From positions 1 through 64,000 of the forward strand of contig NZ_VMNX01000011.1 in NCBI RefSeq assembly GCF_009377235.1: DNA of 64,000 bases, read 5' to 3'. The notes under the pieces are model-generated. The model saw only the letters and a program-made list of their open reading frames with translations. It ran no database searches and had not been told where the DNA came from. Positions within the stretch are counted from its first letter, which is position 1. The number at the start of each line of letters is the position of its first letter. Source of the stretch: Streptomyces acidicola (GTDB lineage Bacteria; Actinomycetota; Actinomycetes; Streptomycetales; Streptomycetaceae). Made by a program: the position numbers and the translations under genes. This document shows, in pieces, positions 1-64,000 of this stretch.

Positions 1-94
1 CTCCCGTACAAGCTCCTCCCCCACACCGGCTCGACACCTCCCCGCGGGGCTGACGCCCCGATGCGCACGCCGAGACCACGCAAGGAGGCCGATG

Positions 95-1438
95 ATGGAC
101 AGGACGCACCGGGCGTTCCGCCGCGTCGCGGCGATGGCCTGCGCCGTCGCGCTCGTGCTGCCGCTCACCGCCTGCGACGCCCTGACCCCCGGCAGCGCGG
201 CCGTGGTGCCGGGGCCCCGCAGCGTGCCGTCCTCGACCGCCGTGCCGGACGAGGACATCACCTTGCGTCTGCAGTTCGCCGACGCTCCAGTGATGGTCGA
301 CGCGCTGATCGCCGCGTTCGAGAAGGACCACCCCTCCATCAGGGTCGAGCCGCACTACAAGACGTTCCCGGACTACGTGCAGAACCTGAAGCTCACCATG
401 ACCTCGGACACCGCGCCCGACATCGCGCAGTACGCGGTCGGGATGAACGACCTCGCAGCGGACGGCCAGATTCTCGATCTTGCGCCCTATCGGGAGGCGT
501 ACGGCTGGGACGACGCCATTCCCCCGGTCAGTCTCGACCAGCTCACCGCTGGGCGGAGGAGTGAGGCCACTGGCGGGCGTGCCCTGTTCGGGGTCCCGGC
601 GGGCCTGTCGATAACGGGCATCTACTACAACAAGAAACTGGCCGAGCGGGCCGGGATCGGCTCTCCGCCCAGGACTCTGGCGGAGTTCGAGGACCAGCTC
701 GCCGCGGCCAAGGAGGCGGGCCTGACACCGCTCGGCGTCGGCGCGCTCGACTCCGGCGGCATTCACCTTTGGGCCGCGCTCCTCAACCAGACCATGCCCA
801 CGGACGACTACTGGGACTGGGTCAACGGCACCAAGGGCGCCACCATCGAGACACCAGCCGGGATCACCGCCAGCGAACTCGTCGTCGAGTGGGGCCGCAA
901 GAGCTACTACAACAAGTCGGCCAACGGCACCGCACAGATCGACTCCACCGCCCGGTTCACCAAGGGCGACAGCGTCTTCCTCATCAACGGCAACTGGGCG
1001 GCCGGACAGTTGGCAACCACCATGGGAGACAACGTCGGCTTCTTCCCGATGCCGGGCGTACAGGCCTCCGACCCCACGGTGGCCTCAGGATTCAGCGTCT
1101 CCTACGCCGTCTCGTCCCGGAGCGAACACCCTGAGGCGGCAGGCGCGTTCCTCGACTTCCTGACCTCGCCAGAGGCCGGGCAGATCATCAGCGACAACGG
1201 CTTCCTGCCGCCCAACCCCGAGGCCGTGGCCAAGCCGGACGGCGTTCTCGCCGACATCGCGGAGGGCCACCGGCGGGCCGTCGCCGACGACGGGATCACG
1301 ACGTTCCCCGACTTCGCCGCCCCCGCCATGCTCGACCGGCTGCGCTCCGGTATCCAGAAGCTCATCGCGGACCGCGTGAAGCCGGCGGACTACCTCGACT
1401 CGCTTCAGGACCAGTGGGAGGAACACCATGCGCGGTAG
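95..1438 (+). CDS. Carbohydrate ABC transporter substrate-binding lipoprotein
   Basis: Extracellular solute-binding protein, about 447 aa, that would capture a sugar or oligosaccharide and deliver it to the two permeases that follow. It has a basic N-terminus, a hydrophobic segment and a lipobox (LTAC) near residue 26, so it should be a membrane-anchored lipoprotein. The body resembles family 1 solute-binding proteins (YYNKK segment, FLINGNWAAGQL, and a C-terminal AAGAFLDFLTSPEAG helix). ATGs lie at 92 and 95; AAGGAGG at 82-88 is better spaced for 95. The stop overlaps the next gene by 11 bp. No ATPase follows, so a shared MsiK-type ATPase is likely. The ligand cannot be read from sequence. 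Confidence 0.9.
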   Translation: MDRTHRAFRRVAAMACAVALVLPLTACDALTPGSAAVVPGPRSVPSSTAVPDEDITLRLQFADAPVMVDALIAAFEKDHPSIRVEPHYKTFPDYVQNLKLTMTSDTAPDIAQYAVGMNDLAADGQILDLAPYREAYGWDDAIPPVSLDQLTAGRRSEATGGRALFGVPAGLSITGIYYNKKLAERAGIGSPPRTLAEFEDQLAAAKEAGLTPLGVGALDSGGIHLWAALLNQTMPTDDYWDWVNGTKGATIETPAGITASELVVEWGRKSYYNKSANGTAQIDSTARFTKGDSVFLINGNWAAGQLATTMGDNVGFFPMPGVQASDPTVASGFSVSYAVSSRSEHPEAAGAFLDFLTSPEAGQIISDNGFLPPNPEAVAKPDGVLADIAEGHRRAVADDGITTFPDFAAPAMLDRLRSGIQKLIADRVKPADYLDSLQDQWEEHHAR

Positions 1439-2327
1439 GCCACCGGTCCAGCCCGTGAGCTCCCGCAGGCGCAGTCCGTATCGCGGCTACGTGTACGTGC
1501 TGCCCGCCTTCGCCGTCTACCTCACGTTCGCGGTGCTGCCCGCCCTGCACACGGCGTACCTGTCGCTCTTCGACTGGGATGGCGTCACGCTGGGCGACTG
1601 GGTAGGCCTCGGCAACTACCGGGAGATTCTCCGGGACTCCGTCCTGCGGCGGTCCGTGTTCAACGCTCTGGTGCTGGTGGTGTTCTTCTCCTTCGTGCCT
1701 ATCGTGCTCGGGCTGACGATGACCGGCCTGCTGGGCCGTTACCGGCGGCCGGGCATGGGGACGTACCGGTTCCTGTTCATGCTGCCGCAGGTCGTTCCGC
1801 TCGTCGCGGTGGGCGTGACCTGGCGCTGGCTGTACGGGGACGACGGGCTGGTGAACCAGGCGTTCCGCGTGGTCGGCCTGGACGGCGTGACGCGGGCGTG
1901 GCTGGGCGACTTCGGCGCCGCGCTGATCGCCGTGGGCCTCGTGGGTACGTGGGTGCTCAGCGGGCTGTGCATGATGCTCTTCCTGAGCGGTGTGCAGAAG
2001 GTCGATCCCAGCCTGTACGAGGCGGCCCGGATCGACGGGGCGGGTCCCGTCCGGGAGTTCGTCTCCGTCACCCTGCCCCACCTGCGCGGCGAACTCGCCG
2101 TCGCCCTGACCGTGACCACGGTGGCCGCGCTCGCCAGCTTCGACATCGTGTACGTGACGACCAACGGCGGCCCCGGCGAGCAGACCACGGTCCCCGGCCT
2201 GCTCGTGTACCGGCTGGCGTTCTCCGAGGGCGAGGTCGGGCTCGCCGCGGCCCTGGCGGTCGTCCTCGGCTGTGTGATACTCGCGATCGTCTACCTCGTG
2301 AACCGTCTGTCGAGGTCACAGTCATGA
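1428..2327 (+). CDS. Sugar ABC transporter permease (MalF type)
   Basis: Integral membrane permease of 299 aa with about six hydrophobic segments. The EAA loop that docks the cytoplasmic ATPase is visible (YEAARIDGAGPVREF, residues about 198-212). It starts inside the end of the lipoprotein gene and its stop overlaps the next ATG, so the three genes should be translated as one coupled unit. It imports the ligand of the upstream binding protein; substrate unknown. The N-terminal RRRSPYRGYVYVLPAF stretch is typical of MalF-type partners in Streptomyces carbohydrate uptake operons. Confidence 0.9.
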   Translation: MRGRPPVQPVSSRRRSPYRGYVYVLPAFAVYLTFAVLPALHTAYLSLFDWDGVTLGDWVGLGNYREILRDSVLRRSVFNALVLVVFFSFVPIVLGLTMTGLLGRYRRPGMGTYRFLFMLPQVVPLVAVGVTWRWLYGDDGLVNQAFRVVGLDGVTRAWLGDFGAALIAVGLVGTWVLSGLCMMLFLSGVQKVDPSLYEAARIDGAGPVREFVSVTLPHLRGELAVALTVTTVAALASFDIVYVTTNGGPGEQTTVPGLLVYRLAFSEGEVGLAAALAVVLGCVILAIVYLVNRLSRSQS

Positions 2328-3151
2328 ACACAGCGACGCGATCGGAACGCTGGTCGGGTTACGCGCTCCTGACGGTCATGGCGATCGCCGTCGTGATCCC
2401 GTTCCTCAGCGTGTTCCTCGCCTCACTGCAGCCCGCGGGGACGCCGGTGGTGGGTCTGACCTGGCCGGAGCGGTGGAGCTGGGAGAACTACGAACAGGCG
2501 TGGTCGGTGGCCGGCTTCTCCGCCCTCATCCGCCACAGCCTCACCATCGCGGCCGGTGTCGTCCCCGCCTCCCTGGTCCTCGCCGCACTGGCCGGCTACG
2601 CGCTGGGGACCATGAGGCTCCCGGGCGGCAACGCGGTCGCGACGTTCTTCATCGCCGGCCTGACCATCCCGGTCGAACTGATCGTGGTTCCTCTCTACTT
2701 CGACCTGCGGGGCTTCGGTCTGACCAACTCGTACCTGGGCGTGATCCTGGTGGAGATCGCGCTGTTCATGCCGTTCAGCGTGTTCTGGATGCGCACCCAC
2801 TTCCGGTCCACCCCCGCGTCGCTGGTGGAGGCGGCGCGTATCGACGGCGCCTCGTCGGCCACGATCCTGCTGAGGATCCTGCTCCCGCTGGCCCGCCCGT
2901 CCCTGATGACGCTCGGTCTGCTGGTGTTCATGTGGTCGTGGAACCAGTTCCTGCTGGTGCTGGTCCTCATCCAGGACACCACCAAGCACACGGCACCCGC
3001 CGGGCTCGGCTTCTTCGTCGGTCAGAACAGCACGGACATCCCCACGCTGGCCGCGGGGACGATCATCGTGATGCTCCCCATCCTGATCCTCTTCGTGATC
3101 TTCCAGCGCAGCTTCATCGCGGGACTGCTCCAGGGAGCGATGAAGGGCTGA
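2324..3151 (+). CDS. Sugar ABC transporter permease (MalG type)
   Basis: Second permease subunit, 275 aa, pairing with the preceding one. ATG at 2324 overlaps the previous stop (ATGA). The EAA loop reads VEAARIDGASSATILLRILLP, and the C-terminal GLLQGAMKG ending is typical of MalG-type permeases. Six membrane segments are apparent. The gene converges on the oleD-like gene with only 54 bp between them, and I see no strong terminator there. Confidence 0.9.
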   Translation: MNTATRSERWSGYALLTVMAIAVVIPFLSVFLASLQPAGTPVVGLTWPERWSWENYEQAWSVAGFSALIRHSLTIAAGVVPASLVLAALAGYALGTMRLPGGNAVATFFIAGLTIPVELIVVPLYFDLRGFGLTNSYLGVILVEIALFMPFSVFWMRTHFRSTPASLVEAARIDGASSATILLRILLPLARPSLMTLGLLVFMWSWNQFLLVLVLIQDTTKHTAPAGLGFFVGQNSTDIPTLAAGTIIVMLPILILFVIFQRSFIAGLLQGAMKG

Positions 3152-3205
3152 CCCCGCACACGGCCTGCACGCACGGAGGTGCTCCTGGATGGAGGTGGGC
3201 GGTGC

Positions 3206-4318
3206 TCACTTGTCGGTGGGGTTCCAGGGGCCGGCGAACTCGGCGAGGGCCCGGTTCAGGATCTCTGGGCGTCCTGAGGTGTGGGCCAGTTCGCGGAGGC
3301 CGTCGACGAGGCCGACGGGCGGTGTGAATCCGAGGTCCCGTCTGGCGGCGGTGATGTCGAACCAGTGCGGGTGCGTGAGTTCGTTCACCAGGAAGCGGCT
3401 GAGCGTGTGTGTACGGGCGGAGCCGGTGAAACGGGCGACCGCCTCCTGGACGGTGGCGGCGCCGTGCGCGAGGGCCGGCGGGACGGAGTGCCATGCGGCG
3501 CGGATTCCGGTCGCCGCCAGGTAGAGGGTGGCCATGCCGGCGAGCGGGCAGGGCTCGCCCTGGGCGATGAAGTAGGCGCGCCCGTTGACGGGCCCTCCCC
3601 GGTGGAGGCGGTCGAGGGCGAGCAGGTGGGCGTGGGCGGCCGTGCGCAGGTGGGTGGTGTCGACGAGGTTGGTTCCCCTCCCCGGCATGATCAGGTGGCG
3701 GCCGCGGGCCGCACGGGTCAGGGCGGGCAGGAAGTGCGGGTCGTCGGGCCCCCAGATGAGGTGGGGGCGAAGGGAGACGGTGGCCAGGTCGGAGCTGTCC
3801 GCCCGCAGGACGAGCGCTTCGGCGCGCGCCTTGCTCAGCGGATAGGCGGCCAGGTGTCGCTCGGGGTAGGGGGCGCGTTCGTCGGCGTTCTCCAGGCCGC
3901 CGGTGCGGAAGACGACGCTGGCGGTCGAGGTGTACACGAGGGTGCGGACACCGTGGGCGCGGCACTGGTCGAGGATGTTGCGTGTGCCGTCCACGTTGGT
4001 CGTCCAGTACGGTCGCAGAGGGCCGCTGACTCCGGCCAGGGCCGCGTTGTGGATGACGGCGTCACATCCGGTGACCGCCTTCCCGACCGCGTCCGCGTCG
4101 GCGAGGTCGCCCAGGTGCTGGCGGACGCCGAGCCGGTCCAGGGCGGTGCTGGGGCGGCGGCTGAGGGAGGCGGTCTCGGTGCCGCGCCCGACGAGTTGAC
4201 GGCAGATCTCCGCACCGAGGAACCCGCTGCCACCTGTGACGAGAACCCTTTGCGGTCGGGCTCCTTGTGGCCCACATCCTTGTGGGCCGGCTCCTTGTGG
4301 TCCAACTGGTCCGGTCAT
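3206..4318 (-). CDS. oleD: OleD-like NAD(P)-dependent 3-beta-hydroxysteroid-dehydrogenase family reductase
   Basis: Extended short-chain dehydrogenase, about 370 aa. The Rossmann motif VTGGSGFLG follows a short N-terminal tail, and the YPLSK active-site motif (Y-x-x-x-K) lies mid-protein with an upstream Ser in VYTSTAS. In olefin and beta-lactone pathways OleD reduces the 2-alkyl-3-keto acid from OleA to the 2-alkyl-3-hydroxy acid used by OleC. The frame is open to 4519, but ATG 4318 overlaps the oleC stop (ATGA) and places the Rossmann motif normally, so I chose it. The N-terminus has a collagen-like repeat (GPQGA units) absent from the family core. Last gene of the leftward oleABCD order. 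The assignment rests on the four-gene context plus motifs. Confidence 0.82.
   Translation of the reverse strand: MTGPVGPQGAGPQGCGPQGARPQRVLVTGGSGFLGAEICRQLVGRGTETASLSRRPSTALDRLGVRQHLGDLADADAVGKAVTGCDAVIHNAALAGVSGPLRPYWTTNVDGTRNILDQCRAHGVRTLVYTSTASVVFRTGGLENADERAPYPERHLAAYPLSKARAEALVLRADSSDLATVSLRPHLIWGPDDPHFLPALTRAARGRHLIMPGRGTNLVDTTHLRTAAHAHLLALDRLHRGGPVNGRAYFIAQGEPCPLAGMATLYLAATGIRAAWHSVPPALAHGAATVQEAVARFTGSARTHTLSRFLVNELTHPHWFDITAARRDLGFTPPVGLVDGLRELAHTSGRPEILNRALAEFAGPWNPTDK
4258..4312. repeat. Four 15-bp tandem units encoding the OleD N-terminal Gly-Pro-Gln repeat
   Basis: The oleD start region is built of about four imperfect 15-bp units translated as VGPQ/AGPQ/CGPQ/ARPQ with intervening Gly. 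It sits right at the oleC/oleD overlap. It looks like slipped-strand expansion and adds a flexible tail before the Rossmann fold. Confidence 0.6.
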
Positions 4319-5913
4319 CGCACCCGCTTCAGTCGTCCGGCGGCCCACGCGGCGAGTCGCTCCCGGTCGATCTTGGAGTTGTGCCGGATGTCGGTCGGGA
4401 AGCCCGGGTGGACGAGTACGGCTCCGACGTGGTGTCCGTCCGGATGCCGTCGCAGCGTCAGGTGCAGTTCGCGCAGGACGTCTTGTGGGTCGCCGCCGTC
4501 GCGGTTCAGTTCTACGCACAGCACCGCCTCTTGGTGTCCGAGGGCTCCGACGCCCACCAGTGCCGTGCGCCGGACGCCCGGCGTGCTGTCGGCCGTCGTC
4601 TCGACGCCCTCGGTCGGCAGGGCGAATCCGGCGCCGGTCACCTGCTGGGACTTACGGCCGTGGAACCACAGCCGACCGTCCTCGTCGAGCCGCCCCAGAT
4701 CGCCAGTGCGGTGGAGCAGGCCCCCGGAGGCCTGGACCTTGGTTGCGGCCGTCGCCTCGGGGCGGGCGTGGTACGCGGGGCTGACGTTGGGTCCGGCGAC
4801 GGCGATCTCGCCCACGCCGGAGCGATCCTCGTCCAGGATGCGCGCCTGAACCGCGGGCAGGGGACGGCCGAGGCAGGTCCCGGCTCGTACCGTCCGGCCG
4901 ACGGCGCCTGCCGCGCACCGCAGTTCGGGAGCGCTGATCGCGCTGACCGGCAGGCACTCCGTGGCTCCGTACACGCTGAGCACCTCGGCGTCCGGCCGCA
5001 GTACCGCGTGCAGGGCATCGGCGAGCCCGGCGCGCAGCGGCGCTCCGAAGGAGACGACGCGGTCGACCGAGGGCAGGGTCAGCCGACGGCGGACACAGTG
5101 CTCGGCGAGCAGCCCCAGTACGGCCGGCGACGCCGCGACCACCGAGGCCTGGTGCTCCAGCAGAGGTCTCAGCAGGCGTTCGGGCGGTGTGCGCGCCGGG
5201 GAGCGGTGGCTGACGGCGGGCGCGAGTGTCGTCAGGCCCAGCGCCGGGCCGAGGAGGACGAAGGGCAGGAAGCCGGCGAGCAGAACGTCGCCCGGTCGTG
5301 GTGCGAGGACCGGGCCGAGGGCGTCGAGCTGACCGGTCAGGGTGCTGTAGCGGTACTCCGCCCCCTTGGGCACCCCGGTGGAGCCGGAAGTGAAGGCGAT
5401 CATCGCCAGGTCCCCCGGGGGCGGTTCCTCCAGCTCCCAGGCCGGTCCGTCCGTGTCCGGCACCGTCACGGGCAGCCCGCGTCCGAGCCCGGGAACAGCC
5501 CGGCCGGTGACCAGGGGAAGGCGTACGTGCCCGCGGGCCCAGCCCAGCACGCGGCGTGCCAGATGCGCCAGGGGCTCACCGACGAACGCCTCCGGCGCCA
5601 CCTCGTCGAGGCACGCGCGCAGCTGGGGCCGGGGCAGCCCCGGATCCACCAGGACCGGCACGGCGCCGACGGCGAACAGCCCGTAGACGAGGGTGAGCAG
5701 CTCGTACGGGTCCCGCGTCATCGTCACGGCCTTGTGCCCGCGGCGGAGCCCGGCGTCATGGAACGCCTCGGCCGTGCGGCGGCAGCCTTCGTGGAGCTGA
5801 GCGAAGCTGATGACGTGGCCGGATCCGTCGCTACGGCCCCGCACCAGCGCCGTTGCTCGTGGCCGTTGCTCGACCAGGCGCGCCATGCGCGCGTAGAGGC
5901 CAGGACTGTCCAC
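4315..5913 (-). CDS. oleC: OleC-like AMP-forming ligase (beta-lactone synthetase)
   Basis: ANL-superfamily adenylating enzyme, 532 aa. The phosphate-binding motif TSGSTGVPKG lies near residue 175, followed by YGATE, the HRTGDLGRLDEDGRLWF hinge and a C-terminal Lys in NSKIDRERL. In Ole systems OleC activates the 2-alkyl-3-hydroxy acid with ATP and closes the beta-lactone rather than making a CoA ester. The closest alternative is a fatty-acyl-CoA or fatty-acyl-AMP ligase; placement between OleB-like and OleD-like genes argues for beta-lactone synthetase. GTG start at 5913, four bases after the oleB stop. Confidence 0.82.
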   Translation of the reverse strand: MDSPGLYARMARLVEQRPRATALVRGRSDGSGHVISFAQLHEGCRRTAEAFHDAGLRRGHKAVTMTRDPYELLTLVYGLFAVGAVPVLVDPGLPRPQLRACLDEVAPEAFVGEPLAHLARRVLGWARGHVRLPLVTGRAVPGLGRGLPVTVPDTDGPAWELEEPPPGDLAMIAFTSGSTGVPKGAEYRYSTLTGQLDALGPVLAPRPGDVLLAGFLPFVLLGPALGLTTLAPAVSHRSPARTPPERLLRPLLEHQASVVAASPAVLGLLAEHCVRRRLTLPSVDRVVSFGAPLRAGLADALHAVLRPDAEVLSVYGATECLPVSAISAPELRCAAGAVGRTVRAGTCLGRPLPAVQARILDEDRSGVGEIAVAGPNVSPAYHARPEATAATKVQASGGLLHRTGDLGRLDEDGRLWFHGRKSQQVTGAGFALPTEGVETTADSTPGVRRTALVGVGALGHQEAVLCVELNRDGGDPQDVLRELHLTLRRHPDGHHVGAVLVHPGFPTDIRHNSKIDRERLAAWAAGRLKRVR

Positions 5914-5917
5914 GGCG

Positions 5918-6949
5918 TCACGCCCGAAGCAGGAAGTCGCGGACGTGCCGGTCGAGTTCCCCGGCGGCGTCCTCCATCACGAAGTGGCCGGCGTTCCGGT
6001 AGCGGTGTACGCGGGCCTGCGGAAACCGGCGGGTCCATTCGTCCAGCACGGGGGGCGTGAACACGGGGTCCCGCATACCCCAGCCGATGAACGTCGGCAG
6101 ACCGGCAAGGCCGCCGCCGACGAGGCCGCCGCCGACGTCAGCAGGTCCGGCCTCGGCAGGTCCGGCCTCAGCGGCTCCGGCCCCGGCAGGTTCGAGCAGT
6201 CGCCATGCCGGGTCGTCGCCGCCCCGGGGAATGCACCGGATGAACTCCACGACGGTGCGGCGGTTCTGTGCGTCGGCGAAGGGCAGCAGGTACGCCAGCC
6301 GCTCGGCCGAGCCGAGCCGTCGTACGACTCCGAGCCGTACGGCGGCGCGGGGAAAGACGTTGGTGGCCCGCGCGAGGGCGGCGACAGGGGCACTGTCCCT
6401 GATCCACCTCAGATACACCGGTAGCCGGTAGCCGACGGGCCACGGGAAGGCCACGCTGTTGAGGACGACCAGCCGTGCCACCACGCCGGGGTGGCGCAGC
6501 GCCCACGCGATGCCGATCGGGCCGCCCCAGTCGTGCACCACCAGGGTCCATCGGTGGGCGGGCACCCCCTGGCTGCCGGTGAGGTGGTGGAACAGGTGGT
6601 CCAGACACGCGATGTGCAGTTCAAGGCGGTCCACGGGCCCCAGCGCTCCGGGGGAGCCGGTCCCCTGCGGTACCCCGGAGCGGGGGGACAGGCCGAGTCC
6701 CGCAAGGTCGGGGGCGATGCAGCGGAAGTTTGGTGACAGGGTGCCCAGCAAACTCCGCCAGATGTAGCTCCAGGACGGGTTGCCGTGCAGGAACAGCACC
6801 GGGTCGCCGGAGCCGGCATCGACGTAGTGCTGCTCCGTGACGGGAACCTGTCGCCAGTGGCTGGGGCCGGGGTAACCGGGAAGGGCTCGCGCCGACCGCG
6901 TCGGCGGGGCGGCGCCGTGGCGGCGCGTTCCCCTGTCCCCCATGCTCAC
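5918..6949 (-). CDS. oleB: OleB-like alpha/beta hydrolase (beta-lactone decarboxylase, haloalkane-dehalogenase fold)
   Basis: Alpha/beta hydrolase, about 343 aa. The oxyanion motif HGNPSWS is near residue 55. The nucleophile elbow VVHDWGG carries Asp instead of Ser, as in haloalkane dehalogenases and OleB. A GMRDPVF acid region and NAGHFVMED catalytic His follow. OleB converts the cis-beta-lactone from OleC to a cis-olefin and CO2. GTG at 6949 overlaps the oleA stop (GTGA); ATG 6943 is an alternative. Just before the GMRDP strand is an Ala/Gly-rich insertion with AEAGPAEAGPA repeats, probably a local expansion. Its presence favours an olefin end product, unlike lipstatin-type clusters, which lack OleB. 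Confidence 0.82.
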   Translation of the reverse strand: MSMGDRGTRRHGAAPPTRSARALPGYPGPSHWRQVPVTEQHYVDAGSGDPVLFLHGNPSWSYIWRSLLGTLSPNFRCIAPDLAGLGLSPRSGVPQGTGSPGALGPVDRLELHIACLDHLFHHLTGSQGVPAHRWTLVVHDWGGPIGIAWALRHPGVVARLVVLNSVAFPWPVGYRLPVYLRWIRDSAPVAALARATNVFPRAAVRLGVVRRLGSAERLAYLLPFADAQNRRTVVEFIRCIPRGGDDPAWRLLEPAGAGAAEAGPAEAGPADVGGGLVGGGLAGLPTFIGWGMRDPVFTPPVLDEWTRRFPQARVHRYRNAGHFVMEDAAGELDRHVRDFLLRA

Positions 6950-8019
6950 AGCCGGATCACCGCCAGCCCCACGCTGAACCCGCTGGCCATGCCGATCAGC
7001 GCGACGGTGTCACCCGGCTCGACGCGGTCGCTCTCCAGCGCGGAGACCAGTTGCAGCGGCAGCGACGCGGACGCCGCGTTGCCGTGCTCGGCCACGGTGG
7101 GCAGACAGCGGTCGGGCGGCAGACCGAGTTGCTCGATCGTCTCGTGGAACTGCGGCATGGAGATCTGGTGGAAGGCGACGAACGCGCTCCGGCGCACCAA
7201 CTCCAGCTCCGCGGCGGCGCGTTCGAGCACCAGGGGCAGGATGCCGATGGCGGCGTCGCGCAACCGGTCGTCGTTGAGGCGCACATAGGTGGGTTCCGGG
7301 CTGGTGGGGCGGTAGTGCATGGTGCCGCCCGCCTCCACGACACAGCGGTCCCAGGCGGTGGAATCGGCGGTGAAGGCCGTGGTGAGCACCCCCGGTCCGT
7401 CGTCGGTGGCGGGGACCGCCGTCAGCAGTACGGCGGCGCCCGCGTCGGAGAGCGTGTATCCGGGCAGGGCCCGCAGGAAGGCGTCGTGATCGGGCACGGT
7501 CCAGCGGGTGGTCATGGTGGGCGCTTCACCGGAGGTGATCAGTACGGTCCGGTAGCGGCCGGATTCGATGAACGCGGCGGCGACCTCCAAGCCGTTGAGC
7601 ACGCTGTTGCAGGCGTTCTTCACATCGAACACCGGGCAGCCGGCGCCCAGTTTGGCGGCCACGATGTGCGCGGTGGCCGGTTCGATGAGGTCCTGGGTGC
7701 AGGAGGTGAACAGCACGAGATCGATGTCGTCGATGCCCAGCCCGGCGGCGGCCAGGGCTTTCGCGGCTGCCGCGACGGCGAGGTCGGAGGCCTGTTCCCG
7801 GTCACCTCTCTCGTGGACCCCGCGCACCCCGGTGAGGTCCTCCAGCAGGCCGGACGGTGGCACATAAGGACTGCCCAGGGCGGCGATGCGCGCCCGGGCG
7901 TCCTCCATGGTGCGGTACGCGGGGGGTAGATGGACGGCGGTGGTCACCAACTGGGCACGTACGGCGGAAAGCACGCGGATCACGGTAGGGCCGACGGTGC
8001 CAACTCGCCCCTCTTGCAC
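6946..8019 (-). CDS. oleA: OleA-like thiolase / ketoacyl synthase III (head-to-head acyl condensation)
   Basis: Thiolase-fold condensing enzyme, 357 aa. Active-site Cys lies in VKNACNSVLN, His in AFHQISM and Asn in EHGNAASAS: the Cys-His-Asn set of KASIII/OleA. OleA joins two activated acyl chains through a non-decarboxylative Claisen reaction to a 2-alkyl-3-keto acid. GTG start with GAGGTGA about 8 bases upstream. It is divergent from the type I PKS across a 200-bp promoter region with four direct repeats, so the two are probably co-regulated. A plain FabH is less likely given the oleBCD neighbours. Whether one acyl donor is the PKS-bound chain is inference. Confidence 0.85.
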   Translation of the reverse strand: MQEGRVGTVGPTVIRVLSAVRAQLVTTAVHLPPAYRTMEDARARIAALGSPYVPPSGLLEDLTGVRGVHERGDREQASDLAVAAAAKALAAAGLGIDDIDLVLFTSCTQDLIEPATAHIVAAKLGAGCPVFDVKNACNSVLNGLEVAAAFIESGRYRTVLITSGEAPTMTTRWTVPDHDAFLRALPGYTLSDAGAAVLLTAVPATDDGPGVLTTAFTADSTAWDRCVVEAGGTMHYRPTSPEPTYVRLNDDRLRDAAIGILPLVLERAAAELELVRRSAFVAFHQISMPQFHETIEQLGLPPDRCLPTVAEHGNAASASLPLQLVSALESDRVEPGDTVALIGMASGFSVGLAVIRL

Positions 8020-8101
8020 GGCTTTTCACCTCAACGACGGAAGAGGTGATCAAAGAGGCGAATAGCTGCTTGCCTCCTGCTTGGGCACGCTTTGGGGGAC
8101 C

Positions 8102-8159
8102 GGGCTTTTGACGAGGCCCCTGACGGGCCTTTCACGGGGCCGTTGACCGGGCCTTTGAG
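8102..8159. promoter_or_regulatory. Four 11-bp direct repeats in the divergent oleA/PKS promoter
   Basis: Copies read GGGCTTTTGAC (8102), GGGCCTTTCAC (8125), GGGCCGTTGAC (8137) and GGGCCTTTGAG (8149). The last three are exactly 12 bp apart and the first is 23 bp away, so all lie on roughly one helical face spacing. They sit between the oleA start and the PKS start and are a candidate binding array for a regulator controlling both directions. No regulator gene lies in the cluster itself. Confidence 0.5.
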
Positions 8160-8221
8160 GGGACTTCACCTGGGGTTCGCAGCCGGTCGACCACTGCGTA
8201 CGTGAACGAGCAAGAGGGGGA

Positions 8222-11200
8222 GTGTCCATGGGGCAGGGTGACGAGGCCGTCGCCGTTGTCGGTGTGGGTTGCCGACTGCCGGGCGGGCTGACGGATCTGG
8301 CCGGGCTGTGGGACGTGTTGTCGCGCGGCGAGGACATGATCGGCGAGATGCCGGAGGACCGTATGCAGCGGGCGCGCGTCGTGGACCCGGGGCCCGCGCG
8401 CGCCAACCGGAGTTACACGGCGGCCGGAGGGTTCCTCCCGGACGTCGCGGGCTTCGACGCGGGGTACTTCGGCATCGCACCGGCGGAAGCCATCCGCATG
8501 GACCCGCAGCAGCGGCTGCTGCTGGAGATGGCCGTCGAAGCGTTGGACGACGCCGGTGTTCCCGCACAGGCGCTGGCCGGTTCGTCGGCCTCGGTGTTCG
8601 TCGGCGTCTCCGAAGCTTCCTATCTGCGGCTCCAGGCCCAGGCGACGGCCGAGCTGAGCCCGTACGTGGTGAGCGGCGGAACCCTGTCGGTCATCGCCAA
8701 CCGTCTGTCGTACTGTCTGGATCTGCGCGGCCCGAGCATGGTGGTCGACACCGCATGCTCGTCCGCGCTGGTGGCGCTGGACCGTGCCTGCCGGTCTCTG
8801 CTGGACGGCACCAGCCGCCTCGCGTTCGCCGGCGGTGTGCACGTGCTCACCGGGCCGGAGGGCTTCTACGGGTTCTCGGCCGCGTCGATGCTGTCGCGGC
8901 GCGGCCGGTGCGCGGCCTTCTCCGCCGACGCGGACGGTTTCGTGCGGGCCGAGGGCGGGGGCGTCGTGGTCCTCAAACGGCTGGCCGACGCGGTGGCCGA
9001 CGGTGACCGCATCCACGCGGTGATCGCCGGCAGCGGCACCAACAGCGACGGCCGCACCATGGGCCTGGCGCTGCCCAACTCCGAGGCGCAGGAAGCGCTG
9101 CTGCGCGACGTGTACGAGCGCGCCGGAGTGGTCCCCGACGACCTGGTGTACTTCGAGGCGCACGGCACCGGGACCCCTGCCGGGGACCCGGCCGAGGCCC
9201 GGTCCGTCGGCCGGGCGCTGGGGCAGCGCCGCACCACCGGCCCGCTGCCGATCGGCTCGGTGAAGTCGAACCTCGGGCATCTGGAGCCGGCCTCCGGGAT
9301 GGCGGGACTGTTCAAGGCACTGCTCGTGCTTCGGCACGGCACGGCCCCGGCGACCCTGCACGCCCTCCCCCTGAATCCGCAGATCGACTTCGGCGGGCTG
9401 GGGCTGGCCCCGACGGTCGAGCCCGTCAAACTACCCCTGCGGCCCGGAGCCGCCGTCGGCATCAACTCCTTCGGCTTCGGCGGCGCGAACGCCCATGTCG
9501 TACTGACCGCGCCCCCCACCCCGCCACTCGCCGGGCCCGCACCCACCGGCAGGCTGCCCGTGCTGATCTCCGCGCGTTCGGCGAACGCGCTCAGCGAACT
9601 GGCCACGCGAATGTCCGCACGTCTCAGGGACGCCGCCCCCGACGAGTTCTACGACCTGGCGCACACCTCCACCCGGCGCCGCAGCGCCCACCCGCACCGC
9701 GCCGCCGTCCTGGCCGACAGCCCGGACCGGGCGGCCGACGAACTGGACGCGCTGTTCGCCGGTACACCGGCCGCCGGAGCGAGCGGCTCGGCAGCGGAAC
9801 ACGGCGCCGTGGTGTACGCGTTCACCGGCAACGGCTCCCAGTGGCCCGGCATGGCCGCCGATCTGCCGGCCGCCGAACCCGCATTCCGTTCCGCCGTCGA
9901 GGAGGCGGACGCCGCGCTCGCCCCGCACCTGGGCTGGTCGGTGGCCGGGGAACTCGCCCACCCCGATCCGGCGCGCTTCAGCCGTACCGAGGTCGCCCAG
10001 CCCGCCCTCTTCGCCGTCCAGGTGGGACTCGCCGCCCTGCTCCGCGCGAACGGGGTGCGCCCGGCGGCGGTCCTCGGGCACAGTGTCGGCGAGGTCGCGG
10101 CCGCGTACGTCGCCGGAGCTCTCACTCTCGCGCAGGCCGCGCACGTGATCGCCGAGCGCAGCTCAGCCCAGGCCGCCACCGCGGGAACCGGCCGGATGGC
10201 GGCCGTCGGACTGTCCGAGCAGGCGGCCCGTGACGTACTGGCTCGCTACGACGGCGCCCTGGAGCTGGCGGCCGTCAACAGCGACCGGGACATCACCGTC
10301 GCCGGGGACCCACGGGCGCTGGCCGCTCTCGGAGCCGAACTGAGCGCCAGGGACGTCTTCTTCCGCGAGCTGGACCTCGACCACGCCTTCCACAGCCGTG
10401 CGATGGATCCCCTCGCCGGGCCCCTGCGTACGGCCCTGGCCGGACTCACGCCCTCGGCTGCCCGTATCCCCTTCGTCTCGACCGTCACCGGCGCCCCGCT
10501 CTCCGGCGAGCAGCTGACGGCCGACTACTGGTGGCGCAACGTGCGCGAGCCGGTCCGCTTCGCCGAAGCGGCGGCCCATGCCCTCGGCGGGACACCCGGC
10601 GTGGTGGTGGAGATCGGCCCCCACCCGGTGCTGCGCCCGTACCTGCGCCGTACCGGCGCCGCTCATGTGCCCACCCTGCAACGGGACTCCACCGGTCCCC
10701 GGGACATGGCCGCGGCCGTGACGGCGGTGATCTCGGCGGGCGCCGACCTCGACTGGGCCGCCCGCTTCCCCCACCCCGCCCGGGTGGCCGACCTGCCCTC
10801 GTATCCCTGGCAGCGCCGACGGTACTGGCACGGCGAGGCCTGCGACTGGGAGCGGACCAGCGGCACCGGCCGGACGGAACACCCGCTGCTCGGCGAGCGG
10901 TTGCCCGGCCCGCATCCGACGTGGGAGACCACGGTCGAACCCCAGCTGGTGTCCTGGCTCGGCGACCACCGCGTCGACGGGGCGGTGGTGATGCCCGCGG
11001 CCGGTTACGTCGAGATGGCCCTGGCCGCCGGACGGCGGGCCCTGCACTCACCCGTCGAGGTGCGCCATCTGGAGATCACCCGGCCACTGCCCCTGCCCTG
11101 GCCCGACCCCGGCGACACGCGAGTGCAGACCAGCGTGCAGCCGGACAGCGGCGCTCTGGCCATCAGTACCAGCGAGCGGCGAGGCGAGGAGTGCCACCCG

Positions 11201-14200
11201 GTGGCCCGCGCCCAGGTGCGTACCCTGCTCGGCCGTCCTCCGGCACGGGTCGACCTGGACGCGACACGCCGTCGCTGTCCCCACCCGGTCGACAGCGCGG
11301 CCCACTACGAGGAGTGCCGACGAGCCGGACTTGCCTACGGTCCGGCCTTCCAGCTCCTGCGGAACCTGCACGTCGGCGACGGTGAAGTGCTCGCCACGTA
11401 CACGTACGACGACCCGGACGCGGCCTACGAGGTGTGGCCGGCAGTGCTGGACGCCGCGTTCCAGGCAGGCGCTCCCCTGCTGCGGAACCGGACCGCCACA
11501 GGTGATTCCTACCTGCCCTGCGGTCTGGGAAGCGTTCGCGTCTGGCGGGCGCCGGGCCCCTCGGGGGTCGTCCGGGTGCGCCAGGGTGCCGTGATCGATC
11601 CCGAGGTCTGCTGGGACATCGTGATCACCGACGAGGACGGCACCGTCGTCGTCGAGATCGACCGCCTCCGCATGCGGCGGATGCCGGGCGACCGTACACC
11701 TCTGAGCGTCCAGCAGACCGTCCTGCGAGCCGCCCCCGGCCCCGGTGACCACGGCGACGCCGCCGCCGTTCCTGTACCCGCCGACCTCGTCGAAGCCGCT
11801 CACGGTCGGATCACACAGCTGCGACAGGCGTGGCAGGCATCCGGCTGTGATCACTTCGCCGCGGCTGCCGACCGCGCGATCGCGCACCGCTGGGCGACGG
11901 CCCTGGCCGGCCTGCTGGGTGAACCCGCCCGGCCGTTCACCACCGGGGATCTCGTCGCGGCAGGCCTGCTGCACCGGCACCGCCGCCTGCTCAAGGTCAT
12001 GCTTCCCCTGCTTGAGCAGCAGGGCGTGGTCAGCGGCCTCCCCGACGGAAGGTGGGAGCTGACCGGGACAGCGCGACGCGACGCGGAGCTGTCGGCCGCG
12101 CTGCTCACCGATCACCCGGCCTTCGCGGCCGACGCGAGCCTGCTCACCCGCCAACTGCACCACCTGCCCGGCCTGCTGACCGGCGCCACCGGTCCTCTCC
12201 AGTTGCCGTCGGCCGACCCGACACGCCATCAGCACTTCTACGACCTCAGTCCCCGGAGCCGCTTCGGCAACCTGACGGTCCGGTGTGTACTGGAGGAGAT
12301 CATCCGGCACTGGCCGGCCGACCGACCGCTGCGTGTACTGGAGATCGGCGCGGGCACGGGTGGTCTCACCGCTGCCGTCCTCCCGGTGCTGCCGGCCGAC
12401 CGCACCCGCTACACCTTCACCGACGTCTCGGCCGCCGTCCTCGGCCCCGCCGAACACCGGTTCAGCGCCTACGACTTCGTCGACTACCGCACGTTCAGCC
12501 TGGACACCGGGACCGACGGGAAGGAGCTGCCCGAGGCCGGGTTCGACGTCGTCCTGGCCGCAGGCGCCCTGCATACCGCCGCCGATCTGACCGAGGGCCT
12601 CCGCCGGGCCAGGCGGCTACTGGCTCCCGGCGGCCGGCTGCTCGCCGTCGAGTCGCACGATCCGGCCCGCCTCGCCGCGGTCTTCGGGAGCCTCGACAGC
12701 TTCTGGCGCCGCAGCGACCACGCACTACGCCCCGACGGTCTCCTGCTGCGGCGCGATCAGTGGCCGCCGCTACTGGAACGGTGCGGCTTCACCGGTGTGG
12801 TCCGCACCGGGCCCGACACCGATGCCGGGACGGCCGACCTGTCCGACCTGTCCGTCCTGGTGGCCGGCGTGGACGACCGTACGGCCCCGCCGCCCCAGGC
12901 CCTCGCGGCACCGGCCCCCGGAACCGTGTGGAGGGTCGGTGCCGAGGCCCCGTCCGAAGAGCCGCTGGCCCGGGCCCTGGCCGAAGTGCTGGGCGGCGCC
13001 ACGGTCACCGATCTGGAGGGGCTCAGCGGACCGGCCGAACCCGGAGCGGAGGAAGTGGCCACCGTGCTGGTGCTCGGGGAACCCGAGGAGCACCCCGACC
13101 GCATCGTCGGGCAGACCACCCGCAGAGCAGCCGCACTGCGTGCTCTCGCCGCAAGCAGCGCACGTCTGCCGGGCGGCACCCGCGCCTCCGTCTGGCTGGT
13201 CACCCGTCCCAGCGGCCTGCTGCCCGCCCCCGAACGCCCGGCCCACCCCGGCGACGCTCCTGTGTGGGGCGCCGCGCGCACCCTGGCGAACGAATGGCCC
13301 GACCTGACGGTGCGCCGGATCAGCCTCGACCGCTGTGACGACCCGCCCTCCGACGCCCGGCGCCTCGCGCAGGAACTGCTCAGCCCTTGCGACGAGGACG
13401 AGATCGTACTCACCCGCGGCGGCCGTTTCGTCGCCCGCGAAACCGGCCGCCCCGCGCACGAACCGGCAGCCACGGCACAAGCAGTCACTGCCCCGGCCCA
13501 CTCCTTCGCCTTGGCAGTCCGCGACCCCGGCCTGTCCTACCGGCTCCTCTGGCAGCAGCGCCCCGCTCCCCGCCCCGGTCCGGGCCAGATCGTCATCGAG
13601 GTCAAGGCTGCGGCCCTGAACTACCGCGACACCATGCGGGCCAACGGCCTGCTGCCCGCCGAGGCAGTCGAGGGCACCCCCACGGAACACGGGCTGGGCA
13701 TGGAGTGCGCGGGCGTCGTCACCGACATCGGACCGGGGACCACCACGTGGGCACCCGGCGACCGGGTCTTCGGCCTGGCGGCCGCGGCGCTCGCCTCGCA
13801 CGCCGTCGCCGACGCGGGGGCGGTCGGCCGTGTCCCGGACGGCATGAGCTTCGCGGAGGCGGCCACCCTGCCCGTCGTCTTCGCCACCGTCCACTACAGC
13901 CTCGCCCAGTTGGCGCGGCTCGCTCCCGGAGAGACCCTCCTGGTGCACGGCGGTGCCGGCGGCGTCGGTCTGGCCGCCCTGCAGTACGCCCGCCGGCACG
14001 GAGCGCAGGTGATCGCCACGGCGGGCAGTGACGCCAAGCGTGATCTGCTGGCCGCTCTCGGCGTCGAACACGTCCTGGACTCCCGCTCGCTGGACTTCGT
14101 GCCCCGCGTTCGCGAACTGACCGGCGGCCGGGGCGTCCACGTCGTGGTGAACTCGCTCAGCGGTGAGGCGGGCGACCGCAGTCTGGAACTGCTGCGCCCC

Positions 14201-15685
14201 GGCGGACGGTTCATCGAGCTCGGCAAGCGGGACATGTTCGAGAACCGGCCTCTGCCCCGGCGTCCCTTCCTGGACCACATCGCCTACTTCGGCGTCGACA
14301 TCACCAGGCCCCTGGCCGACCCCGACGCCGCGAAGGAACTCCTGAGGGAGATCGTCGGCCTCGTACACGCCGGGGACTACCGGCCGTTGCCGCACGTCGT
14401 CCATCCCGCGGCCCGCGTGGAGGAGGCGTTCCGGCTGCTTCAGCACTCCCATCACACCGGCAAAGTCGTCGTCGCCTTCGATCCGTTGGACGAACCCGTC
14501 CCCGTGCGTCACACACGGGTACCCGCGGCACTGGACCCCGACGGTACGTATCTGGTCACCGGTGGTCTGGGCGGCTTCGGTGCGGCCACCGCCGCCTGGC
14601 TGGCCGACCAAGGTGCCCGCCACCTGGCTCTGGTCGGCCGCCGCGGGGCCGAAGCTCCCGAAGCGGCCGCGTTCGTCGACCGGCTCACGCGGCGCGGCAT
14701 CACCGCCACCCCCTACGCCGCCGACGTCACCGACGAGGCCGCCGTACGCCGGGTGTTCGCTGCCGTGGACGCCACCGGGCACCCGCTGCGCGGGGTGGTC
14801 CACGGCGCCATGCACCTCGACGACGCCCCCCTCAGCGACCTGACGGACGACCGTTTCGCGGCCGTACTCTCCCCGAAGGCAGCCGGCGCCGCCGTCCTGC
14901 ACCGGCTCACCGCCGACCGCGATCTGGACCTGTTCCTGCTCCACTCCTCCGTCACGGCGTGCGTGGGCAACGTGTCCCAAGCCCCCTACGTCGCGGGAAA
15001 CAGCTACCTCGAGGCCCTGGCCCGCGCCCGCCGGCACGCGGACCGCCCCGGCACGGCCATCGCCTGGGGCGCCATCGACGGAACCGGCTACGTCGCGCGC
15101 AACGATCTGGGCGATGCCCTGTCGGCCCTCGGAATCGACCCCGTGGCCCCCGACGTGCTGCTTCCCGTCGCTGCCGGCGTCCTGGCCGAGGGTGCCGCCG
15201 TCGCCGCGATCGGGCGCTTCCGCTGGAGCCGGGCACGCCATCTGCTCCCCGCGATGGCCGCGCCACGCTTCACGCATCTCGTCCCCGCCCGGCCCGACGC
15301 CTCGGACGACACCCCGGGCGATGTGCTGCGCGCGCTGAACGCCTTGCCTCCTGACGAGGCCGCACATGCCATCACCGGCATCCTCGCCGGGTTCCTTGCC
15401 ACGGTCCTGCGCACCGAAGTCGCCGAACTCACTCCGGACCGCCCGCTGGCAGAGTTCGGCATCGACTCCCTCATGGGCGCCGAGTTCCTGGTGCGCGCCC
15501 GCGAGTACTTCGACGTCCGCCTCTCGCCGACCGAACTCCTCGGCAACTCGGGCAACCTCACCCAGCTCGCCCGCCTCATCCGGCAACGTCTGGAGCAGGC
15601 CGTACCGGCGCCACGGAAGGAGACAGAGGCGTCAGAGCAGGGCGGCCGACCGACAGCCGGTCTCACGGCAACAGCCACCGCGTAA
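8222..15685 (+). CDS. Single-module highly reducing type I PKS (KS-AT-DH-cMT-ER-KR-ACP)
   Basis: A 2487-aa PKS with one complete reducing module plus C-methyltransferase. KS about 8-430 (Cys179 in DTACSS, His314 in HGTGT, His353). AT about 528-840 (GHSVGE with Ser621; HAFH at 721-724, the malonyl-CoA signature). DH about 880-1150 (His916 in DHRVDG, Asp1077). cMT about 1210-1540 (LEIGAGTGG near 1374). ER about 1720-2040 (HGGAGGVG). KR about 2100-2290 (VTGGLGGFG; Tyr2256). ACP about 2375-2450 (Ser2416 in FGIDSLM). There is no thioesterase and no docking helix, so it probably works iteratively, as fungal highly reducing PKSs do, and needs another enzyme to release the chain. GTG 8222 or ATG 8228; a GGGGGAG box fits the ATG. 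All active-site residues appear intact. Confidence 0.93.
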   Translation: MSMGQGDEAVAVVGVGCRLPGGLTDLAGLWDVLSRGEDMIGEMPEDRMQRARVVDPGPARANRSYTAAGGFLPDVAGFDAGYFGIAPAEAIRMDPQQRLLLEMAVEALDDAGVPAQALAGSSASVFVGVSEASYLRLQAQATAELSPYVVSGGTLSVIANRLSYCLDLRGPSMVVDTACSSALVALDRACRSLLDGTSRLAFAGGVHVLTGPEGFYGFSAASMLSRRGRCAAFSADADGFVRAEGGGVVVLKRLADAVADGDRIHAVIAGSGTNSDGRTMGLALPNSEAQEALLRDVYERAGVVPDDLVYFEAHGTGTPAGDPAEARSVGRALGQRRTTGPLPIGSVKSNLGHLEPASGMAGLFKALLVLRHGTAPATLHALPLNPQIDFGGLGLAPTVEPVKLPLRPGAAVGINSFGFGGANAHVVLTAPPTPPLAGPAPTGRLPVLISARSANALSELATRMSARLRDAAPDEFYDLAHTSTRRRSAHPHRAAVLADSPDRAADELDALFAGTPAAGASGSAAEHGAVVYAFTGNGSQWPGMAADLPAAEPAFRSAVEEADAALAPHLGWSVAGELAHPDPARFSRTEVAQPALFAVQVGLAALLRANGVRPAAVLGHSVGEVAAAYVAGALTLAQAAHVIAERSSAQAATAGTGRMAAVGLSEQAARDVLARYDGALELAAVNSDRDITVAGDPRALAALGAELSARDVFFRELDLDHAFHSRAMDPLAGPLRTALAGLTPSAARIPFVSTVTGAPLSGEQLTADYWWRNVREPVRFAEAAAHALGGTPGVVVEIGPHPVLRPYLRRTGAAHVPTLQRDSTGPRDMAAAVTAVISAGADLDWAARFPHPARVADLPSYPWQRRRYWHGEACDWERTSGTGRTEHPLLGERLPGPHPTWETTVEPQLVSWLGDHRVDGAVVMPAAGYVEMALAAGRRALHSPVEVRHLEITRPLPLPWPDPGDTRVQTSVQPDSGALAISTSERRGEECHPVARAQVRTLLGRPPARVDLDATRRRCPHPVDSAAHYEECRRAGLAYGPAFQLLRNLHVGDGEVLATYTYDDPDAAYEVWPAVLDAAFQAGAPLLRNRTATGDSYLPCGLGSVRVWRAPGPSGVVRVRQGAVIDPEVCWDIVITDEDGTVVVEIDRLRMRRMPGDRTPLSVQQTVLRAAPGPGDHGDAAAVPVPADLVEAAHGRITQLRQAWQASGCDHFAAAADRAIAHRWATALAGLLGEPARPFTTGDLVAAGLLHRHRRLLKVMLPLLEQQGVVSGLPDGRWELTGTARRDAELSAALLTDHPAFAADASLLTRQLHHLPGLLTGATGPLQLPSADPTRHQHFYDLSPRSRFGNLTVRCVLEEIIRHWPADRPLRVLEIGAGTGGLTAAVLPVLPADRTRYTFTDVSAAVLGPAEHRFSAYDFVDYRTFSLDTGTDGKELPEAGFDVVLAAGALHTAADLTEGLRRARRLLAPGGRLLAVESHDPARLAAVFGSLDSFWRRSDHALRPDGLLLRRDQWPPLLERCGFTGVVRTGPDTDAGTADLSDLSVLVAGVDDRTAPPPQALAAPAPGTVWRVGAEAPSEEPLARALAEVLGGATVTDLEGLSGPAEPGAEEVATVLVLGEPEEHPDRIVGQTTRRAAALRALAASSARLPGGTRASVWLVTRPSGLLPAPERPAHPGDAPVWGAARTLANEWPDLTVRRISLDRCDDPPSDARRLAQELLSPCDEDEIVLTRGGRFVARETGRPAHEPAATAQAVTAPAHSFALAVRDPGLSYRLLWQQRPAPRPGPGQIVIEVKAAALNYRDTMRANGLLPAEAVEGTPTEHGLGMECAGVVTDIGPGTTTWAPGDRVFGLAAAALASHAVADAGAVGRVPDGMSFAEAATLPVVFATVHYSLAQLARLAPGETLLVHGGAGGVGLAALQYARRHGAQVIATAGSDAKRDLLAALGVEHVLDSRSLDFVPRVRELTGGRGVHVVVNSLSGEAGDRSLELLRPGGRFIELGKRDMFENRPLPRRPFLDHIAYFGVDITRPLADPDAAKELLREIVGLVHAGDYRPLPHVVHPAARVEEAFRLLQHSHHTGKVVVAFDPLDEPVPVRHTRVPAALDPDGTYLVTGGLGGFGAATAAWLADQGARHLALVGRRGAEAPEAAAFVDRLTRRGITATPYAADVTDEAAVRRVFAAVDATGHPLRGVVHGAMHLDDAPLSDLTDDRFAAVLSPKAAGAAVLHRLTADRDLDLFLLHSSVTACVGNVSQAPYVAGNSYLEALARARRHADRPGTAIAWGAIDGTGYVARNDLGDALSALGIDPVAPDVLLPVAAGVLAEGAAVAAIGRFRWSRARHLLPAMAAPRFTHLVPARPDASDDTPGDVLRALNALPPDEAAHAITGILAGFLATVLRTEVAELTPDRPLAEFGIDSLMGAEFLVRAREYFDVRLSPTELLGNSGNLTQLARLIRQRLEQAVPAPRKETEASEQGGRPTAGLTATATA

Positions 15686-15717
15686 GCCGACGAGACCGAA
15701 GCCGATCACAGTCGCGA

Positions 15718-15750
15718 GGCCCTGGGCGGGGCATCCACCCGCCCAGGGCC
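15718..15750 (+). terminator. Intrinsic terminator hairpin after the PKS
   Basis: Perfect 13-bp stem (GGCCCTGGGCGGG with its complement) around a 7-base loop, beginning 33 bp after the PKS stop. It separates the PKS from the short leftward genes that follow. Confidence 0.75.
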
Positions 15751-15785
15751 GCCAGAACGGCTTCCGTCGGCTCGCTCGGGGTGGC

Positions 15786-15869
15786 TCATCCCGCCAGGAC
15801 GACCGACAGGGCCGCGGCGACGATCGTGACGGCGGTCAGAGCGACCATCACCGTCCTCACCGCCCTCAC
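15786..15869 (-). CDS. Tiny membrane peptide, translationally coupled
   Basis: A 27-aa open frame starting at a GTG that overlaps the stop of the preceding 66-aa gene (GTGA). After a few Arg residues it is one long hydrophobic helix (VMVALTAVTIVAAALSVVLAG). Overlap coupling and composition suggest a real single-span peptide, but frames this short arise by chance and I do not recognise it. Confidence 0.3.
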   Translation of the reverse strand: MRAVRTVMVALTAVTIVAAALSVVLAG

Positions 15870-16066
15870 CTGTCGGCCTGCGCGAGACGCCGGAACAGTC
15901 CCAGTGGCATCGTCCGGGGCACGGGCAGACGTTTCGCGACGGTCGGCACCTGTCGGGCCACGGCGTCGGCGTCCCGCAGTTGCACGCACCACGCGCAGGT
16001 GTCCTCATCAAGGCCGGCAAGCCACTGAGCGGGGCCCGTGTCGGGGCTGTCGCCGAAGAAGTCCAT
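15866..16066 (-). CDS. Small hypothetical protein (66 aa) with CAWC motif
   Basis: Unrecognised 66-aa protein beginning MDFFGDSPDTGPAQWL, with two Cys in a C-x-x-C arrangement (TCAWCVQL). Composition is protein-like and unlike the shadow frames around it. It is divergent from glpF across about 200 bp and appears coupled to a following 27-aa membrane peptide. No clear ribosome-binding site is visible. Function unknown. Confidence 0.4.
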   Translation of the reverse strand: MDFFGDSPDTGPAQWLAGLDEDTCAWCVQLRDADAVARQVPTVAKRLPVPRTMPLGLFRRLAQADR

Positions 16067-16264
16067 GACCGTTCAACGACCCAACCGCGGCCAGGCTGTC
16101 ACAGGTCACCCGTTCGCCACACCGCTCGGACGTCACCGCGCTCCGGCGCGGGGTTGTGGCCCACCCGAACGGCCCGCCCGTGGATGCCGCTTCCGGCCGT
16201 GCCGGTGACGATTGCCGGTACGTGATCGCGATGGGCCAGGCCGACTGGACGGGAGGTGCGGAAC

Positions 16265-17095
16265 ATGCCGGCACCGACGTCGAGGGCACGTCTCATGGGC
16301 GAACTCTCGGCCGAGTTCGCCGGCACCATGATCCTCATTCTCTTCGGGTGCGGTGCCGTCGCGCAGGTCATCGCCGGCGGCGCACTGACCCACGGTGCAC
16401 TGGGTGGCCACGACAGCATCGCCTGGGGCTGGGGGCTCGGCGTCGTCATGGGCATCTATGTGGCGGCCCGGCTCAGCGGCGCCCACCTCAACCCAGCGGT
16501 CACCCTCGCGCTCGCGGCCTTCAAGGGCTTCCCCTGGTACAAGGTCCTGCCGTACTCCCTGGCCCAGACAGCGGGCGCCTTCGTAGCCGCACTGCTGGTG
16601 CGCTGGAACTACACCGAGGTGCTGGCGAAGGCCGACCCCCACCACACCGACAAGACGCAGATCGTGTTCTCCACACTGCCGGGCAACGGCGTCCTCCCCA
16701 TCAGCCAACTGGGCGCCCTGCGCGACCAGATCATCGGCACCGCCGTGCTGGTGCTGCTGATCTTCGCGGTCACCGATCTGCTGAACACGCCGCCGCAGGC
16801 GAATCTCGCCCCGTTCATCATCGGCCTGATCGTCGTCGTCATCGGCATGGGGTGGGGGACGGACGCCGGTTACGCGATCAACCCGGCCCGTGACCTCGGG
16901 CCCCGGCTGGCGTCGTTCCTGACGGGCTATGGGGGCGCCTGGCGTGACCAGTACGGCGACCTCTACTTCTGGGTGCCGATCGTCGGGCCCCTCATCGGGG
17001 GCCTGGTCGGTGCGCTGCTCTACCGCTTGCTGATCAGCCGTTACCTGCCGGTCACCGAGCAGGAACCGGGCCAAGTGCCCGCGCCGGACGAGTGA
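16265..17095 (+). CDS. glpF: Glycerol uptake facilitator (aquaglyceroporin)
   Basis: MIP-family channel, 276 aa, with both pore motifs: NPA in GAHLNPAVT and NPAR in [13 protein letters not shown]. The Asp after the second NPAR is typical of glycerol-conducting members. Six hydrophobic segments. ATG 16265 has GGGAGG at ideal spacing; the upstream GTG at 16256 lies against that box. glpK follows 16 bp later, so the pair should pass glycerol straight from channel to kinase. No glpD lies beside them. Confidence 0.92.
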
Positions 17096-17111
17096 AAGGA
17101 AAGGGGCCGCC

Positions 17112-18626
17112 ATGCCCGAGTTCGTCGGTGCGGTGGACCAAGGCACCACCAGCACCCGTTTCATGATCTTCGATCACGACGGCCGGGAGGTCGCACACCA
17201 CCAGCTCGAACACAAACAGATCTTCCCGCGCTCCGGCTGGGTCGAGCACGACCCCGTGGAGATCTGGGAACGCGCGAACTCCACGATGCAGAACGCCGTC
17301 CGCCTGGGCGGCCTGTCCGCCGCCGACCTGGCGGCCATCGGCATCACCAACCAGCGGGAGACCACGGTCATCTGGGATCCCAGAACCGGTGAGCCGTACT
17401 ACAACGCGATCGTCTGGCAGGACACCCGCACCGACTCCATAGCGGCCGCGCTGGAGCGGGAACACGGCGACCTCATCCGGCGCAGGACGGGGCTCCCGCC
17501 GGCGACGTACTTCTCCGGCGGCAAGATCAAGTGGATCCTGGAGAACGTCGACGGTGTCCGGGAGGCCGCCGAGAGGGGGCGGGCCGTCTTCGGGAACACC
17601 GACGCCTGGGTCCTGTGGAACCTCACCGGCGGTCCGAACGGCGGCATCCACGCCACGGACGTCACCAACGCCAGCCGCACCATGCTGATGAATCTCGAAA
17701 CCCTCGACTGGGACGACGAGCTGCTCGACGTCTTCGGCATTCCGCGCGCCATGCTCCCGGCCATCAACCCGTCCTCGCACCCGGAGGCGTTCGGGATCAC
17801 CCGCACCAGCCGTCCGCTGCGCACCGCGGTACCCATCACCGGGGTCCTCGGGGACCAGCAGGCGGCCACGGTCGGCCAGGTCTGCTTCCGCCCGGGCGAG
17901 GCCAAGAACACCTACGGCACCGGCAACTTCCTGATCCTCAACACGGGCACGGAGATCGTCCGTTCCAGCAGCGGCCTGCTGACCACGCTGGCGTACCAGT
18001 TCGCAGGCGCCCCCGCGGTGTACGCACTGGAGGGGTCCATGGCGGTCACCGGGTCCGCCGTGCAGTGGCTCCGTGACCAGTTGCGGATCATCTCCTCCGC
18101 CTCAGAGATCGAGGCTCTGGCCCGGCAGGTGGAGGACACTGGGGGCATCTACTTCGTACCGGCCTTCTCGGGTCTGTTCGCGCCGTACTGGCGCTCCGAT
18201 GCCCGGGGCGCGATCGTCGGCCTTGCCCGGTACCACACCAACGCACACCTCGCCCGCGCGACCCTGGAGGCCATCTGCTACCAGAGCCGCGACGTCGCCG
18301 AAGCGATGGAGCGGGACTCCGGGGTGGCCCTCGACGTGCTGCACGTCGACGGCGGCGTCACCGCCAACGACCTGTGCATGCAGCTCCAGGCCGACATCCT
18401 CGGCGTACCGGTCAGCCGCCCGGTCGTCGCCGAGACCACCGCGCTCGGCGCCGCGTACGCGGCGGGACTCGCCACCGGTTTCTGGGGGGACACCGACGAA
18501 CTCCGCTTGCACTGGCACGAGTCGAAACGGTGGGAACCCCAGTGGAACGACGATGAGCGGGAGAAGGGCTACGCGGGCTGGAAGAAGGCCGTGGAGCGCA
18601 GCCTCGACTGGGTGGACGTCGAATAA
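17112..18626 (+). CDS. glpK: Glycerol kinase
   Basis: FGGY-family kinase, 504 aa, the usual length. It phosphorylates glycerol to glycerol-3-phosphate. Visible motifs are the N-terminal phosphate loop DQGTTSTR, the RSGWVEHDP segment, TNQRET, TYGTGNF and the C-terminal [25 protein letters not shown] box precedes the ATG. It forms an operon with glpF and ends at a strong bidirectional hairpin. Confidence 0.95.
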
Positions 18627-18632
18627 TCGGTA

Positions 18633-18675
18633 ACCCCACAACGCACCGCGGTCGTTCAGCGGTGCGCTGTGGGGT
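18633..18675. terminator. Bidirectional terminator between glpK and the pigment operon
   Basis: A 17-bp inverted repeat (arms 18633-18649 and 18659-18675, one mismatch, 9-base loop) between two convergent genes, suited to stopping transcription from both sides. Confidence 0.75.
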
Positions 18676-18702
18676 GTGGCCGCCGGTGCGGCACTGAGAG
18701 GC

Positions 18703-19035
18703 TCAGCCCGCGGTGTCCCGTTCCCAGCGGTAGAAGCACCGTGCCATCGCGTCCTTGGGGCTCCGCCACGTCTCCGGGTCGTAGGCGGAGACGAACGGGG
18801 CGAGCCGTTCGCTGACGCCGCGGAACTCCGGATGGCCGGCCAGCTTGGCGATGGTGGGTGCGGGGTCACGCTCGCTCTCGATGAGATGCAGGTACACATC
18901 ACCGAACTCGAAGAGGCTGCGCCGGGTGACTCCCACGAGGTGGGGCAGTTCGCCGCTGTCCGACTCGGAGAAGACCTCGGCGATGTCCGGTGCCGCGCCG
19001 GGAGCCATGCGGGCGACGATCAGGGTGTGGTGCAT
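18703..19035 (-). CDS. whiE-VII: TcmI-type polyketide cyclase (whiE ORFVII-like)
   Basis: Small ferredoxin-like polyketide cyclase, 110 aa, starting MHHTLIVARMAPG, with the GDVYLHLIE and DPETWRSPKDAMA segments characteristic of the TcmI/WhiE-VII family. It would close a late ring of the aromatic polyketide made by the adjacent minimal PKS. Last gene of the leftward operon, 11 bp after the aromatase. The FAD hydroxylase (ORFVIII) that is divergent in S. coelicolor is not beside it. Confidence 0.85.
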   Translation of the reverse strand: MHHTLIVARMAPGAAPDIAEVFSESDSGELPHLVGVTRRSLFEFGDVYLHLIESERDPAPTIAKLAGHPEFRGVSERLAPFVSAYDPETWRSPKDAMARCFYRWERDTAG

Positions 19036-19046
19036 CGGGGTCCCCT

Positions 19047-19797
<751 letters not shown>

Positions 19798-19811
19798 ACG
19801 GATGCACTCCT

Positions 19812-21062
19812 TCATTCGGGGGGCGGAACGGAGCCCTGGCGCAGGACGAGCGCCGAGTTGAAGCCCATGAGTCCGCGGCTGAGAACCAGTGCCGTGCGCA
19901 GCTCGGCAGGGCGGGCACGGCCGACCACGAGGTCCACGTGGTGGCAGATGTCGAAGACGTTGGGTGTGGGCGGAATCGTTCCCTGCTCCATGGCGAGCAC
20001 CGCGGTCGCCACGTCGAGCACCGGTGCCGCGCAGTAGGCGCGCCCCATTCCCGTCTTGGGCGCGGTGACCGGCACGCGCCGTGCGTGCGGGCCGAGTGCG
20101 TCGGTGAGGGCCAGCGCCTCCGCCTCGTCGGCCTCGGGCACTCCGAGGGCGTCCGCGAACACGACGTCCACGTCCTCCGGGCGGCAGTCGGCCTCCGTCA
20201 GTGCGGTGCTGATCGCCCGGGCCAGCCCGGACCGGGAGTCCTCCCAGCGGGAGGCGCCGGTGAACGTCGCCGCATGGCCGGCCAGTGTCGCTCGTGGGTC
20301 GGCCCCGCGTTCGCGCGCCGCCTCCTCGTCCTCCACCACGAGCATCGCTCCGCCCTCGGCGGGCACGAACCCGCAGGCGGCAGTGGTGAAGGGCCGGTAG
20401 GCGCGTTGCGGATCGTCGTTCCGGCTCAGCTCGGGGTAACCCAGCTGGCAGACGATCGAGTACGGAGCCAGCGGGGCCTCGGTGGCGCCGACGACGATCG
20501 CGTCGGTGCCGCGCCGTACGGCCTGGGCGGCGTGTGCCAGGGCGTCCAGGCCGCCGGCTTCGTCGCCGGCCACGACACCGCAGGGGCCCTTGAAGCCGTT
20601 GCGGATGGAGATCTGACCGGTGCTGGCCGCGTAGAACCAGGCGATCGACTGGTAGGGGCCGACGTGGCGCGGTCCCTGCCCCCACAGTTTCTGGAGTTCG
20701 CGCTGGCCGAACTCGCCGCCGCCGGAGCCCGCGGCGGTGAACACGCCCACGGAGAAGGGCGAGTCCATGTCGGCGCGCCCGAAACCCGCGTCGTTCAGCG
20801 CGAGTTCGGTCGCCGCCATCGCGAAGTGCGTGAACCGGTCGGTCTGGACGAGGAAGGTCCCCTCGATCAGGGCGTCCGCGTCGAAGTCACGTACCTCGCC
20901 CGCGATCCGCAGGGGGAGGTGTTCGCAGCCTTCCTTGCCGAGGGGAGCGAGGCTACTGCCGCCTTCCTTGACCGTCTTCCAGAAGACGTCGGTACCGATT
21001 CCGTGCGGTGTCACCACACCGAGTCCGGTGACGACCGCATGCCTGGGGCGTTTCCTGTTCAC
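19812..21062 (-). CDS. whiE-IV: Chain length factor / KS-beta (whiE ORFIV-like)
   Basis: Ketosynthase-fold protein, 416 aa, in which the active-site Cys is absent: GDEAGGLDA stands where KS-alpha has GCTSGLDA. It pairs with KS-alpha and sets chain length. ATG overlaps the KS-alpha stop (ATGA), which enforces equal expression of the heterodimer. Confidence 0.9.
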
Positions 21063-22327
21063 TGCCGCCTCCCCTCAGGGCCCCTCAGTACGACCGCGGA
21101 CTGGAACCCGCCGAAGCCGCTGCCCACCGACAGCACATGGCGCAGCTTCCGCTCCCGTGCCACACGGGGCACGTAGTCCAGGTCGCATTCGGGGTCCGGG
21201 GTCTCGTAGTTGGCGGTGGGCGGTACCGCCTGGTGGGACAGGGCGAGTACGCAGGCCGCGACCTCGATGGAGCCGATCGCACCGAGCGAGTGGCCCACCA
21301 TGGATTTGATCGAGCTCATGGGTATCGCGTAGGCGTGGTCGCCCAGTGACCGCTTGACCGCCGCGGTCTCATGACGGTCGTTCTGCTTGGTGCCGGAGCC
21401 GTGCGCGTTGACGTAGTCGATGTCCGTGCCGCCCAGGCCCGCCTGGGCGAGGGCGCCGTCGATCGCCCGCGACATCTCCAGGCCCTCCTTGGTGAGCCCG
21501 GTCATGTGGTAGGCGTTGCCGTACGTCGCGTAGCCGGCGATCTCGCAGTACACCTCCGCGCCGCGGGCACGCGCGTGTCCGAGTTCCTCCAGGACGAGCA
21601 CGGCGCCGCCTTCCCCCATGACGAACCCGTCGCGATGGGCGTCGAAGGGGCGCGAGGCGTGTGCGGCGTCGTCGTTGTTCGGAGAGGTCGCCTTGATGGC
21701 GTCGAAACACGCCATCGTGATCGGCGAGATCGGTGAGTCCGAGGCGCCCGCGAGACATACGTCGGCACGGCCCTCGGCGATGGCGTGGTACGCGTATCCC
21801 ACCGCGTCGAGTCCGGATGTGCACCCCGTGGAGACGGTCTGCACCGGCCCGTGGACGCCGAACTCCTCGGCGACGGCGGAGGCGAGGGTGCTCGGGGTGA
21901 AGGCCCGGTGCAGTGACGGCTCCGCCCGCCGGTCGTCGACGTCCCATCGCGCGCCGTTCGCGCTGACGAGGACGTAGTCGTGTTCGAGTCGCGTGGTGCC
22001 CCCCACCGCGCTCCCCAGGCTGGCTCCCATCCGCCAGGGGTCCGACTGCTGGAGGTCGAGGCCCGCGTCGCGGACCGCCTCTCTGGCGGCGACCAGCGCG
22101 AACTGTATGTACCGGTCGCAGCGCCCGGTGGTCTCGTCGTCCAGGCCGTGTGCCGCCGGGTCGAAATCGCACTCGGCCGCGATCTGTGAGCGCAGGCCCA
22201 CCGGGTCGAAGAGGGAGATCCGGCGCGTCGCCGTACGCCCATTGGAGAGCAGGTCCCAGAACTGGGATATGCCGATTCCGCCCGGGGCGACGACACCTAC
22301 GCCGGTGACGGCGACCCGCCGGTTCAT
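21059..22327 (-). CDS. whiE-III: Ketosynthase KS-alpha (whiE ORFIII-like)
   Basis: Type II PKS ketosynthase, 422 aa, with the catalytic Cys in [13 protein letters not shown] and His in the [11 protein letters not shown] and GHSLGAIG regions. It condenses malonyl units on the ACP. Starts on the last base of the cupin gene (ATGA) and ends overlapping the CLF start. Order and content match the spore-pigment whiE operon rather than an antibiotic cluster. Confidence 0.93.
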
Positions 22328-22740
22328 GACACCACCTCGGGCTGCGCGGTCCCTTCCGTCTCCTCCGTGTCGACATGCCCGAGTTCCGGCCGAGGGGCCA
22401 GCGGGCCCAGGTGGAAGACCATGCGCGCCTCGCTGTCGCCGACGTTGCGGAAGCGGTGCCGCGTGTTCAGCGGGATCAGCAGCCCCTGGCCGGGCCGGAG
22501 GGCGTGGGGCTCTCCCTCCAGGTCCACTTCGAAGGTGCCGTGGGTGACGTACACGAACTCCTCGGAGTACGGGTGGTAGTGCTCGGCGATGCGTTCCCCG
22601 GGCTGCACGATGGCCACGCCCATGAATCCACTGGTCGACCCCACCGTGGTGGGTGTGAGGAGGGCGCGGATGTCGCCGCCGCGCCGGCGGTTGGGCGCGA
22701 TGCCGCTGAGGTCGACGATGCGTGCGTGCTGTTCTGCCAT
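22324..22740 (-). CDS. whiE-II: Cupin-domain pigment protein (whiE ORFII-like)
   Basis: Small cupin, 138 aa. The metal-binding beta-barrel motif is visible as [13 protein letters not shown]...G then HRFRNVGD. In whiE it is needed for mature pigment, possibly as an oxygenase or cyclase helper. ATG 22740 has GGAGACC upstream. Coupled to KS-alpha by overlap. Confidence 0.87.
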
Positions 22741-22815
22741 GTCGGTCTCCGGAGCAGGATGCGAAGGTGGGGGCAAAGGTGGGGGACGGGATGCGGCGTT
22801 CGGACGGCAGCCGGG

Positions 22816-23961
22816 TCAGGAGGCCGACGCCCGGCGGTCGGTGACGTGCTTCATCCGGGCGTGCGTGAGGAGCCGCGGCAGCATCCGGTCGTCCGCCAGG
22901 GTCTCGTCGATACCGAGTGCTCCCGCATCCAGCATTCGCCCTGCCTCGGCGATGACGGCGGACGTGCGCAGAGCCAGCGCGGCGCCGGGCGCGTCCTCCG
23001 GTTCGCCGTCCATGTCGACAAGCCGGACGACGAGGTCGTCGCGGTGGAAGACGGTGCAGGCGAGGACCTGACCGGCCGGGTCGCCCGTGGCGGCCACGTC
23101 CTGCTGCGACAGGAGCAGGGCCAGTGCCTGGCCGCTGCCGGGCCTCGCCGGGTAGTAGAACGCGCACCGCCGCACGTCCGGGCCCTCCCGGCGACCGGAC
23201 TCCACGTGATGGACGGCCGGGACCGCGGCCCGGGTGAAGAACAGCCGGGCGGACTGCGGGTCGCGGAGGTCCCGTTCCTGTTCCAGATACGGGTCGAGGG
23301 CCTCCTCGACGGCGCGTACTTCGGGCTGCCGGGCGACGTGCCGCAGCGCGGCCTGCAGCTCGCCCTGTACCTCGACCGCTCTGACGACACGGTTGCCGTG
23401 CATGAACAGTGAGGTGCGGAGCAGCCTGGTGGTCTCGTCCACCCGGGCCTCGGGCGAGGCGTAACCGGAAAGGATCTCCGCGACCTTGGACTCAGTGCCG
23501 GGTTTGACGGTGAAGGTCAGCGCCTGCCGGACCGTGTTGCCGCCCACGCGCGGCGCGGACTGCAGCCGTTCCCGGGCCACCGCACGCGACTTGTGCTTCT
23601 TGCCGAAGGTCTCGCGCAGGACGGTGTAACGCATCGACCGGGTGTCGCGGACACAGCCCTGCAGGGGCTTGACCATCTCCAGATGGTCCTCACTGTTGAC
23701 CCACGCGAGGAAGGGCGGTGCGCTCTCCCATTCGCTGGTGATGAGCCACTGGGTGGGGTTCTCCAGTGACTGGCAGAGCTGGTCGCTGATGTGCCCGGGC
23801 ACCGCGGCGACCTGCTCGCACATGTGCTCGTAGGCGTCGAGGAACTCCTGCTGTGTTCCGTCATGGATGTCCAGCATCAGCACGACCCGCACTCGGGACC
23901 CGTCGAACGCGGTGGTGGACACGCCGTCCGGGATCATCGACACGGCTGGGGAGACTGCCAT
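22816..23961 (-). CDS. whiE-I: SchA/CurD-like pigment protein (whiE ORFI-like)
   Basis: Protein of 381 aa built from ferredoxin-like ABM folds; the first starts [17 protein letters not shown] and includes WLITSEWES. It matches the SchA/CurD-type first gene of spore-pigment operons, where it acts in late pigment formation. The frame is open further upstream, but ATG 23961 has AGGAAGAGG at good spacing and fits family length. First gene of the seven-gene operon. Confidence 0.85.
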
Positions 23962-24142
23962 CCGGAGCACCTCTTCCTGTGGAACGGGGCGGACCGTCGC
24001 ACCACGTGAGGGTGCGTATCGGCCGCATGGCAACGATCGTGTGTCGTGCCGTGCGGCACCGCGAACCAGGCGGGCCATGCGGGTGAACGTCCAGGCCCTC
24101 CGCCTCATGCGGCGCGGATATGCCCCGGGCATCGCCCTCTAC

Positions 24143-24180
24143 AGCCCGTCAGCCCCCAGCCCGTCAGCCCCCAGCCCATC
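24143..24180. repeat. 15-bp tandem repeat, 2.5 copies
   Basis: Unit AGCCCGTCAGCCCCC occurs twice, then an 8-base partial copy with one change. It lies between the pigment operon and the LysR pseudogene; nothing else is seen in 23962-24215. Confidence 0.7.
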
Positions 24181-24215
24181 GGTCGATGCGCGTGGCGGCG
24201 CCGAACAGGGCCGCG

Positions 24216-24842
24216 CTACGCCACCACAGCCTGTTCTTCCCCTTGCCCGGTGATCGCCGCTGCCGCCTGCTGCACGACGGTACGGGTGTCCGCCTGGCGC
24301 ACCACCCACGTCGTCATGGCCGGCGACAGTCCCGTCAGCGGTCGCCAGGGCCAGTCGGGGAGCTGGCGGCCGGCGGTGTACGAGCCGACCACGACCGCCT
24401 CGGCCTCGGCGGCCTCGGCACAGGCGCGGGCGTGCTCGACGTAGTGGGTGAAGAGCCACTGCGGGCGGATGTCGGAGGCGAGAGCGGCGGCCATGAGGCT
24501 GTCCTGCTGAGTCGGCACCTGGTCGCGGGAGTGGACGAGGACGCGCAGTCCGTCCAGGTCGGCCAGGGTGTAGCGGGGGCGGGCAGCGAGGGGGTGGGAT
24601 GGTCGGACGGCGACGCCGAGGGTTCGGCCCACAGCCGGCGCGAGACGTGTTCGGCGGGCGGGGCCTGGTGGACGATGCCGATGTCGAGGCGGCCCTGGCG
24701 CAGCAGGCGCAGTTGCTCACTGCTTCCGGCTTCGCGGTACGCGGGCTCGCAGTGCGGCACCTCGGCGCGCAGCTGGTGCACCGTGGCGAGCAGCCAGTCG
24801 TCGCGGATACCCGGTGGTACGCCGAAGAGGATTTCCAGCACA
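24216..24842 (-). pseudogene. LysR-family regulator remnant, frameshifted and missing its HTH
   Basis: The effector-binding half of a LysR regulator can be read in two frames. FGVPPGIRDDWLLATVHQL through RRLWAEP runs in one frame, then LGVAVRPSHPLAARPRYTL to the stop in another. The switch lies near 24620, consistent with a single-base indel. The N-terminal DNA-binding domain (about 90 aa) is absent; homology ends just before the divergent DUF4037 gene. So it is both truncated and frameshifted. Confidence 0.75.
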
Positions 24843-24850
24843 GTTGGGTC

Positions 24851-25993
24851 ATGACGTTCTCTGGCGCCAGGTACATGCCCGGAATCGAGCTGTCCAGGGT
24901 CTTGTACGAGGAGGCGGTACGCCCGCTCCTGGGGGAAGTCCTTCCGGGGCTGCGGTACGCGGCTGCCCGGGTCGGTAGCGGGTCTGAGGTGCTGGGCTTC
25001 GACACACCGCGGTCGGCAGATCACGAATGGGGCCCGCGGCTGCAGATCTTCCTGACTGCCCAGGACCACGCCCAGCACGGGGCGGATATCCGTCGCATGC
25101 TGGCCGAGCGGCTGCCGAAGCAGGTGCGGGGTTGGCCCACCCACTTCCAGGAGAGGGACGATCCGCTGGATCCGGTCGGTCGCATGCAGTTGACCGATGG
25201 CCCGGTCAGCCACCGCGTGGACGTGTACGACGTGGACGGATGGCTGGCCGAGCAGCTCGGACTGCGTACCGCCGAGACGGACTTGAGCGTTCGTGAATGG
25301 CTGGCCATGCCGCAGCAGCGGCTCGCCGAGACCACCGGTGGCGCGGTGTTCCACGATGAGCTCGGCACGCTCACCGACCGCCGGCGCAGGCTGGAGTGGT
25401 ACCCGGAGCAGGTGTGGCGGTACCTGTTGGCGTGTCAGTGGCAGCGTGTCTCGCAGGAAGAGGCGTTCGTGGGGCGCTGCGCGGAGGTCGGTGACGACAT
25501 CGGTTCGGCTGTTGTGGCCGCCCGCCTGGTGCGGGACCTGATGCGCCTGTGCCTGCTGCTTGAGCGCCGCTACGCCCCCTACGGCAAGTGGCTCGGCAGC
25601 GCGTTCGGCCGACTGCCGGTGGCGGAGTCGCTCACCCCGGCGCTGCGCGGTGTGCTGACGGCAACGGACTACCCGACCCGGGAAGCGCACCTGTGCGATG
25701 CCTACGAGGCCGTCGCTTCGCTGCAGAACACATCCGGACTGATCACGCCGATGGACCCGAAACGTCGCCGCTACCACTCGCGTCCTTTCCTGGTCCTGCA
25801 TGCCGAGCGCTTCGCACAGGCACTCGCGCGCACCGTCACCGACCCGGACCTTTGCACGCTGCCACTGGTGGGAAGCGTGGATCAGTGGGCGGACAGTACC
25901 GACCTGCTCACCCGGCCCCACGTCATTCGGGCCACGACGAGAGCGGTCGGACGAACCGTGACAGGCTCCAGCGCCATCGGCGTGGTTTCGTGA
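24851..25993 (+). CDS. DUF4037 domain protein (nucleotidyltransferase-like)
   Basis: Protein of about 380 aa with DUF4037 hallmarks: PGIELSRVLYEEAVRPLL, then GSGSEVLGFDTPRSADHEWGPRLQIFL, a nucleotidyltransferase-like Gly-Ser plus acidic pattern, and the ERRYAPYGKWLG segment. Likely an uncharacterised nucleotidyl- or aminoglycoside-transferase-fold enzyme. ATG 24851 or 24875 (MPGIELSR) are both possible. It starts where the LysR remnant breaks off. The HIT gene follows by 24 bp, suggesting a two-gene unit. Confidence 0.75.
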   Translation: MTFSGARYMPGIELSRVLYEEAVRPLLGEVLPGLRYAAARVGSGSEVLGFDTPRSADHEWGPRLQIFLTAQDHAQHGADIRRMLAERLPKQVRGWPTHFQERDDPLDPVGRMQLTDGPVSHRVDVYDVDGWLAEQLGLRTAETDLSVREWLAMPQQRLAETTGGAVFHDELGTLTDRRRRLEWYPEQVWRYLLACQWQRVSQEEAFVGRCAEVGDDIGSAVVAARLVRDLMRLCLLLERRYAPYGKWLGSAFGRLPVAESLTPALRGVLTATDYPTREAHLCDAYEAVASLQNTSGLITPMDPKRRRYHSRPFLVLHAERFAQALARTVTDPDLCTLPLVGSVDQWADSTDLLTRPHVIRATTRAVGRTVTGSSAIGVVS

Positions 25994-26017
25994 GTGGGAA
26001 GGGGCAAGGGGCGCGTC

Positions 26018-26515
26018 ATGGGGCTGTCCGGGATTGGTGGAGCGACCGTGGCTGAGGATTCCGGTGCGCGGGGCGGGTGTCTGGCGTGTGACCTCACGAT
26101 GGGGAATGTTCCGCTGCCGGGCGGAAACGTGCTGCGGACCGAGTCCTGGGTTGTCGAGCACTGCGTCGGACCGCTCGGTCCGGGGACCGTTGTGGTCAAG
26201 CCGGCTCGACATGTGGTGCACGTGGCCGAGTTGACGGCGCAGGAGTCCAGCGAGCTGGGGCCTCTGCTGCAGAGGGTGAGCGCTGCCGTCACCGAGGTGA
26301 TGGCCCCGGAGCAGGTGTACGTGTGCCTGTGGTCGCATGCCGGCGGGGTTCCCGGCCACATCCACTTCGTCGTGCAGCCCGTCGGAAAGGACGACCTGGC
26401 CCGGTTCGACGCCTTCGGTCCCGCATTGCAGGTGGCGATGGGTGAAGCGGAGTATTTCCCCGGGGCGGCGGAGGTGGAGCGGGTGTGTGAACGGCTGAGG
26501 GAAGCCCTCGGCTGA
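26018..26515 (+). CDS. HIT-family protein
   Basis: Histidine-triad hydrolase-like protein, about 165 aa. It has a CLACD segment near the N-terminus and a PGHIHFVVQP motif near residue 117. The third His of the classical HxHxH is replaced, a variant pattern, so activity is not assured. The family cleaves nucleotide phosphoramidates or dinucleotide phosphates. GTG 25994 and GTG 26048 are alternative starts. Downstream of, and probably co-transcribed with, DUF4037. Confidence 0.7.
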   Translation: MGLSGIGGATVAEDSGARGGCLACDLTMGNVPLPGGNVLRTESWVVEHCVGPLGPGTVVVKPARHVVHVAELTAQESSELGPLLQRVSAAVTEVMAPEQVYVCLWSHAGGVPGHIHFVVQPVGKDDLARFDAFGPALQVAMGEAEYFPGAAEVERVCERLREALG

Positions 26516-26635
26516 ACAGCTCCCGCTGAGTCGTCCCTCGCGGCCGTCAACCTCTGTGCGAAGCCCGGCGGGTGAGTACAGGGGGCGGCCCGCGTGTGCG
26601 GCAACGGCGGTGGTGCCTCGTTGTCCCAGTCCTGC

Positions 26636-28297
26636 TCACGGCGGTGTCGGTTCGGTGGGATCAGCTGTCCTCTGTTTGCCCGTGGGCTGCTCGCCGGGGA
26701 GCCAGTGGAGGGCGAACCAGAGCTCCATCCGGACATTGAGGTCCTGAAGGTCGGCGTCGAGCAGTTCGGCTGACTTGGCGATGCGTCGGCGCACGGTGTT
26801 GCGATGGAGTTGGAGAGCGGCGGCTGTGCGGTCCCAGTTGCCGTGGTGGGCAAGCCAGGTGCGCAGGGTTTCCAGCAGGACGGCGGGGCCGGGCGCGGGG
26901 GCTTCTGCGAAGGGGGCGAAGCGGGCCTGCGCGAGTGCCGCTGCGTCGCCCGGGCTGACCAGGGAGTGCATGGTCAGGTCCTGGGTGCGGTGCTGTGCCG
27001 AGGACGTGCCGGTGGCCACGGCATGGCGCAACATGCGATCGGCCTGTCTGTCGGCGATCGCCAGATCGGCGGCGGCGACGGGCGAGCTGATGCCGAGGGT
27101 CCAGCCGAGGCGTGCGACCGAGGCGAGGTCGGGCAGCGGGGAACCGGGGCTGCTGGGGACGAGTGCGCGCAGGCTGGTGCCGTCGATGTCGAGGTAGGGC
27201 GTGGTCAGGACCGTGCCGAGGGCGGCCAGTTGGACAGGGTCGCCGCCGGGGCGCGCCGTTGCCCCTGGGCCAGGTCTGGTGATGCGGCCGTGGACCACGA
27301 CCCAGTTGTCCGCAGCCCGTGCGTCCGGCGACAGGAGCCGGGCCACGTCGACGGGGTGCTGGCCGAGCATCAGGCGGACCAGGGCCGCGGCGCCACGGGT
27401 GTCGGTACCCAGGGCGTGCCGGGGGGTGGTGAGCAGCGACAACAGGACCAGCGCGGTGCCGATCACGGAGCGGTGCACGGCGGTGGGCGTGGAGGCGGCT
27501 GCGACGCCGAGGACGAACGGGCCGTCGGCGATCTCTGCGGGGAGGGTGTGCACCGTGAGGTGGAACTCGGCGTGATGCTCGGCTGCCGCTGTCGGCAGCT
27601 GCGGCCGTCCTTCGGCGGAGCGGGATCGTACGTGGGCCGTGGTGCGCGCGGCGAGGGCGCGCAGTTGCACTGCGGCGGGCGCCTCCGGCCGGGTGCCGGC
27701 GGCGAGGAGTTCGCCGCCGAGCGGGTTCAGGAGGACGACCCAGGCACCGAGACGCGTGGCGAGCTGCTGCAGGACCGCCTTCAGTGCGTCGGGACGGGCC
27801 GCGGCCGTGGCGAGGGCGGCCTGCGCCTCGGCGATCTGGCGCAGTTCCTGGTGCCGTGCCTCGGCCATGGCCGCGTGGGCGGCATGGTTGACGGCGACGA
27901 ACGGCGTCCCGGGCGGGATCCGCAGCAAGGGAAGCCCGTGCCGGTCGCAGGCCGTGACCAGGGCGGACGGGACCTCGTCGTGCACCGGGGCGACACCGAA
28001 GCCGAGCGCCGCGATGCCCGCCCGGACGACGCGTTGTACGTAGGTGTCGACGCCCTCGGTGGTCTCCGGGAGGCGGACACCGGCGATGAGCAGGAGTTCG
28101 CCGCCGAGCAGGTAGGGGGCCGGGTCTTCCAGCTCCGTGGTGCCGATCGTGCCGACGAGGCGGTCTTCCGTGGGCCCTGCGACCTGCTGCAGGCCCAGGG
28201 CGGCGTCGGCGAGCAGGGTGCTCAGTGGGACGGCGGGGGTGCCTGACGGGGGTGGAGTGGGGCTGGTCGGCGCTGGGGGCGCGCTGGTCGGCGGCAT
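26636..28297 (-). CDS. PucR-family transcriptional regulator
   Basis: Regulator of 553 aa with a PucR N-terminal sensory domain (about 25-150, ending near GLPLLRIPPGTPF), a middle GGDEF-like segment, and a C-terminal PucR HTH (HHGNWDRTAAALQLHRNTVRRR). GAGGA precedes ATG 28297; ATG 28342 is an alternative inside a palindrome. Divergent from the symporter and aldolase genes, which it probably controls in response to a nitrogen- or carbon-source ligand. Confidence 0.85.
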   Translation of the reverse strand: MPPTSAPPAPTSPTPPPSGTPAVPLSTLLADAALGLQQVAGPTEDRLVGTIGTTELEDPAPYLLGGELLLIAGVRLPETTEGVDTYVQRVVRAGIAALGFGVAPVHDEVPSALVTACDRHGLPLLRIPPGTPFVAVNHAAHAAMAEARHQELRQIAEAQAALATAAARPDALKAVLQQLATRLGAWVVLLNPLGGELLAAGTRPEAPAAVQLRALAARTTAHVRSRSAEGRPQLPTAAAEHHAEFHLTVHTLPAEIADGPFVLGVAAASTPTAVHRSVIGTALVLLSLLTTPRHALGTDTRGAAALVRLMLGQHPVDVARLLSPDARAADNWVVVHGRITRPGPGATARPGGDPVQLAALGTVLTTPYLDIDGTSLRALVPSSPGSPLPDLASVARLGWTLGISSPVAAADLAIADRQADRMLRHAVATGTSSAQHRTQDLTMHSLVSPGDAAALAQARFAPFAEAPAPGPAVLLETLRTWLAHHGNWDRTAAALQLHRNTVRRRIAKSAELLDADLQDLNVRMELWFALHWLPGEQPTGKQRTADPTEPTPP

Positions 28298-28636
28298 GAG
28301 CGATTCCTCGGATCGACGCGTTCCGCAGGCGGGATGATTCATCCCTTGGCGGTCACGATATGAGACAGATCCGACAGTGTGGTGTCAAGGCCCGGCGGCC
28401 TACGGTGGTCGAACCCCACCGGGCACCGGACACCGGGCACACACCTTCCGCACCGGCACCAGCGTCCCCACTCGTCCCCACCGTGGCCGAGCCCGCCTGT
28501 CACCCCGAGTAGCAAGCCGCCGCCTTACCCGGTCCTGCGCGCAGCCGCTCCCCTCACACGAGTCACAGAGCACACGAGCATCCCGGTACCGCGTTCCCCG
28601 GCGCGGGCCGCCAAGGACCTAGGACCGGAGGACGTC
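28298..28636. promoter_or_regulatory. Divergent promoter region of pucR and the symporter, with 15-bp palindrome
   Basis: A 339-bp intergenic region without a gene. GGGATGATTCATCCC at 28331-28345 is a perfect 7-bp inverted repeat around one base, placed 33 bp upstream of the chosen pucR start; it could be the PucR autoregulatory operator. I cannot assign reliable -35/-10 boxes. Confidence 0.45.
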
Positions 28637-30133
28637 ATGAGCGTCGACTACGCAGTGATCATCGGATATCTGCTCGGTATCGCCGCCGTCGGATGGTGGG
28701 GCAAGAGACGCGCCCGTTCCACCAGCGACTTCCTCGTCGCCGGACGGCGCCTCGGCCCCGGCATGTACACCGGCACGATGGCCGCCGTGGTCATCGGCGG
28801 TGCCTCCACCATCGGCGGTGTGCGCCTCGGCTACACCTACGGGCTGTCCGGCGCCTGGATGGTCTTCGCCATCGGCTTCGGACTGCTGGCACTGAGCATC
28901 GGCTTCTCCGCGCGCATCGCCCGTCTGCGGGTCTACACCGTCGCCGACATGCTGTCCCTTCGCTACGGCGACTCGGCCAGCATCATCTCCGGCCTGGTGA
29001 TGTGGATCTACACCCTGATGCTGGCCGTCACCTCCACCATCGCCTACGCCACCGTGTTCGACGTCCTCTTCGACGTGCCCCGCTGGGCCGCCGTCATCAT
29101 CGGCGGCACCATCGTGGTCGGGTACTCCGCCCTCGGCGGCATGTGGTCGATCACCCTCACCGACATGGTGCAGTTCGTGGTCAAGAGCATCGGCGTTCTC
29201 GTGGTCCTGCTGCCGGCAGCGGTCGTCAAGGCGGGCGGCTTCGCGCAGCTCTCCGCCCAACTGCCCGACAGCTACCTGTCGTTCGGCTCCATCGGCGGCG
29301 AGAGCATCTTCACCTACGTACTGATCTACACGTTCGGCATGCTGATCGGTCAGGACATCTGGCAGCGCGTCTTCACCGCCCGCAGCGACAAGGTCGCTTC
29401 CTGGGGCGGCACCGTCGCCGGCCTGTACTGCCTGGTCTACGCACTGGCCGGCGCCGTGATCGGCATGGCCACCAAAATCCTCCACCCCGACCTCGCCGAC
29501 GCGGACAGCGCCTTCGCGACCATCGTCAAGAGCACCCTGCCCACCGGCGTCAAAGGCCTGGTGCTGGCCGCCGCCCTGTCCGCGATGATGTCCACCGCCA
29601 GCGGCGCCCTGATCGCCTCCGCCACGGTCGTCAACAACGACATCTGGCACCGACTGCGCGCCCTCGGCGGACGCACCGCACACCCGCGGACCGGTGACGA
29701 CCACGACGAGGTCGCCTCCAACCGGGCCGCCATCATCATCCTCGGCGTGGTGTCCATCGCTCTCGCCTGCCTGCTCGACGACGTTCTCGCAGCGCTCACC
29801 GTCGCCTACAACCTGTTGGTCGGCGGCCTGTTGGTGCCCATTCTCGGCGGCCTGCTCTGGAAGCGCGGCAACCTGCCCGGGGCGCTCGCGGCGATGACCG
29901 CCGGCAGCGTCACCGTCATCGCCCTGATGGCCGCCGAGGGCATGCTTGCGAACGAACCCATCTACTACGGCCTCGCCGTCAGCCTGGTCGCCTACGTCGC
30001 GGTCAGCCTCACCACCCGGCCGACCGAAACACATGTCCTGGAGCAGTGGCGTCGCCGCCTCGCCGGGCAGGCCACCACCGATCTCGACGACAGTCCGACC
30101 ACGCAGTCCAAGACAGCCGTCACCTCCCTCTGA
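28637..30133 (+). CDS. Sodium:solute symporter (SSS family)
   Basis: Secondary transporter, 498 aa, about 13 hydrophobic segments. Family landmarks are FLVAGRRLGPGMYTGTMAA near the N-terminus, the GGMWSITLTDMVQF signature and AALSAMMSTASGALIASAT. It imports an organic solute with sodium; candidates include purine or hydantoin-like compounds or organic acids. ATG 28637 has ACCGGAGGACG upstream. Followed 23 bp later by the aldolase, so import and catabolism are probably coupled under PucR control. Confidence 0.9.
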   Translation: MSVDYAVIIGYLLGIAAVGWWGKRRARSTSDFLVAGRRLGPGMYTGTMAAVVIGGASTIGGVRLGYTYGLSGAWMVFAIGFGLLALSIGFSARIARLRVYTVADMLSLRYGDSASIISGLVMWIYTLMLAVTSTIAYATVFDVLFDVPRWAAVIIGGTIVVGYSALGGMWSITLTDMVQFVVKSIGVLVVLLPAAVVKAGGFAQLSAQLPDSYLSFGSIGGESIFTYVLIYTFGMLIGQDIWQRVFTARSDKVASWGGTVAGLYCLVYALAGAVIGMATKILHPDLADADSAFATIVKSTLPTGVKGLVLAAALSAMMSTASGALIASATVVNNDIWHRLRALGGRTAHPRTGDDHDEVASNRAAIIILGVVSIALACLLDDVLAALTVAYNLLVGGLLVPILGGLLWKRGNLPGALAAMTAGSVTVIALMAAEGMLANEPIYYGLAVSLVAYVAVSLTTRPTETHVLEQWRRRLAGQATTDLDDSPTTQSKTAVTSL

Positions 30134-30156
30134 CACACCGACAGGAGCCGAGTTCC

Positions 30157-31020
30157 ATGGCCACCAGCGCCACGACCGCTGACAACGCCCCAGCCCCCAC
30201 CCTCGCCGCGGCCAGGCCCGTCCCGGCCGAGCCCGCCCCGGCCGAGCCCGCCCCGGACGGACAACAGCACCACGGCGACGAAGAGCAGCGCCTACGCCGC
30301 GAACTGGCAGCCGTCTACCGGCTCGTAGCGCACTTCCGTATGACCGACCTGATCTTCACCCACATCTCGCTGCGGCTGCCCGGCCCCGACCACCACTTCC
30401 TCATCAACCCCTACGGGCTGCTCTTCGAGGAAATCACCGCCTCGAACCTCGTCAAGATCGACCTGGCCGGCAACCCCGTCGAGCCGACCCCGTACCCGGT
30501 CAATCCCGCCGGGTTCGTCATCCACAGCGCGATCCACGCCGCCCGCTCCGATGCCCACTGCGTGCTGCACACCCACACCAAGGCCGGCTGTGCCGTCGCC
30601 GCCCAACGGGACGGACTCCTGCCGGTCAACCAGATGTCCATGGAGTTCCACAACCGAGTCGGCTACCACTACTACGAGGGCGTCGCCCTCAACCTCGACG
30701 AACAGCAGCGCCTCGTCGCCGACATCGGTGTTCACCCCGCGCTCATCCTGCGCAACCACGGCCTGCTCACCGTCGGCGAGACCGCCGCCCAGGCCTTCCT
30801 GCGCATGTACTACCTGGAGAAGGCTTGCGAGATCCAGGTCGCCGCACAAACCGGCGGTACCCCACTCACGCTGCCGCCCGGCGACGTGTGCGAGCGCACG
30901 GCTCGCCAACTGCGCGGCGAGGAACACGGATCCGACCTCCAGGACGACCAGGCATACGACCTGGCCTGGCAGGCCCTGCTCCGCCTGGTGGAACGCATCG
31001 CCCCCGACTACGCAGACTGA
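30157..31020 (+). CDS. Class II aldolase/adducin family protein
   Basis: Zinc-dependent aldolase-fold enzyme, 287 aa. Metal ligands are visible in HTHTKAGCAV and LRNHGLLTVGE, with INPYGLLFEEITASNL upstream. The first 35 residues are a low-complexity tail containing a duplicated PAEPAPAEPAP stretch. Expected reactions are retro-aldol cleavage or decarboxylation of a hydroxy acid or sugar. Follows the symporter, whose substrate it may act on. AGGAG precedes ATG 30157. Confidence 0.85.
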   Translation: MATSATTADNAPAPTLAAARPVPAEPAPAEPAPDGQQHHGDEEQRLRRELAAVYRLVAHFRMTDLIFTHISLRLPGPDHHFLINPYGLLFEEITASNLVKIDLAGNPVEPTPYPVNPAGFVIHSAIHAARSDAHCVLHTHTKAGCAVAAQRDGLLPVNQMSMEFHNRVGYHYYEGVALNLDEQQRLVADIGVHPALILRNHGLLTVGETAAQAFLRMYYLEKACEIQVAAQTGGTPLTLPPGDVCERTARQLRGEEHGSDLQDDQAYDLAWQALLRLVERIAPDYAD

Positions 31021-31168
31021 TCGAGGCGGTGACGGCGGAAACGTCCCGCACAACTTCCGGTCGCGGGGCCCTGTCCAGCCGAGGTCGAGACTCGTGGGTC
31101 GGGTCAGCCCGACGGCCATGGGAGTGGATACTGGCCGTATATACCGGTACGGATCAGGAGCATGGCCA

Positions 31169-31678
31169 GTGACCAGCGACAATCGCATAGGGCCACCCAG
31201 TTTTGGAAGCGAACGCGAGACGCTGCGGGCGTTCCTCGACTTCCACCGAGCGACCCTCGCCATGAAGTGCGAAGGGCTGACCGACGAGGAACTGCGGCAG
31301 CAGTCGATGCCACCGTCCACGCTTTCGCTGCTCGGACTCGTGCGGCACATGGCGGAGGTGGAACGTGCCTGGTTCCGCCGCGTGTTCGAGGACAACGACG
31401 CGCCCATGGTCTGGTCCGAGGAGATCGACTTCCAGGCGGCGTACGACGCGAGCGCATCGACCAGGGCCGAGGCGTTCACGGCCTGGGAGGCCGAGGTGGC
31501 GAACTCGCGCCGTATCGAGCGGGAGGCCGAGTCCCTGGATCTGGCCGGATACCAGCCGAGATGGGCCGAGGAGGTGTCGTTGCGGATGGTCATGGTGCAC
31601 GTGCTTCTGGAGTACGGCCGCCACAACGGGCACGCGGACTTTCTGCGTGAAGGGGTCGACGGGACCGTGGGCGCCTGA
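31169..31678 (+). CDS. DinB-family protein (DUF664)
   Basis: Four-helix-bundle DinB-type protein, 169 aa. SLLGLVRHMAEVERAWFRR and VHVLLEYGRHNGHADFLRE carry the His residues of the family metal site. In actinomycetes this family includes mycothiol-dependent enzymes, but the role here is unknown. GTG 31169 preceded by AGGAG. The tRNA-derived att scar begins about 17 bp after its stop, so this is the last gene before the foreign region. Confidence 0.8.
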   Translation: MTSDNRIGPPSFGSERETLRAFLDFHRATLAMKCEGLTDEELRQQSMPPSTLSLLGLVRHMAEVERAWFRRVFEDNDAPMVWSEEIDFQAAYDASASTRAEAFTAWEAEVANSRRIEREAESLDLAGYQPRWAEEVSLRMVMVHVLLEYGRHNGHADFLREGVDGTVGA

Positions 31679-31694
31679 TCCGCAGGGTCGTCCA

Positions 31695-31742
31695 CCACTC
31701 TCCTAAAGCAGGTGTCGCAGGTTCGAATCCTGCCGGGGGCAC
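31695..31742 (+). repeat. tRNA-Arg(CCU) 3' fragment: att scar of an integrative element
   Basis: The sequence has an anticodon loop CTCCTAA (CCT anticodon), variable loop, T-arm GGTTCGAATCC and acceptor strand GGGGGCA. The 5' half of the tRNA is missing, so this is not an expressed tRNA. A partial tRNA 3' end directly next to a tyrosine-integrase remnant is the usual signature of site-specific integration (attL or attR). Confidence 0.75.
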
Positions 31743-31817
31743 AGAGAAACACCAGGTCAGAGCTTGGTTGGGAGTGACGGATGCCCTCCGTGGAGATCGG
31801 CGGAGGGCATTCTTACA

Positions 31818-32165
31818 TCAGATGGGAACGCGCTGGGAACGTGCCGTCAGGCGGGCCGTCCACCTGGGTTCATCGCTGGGAACGGCGGGCGCGGCTGGTG
31901 GCTCCTTCTGCTTTCCTGCTCGCGGCACCAGGGCGACCTGAGCTTCGTCCTCGGCGTTCTCGAACTGGGGCAGCACCGAGGTGTAGGGATCGGCGGTCAG
32001 GGAGTAGCTGCTGCCCCTAGGAGAGCTTGGATCTTCTTCATGTGGATGCGGACGGCCAGGGAGAGTGTGGCAGCGCAGTGTCGGAGATCGTGGAACCGGA
32101 CGGGCGGCAGGTCAAGCTTCTCCAGAAGAGGATCCGACGGCGCAGTCGGGACGTAGACCGACCGC
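31818..32165 (-). pseudogene. Tyrosine recombinase (integrase) C-terminal remnant
   Basis: The box II core (FHDLRHCAATLSLAV, with the His-x-x-Arg pattern) and KKIQALLG are readable. A frame change then leads to SSYSLTADPYTSVLPQFE and a C-terminal tail ending at 31820. The catalytic Tyr context (LTADPYTSVLP) survives, but the N-terminal two thirds are gone. The stop lies about 75 bp from the tRNA fragment, normal int-att spacing. Confidence 0.75.
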
Positions 32166-32207
32166 ATCGGCGGCGTCGCGTCAACTGACTGGCGCATCCG
32201 GCGGTTT

Positions 32208-32256
32208 CGTTGAGCGGGCAACCAACCCGGGTCGTTGAACGGGCAGCCAACCCGGG
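32208..32256. repeat. Tandem 24-bp direct repeat next to the integrase remnant
   Basis: Two copies at 32208-32231 and 32233-32256, differing at two positions, each with the core GGGCAnCCAACCCGGG. They lie where the missing part of the integrase gene should be and may be arm-type integrase sites or iterons of the lost element. Confidence 0.65.
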
Positions 32257-32428
32257 GAGGTGTGTGCCCAGATGCGAGCCCACCAGAGCCGGACCACAAT
32301 GGCCGTAAGGGGCTCCCGCAGCAGGGGAGTTACTGGGTGTCATCTCGGGCCGCGCCGGACGACGCGGAGTCTTCACCTTCGGTGACCAATGGCAGCAAGC
32401 AGCGCCTTCGATATGAGAGAGCAGCGCC

Positions 32429-33214
32429 ATGAATCGTCCTCTGAGAACACATTCCGTCCTGCCTCGGTGGCCAAGCTACCGCGGTGTTTCCCACCTGGTG
32501 GGAGCCAGCCCCAGCGGGGCGGTGACCGTTTATGTCGACCCCAGCCTCGGGCCGCAGGGCATGCAGAACGCGACCGACCTCCTGAGCGACGCCGACCGCG
32601 TGTTCAACCTGAACAACACCATCTTCAACACCACCGGCGCGCCGGTCAGCGCCATCGTCTTCGCCCTCGGCGGCGTCGCCGACGGCTCCGGCGGCGCGGA
32701 CCACGACGGCTGCACCTTCCAAAGCGGCGGCGCCATCGAGGTGGACGCCTCCTTCGGCAACCCCGCCCGGGTATCGGGGCTGTTCGAGGCCGAGCTGAGC
32801 GAGTGTGCGATGAACGGCCAGCTGTGCGGGCTGAGCACCGGCGAAGCCCTCTCCCGCTGGTGCGCCGCCGTCGCAAGCAACAACGCCCTGGTCGATTTCG
32901 CCACCGCCCCGGACTGGGCCGAGCACGGGGCGCGCAACTTCGTCGACCGGACCGACCCGACCGACCGCAACCCGCTGAGCACCGGCTGCGGGATGGCCTT
33001 CATCTCCTGCCTCATCAGCCAGGGCCACAAGCTCCCGCAGATCGCACAGGAGATGGTCCCCCTCGGGGACACCGGCACCCTCGCGGAGCTCTACGCCAGG
33101 CTGACCGGAGGACCCCAAAGCCAGGCATGGCCCGACTTCGAGCAGGCCATCAAAGGACTACCCGACGGCGTCACCAGCGACGACCCCTTCGGAGCCTTCC
33201 CAACCGCCATCTGA
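32429..33214 (+). CDS. Uncharacterised protein (261 aa)
   Basis: Intact frame with good codon bias, starting MNRPLRTHSVL after a GAGAG stretch. It contains VTVYVDPSLGPQGMQNA, VFALGGVADGSGGADH, ASFGNPARVSGLFEAELSE and GEALSRWCAAVASN. I associate these blocks with a conserved but functionally undescribed family. Several Cys are conserved-looking, and SELSE-type helices resemble metalloprotease-like scaffolds, but no HExxH motif is present. No membrane segment and no clear signal peptide. It lies alone inside the decayed integrative region. Confidence 0.65.
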   Translation: MNRPLRTHSVLPRWPSYRGVSHLVGASPSGAVTVYVDPSLGPQGMQNATDLLSDADRVFNLNNTIFNTTGAPVSAIVFALGGVADGSGGADHDGCTFQSGGAIEVDASFGNPARVSGLFEAELSECAMNGQLCGLSTGEALSRWCAAVASNNALVDFATAPDWAEHGARNFVDRTDPTDRNPLSTGCGMAFISCLISQGHKLPQIAQEMVPLGDTGTLAELYARLTGGPQSQAWPDFEQAIKGLPDGVTSDDPFGAFPTAI

Positions 33215-33237
33215 AGGCCCAGGCCTGACATGCCTGA

Positions 33238-33501
33238 CCCTTCGGGTTCCAGGACTCCGATGACGGTGATCTGCCCGTCCCGTTCCCTGACGATGTCGCG
33301 GGCGGCGTGTTCCTGAACCCCATCCCGGGGCGTCTCGACATCTACGGTGCCGGCCACACGCACACCGCTGCGGTCACCGTGGAGGTGTGGGACGGGGAGC
33401 CGCCCGGGCAGGATCCTTCGCGGTGGGATGAACAGGCTGAGGCCGGCTTCGAGTCGACCAGCGGTGAAGTGGCCGTGTGGTCCAAGCTCGCGGGCCGATG
33501 A
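33238..33501 (+). pseudogene. Truncated hypothetical protein fragment
   Basis: A protein-like frame directly after an in-frame TGA, without a proper start: DGDLPVPFPDDV, then PGRLDIYGAGHTHTAAVTVEVWDGEPP, ending WSKLAGR. It resembles C-termini of small conserved Streptomyces proteins of unknown function. Probably the 3' part of a gene whose 5' end was lost. Confidence 0.5.
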
Positions 33502-33803
33502 CGTGATCACGCTTGGCGAGTCGGGGGGGTGCGGGTGAACTGCGCTGGGCGCAGCGAGGCCGCGGCACTCTCCGAGCAGGAAGGTACTGGCGAAGGCGTG
33601 CGGTGCAGAGTCGGCTCCCCTACTGCCGCACGCTCCACAGGCCGTCCGGAACAAGATCAGCACGCACCCGAACACCTTGCCAACCAAGATCGCCATGAGC
33701 ATGACCGCGCCGACCCGCGGCTCACCTCATTCTGAAACGATCAGTCAAGAGTGCCGGCTGGCAGCTCACACTGACCCAATATGGTTGCGCTCGAGGCTGC
33801 CGG
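33502..33803. other. Non-coding stretch in the decayed region
   Basis: About 300 bp with no supportable gene. GC and codon pattern are lower quality than the flanks. I see no repeat or RNA here. Confidence 0.5.
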
Positions 33804-34487
33804 GTCGGAGTCGGACAGGCCACCGTTCTCGGAATCGTCGAAGAGGTCACGGAGTTCCTTCCGGTCTCCTCCACGGGCCACTTGAAGATCGCCGAGGGGC
33901 TGATGGGTATCCCGGTCGACGACACCTCGGTGGTCGGCTTCACCGCCGTCATCCAGGTCGGCGCGATCGCCGCGGTGCTGGTGTACTTCTCCAAGGACAT
34001 CGTGCGGATCGTCTCCGCCTGGGGCCGCGGCATCGTCGACCGGGAGGAGCGCCACCACCACGACTACAAGTTCGCCTGGTGGGTCATCAACGCCACCATC
34101 CCGATCGTCGTCGTGGGCCTGGCCGCCAAACCGCTCGTCGAGGGGCCGCTTGCCTCACTGTGGGTGGTGGCCGGTTCGCTCATCGTCGGGTCCGATGCGA
34201 TGTGGGCGGCCGACCAGATGGGCCGGCACAAGCGCGGTGAGGACGACACCGGCTTCAAGGACGCGATGCTGGTCGGCAGCTCGCAGATCCTCGCGCTGCT
34301 CTTCCCCGGCTTCTCCCGCTCCGGCGCGACGATGTCCACCGCGCTCATCCTGGACCTGGACCGGGTCGCGGCCACCCGCCTGTCGTTCTTCCTCGGCATC
34401 CCGGCACTCACCGGCGCCGGACTGTACGAGCTGAAGGACGCCGTGGGCGCCGGGGTCGGCGGCGCGCCGCTCGTCATCGGAACCGCC
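33804..34487 (+). pseudogene. uppP: Undecaprenyl-diphosphatase (UppP/BacA) remnant, truncated at both ends
   Basis: Both catalytic motifs survive: EEVTEFLPVSSTGH and PGFSRSGATMS, with SDAMWAADQMGRH between. The reading frame has no ATG/GTG start near the expected N-terminus. At about 34487 the sequence leaves UppP homology (after LVIGTAVS), so the last membrane helices (about 60 aa) are missing and a chrB fragment is fused on. UppP would recycle the lipid carrier and give bacitracin tolerance; this copy is most likely dead. Confidence 0.75.
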
Positions 34488-34839
34488 GTCTCCCCTGAAC
34501 GCCGCCGGGCGCAGCTCCGAGGACGCCGCCCGATTCCAGGCGCTGTTCACTGCCGCCCGGACCGCGGACTGGACGGAGTTCCTGGCCGACTGCGGCAAGT
34601 TCGAGGCGGAGCTGGCCAAGGAGATCCGCATCGCCAAGTTCACCCTGGCCGAACTGGAGGAAGAGGAGCAGTCGCTGGAGCGGCTGCGACGCCGGCACCG
34701 CGACCTGACCGCGCGCGATGTGTTCGGTGCTCCGGAGGCGGCCGAAGCCGCACGGCGCCTCAAGCAGTGCACCGCCGCCTGTGAGGACTACGCCGAACGC
34801 GTCTTCCGCGCCCTGCACCAGGCCCCGGAGGGGGAGTAG
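34488..34839 (+). pseudogene. chrB: Chromate-resistance protein ChrB fragment
   Basis: C-terminal part of a ChrB-type protein: RFQALFTAARTADWTEFLADCGKFEAE, then KFTLAELEEEEQSLERLRRRHRDLTARDVFGAPE, in a frame different from uppP. The N-terminal part is missing. Its TAG overlaps the GTG of the MFS gene, preserving the original coupling of chrB to its transporter. Confidence 0.65.
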
Positions 34840-36023
34840 TGAGCGCGCACACGGCACCGGCCCGGCAGATGTGGCCGCTGTACGCGGCCGGGTTCACCAC
34901 CGCCTTCGGCGCCCACGACATCGCCGCCAACCTCGGCGGCTTCTCCGAAGACGCCGTCACTTCCCTGCTCGTCCTCGGCGGATTGCTCGCCCTGTACGAC
35001 GGGGCCGAGGTGATCCTCCAGCCGGTCTTCGGCATCCTCGCCGACAAGATCGGCGCCCGCCCGGTGCTGCTGGGCGGGCTGGTCGCCTTCGCCGCCGCCT
35101 CCGCCGTGTACGCCGTCGCGGACAGCCCCGGCTGGCTGTGGGCAGCCCGCCTCGGCCAGGGCGCCGCGGCCTCCGCCTTCTCCCCCTCGGCCTCCGCACT
35201 CGTCGCCCGGCTCAACCCAGCGGCCAAGCACGGCCGCGCGTTCGGCTCCTACGGCTTCTACAAGTCCATCGGCTACACCCTCGGTCCGCTGCTCGGCGGG
35301 GTCCTGGTGTGGGCCGGTGGCCTACGCCTGCTCTTCGCGGTCCTGGCCATGCTCGGTGCGGCGGTCGCCATCTGGGCCGCGCTCGCCGTCCCTGCCGTAC
35401 CGCCACTGCCCAAAGCCCGGCAGACGGTGCTCGACCTGGCCCGGCGCCTGGCCGACCCGGCCTTCCTGGCCCCCACCGCGGCCCTGGCTGCGGCGACCGG
35501 CGCCCTGTCGGTCGGTGTCGGCTTCCTGCCCGTCTCCGGGCGGGCCACCGGACTGGGCACAGTAGCCACCGGGGCCGCCGTCTCGGTGCTCGCCGCCTGC
35601 GCGGCCCTCGTCCAGCCGAGGGCCGGACGCGCGTTGGACGACGGACGCCTCACCGCCCGCGGCGGCATCGCGGCGGGTCTGCTGCTCACCACCGCCGGAC
35701 TGGGGTGCGCCATGCTGCCCGGCCTCACCGGGGTGCTCCTGGGCGCTGCCCTGATCGGCGCCGGAACCGGCCTGATCACCCCGCTCGGCTTCGCCGCCCT
35801 CGCGGCCACCACCCCCCAAGAACGCCTCGGCCAGACCATGGGCGCCGCCGAACCCGGACGCGAACTCGGTGACGCGGGCGGCCCGCTGCTCGTGGCCGCC
35901 GTCGCCGCGTCGACCACCCTCACCCACGGCTACGCGGCGCTCGCCGTCCTCCTCGCGTCGGGCGCGGCACTCGCACTCGCCCACCGCAGCACCGCGCCTG
36001 CGACGCCCGAGACGGAGACGTGA
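34839..36023 (+). CDS. MFS transporter (chromate-operon type)
   Basis: Twelve-segment major facilitator, 394 aa. It has the loop 2-3 motif GILADKIGARPVLLGG and SYGFYKSIGYTLGPLLGG. GTG at 34839 overlaps the chrB stop. Being downstream of a ChrB-like gene, it was probably a chromate or sulfate-related or drug efflux pump. The frame is intact, but with the 5' operon destroyed its expression is uncertain. Confidence 0.8.
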   Translation: MSAHTAPARQMWPLYAAGFTTAFGAHDIAANLGGFSEDAVTSLLVLGGLLALYDGAEVILQPVFGILADKIGARPVLLGGLVAFAAASAVYAVADSPGWLWAARLGQGAAASAFSPSASALVARLNPAAKHGRAFGSYGFYKSIGYTLGPLLGGVLVWAGGLRLLFAVLAMLGAAVAIWAALAVPAVPPLPKARQTVLDLARRLADPAFLAPTAALAAATGALSVGVGFLPVSGRATGLGTVATGAAVSVLAACAALVQPRAGRALDDGRLTARGGIAAGLLLTTAGLGCAMLPGLTGVLLGAALIGAGTGLITPLGFAALAATTPQERLGQTMGAAEPGRELGDAGGPLLVAAVAASTTLTHGYAALAVLLASGAALALAHRSTAPATPETET

Positions 36024-36060
36024 CCGGAAGAGAAACCGCGACGGCCGCTCCCTCGCTCCC

Positions 36061-36330
36061 CTGCTTCCCAGCGTCCGGGCCGACATCGCCCCACTGCTGG
36101 GCCACTGGGGCTACCTGGCGGTCGCCGCCCTGGTGTTCGCCGGGGACTTGAGGGTCCCCGTCCCCGGCCAAACCGTCATGATCATCGCCGCCGTCTTCGC
36201 GGGCGCCGGCCGGTTCAATATCGTCGCGGTGGCCGCCATGCCATCGTCTCCGCCGTCTCGGGCGACAACGTCGGGGACGCCGTCGCCCTCGTCGACGTCG
36301 ACCAGGTGCAGCCAGGCAGACCCTGGAGAT
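36061..36330 (+). pseudogene. DedA-family membrane protein remnant
   Basis: LLGHWGYLAVAALVFAGDLRVPVPGQTVMIIAAVFAGAGR matches DedA N-terminal helices. A frameshift near 36235 moves homology (VSAVSGDNVGDAVA) to another frame, and it then ends. No start codon is in frame. Broken gene. Confidence 0.6.
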
Positions 36331-36409
36331 CATCGCTCGCCAGGGCCCTGCCCGCTCTCCCCGGCGATGGGCTCAGTTCCGGTCCGGGTAGAGACTCCCG
36401 CGCCTCGGC

Positions 36410-36934
36410 TCATTCCGGTTCGGCCGCCGTCAGGTCGCGTTGCAACAGCAGTGTGTCGATCCACCGTCCGTGCTTGCGGCCGACGGCGGTCAGGCGGCCT
36501 GCCTCCGTGAAGCCGCAGCGACGGTGCAGTGCGGCTGAGGCGTCGCTGCCCGTGTCGGCTATGACGGCGATCATCTGGCACACTCCGGCCCGGGCTGCGC
36601 CGGCGATCACCTCGTGTAGTAGAGCGTTGCCCAGGCCACGGCCGGTAGCACTCGGGGCGAGATAGATCGTGTCCTCCACCGTGTGGCAGTAGGCGGGTTT
36701 GGCCCGCCAGGGAGCCGCGTACGCGAAACCGGCCACCTGGCCGGAGAGTTCGGCGACGACGAACGGCAGACCGCGGCCGGTGAGGTCGTCCAGTCGACGC
36801 TCCCAGTCGGCGACACCCGGAACGGTTGTCTCGAATGTCGCGACGGTGTGGAGAACGTAGTGCGCGTAGATGTCGGCCACTGCCTCCTGGTCCCGAGGAG
36901 TAGCCGGGCGGATGACCGCCTCGGCATCTGCCAT
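36410..36934 (-). CDS. GNAT N-acetyltransferase (phosphinothricin-acetyltransferase type)
   Basis: GNAT enzyme, 174 aa. IRPATPRDQEAVADIYAHYVLHTVATFET is typical of the PAT/Bar subgroup. The acetyl-CoA loop is in SATGRGLGNALLHEV, followed by NPSN-like DTGSDASAALHRRCGF. It would acetylate a small amine. GTG 36943 is an alternative start. Divergent from the XRE-cupin gene across a short AT-rich promoter, so the pair may be a drug- or metabolite-responsive switch. Confidence 0.85.
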   Translation of the reverse strand: MADAEAVIRPATPRDQEAVADIYAHYVLHTVATFETTVPGVADWERRLDDLTGRGLPFVVAELSGQVAGFAYAAPWRAKPAYCHTVEDTIYLAPSATGRGLGNALLHEVIAGAARAGVCQMIAVIADTGSDASAALHRRCGFTEAGRLTAVGRKHGRWIDTLLLQRDLTAAEPE

Positions 36935-36956
36935 GCCTGCCACGACCAGCTCATTT

Positions 36957-36987
36957 CTCTATAGCGGAAACAGATGCCATTATAGAG
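36957..36987. promoter_or_regulatory. Inverted repeat in the GNAT/XRE divergent promoter
   Basis: CTCTATA (36957) and TATAGAG (36981) form a 7-bp inverted repeat with a 17-base spacer. It is the most AT-rich point locally and overlaps likely -10 boxes for both directions. The XRE ATG at 36990 has no ribosome-binding site, so that transcript may be leaderless. Confidence 0.45.
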
Positions 36988-36989
36988 CA

Positions 36990-37580
36990 ATGCTTGATCT
37001 GTTGGCGCTGGGCAGGCGCGTCCAGGGACTGCGGCACGACCGGGGACTGACCCTCCAGCAACTGGCGAACACCGCCGATGTGAGTGTGAGCATGCTGTCC
37101 TCGGTCGAGCGCGGGCAGAAGGCCCCGACGATCACAGTGCTCGCCCGCATCGCCGAAGGACTCCGAGTCCCTCTTCCCGAACTCGTCGCCCAGTCCGCCG
37201 ACAGCCGTGCCATCGTGCGACGAGCGGCCGACCAGGACACGGTCCACGAGCCTGGCGGGTGGCACCGGACGGTCCTCTCCCCCGTCGTGCCCGGAGTGAA
37301 CTTCGAATGGATCCGCACCACTCTGCCGCCCGGCTGCGACGCCAGCGCGTTCCCCGCCTACGCTCCGGGCTCCCACGAGTTCATCGCCGTGGAGTCCGGG
37401 ACGCTCCGGCTCACCCTCGGAGACGAGGCACTCGTTCTCGACGCGGGTGACTCCGCCTACTTCGCCGCCGACGTCACACACGGTTACGCCAACCCGGGCC
37501 CGGAGCCGTGCACTTACCACGTTGCCGCGCTCATCATGCGGCCCCGCTCACCACAGCAGCGCAACCGCCAGTCACCGTGA
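36990..37580 (+). CDS. XRE-family regulator with C-terminal cupin
   Basis: 196-aa regulator: Cro/C1 HTH at about 8-62 (GLTLQQLANTADVSVSMLSSVERG) and a cupin sensor at about 105-185 (GSHEFIAVESGTLRLTLGDE, GYANPGPEPC). This architecture usually senses a small molecule and represses itself and a neighbour. Divergent from the GNAT gene and convergent with tpg. The frame is open upstream, but ATG 36990 is where the HTH fold begins. Confidence 0.85.
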   Translation: MLDLLALGRRVQGLRHDRGLTLQQLANTADVSVSMLSSVERGQKAPTITVLARIAEGLRVPLPELVAQSADSRAIVRRAADQDTVHEPGGWHRTVLSPVVPGVNFEWIRTTLPPGCDASAFPAYAPGSHEFIAVESGTLRLTLGDEALVLDAGDSAYFAADVTHGYANPGPEPCTYHVAALIMRPRSPQQRNRQSP

Positions 37581-37606
37581 TGCCGGGGGCGTGCCGTACG
37601 GCCCGG

Positions 37607-38161
37607 CTAAAGCTCGAACTCCAGGTGCTCCAGGTCGCTGAACTCAACCTCCAGCCCTTGGGCTCGGCGGCCGCTGTCGCGGAAGTACACCTCGCCCAGT
37701 GCCTCGGCGGCGATGTCGCGCAGCGCCTGCTCGCCGGCCCCGGCTTCCTGGGCCTCGAAGAGGCGGGCGGCGTGCTGCGGGGGCAGTGCCACGGTGAGGT
37801 GGCGGAGCCGGGGGTCGTCGGTGGTGCCCGGGGCGGCGGTGTAGCCGAAACGGGCGCGGGTGTCGATGACGATGCCGCCGGTCGTGGCCGCGGTCTGCTT
37901 GGCTTGCGCGCGGATCTGCGGCTGCCACCGCTTGTACACCTCGCGCTCCAGGCGCTCGGCGAGGTCCCGGCGCGGCTTTTTGATCTGGTCCTTCACATAC
38001 CGCTCCACGGTCCGCTGGGAGACACGCAACAACTGGGCCACCTGCTTGGTGCCCTTGAGCTGTCTGACCAGGTACCGCATCCGGGCACCCGCCGACTTCG
38101 GAGCGGGGCGCGTGAACGCCGCCCGCACCGCCTTGTCGAGCCCATCCCCGACCGTGACCAT
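37607..38161 (-). CDS. tpg: Telomere terminal protein Tpg
   Basis: 184 aa, the length and sequence pattern of the protein covalently capping Streptomyces linear telomeres. MVTVGDGLDKAVRAAF start, an HTH-like VAQLLRVSQRTVERYVKDQ near residue 45, then TTGGIVIDTRARFGYTAA and a C-terminal DLEHLEFEL. Tpg primes end patching by accepting the first dNMP. The ATG follows the tap stop by 8 bp, the normal tap-tpg order. A longer in-frame opening upstream overlaps tap and is rejected. Confidence 0.93.
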   Translation of the reverse strand: MVTVGDGLDKAVRAAFTRPAPKSAGARMRYLVRQLKGTKQVAQLLRVSQRTVERYVKDQIKKPRRDLAERLEREVYKRWQPQIRAQAKQTAATTGGIVIDTRARFGYTAAPGTTDDPRLRHLTVALPPQHAARLFEAQEAGAGEQALRDIAAEALGEVYFRDSGRRAQGLEVEFSDLEHLEFEL

Positions 38162-38169
38162 CGGCTCCC

Positions 38170-40461
38170 CTACTCCCCGTCGTCCTTGGCGGTGACCTCG
38201 CCCGTCTTGACGTAGCGCGCGAGGTTCAGGGCCCGGTCGTACTTCTCCCGTACTTCCTCGGCCCACAGAGTGGTCCGGGTGCCCTCGTGCTTGACCATCC
38301 CCGGCGACACCCCCAGGCGGAAGCTTCCAGGCACCGTCTTGCCGTCGGCGTCGTACGGGAGGACGTCCAGCGGGGAGGGCCCGTCGGCGGCGTACACGGC
38401 GCAGTCCGACAGGACCGCCACCGGATACCGGCCGGTGGCCGCGGCCAGGTTGAGCATCTTGCGGTGCATGTTGACCCGGGCCCGGGAGATGACGGCCGCG
38501 CGGATGTCGGGCCGCCACGTTGGCCTGGAGAGGGCCGGCCAGGCCTGGCCGGGCTTCCAGCCGCCGCCGCGCGCCCGCTCCCGCAGCTTGCCGATGCCGC
38601 CCTTCACGGTCGCCTTGATCGCGTCCAGGACGATCGCCATCTCCGGGTCGCGCTGTTTGTAGTCGTCCATCACCCGCAGGAACTCCGCCGGAGGCAGCTT
38701 CTCGCCCACGCCCAGGTCGCCCATGGTGTCGACGTAGGCGTTGCGCAGCCGCTTGTACCAGCCGTCCAGGAACTTGCCCTTGTCCTGGCGCACCCAGGCC
38801 TCGACCGGGGCGACGTCGTAGCCGAGCTCCACCGCGTACGCCACGGTCGGCGTCGCGTACCAGGCCGGCCCCTCCGGGCGCTCGCCGGTCGGTGTGAACG
38901 GGCTGGGCAGCAGGGCCCCTTCGAGCTGCCGCCACTGTTTGGCGACCAGCACCCGGGAGAGGTCGACGTGGGAAAGGTCGACCAACCACGCCCCGGGCAG
39001 CGTCGGATCGAACGGCGGGTCGGTCACGTGAACCGGCGGCTGCGCGAGGCCCACGACAGCGCCGTTCGCCGCCGCGCCGAAGGCGAGGTTGACGTCGATG
39101 CCGACCACGAAGCGCATCATGCACTCGGCGTCGGTGAGCTCCCGCGCCCAGTCGTACGCCTCCTCGAACAGCATCTCCGCCGGGCCCCGCTGGTGGAAGC
39201 GCGGCAGATCGCTCAGCAGCGGGTGCCCGTCCGGGGCCTCGCACGGCGCGCAGTCCATCGCCCGCTCGCCGAGCGATCCGGGACGGTGTTCCTTGTGCCG
39301 CCTTCCGTCCTCGTCGGGCCGGCTTGCCCGGGTGGGCGGGTTCAGCGCGGTCATCAGCTCCAGGCCGGTCACGGCGGTGGAGCCGCGCGGCGTCATCACC
39401 CGGGCCGCGTACGTGCCGAGCAGCCGGGCGAGTTCGGCCGGCGGAAGCTTCGCCGCGTCGCCCCAGGTCCGTGTGTCCAGCGCGGACCACGACGGGACGC
39501 ACAGCTGCACGCAACTCCGCTCTCGTCCCTGCGCGGGCCGGTAGATCCGCGCCCACGGCCCCAACCCTCGCTTCGTCAGCTGCCAGTCCGCGCGGTCGAG
39601 CTGCTTGAGGACCTTGTGGCCGTCCGGGAGGCGCCCGGCGAGCCGCTCGGACTCCGACAGCGTGACCGGCAGTCCATAGCGCTCCAACGCGGCCTCGGTG
39701 AGGACGAGGAGTGGGTCACCGTCCTTCCCGGAGCCGTTCAGCCGCTCCGCCCCCAGCTGCGCCTCCGTCAGCGTCCAGTCCACCAGTGAGGGAAGGGACT
39801 TGGCGGGCACGTCCAGGATCAGGCCGCCCACGCAGTACGCCACCACCCGGCGGTCGGCGTCGGCGTCGATGACGGCGAGCGGACCATTGGCGAACCGCGT
39901 GTCGAGGGCGGCCGCCGGAGTGGTCTGCTGAGGGGCGGCGCTCCTCGCCCGGGGGCGGCGCGATGTCGATGACGGCCTCGGCCCCGCCTCGGCACGCGAC
40001 GCACTGTCCGGCACCGAGGCGGGGACGGAGACCGAGACCGGGACGGGGACGGGGACCGGGTGCATGGCGCTGCTCTGGGGATCGGACTTGACCGCGGCCT
40101 CATGTGCCTGGCCGACGGAGGGAGTTGGCGCTTCTGACGACGCCTCCGCAGACGGGGCGGGGCCGCTGGCCGTCTCAGGCACCGGCGCCGTGTCCTGCGC
40201 GGGAGGGGTGGTGTCGGTGTCAGCGGGGTAGAGCGCCGCGAGTTGCTTCAACAGGCGCGCGTACGCGTCGCGCTCCGGGGGCCTCGGCTCGGTCCTGCCC
40301 GCCTCCCAGCCGCTGACGGTCGCTCGCCGTACCTTCAGGGCGGTGGCCACCTCGTCCAGCGTCAGCCCGTGTGCCTGACGCAGCCGTTTGCGCTCGGCAG
40401 GCGCCGGCAACGGGGATCGGGACGCGACCAGCGCGTCGACCGCGTCGAACAAGTCGGACAT
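38170..40461 (-). CDS. tap: Telomere-associated protein Tap
   Basis: 763 aa. An N-terminal XRE helix-turn-helix (GLTLDEVATALKVRRATVSGWEAGRTEP, about 31-60) is followed by a Pro/Ala/Val-rich linker (about 80-175), including alternating PV and SV pairs. The large conserved Tap body runs to the end. Tap binds the telomere 3' overhang and recruits Tpg. AGGAGG-type box before ATG 40461. Upstream of and coupled to tpg. Slightly longer than other Tap proteins because of the linker. Confidence 0.92.
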   Translation of the reverse strand: MSDLFDAVDALVASRSPLPAPAERKRLRQAHGLTLDEVATALKVRRATVSGWEAGRTEPRPPERDAYARLLKQLAALYPADTDTTPPAQDTAPVPETASGPAPSAEASSEAPTPSVGQAHEAAVKSDPQSSAMHPVPVPVPVSVSVPASVPDSASRAEAGPRPSSTSRRPRARSAAPQQTTPAAALDTRFANGPLAVIDADADRRVVAYCVGGLILDVPAKSLPSLVDWTLTEAQLGAERLNGSGKDGDPLLVLTEAALERYGLPVTLSESERLAGRLPDGHKVLKQLDRADWQLTKRGLGPWARIYRPAQGRERSCVQLCVPSWSALDTRTWGDAAKLPPAELARLLGTYAARVMTPRGSTAVTGLELMTALNPPTRASRPDEDGRRHKEHRPGSLGERAMDCAPCEAPDGHPLLSDLPRFHQRGPAEMLFEEAYDWARELTDAECMMRFVVGIDVNLAFGAAANGAVVGLAQPPVHVTDPPFDPTLPGAWLVDLSHVDLSRVLVAKQWRQLEGALLPSPFTPTGERPEGPAWYATPTVAYAVELGYDVAPVEAWVRQDKGKFLDGWYKRLRNAYVDTMGDLGVGEKLPPAEFLRVMDDYKQRDPEMAIVLDAIKATVKGGIGKLRERARGGGWKPGQAWPALSRPTWRPDIRAAVISRARVNMHRKMLNLAAATGRYPVAVLSDCAVYAADGPSPLDVLPYDADGKTVPGSFRLGVSPGMVKHEGTRTTLWAEEVREKYDRALNLARYVKTGEVTAKDDGE

Positions 40462-40494
40462 GGAGCACCTCCTGGCTCACAGCCTACTCCATGA

Positions 40495-40515
40495 ACCGTA
40501 CGGATTCCGTACGGT
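40495..40515. promoter_or_regulatory. 21-bp perfect palindrome upstream of tap
   Basis: Ten-base arms ACCGTACGGA and its reverse complement around a single T, 34 bp upstream of the tap start and 124 bp upstream of the ABM gene. Each arm contains CCGTACGG, itself palindromic. A strong operator candidate, possibly for autoregulation by the Tap HTH. Confidence 0.6.
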
Positions 40516-40638
40516 GGAACATTCATTCTGCGTACGAAACGCGGCCACAACCGTCGCGCAGTCCGAGGGGACGAGGTGGCGGCATGTGATGTACGAGCCG
40601 CTCGTCCGTTGCCGATCGCCGTGCGGCAGGATGGGTTT

Positions 40639-40968
40639 ATGAGCGTCGTCAAGATCAACGTACTCACCGTCCCCGCCGAGCAGCGGGAGACGCTGGAGAA
40701 GCGGTTCGCGTCCCGTGCCCACGCCGTGGAGAGCTCCGACGGCTTCGAGTGGTTCGAGCTCCTCCGTCCCGTCGAGGGCACCGACAACTACCTCGTCTAC
40801 ACACGGTGGCGTGACGAGGCATCCTTCCAGGCCTGGCTGGAGGGTCCGATGAAGGCAGCCCACCAGGGCGGTGACGCCGAGGCCGGCGAGCGGCCCAAGC
40901 CGGCGGCGAGCGGGTCCACCCTGTGGTCCTTCGAGGTCGTGCAGCAGGCGACTCCGACCAACTCGTAG
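40639..40968 (+). CDS. Antibiotic biosynthesis monooxygenase-like protein (ABM fold)
   Basis: Dimeric ferredoxin-like ABM protein, 109 aa: VVKINVLTVPAEQRETLEKRF, then GFEWFELLRPVEGTDNYLVYTRW, resembling HmoA-type heme-degrading monooxygenases, though heme ligation cannot be confirmed. Divergent from tap; ends before a clear terminator. Confidence 0.75.
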   Translation: MSVVKINVLTVPAEQRETLEKRFASRAHAVESSDGFEWFELLRPVEGTDNYLVYTRWRDEASFQAWLEGPMKAAHQGGDAEAGERPKPAASGSTLWSFEVVQQATPTNS

Positions 40969-40983
40969 GCGGGTCGTCACGGG

Positions 40984-41006
40984 CGACAGGGCCAGAGGCC
41001 CTGTCG
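40984..41006. terminator. Bidirectional hairpin between convergent genes
   Basis: Perfect 10-bp stem (CGACAGGGCC) with a 3-base loop between the ABM gene and the lipase gene, which converge here. Confidence 0.75.
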
Positions 41007-41032
41007 GCTCCGCGGGGACGGCATACGTTCGA

Positions 41033-42211
41033 TCAGTTGGTCCGGTGGAAAACCACTTCCGGATACTCCGGCGACGGCCGGTCCAGCAGCGGCCGGCTGA
41101 CGCCCTTGAGGTGAAGGTCGAAGAAGGCCGCCACGTAGCGCCGGGTGATCTGCTGCGACCTGTCGCCCGACAGGGGCTCCTCCGGCGGCAGGAGCCCCAA
41201 CTGGTCGGCGAGGACCGGAATGTCGGTGAACGTAAAGTGCCCCGAACCAGACACGGCCAGCCAGCGCTTCCAGCCGTCGAGGTTCGGCCAGTCACGTACC
41301 CAGGAGGTGTCCTCGACCCCGGCGCCCAGCACCATGAAGGGTCGGCCACCGAGACCGCCCGTCGGCACCGGGTCGAAGAAGGAGCCGTCCAGGTTGACCC
41401 CGGCACGCATCCGCTGGTCGCCCATCATGGCGGACGCGGCGGAGGCACCGCCGATGGAGTGACCCGCCATGCCGATCCGCGCGGGGTCGATCATGCGGGC
41501 GTATCGCCAGGCCGGGAAGCGGTCGGTCAACTGGTCGAGCACGAAAGAGACATCCCGGGCACGGCCGCGGGCGACGGCCCCGTACCCGAGTTCGGGAAGC
41601 TTGTCGCAGGCGACGCAGGTGAGAAGCCGGTTGCCCGGGAATGTCGTGCCCACCGACTCGTAGGCGTGGTCCACGGCGGCCACCACGTACCCTCGGCCGG
41701 CCAGTTCCTCGGCGAGCGAGGTGAGTGTCGAGCGGTTGACGGTGAATCCGGGCGACAGCACGACCAGTGGAAACTTCCCCCGTAGGGGGGTGGCGCCGGG
41801 GCGGGCGTGGGTGCGAGTGCCGCTGAGGGTCTCGGCCGGCACCACCTCGGCCACATCCCGGTCCTCCAGGAAGGCGCGGGCCTCGCCAGTGGTCATGTAC
41901 GGCGCCGTCGGGCCGCGGCCGGAGCGGGCGGGGTAGTACAGCGACACCATCAGCTCGCGAGCGCCGGCCTCGGACACCCACGGGTCGGGGCGGTCGGTAT
42001 CGACCAGATGCAGGGTGTCCCGCCCCACCGCCAGCGGCCCTGTGGGGCGCGGCAGTTCGAGGCGGACGCGGTCGCTCTCACCGGCAGTGGACACGCCGGC
42101 CGGTGCCGGTACGGGGTGGGCCGTCCCCGTACCGAGGAGTGCGAGGGACAGACCGAGTAACGCGGCGGTGGCGCCGCGGGGCAAACGATTCATGCAGGTG
42201 AGGCTAGGCAA
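41033..42211 (-). CDS. Secreted alpha/beta hydrolase (PAF-acetylhydrolase-like)
   Basis: About 392 aa with an N-terminal signal peptide (basic start, then ATAALLGLSLALLGTGTA). The fold shows PLVVLSPGF, the nucleophile AGHSIGGASA and a C-terminal His in GSGHFTFTD: the PAF-acetylhydrolase/lipase subfamily, which removes short acyl groups from lipids. TTG 42211 has AAGGGGG at good spacing; ATG 42193 lacks a box. Likely exported by Sec. Confidence 0.83.
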   Translation of the reverse strand: MPSLTCMNRLPRGATAALLGLSLALLGTGTAHPVPAPAGVSTAGESDRVRLELPRPTGPLAVGRDTLHLVDTDRPDPWVSEAGARELMVSLYYPARSGRGPTAPYMTTGEARAFLEDRDVAEVVPAETLSGTRTHARPGATPLRGKFPLVVLSPGFTVNRSTLTSLAEELAGRGYVVAAVDHAYESVGTTFPGNRLLTCVACDKLPELGYGAVARGRARDVSFVLDQLTDRFPAWRYARMIDPARIGMAGHSIGGASAASAMMGDQRMRAGVNLDGSFFDPVPTGGLGGRPFMVLGAGVEDTSWVRDWPNLDGWKRWLAVSGSGHFTFTDIPVLADQLGLLPPEEPLSGDRSQQITRRYVAAFFDLHLKGVSRPLLDRPSPEYPEVVFHRTN

Positions 42212-42441
42212 CAGGAACCCCCTTCACGTCCTGCGGCGAGCTGATCCATGATCGGCCCACGGGCCGATCCGGGGGGCGTGATGTCATGCGGTGGACTGAC
42301 GAACTCCACGCGACGACGCCCACGCCGGCCGTCAGGAAGCACGCCTGTGCCAGGCCGGCCCCCGGGAAGGCGGGGACGTCCTGGTCTTCTTCGCGTCCGA
42401 GTGCGCGGCCGCCCACGCCTGCGGGCCTCGCGGCTCGTGCG

Positions 42442-43215
42442 TCACACGGCGCAGTCGACGTACAGGGCGTGCGGGATCTTGAGGTAGTTGGCCCAGTGGA
42501 ACTCGCCGTACGCGGCGACGCCCTCGGCGGAGACCCGGGGGTGGACCCAGGTGACGGTGGTGAAGCCCGCCTCGTGCAGGGCATCCTCGTAGGCTCGCCG
42601 CGACCAGCGGTAAGGGAGGAGAGGGAACTCCTCGAATCCGGGCACCTTCATCACCGCCGGGGCCTCGGCGCCGTCCCGGGCGGCCGGGCCGATGGCGAAG
42701 TCGATGCCGTAGTGCGCGTACCAACCGGGTTCGACGGCGACATCGGGGTTGAGCGTGGCGAAGACGAACCGGCCGCCGTTCGGTCGGAGGGCGCGGCGCG
42801 CGGTGCGGCAGAAGCCGGCCAGCGCCTGCCGGGTGGGTGCGTAGCACAGTACGTACACGGAGGACACCAGGTCGAAGCGGCCGTCGAGTTGGGGGTCGCC
42901 CTCGGCAGGTGGGGCGGTGGCTTCGCGTGACAGGTAGGTGATGTCGAGGTCCGCCGCGGCCGCGCGGCGCCGGGCGAAGTCGAGCATGCCGTCGGAGCTG
43001 TCGATGCCGGTGGCCGTCGAGGCACCGAGCTCTCGCAGTCTGCGGGTGTAGAGACCGCTGCCGCAGCCCAGGTCCAGAACGGCCCTGCCCGTGATGTCGC
43101 CGAGGAGGGTGAACAGGGTGTGGGACTCGATGTGTTCACGGAAGGGCAGTGCGGTGGCCATGCGTTCGTAGGCCTCGGCGAGGCTGTCGAAGTCCGTGCC
43201 GTGGTCCTCGTCCAT
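42442..43215 (-). CDS. SAM-dependent class I methyltransferase
   Basis: 257 aa. The SAM-binding motif I, VLDLGCGSGLYTRRL, is near residue 46, with GIDSSDGMLDFAR and FDLVSSVYVLCYAP after it. It methylates an unknown small molecule. The frame is open to 43731, but ATG 43215 has AGGAGG and begins the fold. No operon partner is obvious. Confidence 0.85.
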   Translation of the reverse strand: MDEDHGTDFDSLAEAYERMATALPFREHIESHTLFTLLGDITGRAVLDLGCGSGLYTRRLRELGASTATGIDSSDGMLDFARRRAAAADLDITYLSREATAPPAEGDPQLDGRFDLVSSVYVLCYAPTRQALAGFCRTARRALRPNGGRFVFATLNPDVAVEPGWYAHYGIDFAIGPAARDGAEAPAVMKVPGFEEFPLLPYRWSRRAYEDALHEAGFTTVTWVHPRVSAEGVAAYGEFHWANYLKIPHALYVDCAV

Positions 43216-43358
43216 GGTGTGGTCCTCCTGCTCACGGCCGACGGTCCGCCCCCAGGGGGCGTCGGGCAGGGTGGCACGGTCATGGTAGCGCCGGAGGCGC
43301 GCCAACTTCCCTTGCAGGCAGGACAGTTGTCTGCGATGACCGGGAACCCGCCTCCGGG

Positions 43359-43700
43359 TCAGAGTGGGGCGCCGCCGAACTGGATCTCGTTCCCGTCGGG
43401 ATCGACGTACGCGGCCTTGCGCACGCCGTTCGGGTAGGTCTCCCGCTTCGTGGGCTTCAGGCCACGATCGGCCGCCTGGGCGACGAAGGTGTCCAAGTCG
43501 TCGACGAATACGGTGTGCATGGCGTGGCCGGCGTGTTCCGGTCGGTGTTCGATGAACACCGACCGGTGTTCCGCGAGTTCCCACACGGCTTCCGTGTCGC
43601 TCGCTACGAACGTGGGTGGGGAGCCGAGCAGGACTTCGTACCACGCCAGCGCGGCCGCGTAGTCGGCGACGGGGATGCCTGCGTACAGGTCGAGGGCCAT
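43359..43700 (-). CDS. Glyoxalase/bleomycin-resistance (VOC) protein
   Basis: 113-aa VOC-fold protein: LDLYAGIPVADYAAALAWYEVLLG at the start and AAYVDPDGNEIQFGG at the end, the paired beta-alpha-beta motifs with a metal-ligand Glu. Small-molecule binding or isomerisation; substrate unknown. Confidence 0.82.
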   Translation of the reverse strand: MALDLYAGIPVADYAAALAWYEVLLGSPPTFVASDTEAVWELAEHRSVFIEHRPEHAGHAMHTVFVDDLDTFVAQAADRGLKPTKRETYPNGVRKAAYVDPDGNEIQFGGAPL

Positions 43701-43768
43701 GCCGCCACATTAGTCCCGCGGTCGCGCCCAAGGTCCCGCGGACAGCGAGTCCGGCAGGAGAACGCCGA

Positions 43769-44176
43769 TCAGTCGATCATCGCGGTGGCTTCGACCTCGA
43801 CCAGATGCTCGGGGATGTCCAGTGCCGCGACGCCCAGCAGCGTGACCGGCGGGACCGGGGTGCCCCCCAGCTTCTCGGACGCCCGGGAGATCCCCTCCAG
43901 GAGGGCGGGCATCTTGTCGGGGGTCCAGTCGACGACGTAGGCGGTCAGTTTCGCCACGTCGTCGAAGGAGCCGCCGACCCCGGCCAGGGCGGTGCCGATG
44001 TTGAGGTAGCACTGCTCGACCTGAGCAGCGAGGTCACCTTCGCCGACCGTGACCCCATCGGCGTCCCAGGCGACCTGCCCGGCGATGAAGACCAGCTTCG
44101 AACCGGTCGCGATCGACACCTGCCGGTACACGTCGATCTTCGGCAGTCCGTCGGGGTTTACGAGGGTGATGGCCAT
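43769..44176 (-). CDS. RidA-family protein (variant lacking the key Arg)
   Basis: 135-aa YjgF/YER057c/UK114 protein: GLPKIDVYRQVSIATG and VFIAGQVAWDADG. In RidA proper, an Arg precedes the VEVEA-type strand and binds the imine carboxylate. Here the sequence is EHLVEVEA, so that Arg is Leu, and classical enamine/imine deaminase activity is not expected. ATG 44176 with AAGAAGG upstream. Divergent from an HxlR regulator, a common pairing for Rid homologues. Confidence 0.85.
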   Translation of the reverse strand: MAITLVNPDGLPKIDVYRQVSIATGSKLVFIAGQVAWDADGVTVGEGDLAAQVEQCYLNIGTALAGVGGSFDDVAKLTAYVVDWTPDKMPALLEGISRASEKLGGTPVPPVTLLGVAALDIPEHLVEVEATAMID

Positions 44177-44249
44177 GTTGTTCGCCTTCTTGCCAGGAGA
44201 GTCCACGGGCTCACTTCCAGCAAACCAGGACTCCCGTGCTCTCTTGTGG

Positions 44250-44318
44250 TTACTTGGGAACCGTAGGAGAGTGAGCGCTGACATGGAAGAACGCACTTTT
44301 CAGTGACTGGGGAACCTA
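44250..44318. promoter_or_regulatory. Candidate HxlR operators in the divergent ridA/hxlR promoter
   Basis: Two similar sites: TTACTTGGGAACCGTA at 44250 and TGACTGGGGAACCTA at 44304, sharing ACTnGGGAACC. The first contains an inverted pair GGTT/AACC (44248-44262). The second touches the hxlR start codon, consistent with autorepression. Confidence 0.5.
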
Positions 44319-44699
44319 ATGGTGACCAAGCAGTTCAGCGGCTCGCCCGAAGACGCGGATCTGAGGCGCGCGGACTCTCTGGCGCGGGAGATCTTCTCGG
44401 ACGTCGCCAACAAGTGGGCGCTGCTGATCATCGAAGCCATGGGGGAACACACCCTGCGTTTCAGCGAGCTGCGCAATGAGATCGAGGGCATCAGCCACAA
44501 GATGCTCACCCAGAACCTGCGCATGCTGGAGCGCAACGGCCTGGTCGACCGGACCGTGCACCCCACCGTGCCGCCGCGGGTCGAGTACGCCCTCACCGAG
44601 GCGGGCCGAGGCCTGCGCCGGACGGTCGACAGCATGTGCGACTGGACCCACCAGTACCTCGGTGACATCGAGGACTCCCGCCGCCGCTTCGACACCTGA
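44319..44699 (+). CDS. HxlR-family winged-helix regulator
   Basis: 126 aa, with LRFSELRNEIEGISHKMLTQNLRMLERNGLV, the family recognition helix region, then a wing. No effector Cys in the N-terminal part. Probably controls the divergent ridA-like gene and itself. Followed by a near-perfect hairpin. Confidence 0.88.
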   Translation: MVTKQFSGSPEDADLRRADSLAREIFSDVANKWALLIIEAMGEHTLRFSELRNEIEGISHKMLTQNLRMLERNGLVDRTVHPTVPPRVEYALTEAGRGLRRTVDSMCDWTHQYLGDIEDSRRRFDT

Positions 44700-44701
44700 C
44701 A

Positions 44702-44726
44702 GGCCCTGACAGGACCTGCCAGGGCC
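44702..44726 (+). terminator. Hairpin after hxlR
   Basis: 12-bp inverted repeat with one mismatch and almost no loop, starting 3 bp after the stop; likely terminator. Confidence 0.55.
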
Positions 44727-44795
44727 CAGGGAGGGAGCGCCACGGGCGGGCGGTGGGGGTGCGCTGCACGCCCACCGGATCGCCGGGCAACACAC

Positions 44796-44830
44796 GAGGG
44801 CCCGCCCCGCGCAATGCGGAACGGGCCCTC
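44796..44830 (-). terminator. Terminator hairpin just 3' of the tRNA-like RNA
   Basis: GAGGGCCCG (44796) pairs with CGGGCCCTC (44822), with an inner CCGC/GCGG stem. It begins 6-8 bases after the tRNA-like 3' end on the minus strand, which supports a discrete small transcript. Confidence 0.6.
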
Positions 44831-44837
44831 GAATCGG

Positions 44838-44907
44838 AGCGCCGGGCAGGCCTTGCACCTGCATTTCCCCGCAGGAAGCGGGGCGTCTTTCCTTGGACCA
44901 CCAACGC
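44838..44907 (-). tRNA. Atypical tRNA-like gene, apparent anticodon UCC (Gly)
   Basis: The minus strand folds into a cloverleaf of about 70 nt. The acceptor GCGTTGG pairs with CCGGCGC (two G-U). D-arm: GTC/GAC with GG in the loop. Anticodon arm: CCCCG/CGGGG with loop CTTCCTG. T-arm: GCAGG/CCTGC with loop TGCAAGG. U54, C56, A57 and A58 are kept, but position 55 is G, not U; position 37 is U; and C32/G38 can pair, giving a tight loop. The 3' end reads TCC, not a full encoded CCA. It could be a divergent or non-translational tRNA, or a pseudo-tRNA. The following hairpin favours a real RNA. Confidence 0.5.
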
Positions 44908-45105
44908 ACGACCAGATACCGGGAGTTCCGGCGACCGGCTCATGATCCAGTCTAGCCCACGCCAGGCAGTGCCCAGCCCACGGCCGGCAGCGCCGAAGCC
45001 ACCTCCCATGTGATCGATTGATCGGTATCATGAACGCATCGCGCGCAACCGATCGCGCGAGCCGCCGCGGGTGGCGCGGCAGGGGCGGACGAGAGCGGTG
45101 GGGAC

Positions 45106-46197
45106 ATGCGGGAGACGGCGCAGAAGCGGCAGGCCCGGATCGCGGAGGTGGTGCGGGACAGGGGCGTCGCACGCATCACCGATCTCGCCGACGAACTAGG
45201 CGTCTCCATCGTGACCGTGCGGCGGGACGTCGAGGACCTGGCCCGGCGCGGAGAGGTGCGCCGCGGGCACGGGGTGGCCCGTTCGCTGCGGCCGGTGGCC
45301 GAGGAGGTCGCCGCCGGGGGTGACGCCGTCGCCATGATCGTTCGCGAGACCAACACCTACCTCACCGAGGCCGTGCAGGGCGCGCGGGAGGCCGCGGAGA
45401 AGGCCGGCCTGCGGCTGGCACTGCACATCGCCCCAGGTGACGACGGGGCCGAGCGCGAGGCGGTGCGCCAGGCACTGGACGCCGGGGCGCGCGGGCTGCT
45501 GCTGTCGCCGCACTGGCGCACCCGGGCCGAGGCCGAGGCCGACCACTCATGGATGGCCGCCCTGGACGTCCCCACGGTGCTGGTGGAGCGGCGTCCCGCA
45601 CGGACCAGCGGGATCTACTCGCTGGACTGTGTGCGCTCGGACCACGCGTACGGCGTGCATCTGGCGCTCGGGCACCTGGTCGGGCTCGGGCACCGGCGGA
45701 TCGTTCTGGCGGCGCGCGACGACAGCCCCACCGCGCGGGTCATCCGGGCCGAGTTCGCCGAGCAGACCGCCGCCCGGGGACTCTCCGACGGGTGCCGCAC
45801 GATTCTCAGCTCGCGCACCGCGGGCCCCGACCCGCGCGTCGCCGACCCACGGGCGGTCGACCTGGCAGAGGTCGTCGAGGAAAGCGGGGCCACGGCGGTG
45901 CTGATCCACAGCGACGTGGACGCACTGGTGCTCGTACAGCGGCTGCAGGCGGCGGGCATCGACGTGCCGGGACGCTGTTCGGTGGTCGCGTACAACGACG
46001 TGGTCGCAGACATGGGGCCGGTCCCTCTGACGGCCGTCGCCCCGCCCAAGGCTGAGCTCGGCCGGAGCGGGGTCGAGCTGCTGCTGCGCCGGCTCGACAT
46101 GGGGCGTGGCGGACTGCGGCCCGGCGCCACCCGGCACGTGGAGCTGCTGCCTGACCTCGTGATCAGGGAGTCCACGGCCCCGGCGGCAGCCGTCTGA
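45106..46197 (+). CDS. Transcriptional regulator with DeoR-type HTH and LacI-type sensor
   Basis: 363 aa. The N-terminal winged helix (ARIAEVVRDRGVARITDLADELGVSIVTVRRDVEDLARRGEVRRGHG) is DeoR-like. The rest is a periplasmic-binding-protein-like effector domain (GLLLSPHW, DHAYGVHLALGHLVGLGHRRI, VVAYND). It would bind a sugar and repress the operon 160 bp downstream. The start region carries TGAT/ATCA half-sites at 45011-45030 that may be its own operator. Confidence 0.87.
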   Translation: MRETAQKRQARIAEVVRDRGVARITDLADELGVSIVTVRRDVEDLARRGEVRRGHGVARSLRPVAEEVAAGGDAVAMIVRETNTYLTEAVQGAREAAEKAGLRLALHIAPGDDGAEREAVRQALDAGARGLLLSPHWRTRAEAEADHSWMAALDVPTVLVERRPARTSGIYSLDCVRSDHAYGVHLALGHLVGLGHRRIVLAARDDSPTARVIRAEFAEQTAARGLSDGCRTILSSRTAGPDPRVADPRAVDLAEVVEESGATAVLIHSDVDALVLVQRLQAAGIDVPGRCSVVAYNDVVADMGPVPLTAVAPPKAELGRSGVELLLRRLDMGRGGLRPGATRHVELLPDLVIRESTAPAAAV

Positions 46198-46257
46198 TCG
46201 GTTCCGGCCGGGTTCCCGGGGCTCAATGGGCTCCAGGGGGCCAGGTCCCTCAGAGTG

Positions 46258-46311
46258 TTGTTCGTTTGACCGTTTAAGTTTCTTCTGTTCGATCTATTGA
46301 CGCTTTTTTCT
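46258..46311. promoter_or_regulatory. AT-rich promoter/operator region of the sugar operon
   Basis: An AT-rich island between regulator and binding-protein gene. GTTT recurs at near-regular spacing (TTCGTTTGACC, CGTTTAAGTTTC), resembling direct-repeat operators bound by DeoR-type HTHs. No reliable -35/-10 pair can be called by eye. Confidence 0.35.
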
Positions 46312-46358
46312 GCGCCGCTCAGGATGCCCGTAACCCAGCAACGACGCGGGAGGGGCTC

Positions 46359-47669
46359 ATGCGAAGTAGTCGCAAGGCCGGAGCGGCACTGTTCACGATT
46401 CTCGCCGTCCTGATGACGGGCTGCTCCGCCTCGGACAGCAGCACCAGCGCCAGGAACGGCCCGGTCCATCTCACGTTCTGGTCGGCGCTGCGCGGCACCC
46501 AGGAGGTCGTCGACGAGTACAACCGCATCCAGAACAAGGTGAGGGTCGACTACCAGCAGGTCCCCTCGGGTCCTCAGGGCGGCTGGGCCAAGCTCAGCAA
46601 CGCCGCCCGCGCCGGCAACGCGCCCGACGTCGCCACCATGGAGTACCCCCAGCTGCCCGGCTACGCCATCGACGGCGTGCCCCGCGACATCACCGATCTC
46701 CTGCCCGACTCGGCGCGCCGGAAGATCCTCCCGCAGGCGCTGGACCTCACCACCCTCGACGGACGCACGTACGCCGTGCCCGTGGACATCGAGCCGATGA
46801 TGTTCTTCTACCGCAAGGACGTGTTCACCAAGTACGACATCCCCGTCCCGAAGACCTGGACCGAGTTCGAGAGCGCGGCGCGCCAGCTCAAGAAGGCCCA
46901 GCCCCGTTCCCGTATCGCCAGCTTCTTCACCAACGGCTCGCAGCACATGGCCGGGTTCTCCTGGCAGGCCGGCGGCCAGTGGTTCAGGACATCCGGCGAC
47001 GCCTGGCAGATCTCCCTGGCCGACGCCCCGACCCGCAAGGTCGCCGCGTACTGGCAGGGCCTGGTGGACCAGGACCTGGTGCGGGTGGAGCCGGTGGACA
47101 GTCAGCAGTGGCGGGCGCATCTGCAGAACGGAGAGACCGTCGGCTACATGGCGGGCGCCTGGGCGGCGGGCTCGTTGATGAACTCCACCCCCAGCGGCAA
47201 GGGCAAGTGGGCCATCGCACCCCTCCCCCAGTGGGACCCGGCCAAGCCGTCCCTCGGTACCCAGGGCGGATCGACCTTCGCCGTCACCAAGGACAGCAAC
47301 CATCCCAAGGAGGCGCTGGAGTTCATCACGTGGATGGTCACCAGCCCGGACGCCCTGCGCGCCAAGCTCTCCAGCGGCATCAGCAGCGCGTTCCCCGTGG
47401 TGCCTGAACTGGTTCCCGTCGCCCGCAAGGAGATGGACACCAGCTACTACTCGGGCCAGGACATCTTCGGCCTCTTCCAGCAGTCCGCCCAGCTGATCTC
47501 CCCCCGGTGGAAGTGGGGGCCGCGCATGACCTCCACCATCACCTCCGTCGAGGACGGCTTCGCGAAGGCCGGAGCCGGCCGCGGCAGCATCGTCGAGGCG
47601 CTCCGTGAAGGGGAACGCAGGACGCTGCCCGACCTCAAGAGCCTCGGCCTGTCGGTCACTACCAACTGA
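46359..47669 (+). CDS. Sugar ABC transporter substrate-binding lipoprotein
   Basis: 436 aa, with signal peptide and lipobox LMTGC near residue 22. Family 1 solute-binding features: VHLTFWSALRGTQEVVDEYNR, MFFYRKDVFTKYDIPVPKTWTEF, VGYMAGAWAAGS. First gene of the six-gene operon; binds an unknown oligosaccharide, plausibly uronate-containing given the DUF2264 enzyme downstream. Confidence 0.9.
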   Translation: MRSSRKAGAALFTILAVLMTGCSASDSSTSARNGPVHLTFWSALRGTQEVVDEYNRIQNKVRVDYQQVPSGPQGGWAKLSNAARAGNAPDVATMEYPQLPGYAIDGVPRDITDLLPDSARRKILPQALDLTTLDGRTYAVPVDIEPMMFFYRKDVFTKYDIPVPKTWTEFESAARQLKKAQPRSRIASFFTNGSQHMAGFSWQAGGQWFRTSGDAWQISLADAPTRKVAAYWQGLVDQDLVRVEPVDSQQWRAHLQNGETVGYMAGAWAAGSLMNSTPSGKGKWAIAPLPQWDPAKPSLGTQGGSTFAVTKDSNHPKEALEFITWMVTSPDALRAKLSSGISSAFPVVPELVPVARKEMDTSYYSGQDIFGLFQQSAQLISPRWKWGPRMTSTITSVEDGFAKAGAGRGSIVEALREGERRTLPDLKSLGLSVTTN

Positions 47670-47678
47670 GGTGCACCC

Positions 47679-48647
47679 GTGAGCACAGTGATCTCACCAG
47701 GGCGACGCACGGCCACGACAGCGTCGTCCGCGAAACCCGCCCGTCCCCGTAGAGCCGGACGCCGACAGCAGGTGCTCGCCTGCGTCACGCTCATGGCCCC
47801 GTTCACGGCACTCCTCATCGCCGTGTTCCTCGTACCCGTCGGCTACGCCATCGGCCTCAGCCTTTTCGGCGAGGACCACAAGGGGCTGGGCTTCGGCGGC
47901 GGCACCACCGTCTTCACCGGGCTGCGCAGCTACCTCGCCGTGCTGCAGGACCCCAGCTTCGTGTCCGGGTTCGGCGCCATCGCCCTCTACTGCGTGATCT
48001 TCGTACCGGTCGTCGTGATCGGCGCGCTCGCGCTCGCCCTGCTCCTCGACTCCGGACTCGTCCGGCTGCGGCGCACCGCGCAGATGCTGCTGTACCTGCC
48101 GCACGCCGTACCCGGCATCATCGCCGCCGTCATCTGGCTGTACCTCTACACCCCCGGCCTCAGCCCGGTCATCAAGCTCCTCGCCCAGGGTGACATCACC
48201 GTCGACTTCCTGGGGATGAACACCGTGCTGCCGTCGATCGTCAACATCGCCCTGTGGAGCGGCCTCGGATACAACATGGTGATCTTCTACGCCGCACTCC
48301 AGGCAGTGCCGCGCGAGGTGATCGAGGCGGCACGGATCGACGGCGCCGGCGGCTTCCGCACCGCGCTCATGGTCAAGGTGCCCATCATCAAGGGATCCGT
48401 TCTGATGGTGTGCATGTTCGCCCTGATCGGCGCGCTCCAGCTGTTCACCGAGCCCATGCTGATGAACCAGGCCACGCCGATGGTCAACTCCCGCTTCACC
48501 CCGAACATGTACATCTACGACGCGGCCTTCCGCCGCAACAACTACGGACTGGCCTCCGCGGCCTCCGTCATCCTCCTCATCGTCACCTGCGCTCTGTCGT
48601 ACGCCGTGACTCGCTGGACCGGCCGCAAGGAACGGAGCGCGCGATGA
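47679..48647 (+). CDS. Sugar ABC transporter permease
   Basis: 322 aa, GTG start. MalF-type permease with the EAA loop VIEAARIDGAGGFRTALMVKVP. Basic N-terminal tail (RPRRAGRRQQ) then six membrane segments. The stop overlaps the next ATG. Confidence 0.9.
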   Translation: MSTVISPGRRTATTASSAKPARPRRAGRRQQVLACVTLMAPFTALLIAVFLVPVGYAIGLSLFGEDHKGLGFGGGTTVFTGLRSYLAVLQDPSFVSGFGAIALYCVIFVPVVVIGALALALLLDSGLVRLRRTAQMLLYLPHAVPGIIAAVIWLYLYTPGLSPVIKLLAQGDITVDFLGMNTVLPSIVNIALWSGLGYNMVIFYAALQAVPREVIEAARIDGAGGFRTALMVKVPIIKGSVLMVCMFALIGALQLFTEPMLMNQATPMVNSRFTPNMYIYDAAFRRNNYGLASAASVILLIVTCALSYAVTRWTGRKERSAR

Positions 48648-49540
48648 CCACACACCAGCTGATGCCCACGAAGGGGCTGACGGCCACCAACAGATCGACG
48701 TTCGCGAGCAGGCTCACGAGCCGTGCCGCCGCCAACACCATCGTCCTCATCGCGGCGCTCTACACGCTGCTGCCCGGTCTGTGGCTGCTGCTGGCCGCCA
48801 CCAAGAACTCCGACGCGCTCTTCAGCAGCGACATCCTCTCCTTCGGGGACTTCTCGCTCTGGCGCAACCTCACCGACCTGTTCGCCATGGAGGAGGGCAT
48901 CTACGGGCGGTGGTACGTCAACAGCCTGCTGTACGCGGTCGTCGGCGCCCTCGTCGGCTCGCTGATCAGCGTCTCCGCCGGGTACGCCTTCGACAAGTAC
49001 GAGTTCCGGCACAAGGAAAAGCTGTTCGGTCTCGTCCTCACCGGCGTCATGGTCCCGCAAACCGTGCTGGCCCTCCCGCTCTACCTGGTGGCCTCCGGAG
49101 TCGGCATGGTCAACACGTTCTGGGCGGTTTTCATCCCGGTCCTGTTCAACCCCTTCGGCGTGTACCTCGCCCGACTGCTCAGCAGCGGCTACGTACCCAA
49201 CGAGGTGCTGGAGGCCTCCCGGGTGGACGGCGCGGGCGAACTGCAGACGTATATCCGTGTCAGCCTGCGCATGCTCGGCCCCGGATTCGTCACCGTCTTC
49301 CTCTTCCAGCTCACCGCCATCTGGAACAACTTCTTCCTGCCCATGGTGATGCTCTCCGACCAGGACCTCTATCCACTCAGCCTCGGGCTCTACACCTGGA
49401 ACAGTTCCGCCACCGTCTCACCCGAGTACTACCCGCTCGTCGTCATCGGCTCGCTGCTCGCCGTGGTGCCGCTGATCGTCGCGTTCATCACTCTGCAGCG
49501 CTACTGGAAGTCAGGTCTCACCGCAGGGAGCGTCAAGTGA
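48644..49540 (+). CDS. Sugar ABC transporter permease
   Basis: 298 aa, ATG overlapping the previous stop (ATGA). MalG-type permease with EAA-like VLEASRVDGAGELQTYIRVSL. Ends overlapping the dehydrogenase GTG. No ATPase gene in the operon; a shared MsiK is expected. Confidence 0.9.
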   Translation: MTTHQLMPTKGLTATNRSTFASRLTSRAAANTIVLIAALYTLLPGLWLLLAATKNSDALFSSDILSFGDFSLWRNLTDLFAMEEGIYGRWYVNSLLYAVVGALVGSLISVSAGYAFDKYEFRHKEKLFGLVLTGVMVPQTVLALPLYLVASGVGMVNTFWAVFIPVLFNPFGVYLARLLSSGYVPNEVLEASRVDGAGELQTYIRVSLRMLGPGFVTVFLFQLTAIWNNFFLPMVMLSDQDLYPLSLGLYTWNSSATVSPEYYPLVVIGSLLAVVPLIVAFITLQRYWKSGLTAGSVK

Positions 49541-50568
49541 CCCACCCCGACCTCCGGCCCCACACACGCCCGCGCGCCGTGCTCGCCATGGCGCGGAAGA
49601 CCGCGCAACAGGTCCTCGACACGGACGTACGGGCCCGGCTGGCCGCCCTCACCGACATCGACCCGAACCTCGTCCTGGACGATCTCACCACCCCCACCGC
49701 ACACCGCGCGCTCGCCGACGCCGAACTGCTCATCACCGGCTGGGGCTGCCCGCCCATCGACGCGGCGGCACTGGACGCCGCACCCCGGCTGCGCGCGGTC
49801 GTGCACACCGCCGGGACCGTACGCCACCACATCACCGCCGCGTGCTGGGAGCGCGGACTCACGGTGTCCTCCGCGGCCGTGGCCAACGCCGTACCGGTCG
49901 CCGAGTACACCCTCGCCATGATCCTGCTCGCCAACAAACGGGTCCTCGACACCGCCCGTCTCTACCGCCTCGAACGCCGCCGCACCGACTGGAACGAACG
50001 GCACCCGGAGGCGGGCAACTACCGCAGGACCGTGGGCATTCTGAGTGCCTCGATCATCGGACGCCGCGTCATCGACCTGCTCCGCCCGCACGACCTGACG
50101 GTGCTGCTCCACGACCCCTACGTCAGTGACACCGAGGCCCGTGACCTCGGGGCGCAGCCGGTCTCCCTTCCGGAGCTGTTCACTGCCAGCGATGTCCTGA
50201 GCGTCCACACACCGCTGCTGCCCGAGACGCGGGGCCTGGTCAGCCGCGAGTTCCTGGGAAGGATGCGTACGGGCAGCACGCTGATCAACACCGCGCGCGG
50301 GGCCGTCGTCGACCAGGCCGCCCTCACCGACGAGGTGGTGTCCGGGCGGCTCCACGCGATCCTGGACGTCACCGAGCCGGAGGTACTGCCTGCCGACTCG
50401 CCGCTGTGGGACTGCCCGGGTGCCCTCATCACCCCGCACATCGCCGGCTCGAAGGGCGGGGAACTGCGCCGCCTGGCCGACCTGGCGCTGGCCGAGGTCG
50501 AGTCGTACGCCCTCGGCCGCCCCTTCGCCCATCCCGTCCGGCCCGAACACCTGGCCCGCCTCGCCTGA
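49537..50568 (+). CDS. D-isomer-specific 2-hydroxyacid dehydrogenase family protein
   Basis: 343 aa, GTG overlapping the permease stop. Catalytic Arg in NTARGAVVD, Glu in VTEPEVLP and His in TPHIAGSKGG are all present. The dinucleotide motif is altered: VGILSASIIGRRV instead of GxGxxG, a variant seen in sugar-operon members. Likely oxidises or reduces a sugar acid released in the cytoplasm. Not a biosynthetic SerA, judging by operon and missing ACT domain. Confidence 0.83.
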   Translation: MTHPDLRPHTRPRAVLAMARKTAQQVLDTDVRARLAALTDIDPNLVLDDLTTPTAHRALADAELLITGWGCPPIDAAALDAAPRLRAVVHTAGTVRHHITAACWERGLTVSSAAVANAVPVAEYTLAMILLANKRVLDTARLYRLERRRTDWNERHPEAGNYRRTVGILSASIIGRRVIDLLRPHDLTVLLHDPYVSDTEARDLGAQPVSLPELFTASDVLSVHTPLLPETRGLVSREFLGRMRTGSTLINTARGAVVDQAALTDEVVSGRLHAILDVTEPEVLPADSPLWDCPGALITPHIAGSKGGELRRLADLALAEVESYALGRPFAHPVRPEHLARLA

Positions 50569-50592
50569 GCCCCGACGAAACGAACAGGAGAC

Positions 50593-52548
50593 GTGGCCCC
50601 ACCCATGCTTGAACACCCCCTCCCCACGGCCCCCGAGGAAGACCGCACCCTCAGCCCGCACACCGGATACACCCGCGCCCACTGGGAAGCCACCGCCGAC
50701 CAGCTGCTGACCGCCGCCCTCCGCTACGCCACCCCCGGCCACGCCCTGATCGACCTGCCCGGACCGCCCTCGAAGTCGGGGGTGCGCTCCGACGGCCTGG
50801 AGGGGTTCGCGCGTACGTTCCTGCTCGCCGCGTTCCGCACGGCCGGTGCGTCCGGCAAGGACCCGCACGGCTTCCTGGAGCGCTACACCGCCGGCCTGGT
50901 GCGCGGCACCCGCTCCCCCGGCCGGGACGACGCCGAGTCCTGGCCGGAGATCGGGCACCACGGCATCCAGGGCCAGCCGATGGTGGAGTCCGCCTCCGTG
51001 GCGCTGGCGCTGCGGCTGACCGCGCCCTGGACCTGGGACACCCTGCCCGCTGCCGACCAGGACCGTGTGGAACGGTGGCTGCGCGGCGCGCTCAGGCACA
51101 CGCCCGCCCCCAACAACTGGTACCTCTTCCCGTTGACCGTCGCGGGCTTCCTGGAATCCGTCGGGCGCGGCGACGCCGAGACACGGCACGCGATCGAGCG
51201 CGGGCTCGCCCTGCTGGACGGCTGGTACCAGGGGCAGGGCTGGTACTCCGACGGTGACGGCCGGTCCTTCGACCACTACAACGGCTGGGCCCTCCACTTC
51301 TACCCGCTGCTCCACGCCCACCTCGTGGGGGACCAGGCGCTGCTCGACCGGCTCGGCCCGCGGCTGCGGGAGTTCCTCGACGGCTTCGCGTTGCTCTTCG
51401 ACGCGAACGGCGCGCCCATCCACCACGGGCGCTCCCTGACGTACCGCTTCGCCGCCGTCACCGCCGTGGCCCTCGGTGCCCTCACCGGCCAGACCCCGCT
51501 CGCCCCCGGCGTCACCCGGCGGATCCTCAGCGGGGCGCTGCGCCACTTCCTCGACCGCTCCGCGCTGACCTCGGACGGCGTGCTCAGCCTGGGCTGGTAC
51601 GGCCCGCACGAGGCGACCCTCCAGCGCTACTCCGGGCCCGGCTCCCCGTACTGGGCCTCCAAGGGCTTCCTCGGCCTGCTCCTCCCGCCCGAGGACCCGG
51701 TGTGGACCGCGACCGAGGAGAACGCGCCCGTCGAGGGGCCCGACAGCACGCTCGCCCTCCCGGCTCCCGGGCTGCTGATCCAGACCACTGGCCGGGACGG
51801 CCTGGCGCGCCTGCACAACCACGGCAGCTTCAAGCGGGACCTCCGGGAACCGGAGCGCGCCCCCGGCAACCCGCTCTACGCCCGTCTCGCGTACTCCACG
51901 CGCACCGGCCCGACCAGCGCCGCCAACACCCCGGACAACGACATCGCGCTCCAGGCGCGTGGAACCCGCAGTGCCCGGCTGCGCATCACCCCCCTCGCCG
52001 CCGGCCCCGACTGGCTCGCCTCATGGCACAGGCCGGTCTTCCCCGAGGGCGGTCCCGCCCTCCCCTCGGCCCGGATCGAGAGCCTCACACTGGCCCGCGG
52101 CCGTCTCGAACTGCGAGTGCACCGCACGGTGGGCGTACCGGCCGGAACGCCGATCCACCACAGCGGTTGGGCCGTCGCCCTCGCGCCGGGCGCGGCCGCC
52201 GAAACCGAACAGACCGCGGAGGTACGGCTCGACGGACCGGAGGTGACCAGTCAGCTGTTCGGCCTGTACGGCTGGCAGACGCAGCGCGCGGTCCGCGCAC
52301 CGCAGGGCACGGCCTACGGACCCTGGGCCCTCGTTCCCGAACTCACCGGAACCGTGGGGGCGGACCCGGCCGGCACGGTGTTCGCCGCGCTGGCCTCCCT
52401 CACCGGCGAACCCGGCGCGTCCCCGCTCACCGGGCTGGCCACCGCCGAGGTGAGCGGCCTCACCGTCGTCGTCCGCTGGGCCGACGGAGGCCGTACGGTC
52501 GTGGACTTCGGCACCGAGGTGCCCTCGGTCACCGAGGAGGCGGTGTGA
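50593..52548 (+). CDS. DUF2264 protein (GH154-type glycosidase candidate)
   Basis: About 651 aa. The N-terminal (alpha/alpha)6-like half has GLEGFARTFLLAAFR, EIGHHGIQGQPMVESASVALAL, NNWYLFPLTVAGFLE and YSDGDGRSFDHYNGWALHFYP, which match DUF2264. Members of this family have been placed in GH154 (beta-glucuronidase). The C-terminal half is beta-rich. No signal peptide, so it acts on imported oligosaccharide. GTG 50593 sits 2 bases from AGGAG; ATG 50605 is 14 away; neither spacing is ideal. Confidence 0.78.
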   Translation: MAPPMLEHPLPTAPEEDRTLSPHTGYTRAHWEATADQLLTAALRYATPGHALIDLPGPPSKSGVRSDGLEGFARTFLLAAFRTAGASGKDPHGFLERYTAGLVRGTRSPGRDDAESWPEIGHHGIQGQPMVESASVALALRLTAPWTWDTLPAADQDRVERWLRGALRHTPAPNNWYLFPLTVAGFLESVGRGDAETRHAIERGLALLDGWYQGQGWYSDGDGRSFDHYNGWALHFYPLLHAHLVGDQALLDRLGPRLREFLDGFALLFDANGAPIHHGRSLTYRFAAVTAVALGALTGQTPLAPGVTRRILSGALRHFLDRSALTSDGVLSLGWYGPHEATLQRYSGPGSPYWASKGFLGLLLPPEDPVWTATEENAPVEGPDSTLALPAPGLLIQTTGRDGLARLHNHGSFKRDLREPERAPGNPLYARLAYSTRTGPTSAANTPDNDIALQARGTRSARLRITPLAAGPDWLASWHRPVFPEGGPALPSARIESLTLARGRLELRVHRTVGVPAGTPIHHSGWAVALAPGAAAETEQTAEVRLDGPEVTSQLFGLYGWQTQRAVRAPQGTAYGPWALVPELTGTVGADPAGTVFAALASLTGEPGASPLTGLATAEVSGLTVVVRWADGGRTVVDFGTEVPSVTEEAV

Positions 52549-53336
52549 AGGGCGTGATGCCGCGCCTCGGCCTGTGCTCCGTCACCCTCCGCCACGTGGA
52601 CGTGGCCGGGGTCCTCGCGGCGGCGGTCGAGGCGGGCCTGGACTGTGTCGAGTGGGGCGCCGACATCCACGTACCGGCGGGGGACGAGGCCGCCGCCTCC
52701 CGGGTCCGGGCCGCCACCGAGGAAGCGGGCCTCGCGGTCGCCTCCTACGGTTCGTACTACCGGGCCGGGAGCACCGACCCCGCGTCGTTCGACGGCGTCC
52801 TGCGTTCCGCCGTGCTGCTGGGGGCGCCCCGGATACGGATCTGGGCGGGGGCGACGGGCACCGACGAGACCTCACCCGAGGGACGGACGGCGGTCATCGA
52901 GGACACCCGCCGGGCGGCGAAACTGGCGGCCGAAGCGGGCGTCCAGCTCGCCTACGAGTTCCACCGCAACACCCTCACCGACGGAGCCGACCGCACCCTG
53001 CGGCTGCTCAACGCGGTGGACCACCCCGACGTCCGCACCTACTGGCAGCCACCGCTCGACCTTCCCGACGCGGAGGCCATCGCCGGTCTCGACACCGTGA
53101 TCGACCGGGTTGCCGCCGTGCACGCCTTCTCCTGGTGGCCCGGCACCACCCGCCACCCGCTCTCCACCCGCGCCGAACTGTGGCGTGCGGTTCTCGCCCG
53201 CCTGCGGACGCGGCGCCGGCCGCTGGACGTCCTTCTCGAGTTCGTCCCCGAGAACGACGAGAAGGTCCTCGCCCGCGAGGCCAGGACCCTGAGGTCCCTG
53301 GCCGCCGAAGACGGAGCGGGCGAGGGCTCGGAGTGA
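52545..53336 (+). CDS. Sugar phosphate isomerase/epimerase (xylose-isomerase-like TIM barrel)
   Basis: 263 aa, GTG start overlapping the DUF2264 stop (GTGA) with GAGGAGG upstream. TIM-barrel AP-endonuclease-2 fold: DCVEWGADIHVP, YEFHRNTLTDG, LEFVPENDE carry metal-ligand Glu/His. Probably isomerises or epimerises the sugar released by the operon enzymes. Last gene before a strong terminator. Confidence 0.83.
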   Translation: MKGVMPRLGLCSVTLRHVDVAGVLAAAVEAGLDCVEWGADIHVPAGDEAAASRVRAATEEAGLAVASYGSYYRAGSTDPASFDGVLRSAVLLGAPRIRIWAGATGTDETSPEGRTAVIEDTRRAAKLAAEAGVQLAYEFHRNTLTDGADRTLRLLNAVDHPDVRTYWQPPLDLPDAEAIAGLDTVIDRVAAVHAFSWWPGTTRHPLSTRAELWRAVLARLRTRRRPLDVLLEFVPENDEKVLAREARTLRSLAAEDGAGEGSE

Positions 53337-53338
53337 AC

Positions 53339-53368
53339 GGGTGACGGAGCTTTCCGGCTCCGTCACCC
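53339..53368. terminator. Terminator between the sugar operon and nadE
   Basis: 12-bp perfect stem (GGTGACGGAGC core) with a 6-base loop, followed by TT; lies between two convergent genes. Confidence 0.75.
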
Positions 53369-53375
53369 TTACCGG

Positions 53376-55421
<2,046 letters not shown>

Positions 55422-55478
55422 GATGCGAAGTGCCCCTTCCCGGCAGCTCCATGTGGCTGAGCATGTCACTCAGCACCG

Positions 55479-55937
55479 TCAGTCGGCGCGGACCGGCCTT
55501 TCGAAGAAGGTCTCCAGTACGACCGTCGCCTGCGTCCCGCTCACGCCCTCGATCAGGTAGAGCCGCCGCAGAACGTCCTGCAACTGCTCCGTGGTGGCCG
55601 TGCGCACCTTCACGAGGACGGAGGCGGTGCCCGCGATGATGTGGGCTTCCTGAATCTCGGGGATGGCGGCGAAGGATTCGGTCGCGTCCCCCATCCAGGC
55701 CGATGAGTCGACCATGACGAAGGCGAGTACACCGCGCCCGAGGGCGGTCGGGTCGACATCCACGGTCGTGCGGCGGATGACACCGCGTTCACGGAGCTTG
55801 CGTACGCGATCATGAGCCGCGCCGGCTGACAGGCCGACCACTTTTCCGAGCGTCGCGTAGGCCTGTGTGGCGTCACGCTGAAGCTCTGCGATCAGTGCTC
55901 TGTCGACGTCGTCCACGATCCCGTTGCCCATCCCCAT
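55479..55937 (-). CDS. Lrp/AsnC-family regulator
   Basis: 152 aa: N-terminal HTH (LQRDATQAYATLGKVVGLSAGAAHDRVRKLRERGVI) and C-terminal RAM domain with VLVKVRT and GVSGTQATVVLETFFERP. Likely senses an amino acid. 57 bp upstream of nadE in the same direction; possible co-transcription. Confidence 0.87.
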   Translation of the reverse strand: MGMGNGIVDDVDRALIAELQRDATQAYATLGKVVGLSAGAAHDRVRKLRERGVIRRTTVDVDPTALGRGVLAFVMVDSSAWMGDATESFAAIPEIQEAHIIAGTASVLVKVRTATTEQLQDVLRRLYLIEGVSGTQATVVLETFFERPVRAD

Positions 55938-56013
55938 GCCTTCACGATATCCGGTTCGGACACACTAAGATCACACCGAACGGCATTCAGCCACCCTGGG
56001 AGAGGGGTAGTGC

Positions 56014-56931
56014 ATGTCCGGCGATCTGGTCAAAAATCTGTACGAGGTTCTGGACGAGCGGTTTCTCACCGGGAGGTGCGCCAACGGTGACGCACGGCTG
56101 GAGCGGCTGCACTCCGACTGCCGCTGGGCCGAGGGGCCGCTCTATCTGCCCGCCTGGCGGCAGCTGATCTGGAGCGACATTCCCAACGACCGCCTGCTGC
56201 GCTGGGACGAGACAACGGGCGCGATCGGGGTCTTCCGCTCCCCGGCCGGGCACGTCAACGGCAACACCCTCGACCGTGAGGGCCGGCTGGTGAGCTGTGA
56301 GCAGGGCAACCGCCGGGTCACCCGCACCGAGCACGACGGCCGCCTCACCGTGCTCGCCGACCGCTTCGAGGGCAGGCGTCTCAACAGCCCGAACGACGCC
56401 GTCGTGCGCTCCGACGGGTCGGTCTGGTTCACGGACCCGGACTTCGGGATCACCAGCGATTACGAGGGCCACCGTGCCGAGAGTGAGATCGGCGCCTGTG
56501 ACGTCTATCGGATCGACCCCGTGACGGGCGGGGTCCACCGGGTCGCGGACGGTTTCGGCGGACCGAACGGCCTGGTCTTCTCACCGGACGAGAAGCTGTT
56601 GTACGTCGCCGACACGAAAGCCGGACAGATCCGCGTCTTCGACGTGCAGGACGATCGCGCCCTCTCGCAGGGCAGGGTTTTCGCCGAGCGCGCCGCCGAC
56701 GGTTTCGACAACATCCGCTGCGACGACCAGGGGCGGCTGTGGGCCGCCGCGTTCGACGACGGGGTGCACTGCTACCACCCCGACGGCACCCTCATCGGAA
56801 AGCTGCACGTGCCCGAGCCGGTGTCGAACATCGCGTTCGGCGGCCCGAAGAACAACCGGCTGTTCATCACGGCGACGACCTCGCTGTACTCACTCATGAT
56901 GTCCGTGACGGGCCTGCCCCGGGTGCTGTGA
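56014..56931 (+). CDS. SMP-30/gluconolactonase family lactonase
   Basis: 305-aa beta-propeller. Metal ligands are recognisable: Glu in CRWAEGPLYLP, Asn in NSPNDAVV, Asp in VFSPDEKLLYVADT. Hydrolyses a sugar lactone. AGAGGGG box before ATG. Divergent from the Lrp gene and convergent with hemC; not clearly part of the sugar operon. Confidence 0.87.
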   Translation: MSGDLVKNLYEVLDERFLTGRCANGDARLERLHSDCRWAEGPLYLPAWRQLIWSDIPNDRLLRWDETTGAIGVFRSPAGHVNGNTLDREGRLVSCEQGNRRVTRTEHDGRLTVLADRFEGRRLNSPNDAVVRSDGSVWFTDPDFGITSDYEGHRAESEIGACDVYRIDPVTGGVHRVADGFGGPNGLVFSPDEKLLYVADTKAGQIRVFDVQDDRALSQGRVFAERAADGFDNIRCDDQGRLWAAAFDDGVHCYHPDGTLIGKLHVPEPVSNIAFGGPKNNRLFITATTSLYSLMMSVTGLPRVL

Positions 56932-56964
56932 CAGCCGTACGACCGTGCCGCCGTCACCGTCCCG

Positions 56965-57900
56965 TCAGTGGGGGATCGAGTCGATCAACTCGCGGGCGCC
57001 CTGGCGCAGGAGGGTGACGGCGACCGCGGTGCCCAGGGTGGCCGGGTCGAGACGGCCGGCCCATTCGTGGGCGTTGAGGACGGTCTTGCCGTCGGGGGTG
57101 AACACGCAGGCGCGCAGGGACAGTTCGCCGTTGCGTCCGACCTTGGCGTAGCCGGCGATGGGCGAGTTGCAGTGCCCCTGGAGGACGTGGAGGAACATGC
57201 GCTCGGCGGTGGCCTCGCGGTGGGTGTCGGGGTGGCCGAGGGCGCTGACGGTGTCGATGAGACCGGTGTCGTCCTCGCGGCACTGGAGGGCGAGGATTCC
57301 GGCACCGATCGGGGGCATCATCACGTCGGCCGGCAGGACCTCACTGATGACGTCCGGGCGGTTGATGCGTTCGAGGCCGGAGACGGCCAGCAGGAGGGCG
57401 TCGGCGTCACCGGCGGCGAGTTTGTCGAGGCGCCGGTTGGCGTTGCCGCGCATGGGGACGCACCGCAAGTGAGGGTGGGAAGCGGCCAGTTGGGCGATGC
57501 GGCGCACGGAGGAAGTGCCGATGCGAGTGCCGTCCGGCAGCTCGTCGAGGGTGAGGCCACCGGGGTGGACGAGGGCGTCGCGGATGTCGTCGCGTTTCAG
57601 GAACGCGGCGAAGACGGTTCCGGCGGGGAGCGGGCGGTCGGCGGGGATGTCCTTGACGCAGTGCACCGCGAGGTCCGCCTGCCCGGCGAGAAGGGCGGCG
57701 TCGACCTCCTTGGTGAACGCCCCCTTGCCCTCGACCTTCGCGAGGTCGCCCATCCACTTGTCGCCGGTCGTCTTCACCGGCACGACCTCGGTGCGGATGC
57801 CTGGGTGAAGCGCGGCCAGCTCGGCGCGGACGCGCTCCACCTGGGCGAGTGCCATGGGCGAGTCACGGGAGACGATGCGGATCAGCTCGGAGGCGGTCAT
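56965..57900 (-). CDS. hemC: Porphobilinogen deaminase (hydroxymethylbilane synthase), stand-alone copy
   Basis: 311 aa. The cofactor-attachment Cys is in [12 protein letters not shown], with [28 protein letters not shown] and [11 protein letters not shown], the usual substrate-binding Arg residues. Polymerises four porphobilinogen units. No other hem gene lies nearby, so this may be a second copy beside the hem operon copy found in Streptomyces. ATG 57900 preferred over 57909. Confidence 0.9.
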
Positions 57901-58021
57901 GCCGTCCACGTTAGGCCCTCACACTCGGGCCCCGAGGAGCAATCCGGTGGCTCGGCTCGGCGGTGTGACCCAGAAGTCGGAGTTCTCGATCTGGTGTGCG
58001 CTCGACCTCGGAGACACCCGG

Positions 58022-58471
58022 CTACTCCGCACCCTCCGCGTCAGCGCCGGCGCGGCTGGCCAGTCGTTCGTATCGCTGCCTTGCGGCCTGCGGGGTGCCG
58101 AGCCCGAGCCCGAAGGCGATCTCCTGCCAGGTCATGCCTCGGCCGCGCGCCATCTGGAGCAGTCCGGCCTCCAGTTCGTCCATCTCTCCGCGAACCAGCG
58201 GGACGAGGCTCAATGCCGCGGTGATATCGGCCTGATCCACCTCCGGTTCGCCGTCATCCGGCTGTGCGGCCCCACTGAGCAGGAACGACACGAGCCGGAC
58301 GGCTTCATGCGGCCCGAGGACCGAAGGGTGGACCTGGCGGCGGCGTTGCTCGTCGGTGGCCGCGTGCCGTTCGGCGATGCGGAACAGGGACGCGTACACG
58401 CGTTGCGCGCGCGCCTGCTCCGGCTGTGGCGGCGTGAAGGGGTCGGTGGGCGGATCAGGGGTGACGGTCAT
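58022..58471 (-). CDS. Small helix-turn-helix protein
   Basis: 149 aa. Pro-rich N-terminus, central helical part, and a C-terminal HTH-like MTWQEIAFGLGLGTPQAARQRYERL. A DNA-binding role is likely. ATG 58471 appears leaderless: TTGACA lies 31-36 bases upstream. The frame is open to a TTG at 58507, but that overlaps the -35 box. Confidence 0.65.
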   Translation of the reverse strand: MTVTPDPPTDPFTPPQPEQARAQRVYASLFRIAERHAATDEQRRRQVHPSVLGPHEAVRLVSFLLSGAAQPDDGEPEVDQADITAALSLVPLVRGEMDELEAGLLQMARGRGMTWQEIAFGLGLGTPQAARQRYERLASRAGADAEGAE

Positions 58472-58501
58472 GACTTCAGGATGCGGCGACGAACGTACCG
58501 A

Positions 58502-58533
58502 TGTCAACTGAACATTGTGAACAACTTGTTCAA
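58502..58533 (-). promoter_or_regulatory. Promoter and inverted-repeat operator of the HTH gene
   Basis: TTGACA (58502-58507 on the minus strand) is a good -35 box. Immediately upstream GAACAACTTGTTC (58519-58531) is a 5-3-5 inverted repeat, with another GAACA at 58510. Well suited for autoregulation. Confidence 0.5.
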
Positions 58534-58548
58534 TTGGCCGCTATTGCG

Positions 58549-58589
58549 ACCGAGCGGCGGCCATCCCGGCAGGACGGCCGCCGCTCGGT
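58549..58589 (-). terminator. Terminator after the subtilase-like gene
   Basis: Perfect 14-bp stem (ACCGAGCGGCGGCC and complement) with a 13-base loop, 10 bp downstream of the subtilase-like stop on the minus strand. Confidence 0.75.
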
Positions 58590-58598
58590 GATGTTGGG

Positions 58599-60335
58599 CT
58601 AACTGGCCATTGAGGGCGTGTAGGGGGACAGAGCCGGAGCGAGTTGCACTCCCGGGGCCAGGCCGAGGGCGACGAGGGCGTCGGGCAGGCCGCGTCCCAC
58701 GCGGGCCGCCTCCGTGGTTCCCGGGGTGGCCAGCCTGCGGCAGCTGGCGGCGACGAGTTCGAACAGGTGGTTGACCCGGCCCGGTCCACGAGGGAGCAGC
58801 TGGCCGTGGAGATCCTCGTGGTGGGCGAGCACGAGGGCAGCGAGGCCGGCGACGTGGGCCGAGGCCGTGCCGGTGCCGTCGAGGGCCGCGTAGCCGCCCT
58901 GAGGGGAACACGACAGGACCGCCACGCCGGGGGCGGCCGCGTCGACTCCGGGGCCGTAGCAGCTGAACGGCGCGGCGAACAGTCCTTCCGGTGTCAGCTG
59001 CGAGCCCGAATGGGTGGCCTGTGACGTGTCCGGCGGGTAGGAGCCGAAGACTCCGAGCGCACCCACGGCGAACACGGTGGGCAGCGAAGCGGGGAAGGCG
59101 ACCGGCCCGCCCGTGTCGCCCGCCGGGGCGACGCAGGCGATACCCGCGGCATTGGCGTCGGCGAGTTTGCGTGAGACCAGGGCCGACGAGTACGGGGTGG
59201 CCAGCGCGATGTGGGCGATATCGATCTCGCGCTCGATGCAGTAGTCCAGGGCGGCGATCAGATCACTGAAACAGCCGTCCGGCAGCAGTTGGCACACCTC
59301 GATCTCGGCGTCGACCGCGATGCCGACCAGGCCCGTGCCGGTGTCCGCTCCGGCGATGATGCCCGCCGCGTGCGTACCCGTACCCACCCGGTCGCGGGCC
59401 CAGCTCGGCTCCTTCCCCGGGCCGAGACCGGTCCCGGAGCGCACCCGTTCCTTCAGGTCGGGGTGGTCGGCGGCGACGCCCGAACCGATGAGCGCGATCT
59501 TGATTCCGAAGGCGCGGAACGTGGGAGGCAGCCGGTCCAGCCGCATGGCCTTCTGGCCCCAGCCGTACTGCTGCCTCTCCTCCAGCCCCGGGGCCACCTT
59601 GCCCAGCGGTGTGAGGGTGACCAGGTTCTCCTGGCCCACCGACAGTTCCGGGCGATGGATCCAGCGGTCCAGGTAACCGCCCGTGGGCCGGACGTACAGG
59701 GACTGGACGGACTCCGGGGTCTCCGTGGCCAGTGCGACGGTGACCTTCCCGTCGGCCCCGGTGATCCCCTGGCCCGGCCATGTCGCTCCGATCAGGAACA
59801 CCCCCGCTCCGGCCAGCGGTTCACCCTCCGGCCCGCACACCCGCAGCGAGATCTCCACAGGTTCGTCCATCGGCATGACCAGCCCCGGGTCGCGAAGCGG
59901 CAGGATGCCCGCGGTCGCCGCGGCCGTGGGCCCGGTTCCGGACAGCGGCAGGTCCGGCTCGATGTGTACGTGCAGTGATCGCATCGCCGGCACCTGGGAC
60001 TCGGCTGCCTCCACCACCGCGATGTCCGGGCAGGAGGGGTGCAGCCCGGCCGCCCGAAGCTTCTCCGACGGCTGGAGCTTGCGGATCACCTTGACCTCGG
60101 GCATCCGCTCCAGCCGGTCGCACACCTCGTCCACGCTGAGCTCGGACACTCCGGGTGGGAGCAGATGCTGGGGCAGCGGTGTCACCATGTACCGCTCCCG
60201 GCGCGGTTGCACGGAGACCGGTGACCGCGCGCCCTTCTCCCGTGGTTCCGCTTGCCTGCCCTCGGGTTCGCGCCCTCCCCCGGCGCCCCCCTCGGACCCG
60301 CTTGCGCGGCTGTTTCCGGGCCTTTCCTTGACCAT
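58599..60335 (-). CDS. Pseudo-subtilase: S8-fold protein lacking the catalytic triad
   Basis: 578 aa, no signal peptide. An N-terminal low-complexity tail is followed by a small domain (about 55-120), a Cna-B-like beta-sandwich (about 150-190, GEPLAGAGVFLIGATWPGQG), then an S8 fold (about 275-540). The three catalytic positions are all changed: Asp to Gly in ALIGSGV (residue 284), His to Thr in GTGTHAAG (319), Ser to Gly in DGTGTASAHVAG (489). The oxyanion Asn is Asp (PAGDTGG). The scaffold glycines and the second His survive, so the fold is kept while proteolysis should be lost. ATG 60188 is a shorter alternative start. Adjacent to the Q-rich gene, but with a terminator between. Confidence 0.8.
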   Translation of the reverse strand: MVKERPGNSRASGSEGGAGGGREPEGRQAEPREKGARSPVSVQPRRERYMVTPLPQHLLPPGVSELSVDEVCDRLERMPEVKVIRKLQPSEKLRAAGLHPSCPDIAVVEAAESQVPAMRSLHVHIEPDLPLSGTGPTAAATAGILPLRDPGLVMPMDEPVEISLRVCGPEGEPLAGAGVFLIGATWPGQGITGADGKVTVALATETPESVQSLYVRPTGGYLDRWIHRPELSVGQENLVTLTPLGKVAPGLEERQQYGWGQKAMRLDRLPPTFRAFGIKIALIGSGVAADHPDLKERVRSGTGLGPGKEPSWARDRVGTGTHAAGIIAGADTGTGLVGIAVDAEIEVCQLLPDGCFSDLIAALDYCIEREIDIAHIALATPYSSALVSRKLADANAAGIACVAPAGDTGGPVAFPASLPTVFAVGALGVFGSYPPDTSQATHSGSQLTPEGLFAAPFSCYGPGVDAAAPGVAVLSCSPQGGYAALDGTGTASAHVAGLAALVLAHHEDLHGQLLPRGPGRVNHLFELVAASCRRLATPGTTEAARVGRGLPDALVALGLAPGVQLAPALSPYTPSMAS

Positions 60336-60420
60336 CACGTCCACCTTCACCACGCTTACGTCGTACCTGGGCGTAACTGACCTTCTGATCGGGCGACGGG
60401 GCGGCTCGCGCTCACACGCT

Positions 60421-60457
60421 GATGCGGTGTGCCCGGTAACTCCGGGCACACCGCATC
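60421..60457 (-). terminator. Terminator after the Q-rich gene
   Basis: Perfect 16-bp stem (GATGCGGTGTGCCCGG and complement) with loop TAACT, 14 bp after the Q-rich stop; strong intrinsic terminator. Confidence 0.8.
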
Positions 60458-60471
60458 GCGCCGCCCTCAGG

Positions 60472-60939
60472 TCAGCCGATACCGAACGGCTGGCCCATCT
60501 GGCCGATGCCGAAGCCTGGCTGTTGGTACTGCCCGAACGGCTGCTGCTGGTGCTGCTGGCCCATCTGGCCGAACCCACCGCCCCACTGCTGCTGCCCCTG
60601 CTGCCCCTGCTGCCCCTGCTGGCTCTGCTGGCTCTGCTGGAGCAGCGCCACGATCGCGTTCGGCAGCGCCTGCTGCACGGACTGCTCCACCGCGTGCCGC
60701 ACACCCGAGGCCAGCGAGCGGTGCAGCGCCAGGGCCAGGTACGGGTGCGCCTGCTGGGCCATGCCCTGCTGCTGGAGCTGCTGCTGGACCTGCTGGATCT
60801 GCTGGAACGTCTGCTGCACCTGCTGCGCGACCTGCTGGGCCGTCTGCTGGCACGCCTGCTGGATGGTCTGGTGGACCAGCTGGGCGATCTGCTGTCCCCC
60901 GGCCTGCTGCATGGGTTGGGTACCGGTCATGACCGACAT
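60472..60939 (-). CDS. Glutamine-rich low-complexity protein
   Basis: 155 aa with about a third Gln. The N-terminal half is a Gln/Val/Thr heptad-like helix (QQTAQQVAQQVQQTFQQIQQ), probably coiled coil. A more conserved-looking helix follows (HPYLALALHRSLASGVRHAVEQ), then SQQGQQGQQ repeats and a Gly/Phe/Gln tail (GQMGQPFGIG). Prion-like composition; scaffold, oligomer or condensate roles are conceivable. ATG 60939 has ACGGAGC upstream. Not recognised. Beside the pseudo-subtilase. Confidence 0.7.
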   Translation of the reverse strand: MSVMTGTQPMQQAGGQQIAQLVHQTIQQACQQTAQQVAQQVQQTFQQIQQVQQQLQQQGMAQQAHPYLALALHRSLASGVRHAVEQSVQQALPNAIVALLQQSQQSQQGQQGQQGQQQWGGGFGQMGQQHQQQPFGQYQQPGFGIGQMGQPFGIG

Positions 60940-60994
60940 GAATGCTCCGTTCAATGCCACCACACGGAAAGCCGACATCGCATATATCGGCTTT

Positions 60995-61006
60995 GTCGTA
61001 TACGAC
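60995..61006. promoter_or_regulatory. 12-bp palindrome upstream of the Q-rich gene
   Basis: GTCGTATACGAC, perfect, 56 bp upstream of the Q-rich start, next to an AT-rich GATATATG that could be a -10 box; candidate operator over a promoter. Confidence 0.45.
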
Positions 61007-61117
61007 GACTTTCATGAAGCTAAGTCGGCCGCGACACAGCCGCAATCCGAGGACTGCGCTTGGAGGACTGTGCTTGGAGGACTGCGCCTGCGCGCCCCCC
61101 GACCGCAGCTCCGCGGC

Positions 61118-61678
61118 TCAACGGCTGCCGCGGGCGGCATAGGTGATCAGGCCTCCGACAGCCAGAACCGCGGCGACCACGGAGGCGGTCGTGCTGTCCG
61201 ATGGCTGCATGGGCCAGGCGAGCACCCTCAGGAACGCCGGTTCCGTGAGAGGGGGAACGACCGCGGCGGCTCCCGCCCCTGCGGTCGGCAGGGTCCAGGC
61301 GAGTTGGTGGCCCAGCGCGGCAGCCGCCAGGGCGGTGAGTCCGACGAGGCCGGCCGTGGCACGCAGGACGATGGCCGTCGGCGCGTCACTCGAAGCGGCG
61401 GCGACCGCGAACACCACGAGGGCGACGGCCACGACATGAGCTGTGCGCCAGAAGGCCCAGCGGGTCGCCGCCGTACGTTCCAGCGCGGCGGCGGCACCAC
61501 CGAGGCCGTTGCCGAGCACGCCCAGACCGAGGCCCAGGGCCAGTACGGCGAAGACGCGTGTCTGGAGCGGGCGTTCGGGGGCGTTTCCGAGCAGGGCCAC
61601 CACGGCGACTGCGGCCGCCGCCACGCCCAAGGCGACGGGAACCTGACGTGACCTCAGGTACAGCGTGAGAAGGCGCAT
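61118..61678 (-). CDS. Hydrophobic membrane protein of the ABC exporter operon
   Basis: 186 aa, five to six hydrophobic segments, Ala/Val/Leu-rich, no enzyme motif. ATG overlaps the stop of the ABC-2 gene (ATGA). Probably an accessory permease subunit of the exporter. Confidence 0.7.
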   Translation of the reverse strand: MRLLTLYLRSRQVPVALGVAAAAVAVVALLGNAPERPLQTRVFAVLALGLGLGVLGNGLGGAAAALERTAATRWAFWRTAHVVAVALVVFAVAAASSDAPTAIVLRATAGLVGLTALAAAALGHQLAWTLPTAGAGAAAVVPPLTEPAFLRVLAWPMQPSDSTTASVVAAVLAVGGLITYAARGSR

Positions 61679-63012
61679 CAGGAAGCGTCCTTGGCCAGCG
61701 CCGCGGCGAGGTCTCCCCGGCAGGTCAGCCCTGCCTCGCGTACGGCGGTGATCCGGCGCACCTGCTCCTGGGCGGGCAGCGCCCTCAACTCCCGCCACGC
61801 CGCGGCCCGGGCGTCCGCTTCCTCGCCGGGCAGAACGGTCTGGCCCGGCGCCGGATAGCGGCCGTACAGCCACGCGCCTGCGACAGCGCGCGCACCGTAG
61901 GCGACGGGCTCGCAGGGGCGGGTTCCCGCACCGGCGAGGATGCTCACGACCAGGGCGTCCTCGCTGTCGGCGGCCCAGCCGCGGCCGAGTACGTAGTTGT
62001 CGGAGTGCAGCCACACCTCGCCTGCTGGCTGCGGGCCCGGGCGGTCGCCGGTGACCTCGTGCACCGAGGTGGGTGCGTCGGGCAGCTTCGCCAGCAGTGT
62101 CAGCGCGCGGCGGGCCGGTCCGACCAGCTCGGGCAGGCCCCGCTCGTGCGCCTTGGTCACGCACACCGTGGGGCCGCCGTCGTGGGTGCAGACCTCGGCC
62201 GTCGCGCCCTCGTCGCGCTGCAGGCCGGCGGCCGGCTCGGCACCCAGCAGCGGCATCGCCAGGACGAGGCCGAGCAGCGCGGGTACCGGCGCGACGGCAG
62301 CAGTCGTGCGGCGCCGGGCGGCCATGAGCAGAAGCAGCCCGCTGCCCGCCAGGCCGGTGAACCAGAGCGACTGCGCCAGACTCACCGAGCCGACGATCGT
62401 GGTGAACTCGTCGAAGTTCGTGGTGAGGTTGGGCGCCAGCAGGGAGACGGAGCCGGGCTGCGAGGACTTGGACAGCTGGACCGGAAGGAGCAGCGCCAGG
62501 AAGCCCGCCACCACCAGTACCGGAGGGGTGTAGACCGACGGGAGGAGCCGTCCGACACCCATGCCCAGCCATCCGGCCGCGACCAGGGTCAGTGCTCCCA
62601 CGGCCGTTATGGGCAGCCAGTCACCGGACAGGTAGTCGGTTCGGCCGGCGACCCGGACCGCGCCCGCGGCGAGCGTCAGCAGGTAGCCGAGGATCAGGCA
62701 GAGCGCCAGTGCGACGGCGCTGGGCAGTGTTCGCCGCCAGGCCGGCAACGGCGTGGTGCCGAGCAACTCCTCCATGCCGCAGCGCCGGTCACGCCGGGCC
62801 TGCCAGGCACCTGAACCGAGGGCCAGCGGCCAGAGCAGGACCAGCATGATCCGTTGGAAGGCGGCCAGCATCGTCCACTGCGCGTCCCACAACTCCCCCT
62901 GACTGGACAGGACCAGTGACCACAGTCCGGCGGCCCCGAGTGCGGCGATGAGTGCACCGCTGACCGGCGCGGCGGACCGGCGCAGCTCCGTGCTCAGGAT
63001 CCGCATCGTCAT
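61678..63012 (-). CDS. ABC-2 type transporter permease-like protein
   Basis: 444 aa. An N-terminal half with about six membrane segments and the cytoplasmic RRDRRCGMEELLGTTPLPAWRRTL loop typical of ABC-2 permeases, then an extracytoplasmic soluble C-terminal domain (about 270-440) with four Cys (VCTHDGGPTVCVT and others). No HExxH. ATG overlaps the ATPase stop. Confidence 0.78.
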   Translation of the reverse strand: MTMRILSTELRRSAAPVSGALIAALGAAGLWSLVLSSQGELWDAQWTMLAAFQRIMLVLLWPLALGSGAWQARRDRRCGMEELLGTTPLPAWRRTLPSAVALALCLILGYLLTLAAGAVRVAGRTDYLSGDWLPITAVGALTLVAAGWLGMGVGRLLPSVYTPPVLVVAGFLALLLPVQLSKSSQPGSVSLLAPNLTTNFDEFTTIVGSVSLAQSLWFTGLAGSGLLLLMAARRRTTAAVAPVPALLGLVLAMPLLGAEPAAGLQRDEGATAEVCTHDGGPTVCVTKAHERGLPELVGPARRALTLLAKLPDAPTSVHEVTGDRPGPQPAGEVWLHSDNYVLGRGWAADSEDALVVSILAGAGTRPCEPVAYGARAVAGAWLYGRYPAPGQTVLPGEEADARAAAWRELRALPAQEQVRRITAVREAGLTCRGDLAAALAKDAS

Positions 63013-63818
63013 CGGCCCGCCTCCCGCCGTGCGCGGGGGCGAGCGAGGAGGGCGGTGTAGCCGCGCTCAATCGGGCTGTCCCCGACGTCCCGCGCGTCGC
63101 CGAGGGCGGCCACCTCCTCGGGTGTCCCCTGGAACACCATCCGGCCCTCGTCGACGAGCACGACGTTGGTACAGGACGCGGCGACGTCCTCGACCAGATG
63201 GGTGGACACCAGCACGCACGCCTGCTCGCCGAGATCACGCAGGAGCGTGCGGAACTCCAGGCGCTGCGCCGGGTCCAGGCCCACGGTCGGTTCGTCGAGC
63301 AGCAGCACGTCCGGATCGTTCACGATCGCCTGGGCGATGCCGGCGCGGCGCAGCATGCCTCCGGACAGCGTCTTCATCCGGTCATGGGCGCGATCGGCGA
63401 GTCCGACGCGCTCGATCGCCCGCTGCACCGCGTCGGGAACCTGACGTGCGTCCATCTTCTTCAGCCAGGCCATGTACTCCACGAACTCGCGCAGGGTGAA
63501 CCGCGGGTAGTAGCCGAACTCCTGCGGCAGGTATCCGATCCTCCTCCGCAGCGGACGCAGGTCGGTCCGGCCACCGATGCGTCGGCCGAGCAACTCCAGT
63601 TCGCCGCCTGTCGGTTGCAGCACGGTCGCCAGCGAGCGGATCAGCGTCGTCTTGCCGGCGCCGTTGGGGCCGAGCAGTCCGTGCACGCCTTGGCCCAGCC
63701 GCAGGTCGAGGCCGTCGACAGCCGTGCGGCGTCCGGCCCGCACGCGTAGGTCCCGGGCGTGTATGTGCCAGGCGTATGTGGTCGGCGCCAGGTCGGCGGA
63801 GGTCACCGCACGCACCAT
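63009..63818 (-). CDS. ABC transporter ATP-binding protein (export type)
   Basis: 269 aa. Walker A GPNGAGKTTL, signature LSGGMLRR, Walker B VLLLDEPTVGLDP, H-loop STHLVEDV; YLPQEFGYYP is the Q-loop. CcmA/NatA-like ATPase for an ABC-2 exporter, drug or peptide. ATG 63818 with AGGAGA upstream. Confidence 0.93.
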   Translation of the reverse strand: MVRAVTSADLAPTTYAWHIHARDLRVRAGRRTAVDGLDLRLGQGVHGLLGPNGAGKTTLIRSLATVLQPTGGELELLGRRIGGRTDLRPLRRRIGYLPQEFGYYPRFTLREFVEYMAWLKKMDARQVPDAVQRAIERVGLADRAHDRMKTLSGGMLRRAGIAQAIVNDPDVLLLDEPTVGLDPAQRLEFRTLLRDLGEQACVLVSTHLVEDVAASCTNVVLVDEGRMVFQGTPEEVAALGDARDVGDSPIERGYTALLARPRARREAGR

Positions 63819-63859
63819 CGTGTCTCCTGTTCGTCCGTTGGTCGGGGGTCTCATGTGTC

Positions 63860-64000
63860 TCAGGGCAGTTCGGTGCCGGGCAGGGTCGTGAAGGCACGGG
63901 CTCGTACCGTGATCGCGAGCGCGGACACCGTCAGCGCCAGTGCCCAGACAGGCATGCTCTGCGGTGCCAGCAGCACGGACAGACGGGCGGTGAACAGACT
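63860..64000 (-). CDS. Partial membrane protein, cut by the window edge
   Basis: Only the last 46 codons are inside the window: MPVWALALTVSALAITVRARAFTTL, a membrane helix then a short tail ending TELP. Upstream of the ATPase and probably another permease subunit of the same operon. Confidence 0.65.
   Translation of the reverse strand, partial: SLFTARLSVLLAPQSMPVWALALTVSALAITVRARAFTTLPGTELP

Follow-up and report, generated by a model that had tools for sequence, protein, structure and literature searches.

A single-module reducing polyketide synthase paired with the condensing enzyme OleA in Streptomyces

A single-module, highly reducing polyketide synthase (PKS) is encoded back to back with the condensing enzyme OleA in at least 33 Streptomyces genomes, and the pairing of this PKS clade with one clade of OleA proteins is long conserved and nearly exclusive. 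The conserved core is the PKS with OleA, to which oleBCD is an optional addition. We examined the pair in a 64,000-nucleotide stretch of Streptomyces DNA close to S. bluensis (the whole stretch is called the window here), in which oleABCD is divergent from the PKS gene across a gap of about 0.2 kb. We consider it reasonably probable that the five genes form a lipid cluster in which OleA offloads the PKS chain and condenses it head to head, with OleD, OleC, and OleB carrying the product to an olefin.

The five-gene cluster and its enzymes

The cluster lies between sugar ABC transporter genes on the left and genes for an MIP channel and an FGGY kinase on the right, and three blocks over window positions 38 to 19287, covering the cluster and both flanks, are 93 to 95% identical to S. 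bluensis DNA. Four genes are on the reverse strand: oleD (3206 to 4318; an SDR protein, predicted 2-alkyl-3-oxoalkanoate reductase), oleC (4315 to 5913; an adenylate-forming enzyme, predicted beta-lactone synthetase), oleB (5918 to 6949; an alpha/beta hydrolase, predicted beta-lactone decarboxylase, overlapping oleA by 4 bp), and oleA (6946 to 8019; a KASIII/thiolase protein, predicted non-decarboxylative head-to-head condensing enzyme). The open frame of oleD extends back to 4519, but the ATG at 4318, which overlaps the oleC stop, is the more likely start. Comparison with the S. bluensis frame indicates that oleA probably starts at the GTG at 7983, and the divergent intergenic region measured from there spans 7984 to 8221. 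The PKS gene (8222 to 15685, forward strand) starts at either the GTG at 8222 or the ATG at 8228. A promoter and terminator scan of the roughly 0.2-kb intergenic region gave no sigma-70-type match and nothing else, and an Rfam search at gathering thresholds returned no match. About 94 bp of this region (8104 to 8197) is missing in S. bluensis despite 93% identity in the flanking DNA. Elsewhere in the window, at 19815 to 24132 on the reverse strand, two adjacent ketoacyl-synthase genes and a SchA/CurD-ABM cyclase gene look like a type II PKS of the ordinary spore-pigment kind.

The 2487-aa PKS carries one copy of each of seven Pfam domains, in the order KS (8243 to 9508, residues 8 to 429), AT (9812 to 10723, residues 531 to 834), DH (10880 to 11689, residues 887 to 1156), C-methyltransferase (cMT) core (12335 to 12640, residues 1372 to 1473), ER (13577 to 14473, residues 1786 to 2084), KR (14543 to 15079, residues 2108 to 2286), and ACP (15389 to 15580, residues 2390 to 2453), all on the forward strand. 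The Pfam matches include no thioesterase domain, after the ACP or elsewhere in the protein, and the surroundings of the gene showed no second type I PKS module. Pfam and NCBIfam thus confirm the architecture proposed in an earlier sequence-only reading of this DNA, namely, genes with OleA, OleB, OleC, and OleD motifs divergent from a KS-AT-DH-cMT-ER-KR-ACP PKS that lacks a thioesterase. This single module, with its domain motifs intact, is that of a highly reducing iterative type I PKS, although iterative use is a property that we infer from the single module.

There are 33 OleA-linked PKSs (the window's and 32 from a named collection), of which 25 could be aligned whole. Among the eight left out, L131 and L132 had a longer wrong frame (L132 also ends at a contig edge), and the other six (L135 to L138, L142, and L144) are partial or broken. 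Either decay or sequencing errors would account for two of the broken copies: the S. triculaminicus gene (L144, the same place as L083) is spread over two frames, and the gene of Streptomyces sp. E2N166 (L135) matches in four pieces. All 25 aligned PKSs keep the KS Cys, His, and His motifs, the AT GHSxGE and AFH motifs, the ER motif, the KR Tyr and Asn, the ACP DSL motif, and the DH His, Pro, and Asp; the Gly of the DH motif is present in 13 of the 25, including the window's. The window's AT reads GHSVGE and HAFH, the latter of which we take to be a malonyl-type signature. The malonyl-type rule is stated for the motif IAFH (PMC3908369). A docking tail at the PKS C terminus was considered and rejected: the tail averages 10% identity to the window's, and because it is not conserved, no docking element is seen there.

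The cMT domain is the part of the PKS that varies. Its SAM motif is intact in 5 of the 25 whole-aligned linked PKSs (those of S. bluensis, S. longispororuber, S. aureocirculatus, Streptomyces sp. CB03234, and the window, where it reads LEIGAGTGG) and eroded in the other 20. Four more (L131, L132, L135, and L144), examined for this motif alone, are all eroded, bringing the counts to 5 intact and 24 eroded of 29. Among 20 related PKSs unlinked to OleA, the motif is intact in 19, and the exception, L228, sits inside the linked clade on the PKS tree. Decay of the motif is therefore a trait of the linked clade, one that the window's lineage, judged by its own motif, has escaped. With the motif intact in the window but eroded in most linked PKSs, we predict methyl branching for the window's lineage, where the cMT is probably active and adding methyl branches, and not for the clade. 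The earlier suggestion of a methyl-branched chain is accordingly plausible for this lineage only; as a clade-wide trait it was rejected.

OleA is a KASIII thiolase by Pfam, and its closest solved structures are PDB chains 3fk5, 3row, and similar entries, which we take to be OleA of Xanthomonas. Its presumed catalytic residues E113, C137, H284, and N314 align with the catalytic set of 3fk5/3row and are invariant in 34 rows (a count that leaves out L146). Pfam places the OleB-like protein among the alpha/beta hydrolases, and in NCBIfam it scores best against models for haloalkane dehalogenases; no OleB-specific model matched in the NCBIfam search, and the protein was assigned by type and position. 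Its motifs HGNP.W, HDWGGP, GWGMRDPVFT, and GH are invariant in 21 rows. OleC is an AMP-binding protein by Pfam, with NF006754 ("fatty acid CoA ligase family"; 436 bits, cut-off 478) as its best NCBIfam model and the OleC model NF045786 ranked second at 420 bits, below the equivalog cut-off of 900; its motifs (20 rows) are largely conserved, least so around residue 416. OleD is of the 3beta-HSD/SDR type, and its best NCBIfam model is that for OleD itself (NF042422; 327 bits, below the equivalog cut-off of 580); YP..K is invariant in 19 rows, and the OleD motifs are largely conserved. The names of the OleC and OleD equivalog models point to Xanthomonas and Shewanella enzymes. Measured against the OleABCD pathway, therefore, the cluster has an OleA with the Cys, His, Asn, and Glu set and B-, C-, and D-type proteins with their motifs, but neither OleC nor OleD reaches its curated equivalog cut-off.

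Conservation of the PKS-OleA pair across genomes

Relatives of OleA are encoded at 472 loci of the named collection, of which we used the best-matching 80, several of them shortened by contig ends. These best 80 of 472 split into 34 loci, all from Streptomyces, with an OleA 58 to 97% identical to the window's and 46 with an OleA at 45 to 53%. An orthologous PKS (match above 250 bits) is present at 32 of the 34 and at none of the 46, 9 of which offer less than 9 kb of sequence upstream of OleA (L147 and L181 less than 300 bp). At all 32 paired loci the PKS is divergent from OleA, with 111 to 301 bp between matches, and full-length orthologs are 58 to 92% identical to the window's PKS. A draw of 392 genomes of the genus, which overlaps the named set and shares species with it, gave the same picture: 18 genomes (the window's own included) have an OleA at 59% or above, the PKS adjoins OleA in all 17 others, and oleB or oleBCD lies downstream in 12 of these 17 (one cut off at a contig end). 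A search of 394 class-level genomes gave OleA matches at E <1e-100 only within the genus, in the window's own genome, G247, and G740, the last of which (OleA 65%) is not among the loci scored for the PKS. One match fell on the BHT-5-2 plasmid, where the annotation lists no features.

Pairing in two overlapping sample sets rejects a chance neighborhood of the PKS and OleA. Synteny beyond close strains, which the sequence-only reading had set beforehand as the test of its PKS-oleA link, held. The flanking gene families are common only within small species groups, as far as noisy ORF calls by codon bias can tell (Pfam was run on chosen genes). Distances between PKSs and between OleAs correlate (Mantel r = 0.89 over 25 loci, 0 of 999 permutations), as is expected from vertical descent too.

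A KS-AT tree was built from 26 linked PKSs (the 25 aligned whole, with L144 added) and 19 unlinked ones, L239 and L244 having been removed because their matches were short or split. All 26 linked PKSs fall in one clade with support of 100/99. This clade also holds two unlinked rows, L228 (a second PKS of G243) and L162b of Streptomyces sp. ISL-11; the other 17 lie outside. In ISL-11, two clade PKSs flank OleA (L162, 2300 to 9718 and 13921 to 21009), the second about 3 kb beyond it. On the OleA tree, L143 and L146, the two paired-clade OleAs without the PKS, join the PKS-linked OleAs in a clade supported at 100/100, compared with 87/39 for the 33 linked ones by themselves. L143, from Streptomyces sp. 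Z26, has OleB-C-D-A in one direction at 6020 to 13840, with a desaturase and a FabF-type KAS replacing the PKS; within the L146 locus (ISL-96) there is no other ole gene and no PKS match. The nearest sisters of the clade are five Streptomyces OleAs that adjoin a FabF-type KAS, at loci with no match to the cluster PKS or to oleBCD, and actinobacterial OleAs lie around the clade and these sisters. In many relatives, then, the gene beside OleA is a likely acyl-chain supplier, and the PKS fits a supplier role. Of the sister loci (L147, L154, L164, L186, and L191), which we regard as a lipid cluster, L154 and L191 also encode an MMPL protein close by, and L154 has genes for an AurF-like oxygenase and an SDR as well.

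The association belongs to this clade and not to the PKS family at large. A 186-aa query from the cMT region matched in 58 of the 392 genus genomes, and 20 further PKSs were fetched, being the best-scoring unlinked places except G237:C245, which is on a short contig; two of the 20, L228 and L239, end inside the PKS at contig edges. In the 17 to 20 kb around each of the 20 there is no OleA, OleB, OleC, or OleD match above 50 bits, so the idea that this PKS family generally sits beside a KASIII was rejected (0 of 20). Beside some of these PKSs lie genes for an ALDH-P450 protein and an AMP ligase, a NAD_binding_4 reductase, or a P450, which suggests other off-loading or tailoring routes. At one such locus (L241, 13529 to 18475), a 973-aa aldehyde dehydrogenase plus P450 frame and an AMP ligase lie downstream of a related single-module PKS, and genes like this pair lie beside related PKSs in other genomes.

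The position and presence of oleBCD vary. These genes are downstream of OleA at 21 of the 32 paired loci (cut short by the contig edge in L136 and L138), OleB and OleC lie beyond the PKS in at least three (S. orinoci, S. roseoverticillatus, and ISL-11), and oleBCD was not seen at eight. Among these eight, OleC and OleD are both encoded elsewhere in the genome in four (S. longispororuber, S. griseocarneus, S. morookaense, and S. triculaminicus), UNOC14_S4 has OleD elsewhere and no OleC (E <= 1e-40), and S. aureocirculatus, CB03234, and S. netropsis, all with the PKS-OleA pair, have neither at E <= 1e-40; these eight genomes are drafts in many contigs or scaffolds, so a missing OleC or OleD may be an assembly gap. 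In S. morookaense, a contig (G243:C19, L247) carries a PKS C terminus, OleC, OleD, and two OleB-like genes, and because it starts inside the PKS C terminus, a far-side arrangement of oleBCD is suggested there. A FabF-type KAS follows oleD at 10 of the 21 oleBCD loci, is absent from 6, and would lie past the contig end in 5; there is none beside the window's cluster. Taken together, the 11 of 32 loci at which oleBCD is not directly downstream and the three genomes without OleC or OleD indicate that the pair does not always yield an olefin. We therefore rejected a fixed oleABCD-PKS unit, retaining from the earlier proposal of such a unit the link of the PKS with OleA and setting aside that with oleBCD. 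A separate locus in G214 (L104, 9857 to 19999) combines oleBCD at 61 to 66% identity to the window's set with an OleA of another kind (37%). It also encodes a FabF-type KAS, an AMP ligase, and two fatty acid desaturases, an arrangement that is perhaps a supplier swap.

Proposed pathway and alternatives

We propose that the PKS would act iteratively to build a largely reduced chain from malonyl units on its single ACP, with the cMT, probably active in the window's lineage, adding methyl branches. OleA would transfer the chain from the PKS ACP to its own Cys137 and join it to a second acyl chain in a non-decarboxylative condensation, the partner being either another PKS chain or a fatty acyl-CoA/ACP. 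The resulting 2-alkyl-3-oxo acid would be reduced by OleD and then closed to a beta-lactone by OleC, and OleB would decarboxylate the beta-lactone to an internal olefin. The acyl transfer from ACP to OleA, the partner chain, the chain length, the methyl branching, and the olefin end product are read from the gene set. OleA as the off-loading enzyme seems the simplest reading, because the PKS has no thioesterase, OleA is its sole constant partner, and the authors of the Shewanella work conclude that OleA there takes chains from Pfa ACPs. More tentatively, OleA may be an in-trans PKS release enzyme that joins two polyketide chains head to head, with oleBCD as an optional add-on for olefin formation, a ketone or other product where OleC and OleD are lacking, and the neighboring gene (KASII, desaturase, or PKS) setting the chain. 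Counting against the pathway are the scores of OleC and OleD under the NCBIfam equivalog cut-offs and the missing hit to an OleB model, the loci at which oleBCD is not directly downstream or OleC and OleD are absent at E <= 1e-40, the unconserved C-terminal tail of the PKS, the lack of an OleB match in the stretch examined around the 46 other relatives of this OleA lineage, and the clade exceptions (L143 and L146, with OleA but no PKS; L228 and L162b, with the PKS away from OleA).

The OleB question bears on the end product, which could instead be a beta-lactone, or a ketone from the beta-keto acid, with OleB a hydrolase of some other role. This OleA lineage is nested among actinobacterial OleAs whose 46 loci, within the stretch examined, show OleC in 26 and OleD in 37 but OleB in none, gene sets of this kind are predicted to give beta-lactones (PMC7064751), and the best models for the OleB-like protein are, again, haloalkane dehalogenases. 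Yet the OleB-like gene directly adjoins oleA at 21 of the 32 loci with its motifs conserved, and OleA and OleB distances correlate with r = 0.97 over 17 loci, and we regard a non-olefin product in the window as unlikely. The retention of the PKS and OleA in three genomes in which no OleC or OleD was found would also fit OleA as an initiating KASIII that makes or loads the PKS starter and does not take the finished chain, as KASIII enzymes commonly prime synthases. Such a role is improbable, however, for an OleA that retains, besides the Glu, the Cys/His/Asn residues found in OleAs that condense head to head and that is linked with oleBCD at most loci, and the 20 other family PKSs examined have no such KASIII neighbor. 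Divergent genes may be neighbors without a common pathway, and the optional nature of oleBCD would suit two independent pathways that have only a promoter region in common; this is highly improbable, given that the two clades have stayed paired almost exclusively over deep divergence amid changing flanks.

If off-loading by OleA is correct, then Streptomyces, where natural products have been heavily mined, contains a family of head-to-head lipids of polyketide origin that has yet to be described; these would be olefins, beta-lactones, or ketones, some of them methyl branched, and head-to-head condensation would join the known off-loading modes of such reducing PKSs. The roughly 33 natural pairs offer material for testing whether OleA selects among ACP partners, and their cMT domains form a series from intact to decayed.

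Comparison with known systems

The window's PKS shares the domain order of fungal highly reducing PKSs such as LovB, with the cMT between DH and ER; LovB is less similar in sequence (7cpx, 618 bits), and for the window's PKS we propose release by a separate KASIII. A closer likeness is to mycocerosic acid synthase (MAS)/Pks2, which is also single-module and fully reducing, provides the best PDB match (9d2z, 968 bits), and ranks high in NCBIfam. Unlike MAS/Pks2, the window's PKS has a cMT and the malonyl-type AT signature HAFH, which does not indicate methylmalonyl extension, and it scores 1077 against the NF041183 cut-off of 2400.

On the Ole side, the window resembles the OleABCD systems of Xanthomonas and Micrococcus in having all four enzymes with conserved motifs; those systems are supplied from the cellular pool of fatty acyl chains (PMC7064751, PMC7158056). 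The steps proposed for OleD, OleC, and OleB after the condensation are those of an established pathway (PMC6463001, PMC7064751). The oleACD-type beta-lactone clusters (lipstatin, nocardiolactone, and Actinoplanes atraurantiacus) lack both OleB and this PKS, whereas the window has an oleB-type gene at 5918 to 6949. It is the nearest OleA relatives outside the clade, the 46 loci at 45 to 53%, that resemble the oleACD type in their OleC and OleD matches, and they appear to be of that beta-lactone type, an assignment made by gene content; a P450 match lies beside OleA in L151, the one locus checked.

The nearest functional parallel is the Pfa-fed OleABCD of Shewanella and Photobacterium (polyunsaturated hydrocarbon 31:9). 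There the Pfa synthase feeds OleA, which by the conclusion of the Shewanella authors accepts chains from the ACP domains, and the two operons, ole and pfa, may lie side by side (PMC6463001). In both cases an iterative multidomain synthase would supply acyl-ACP to OleA. Pfa, however, is the multi-subunit PfaA-E giving polyunsaturated chains, in bacteria different from Streptomyces, whereas here a single 2487-aa polypeptide has a full reducing loop, a cMT, and one ACP; a Pfa-type synthase was rejected for the window on these grounds (a single ACP stretch, and 273 bits against the cut-off of 1010 for the PfaA model TIGR02813). A 2011 survey also found ole genes linked to or co-occurring with FAS/PKS-like secondary lipid synthases, some of which were suggested to feed olefin synthesis (PMC3098273), and these reports correct the sequence-only reading, which knew of no described PKS-fed Ole pathway. 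The main text of a survey of Gram-positive ole genes contains neither of the words Streptomyces and polyketide (PMC7158056), and in the open-access literature we recognized no description of a single-module reducing PKS paired with OleA in Streptomyces. Synthase-fed Ole is thus already known, and its PKS-OleA version has so far been found in one genus.
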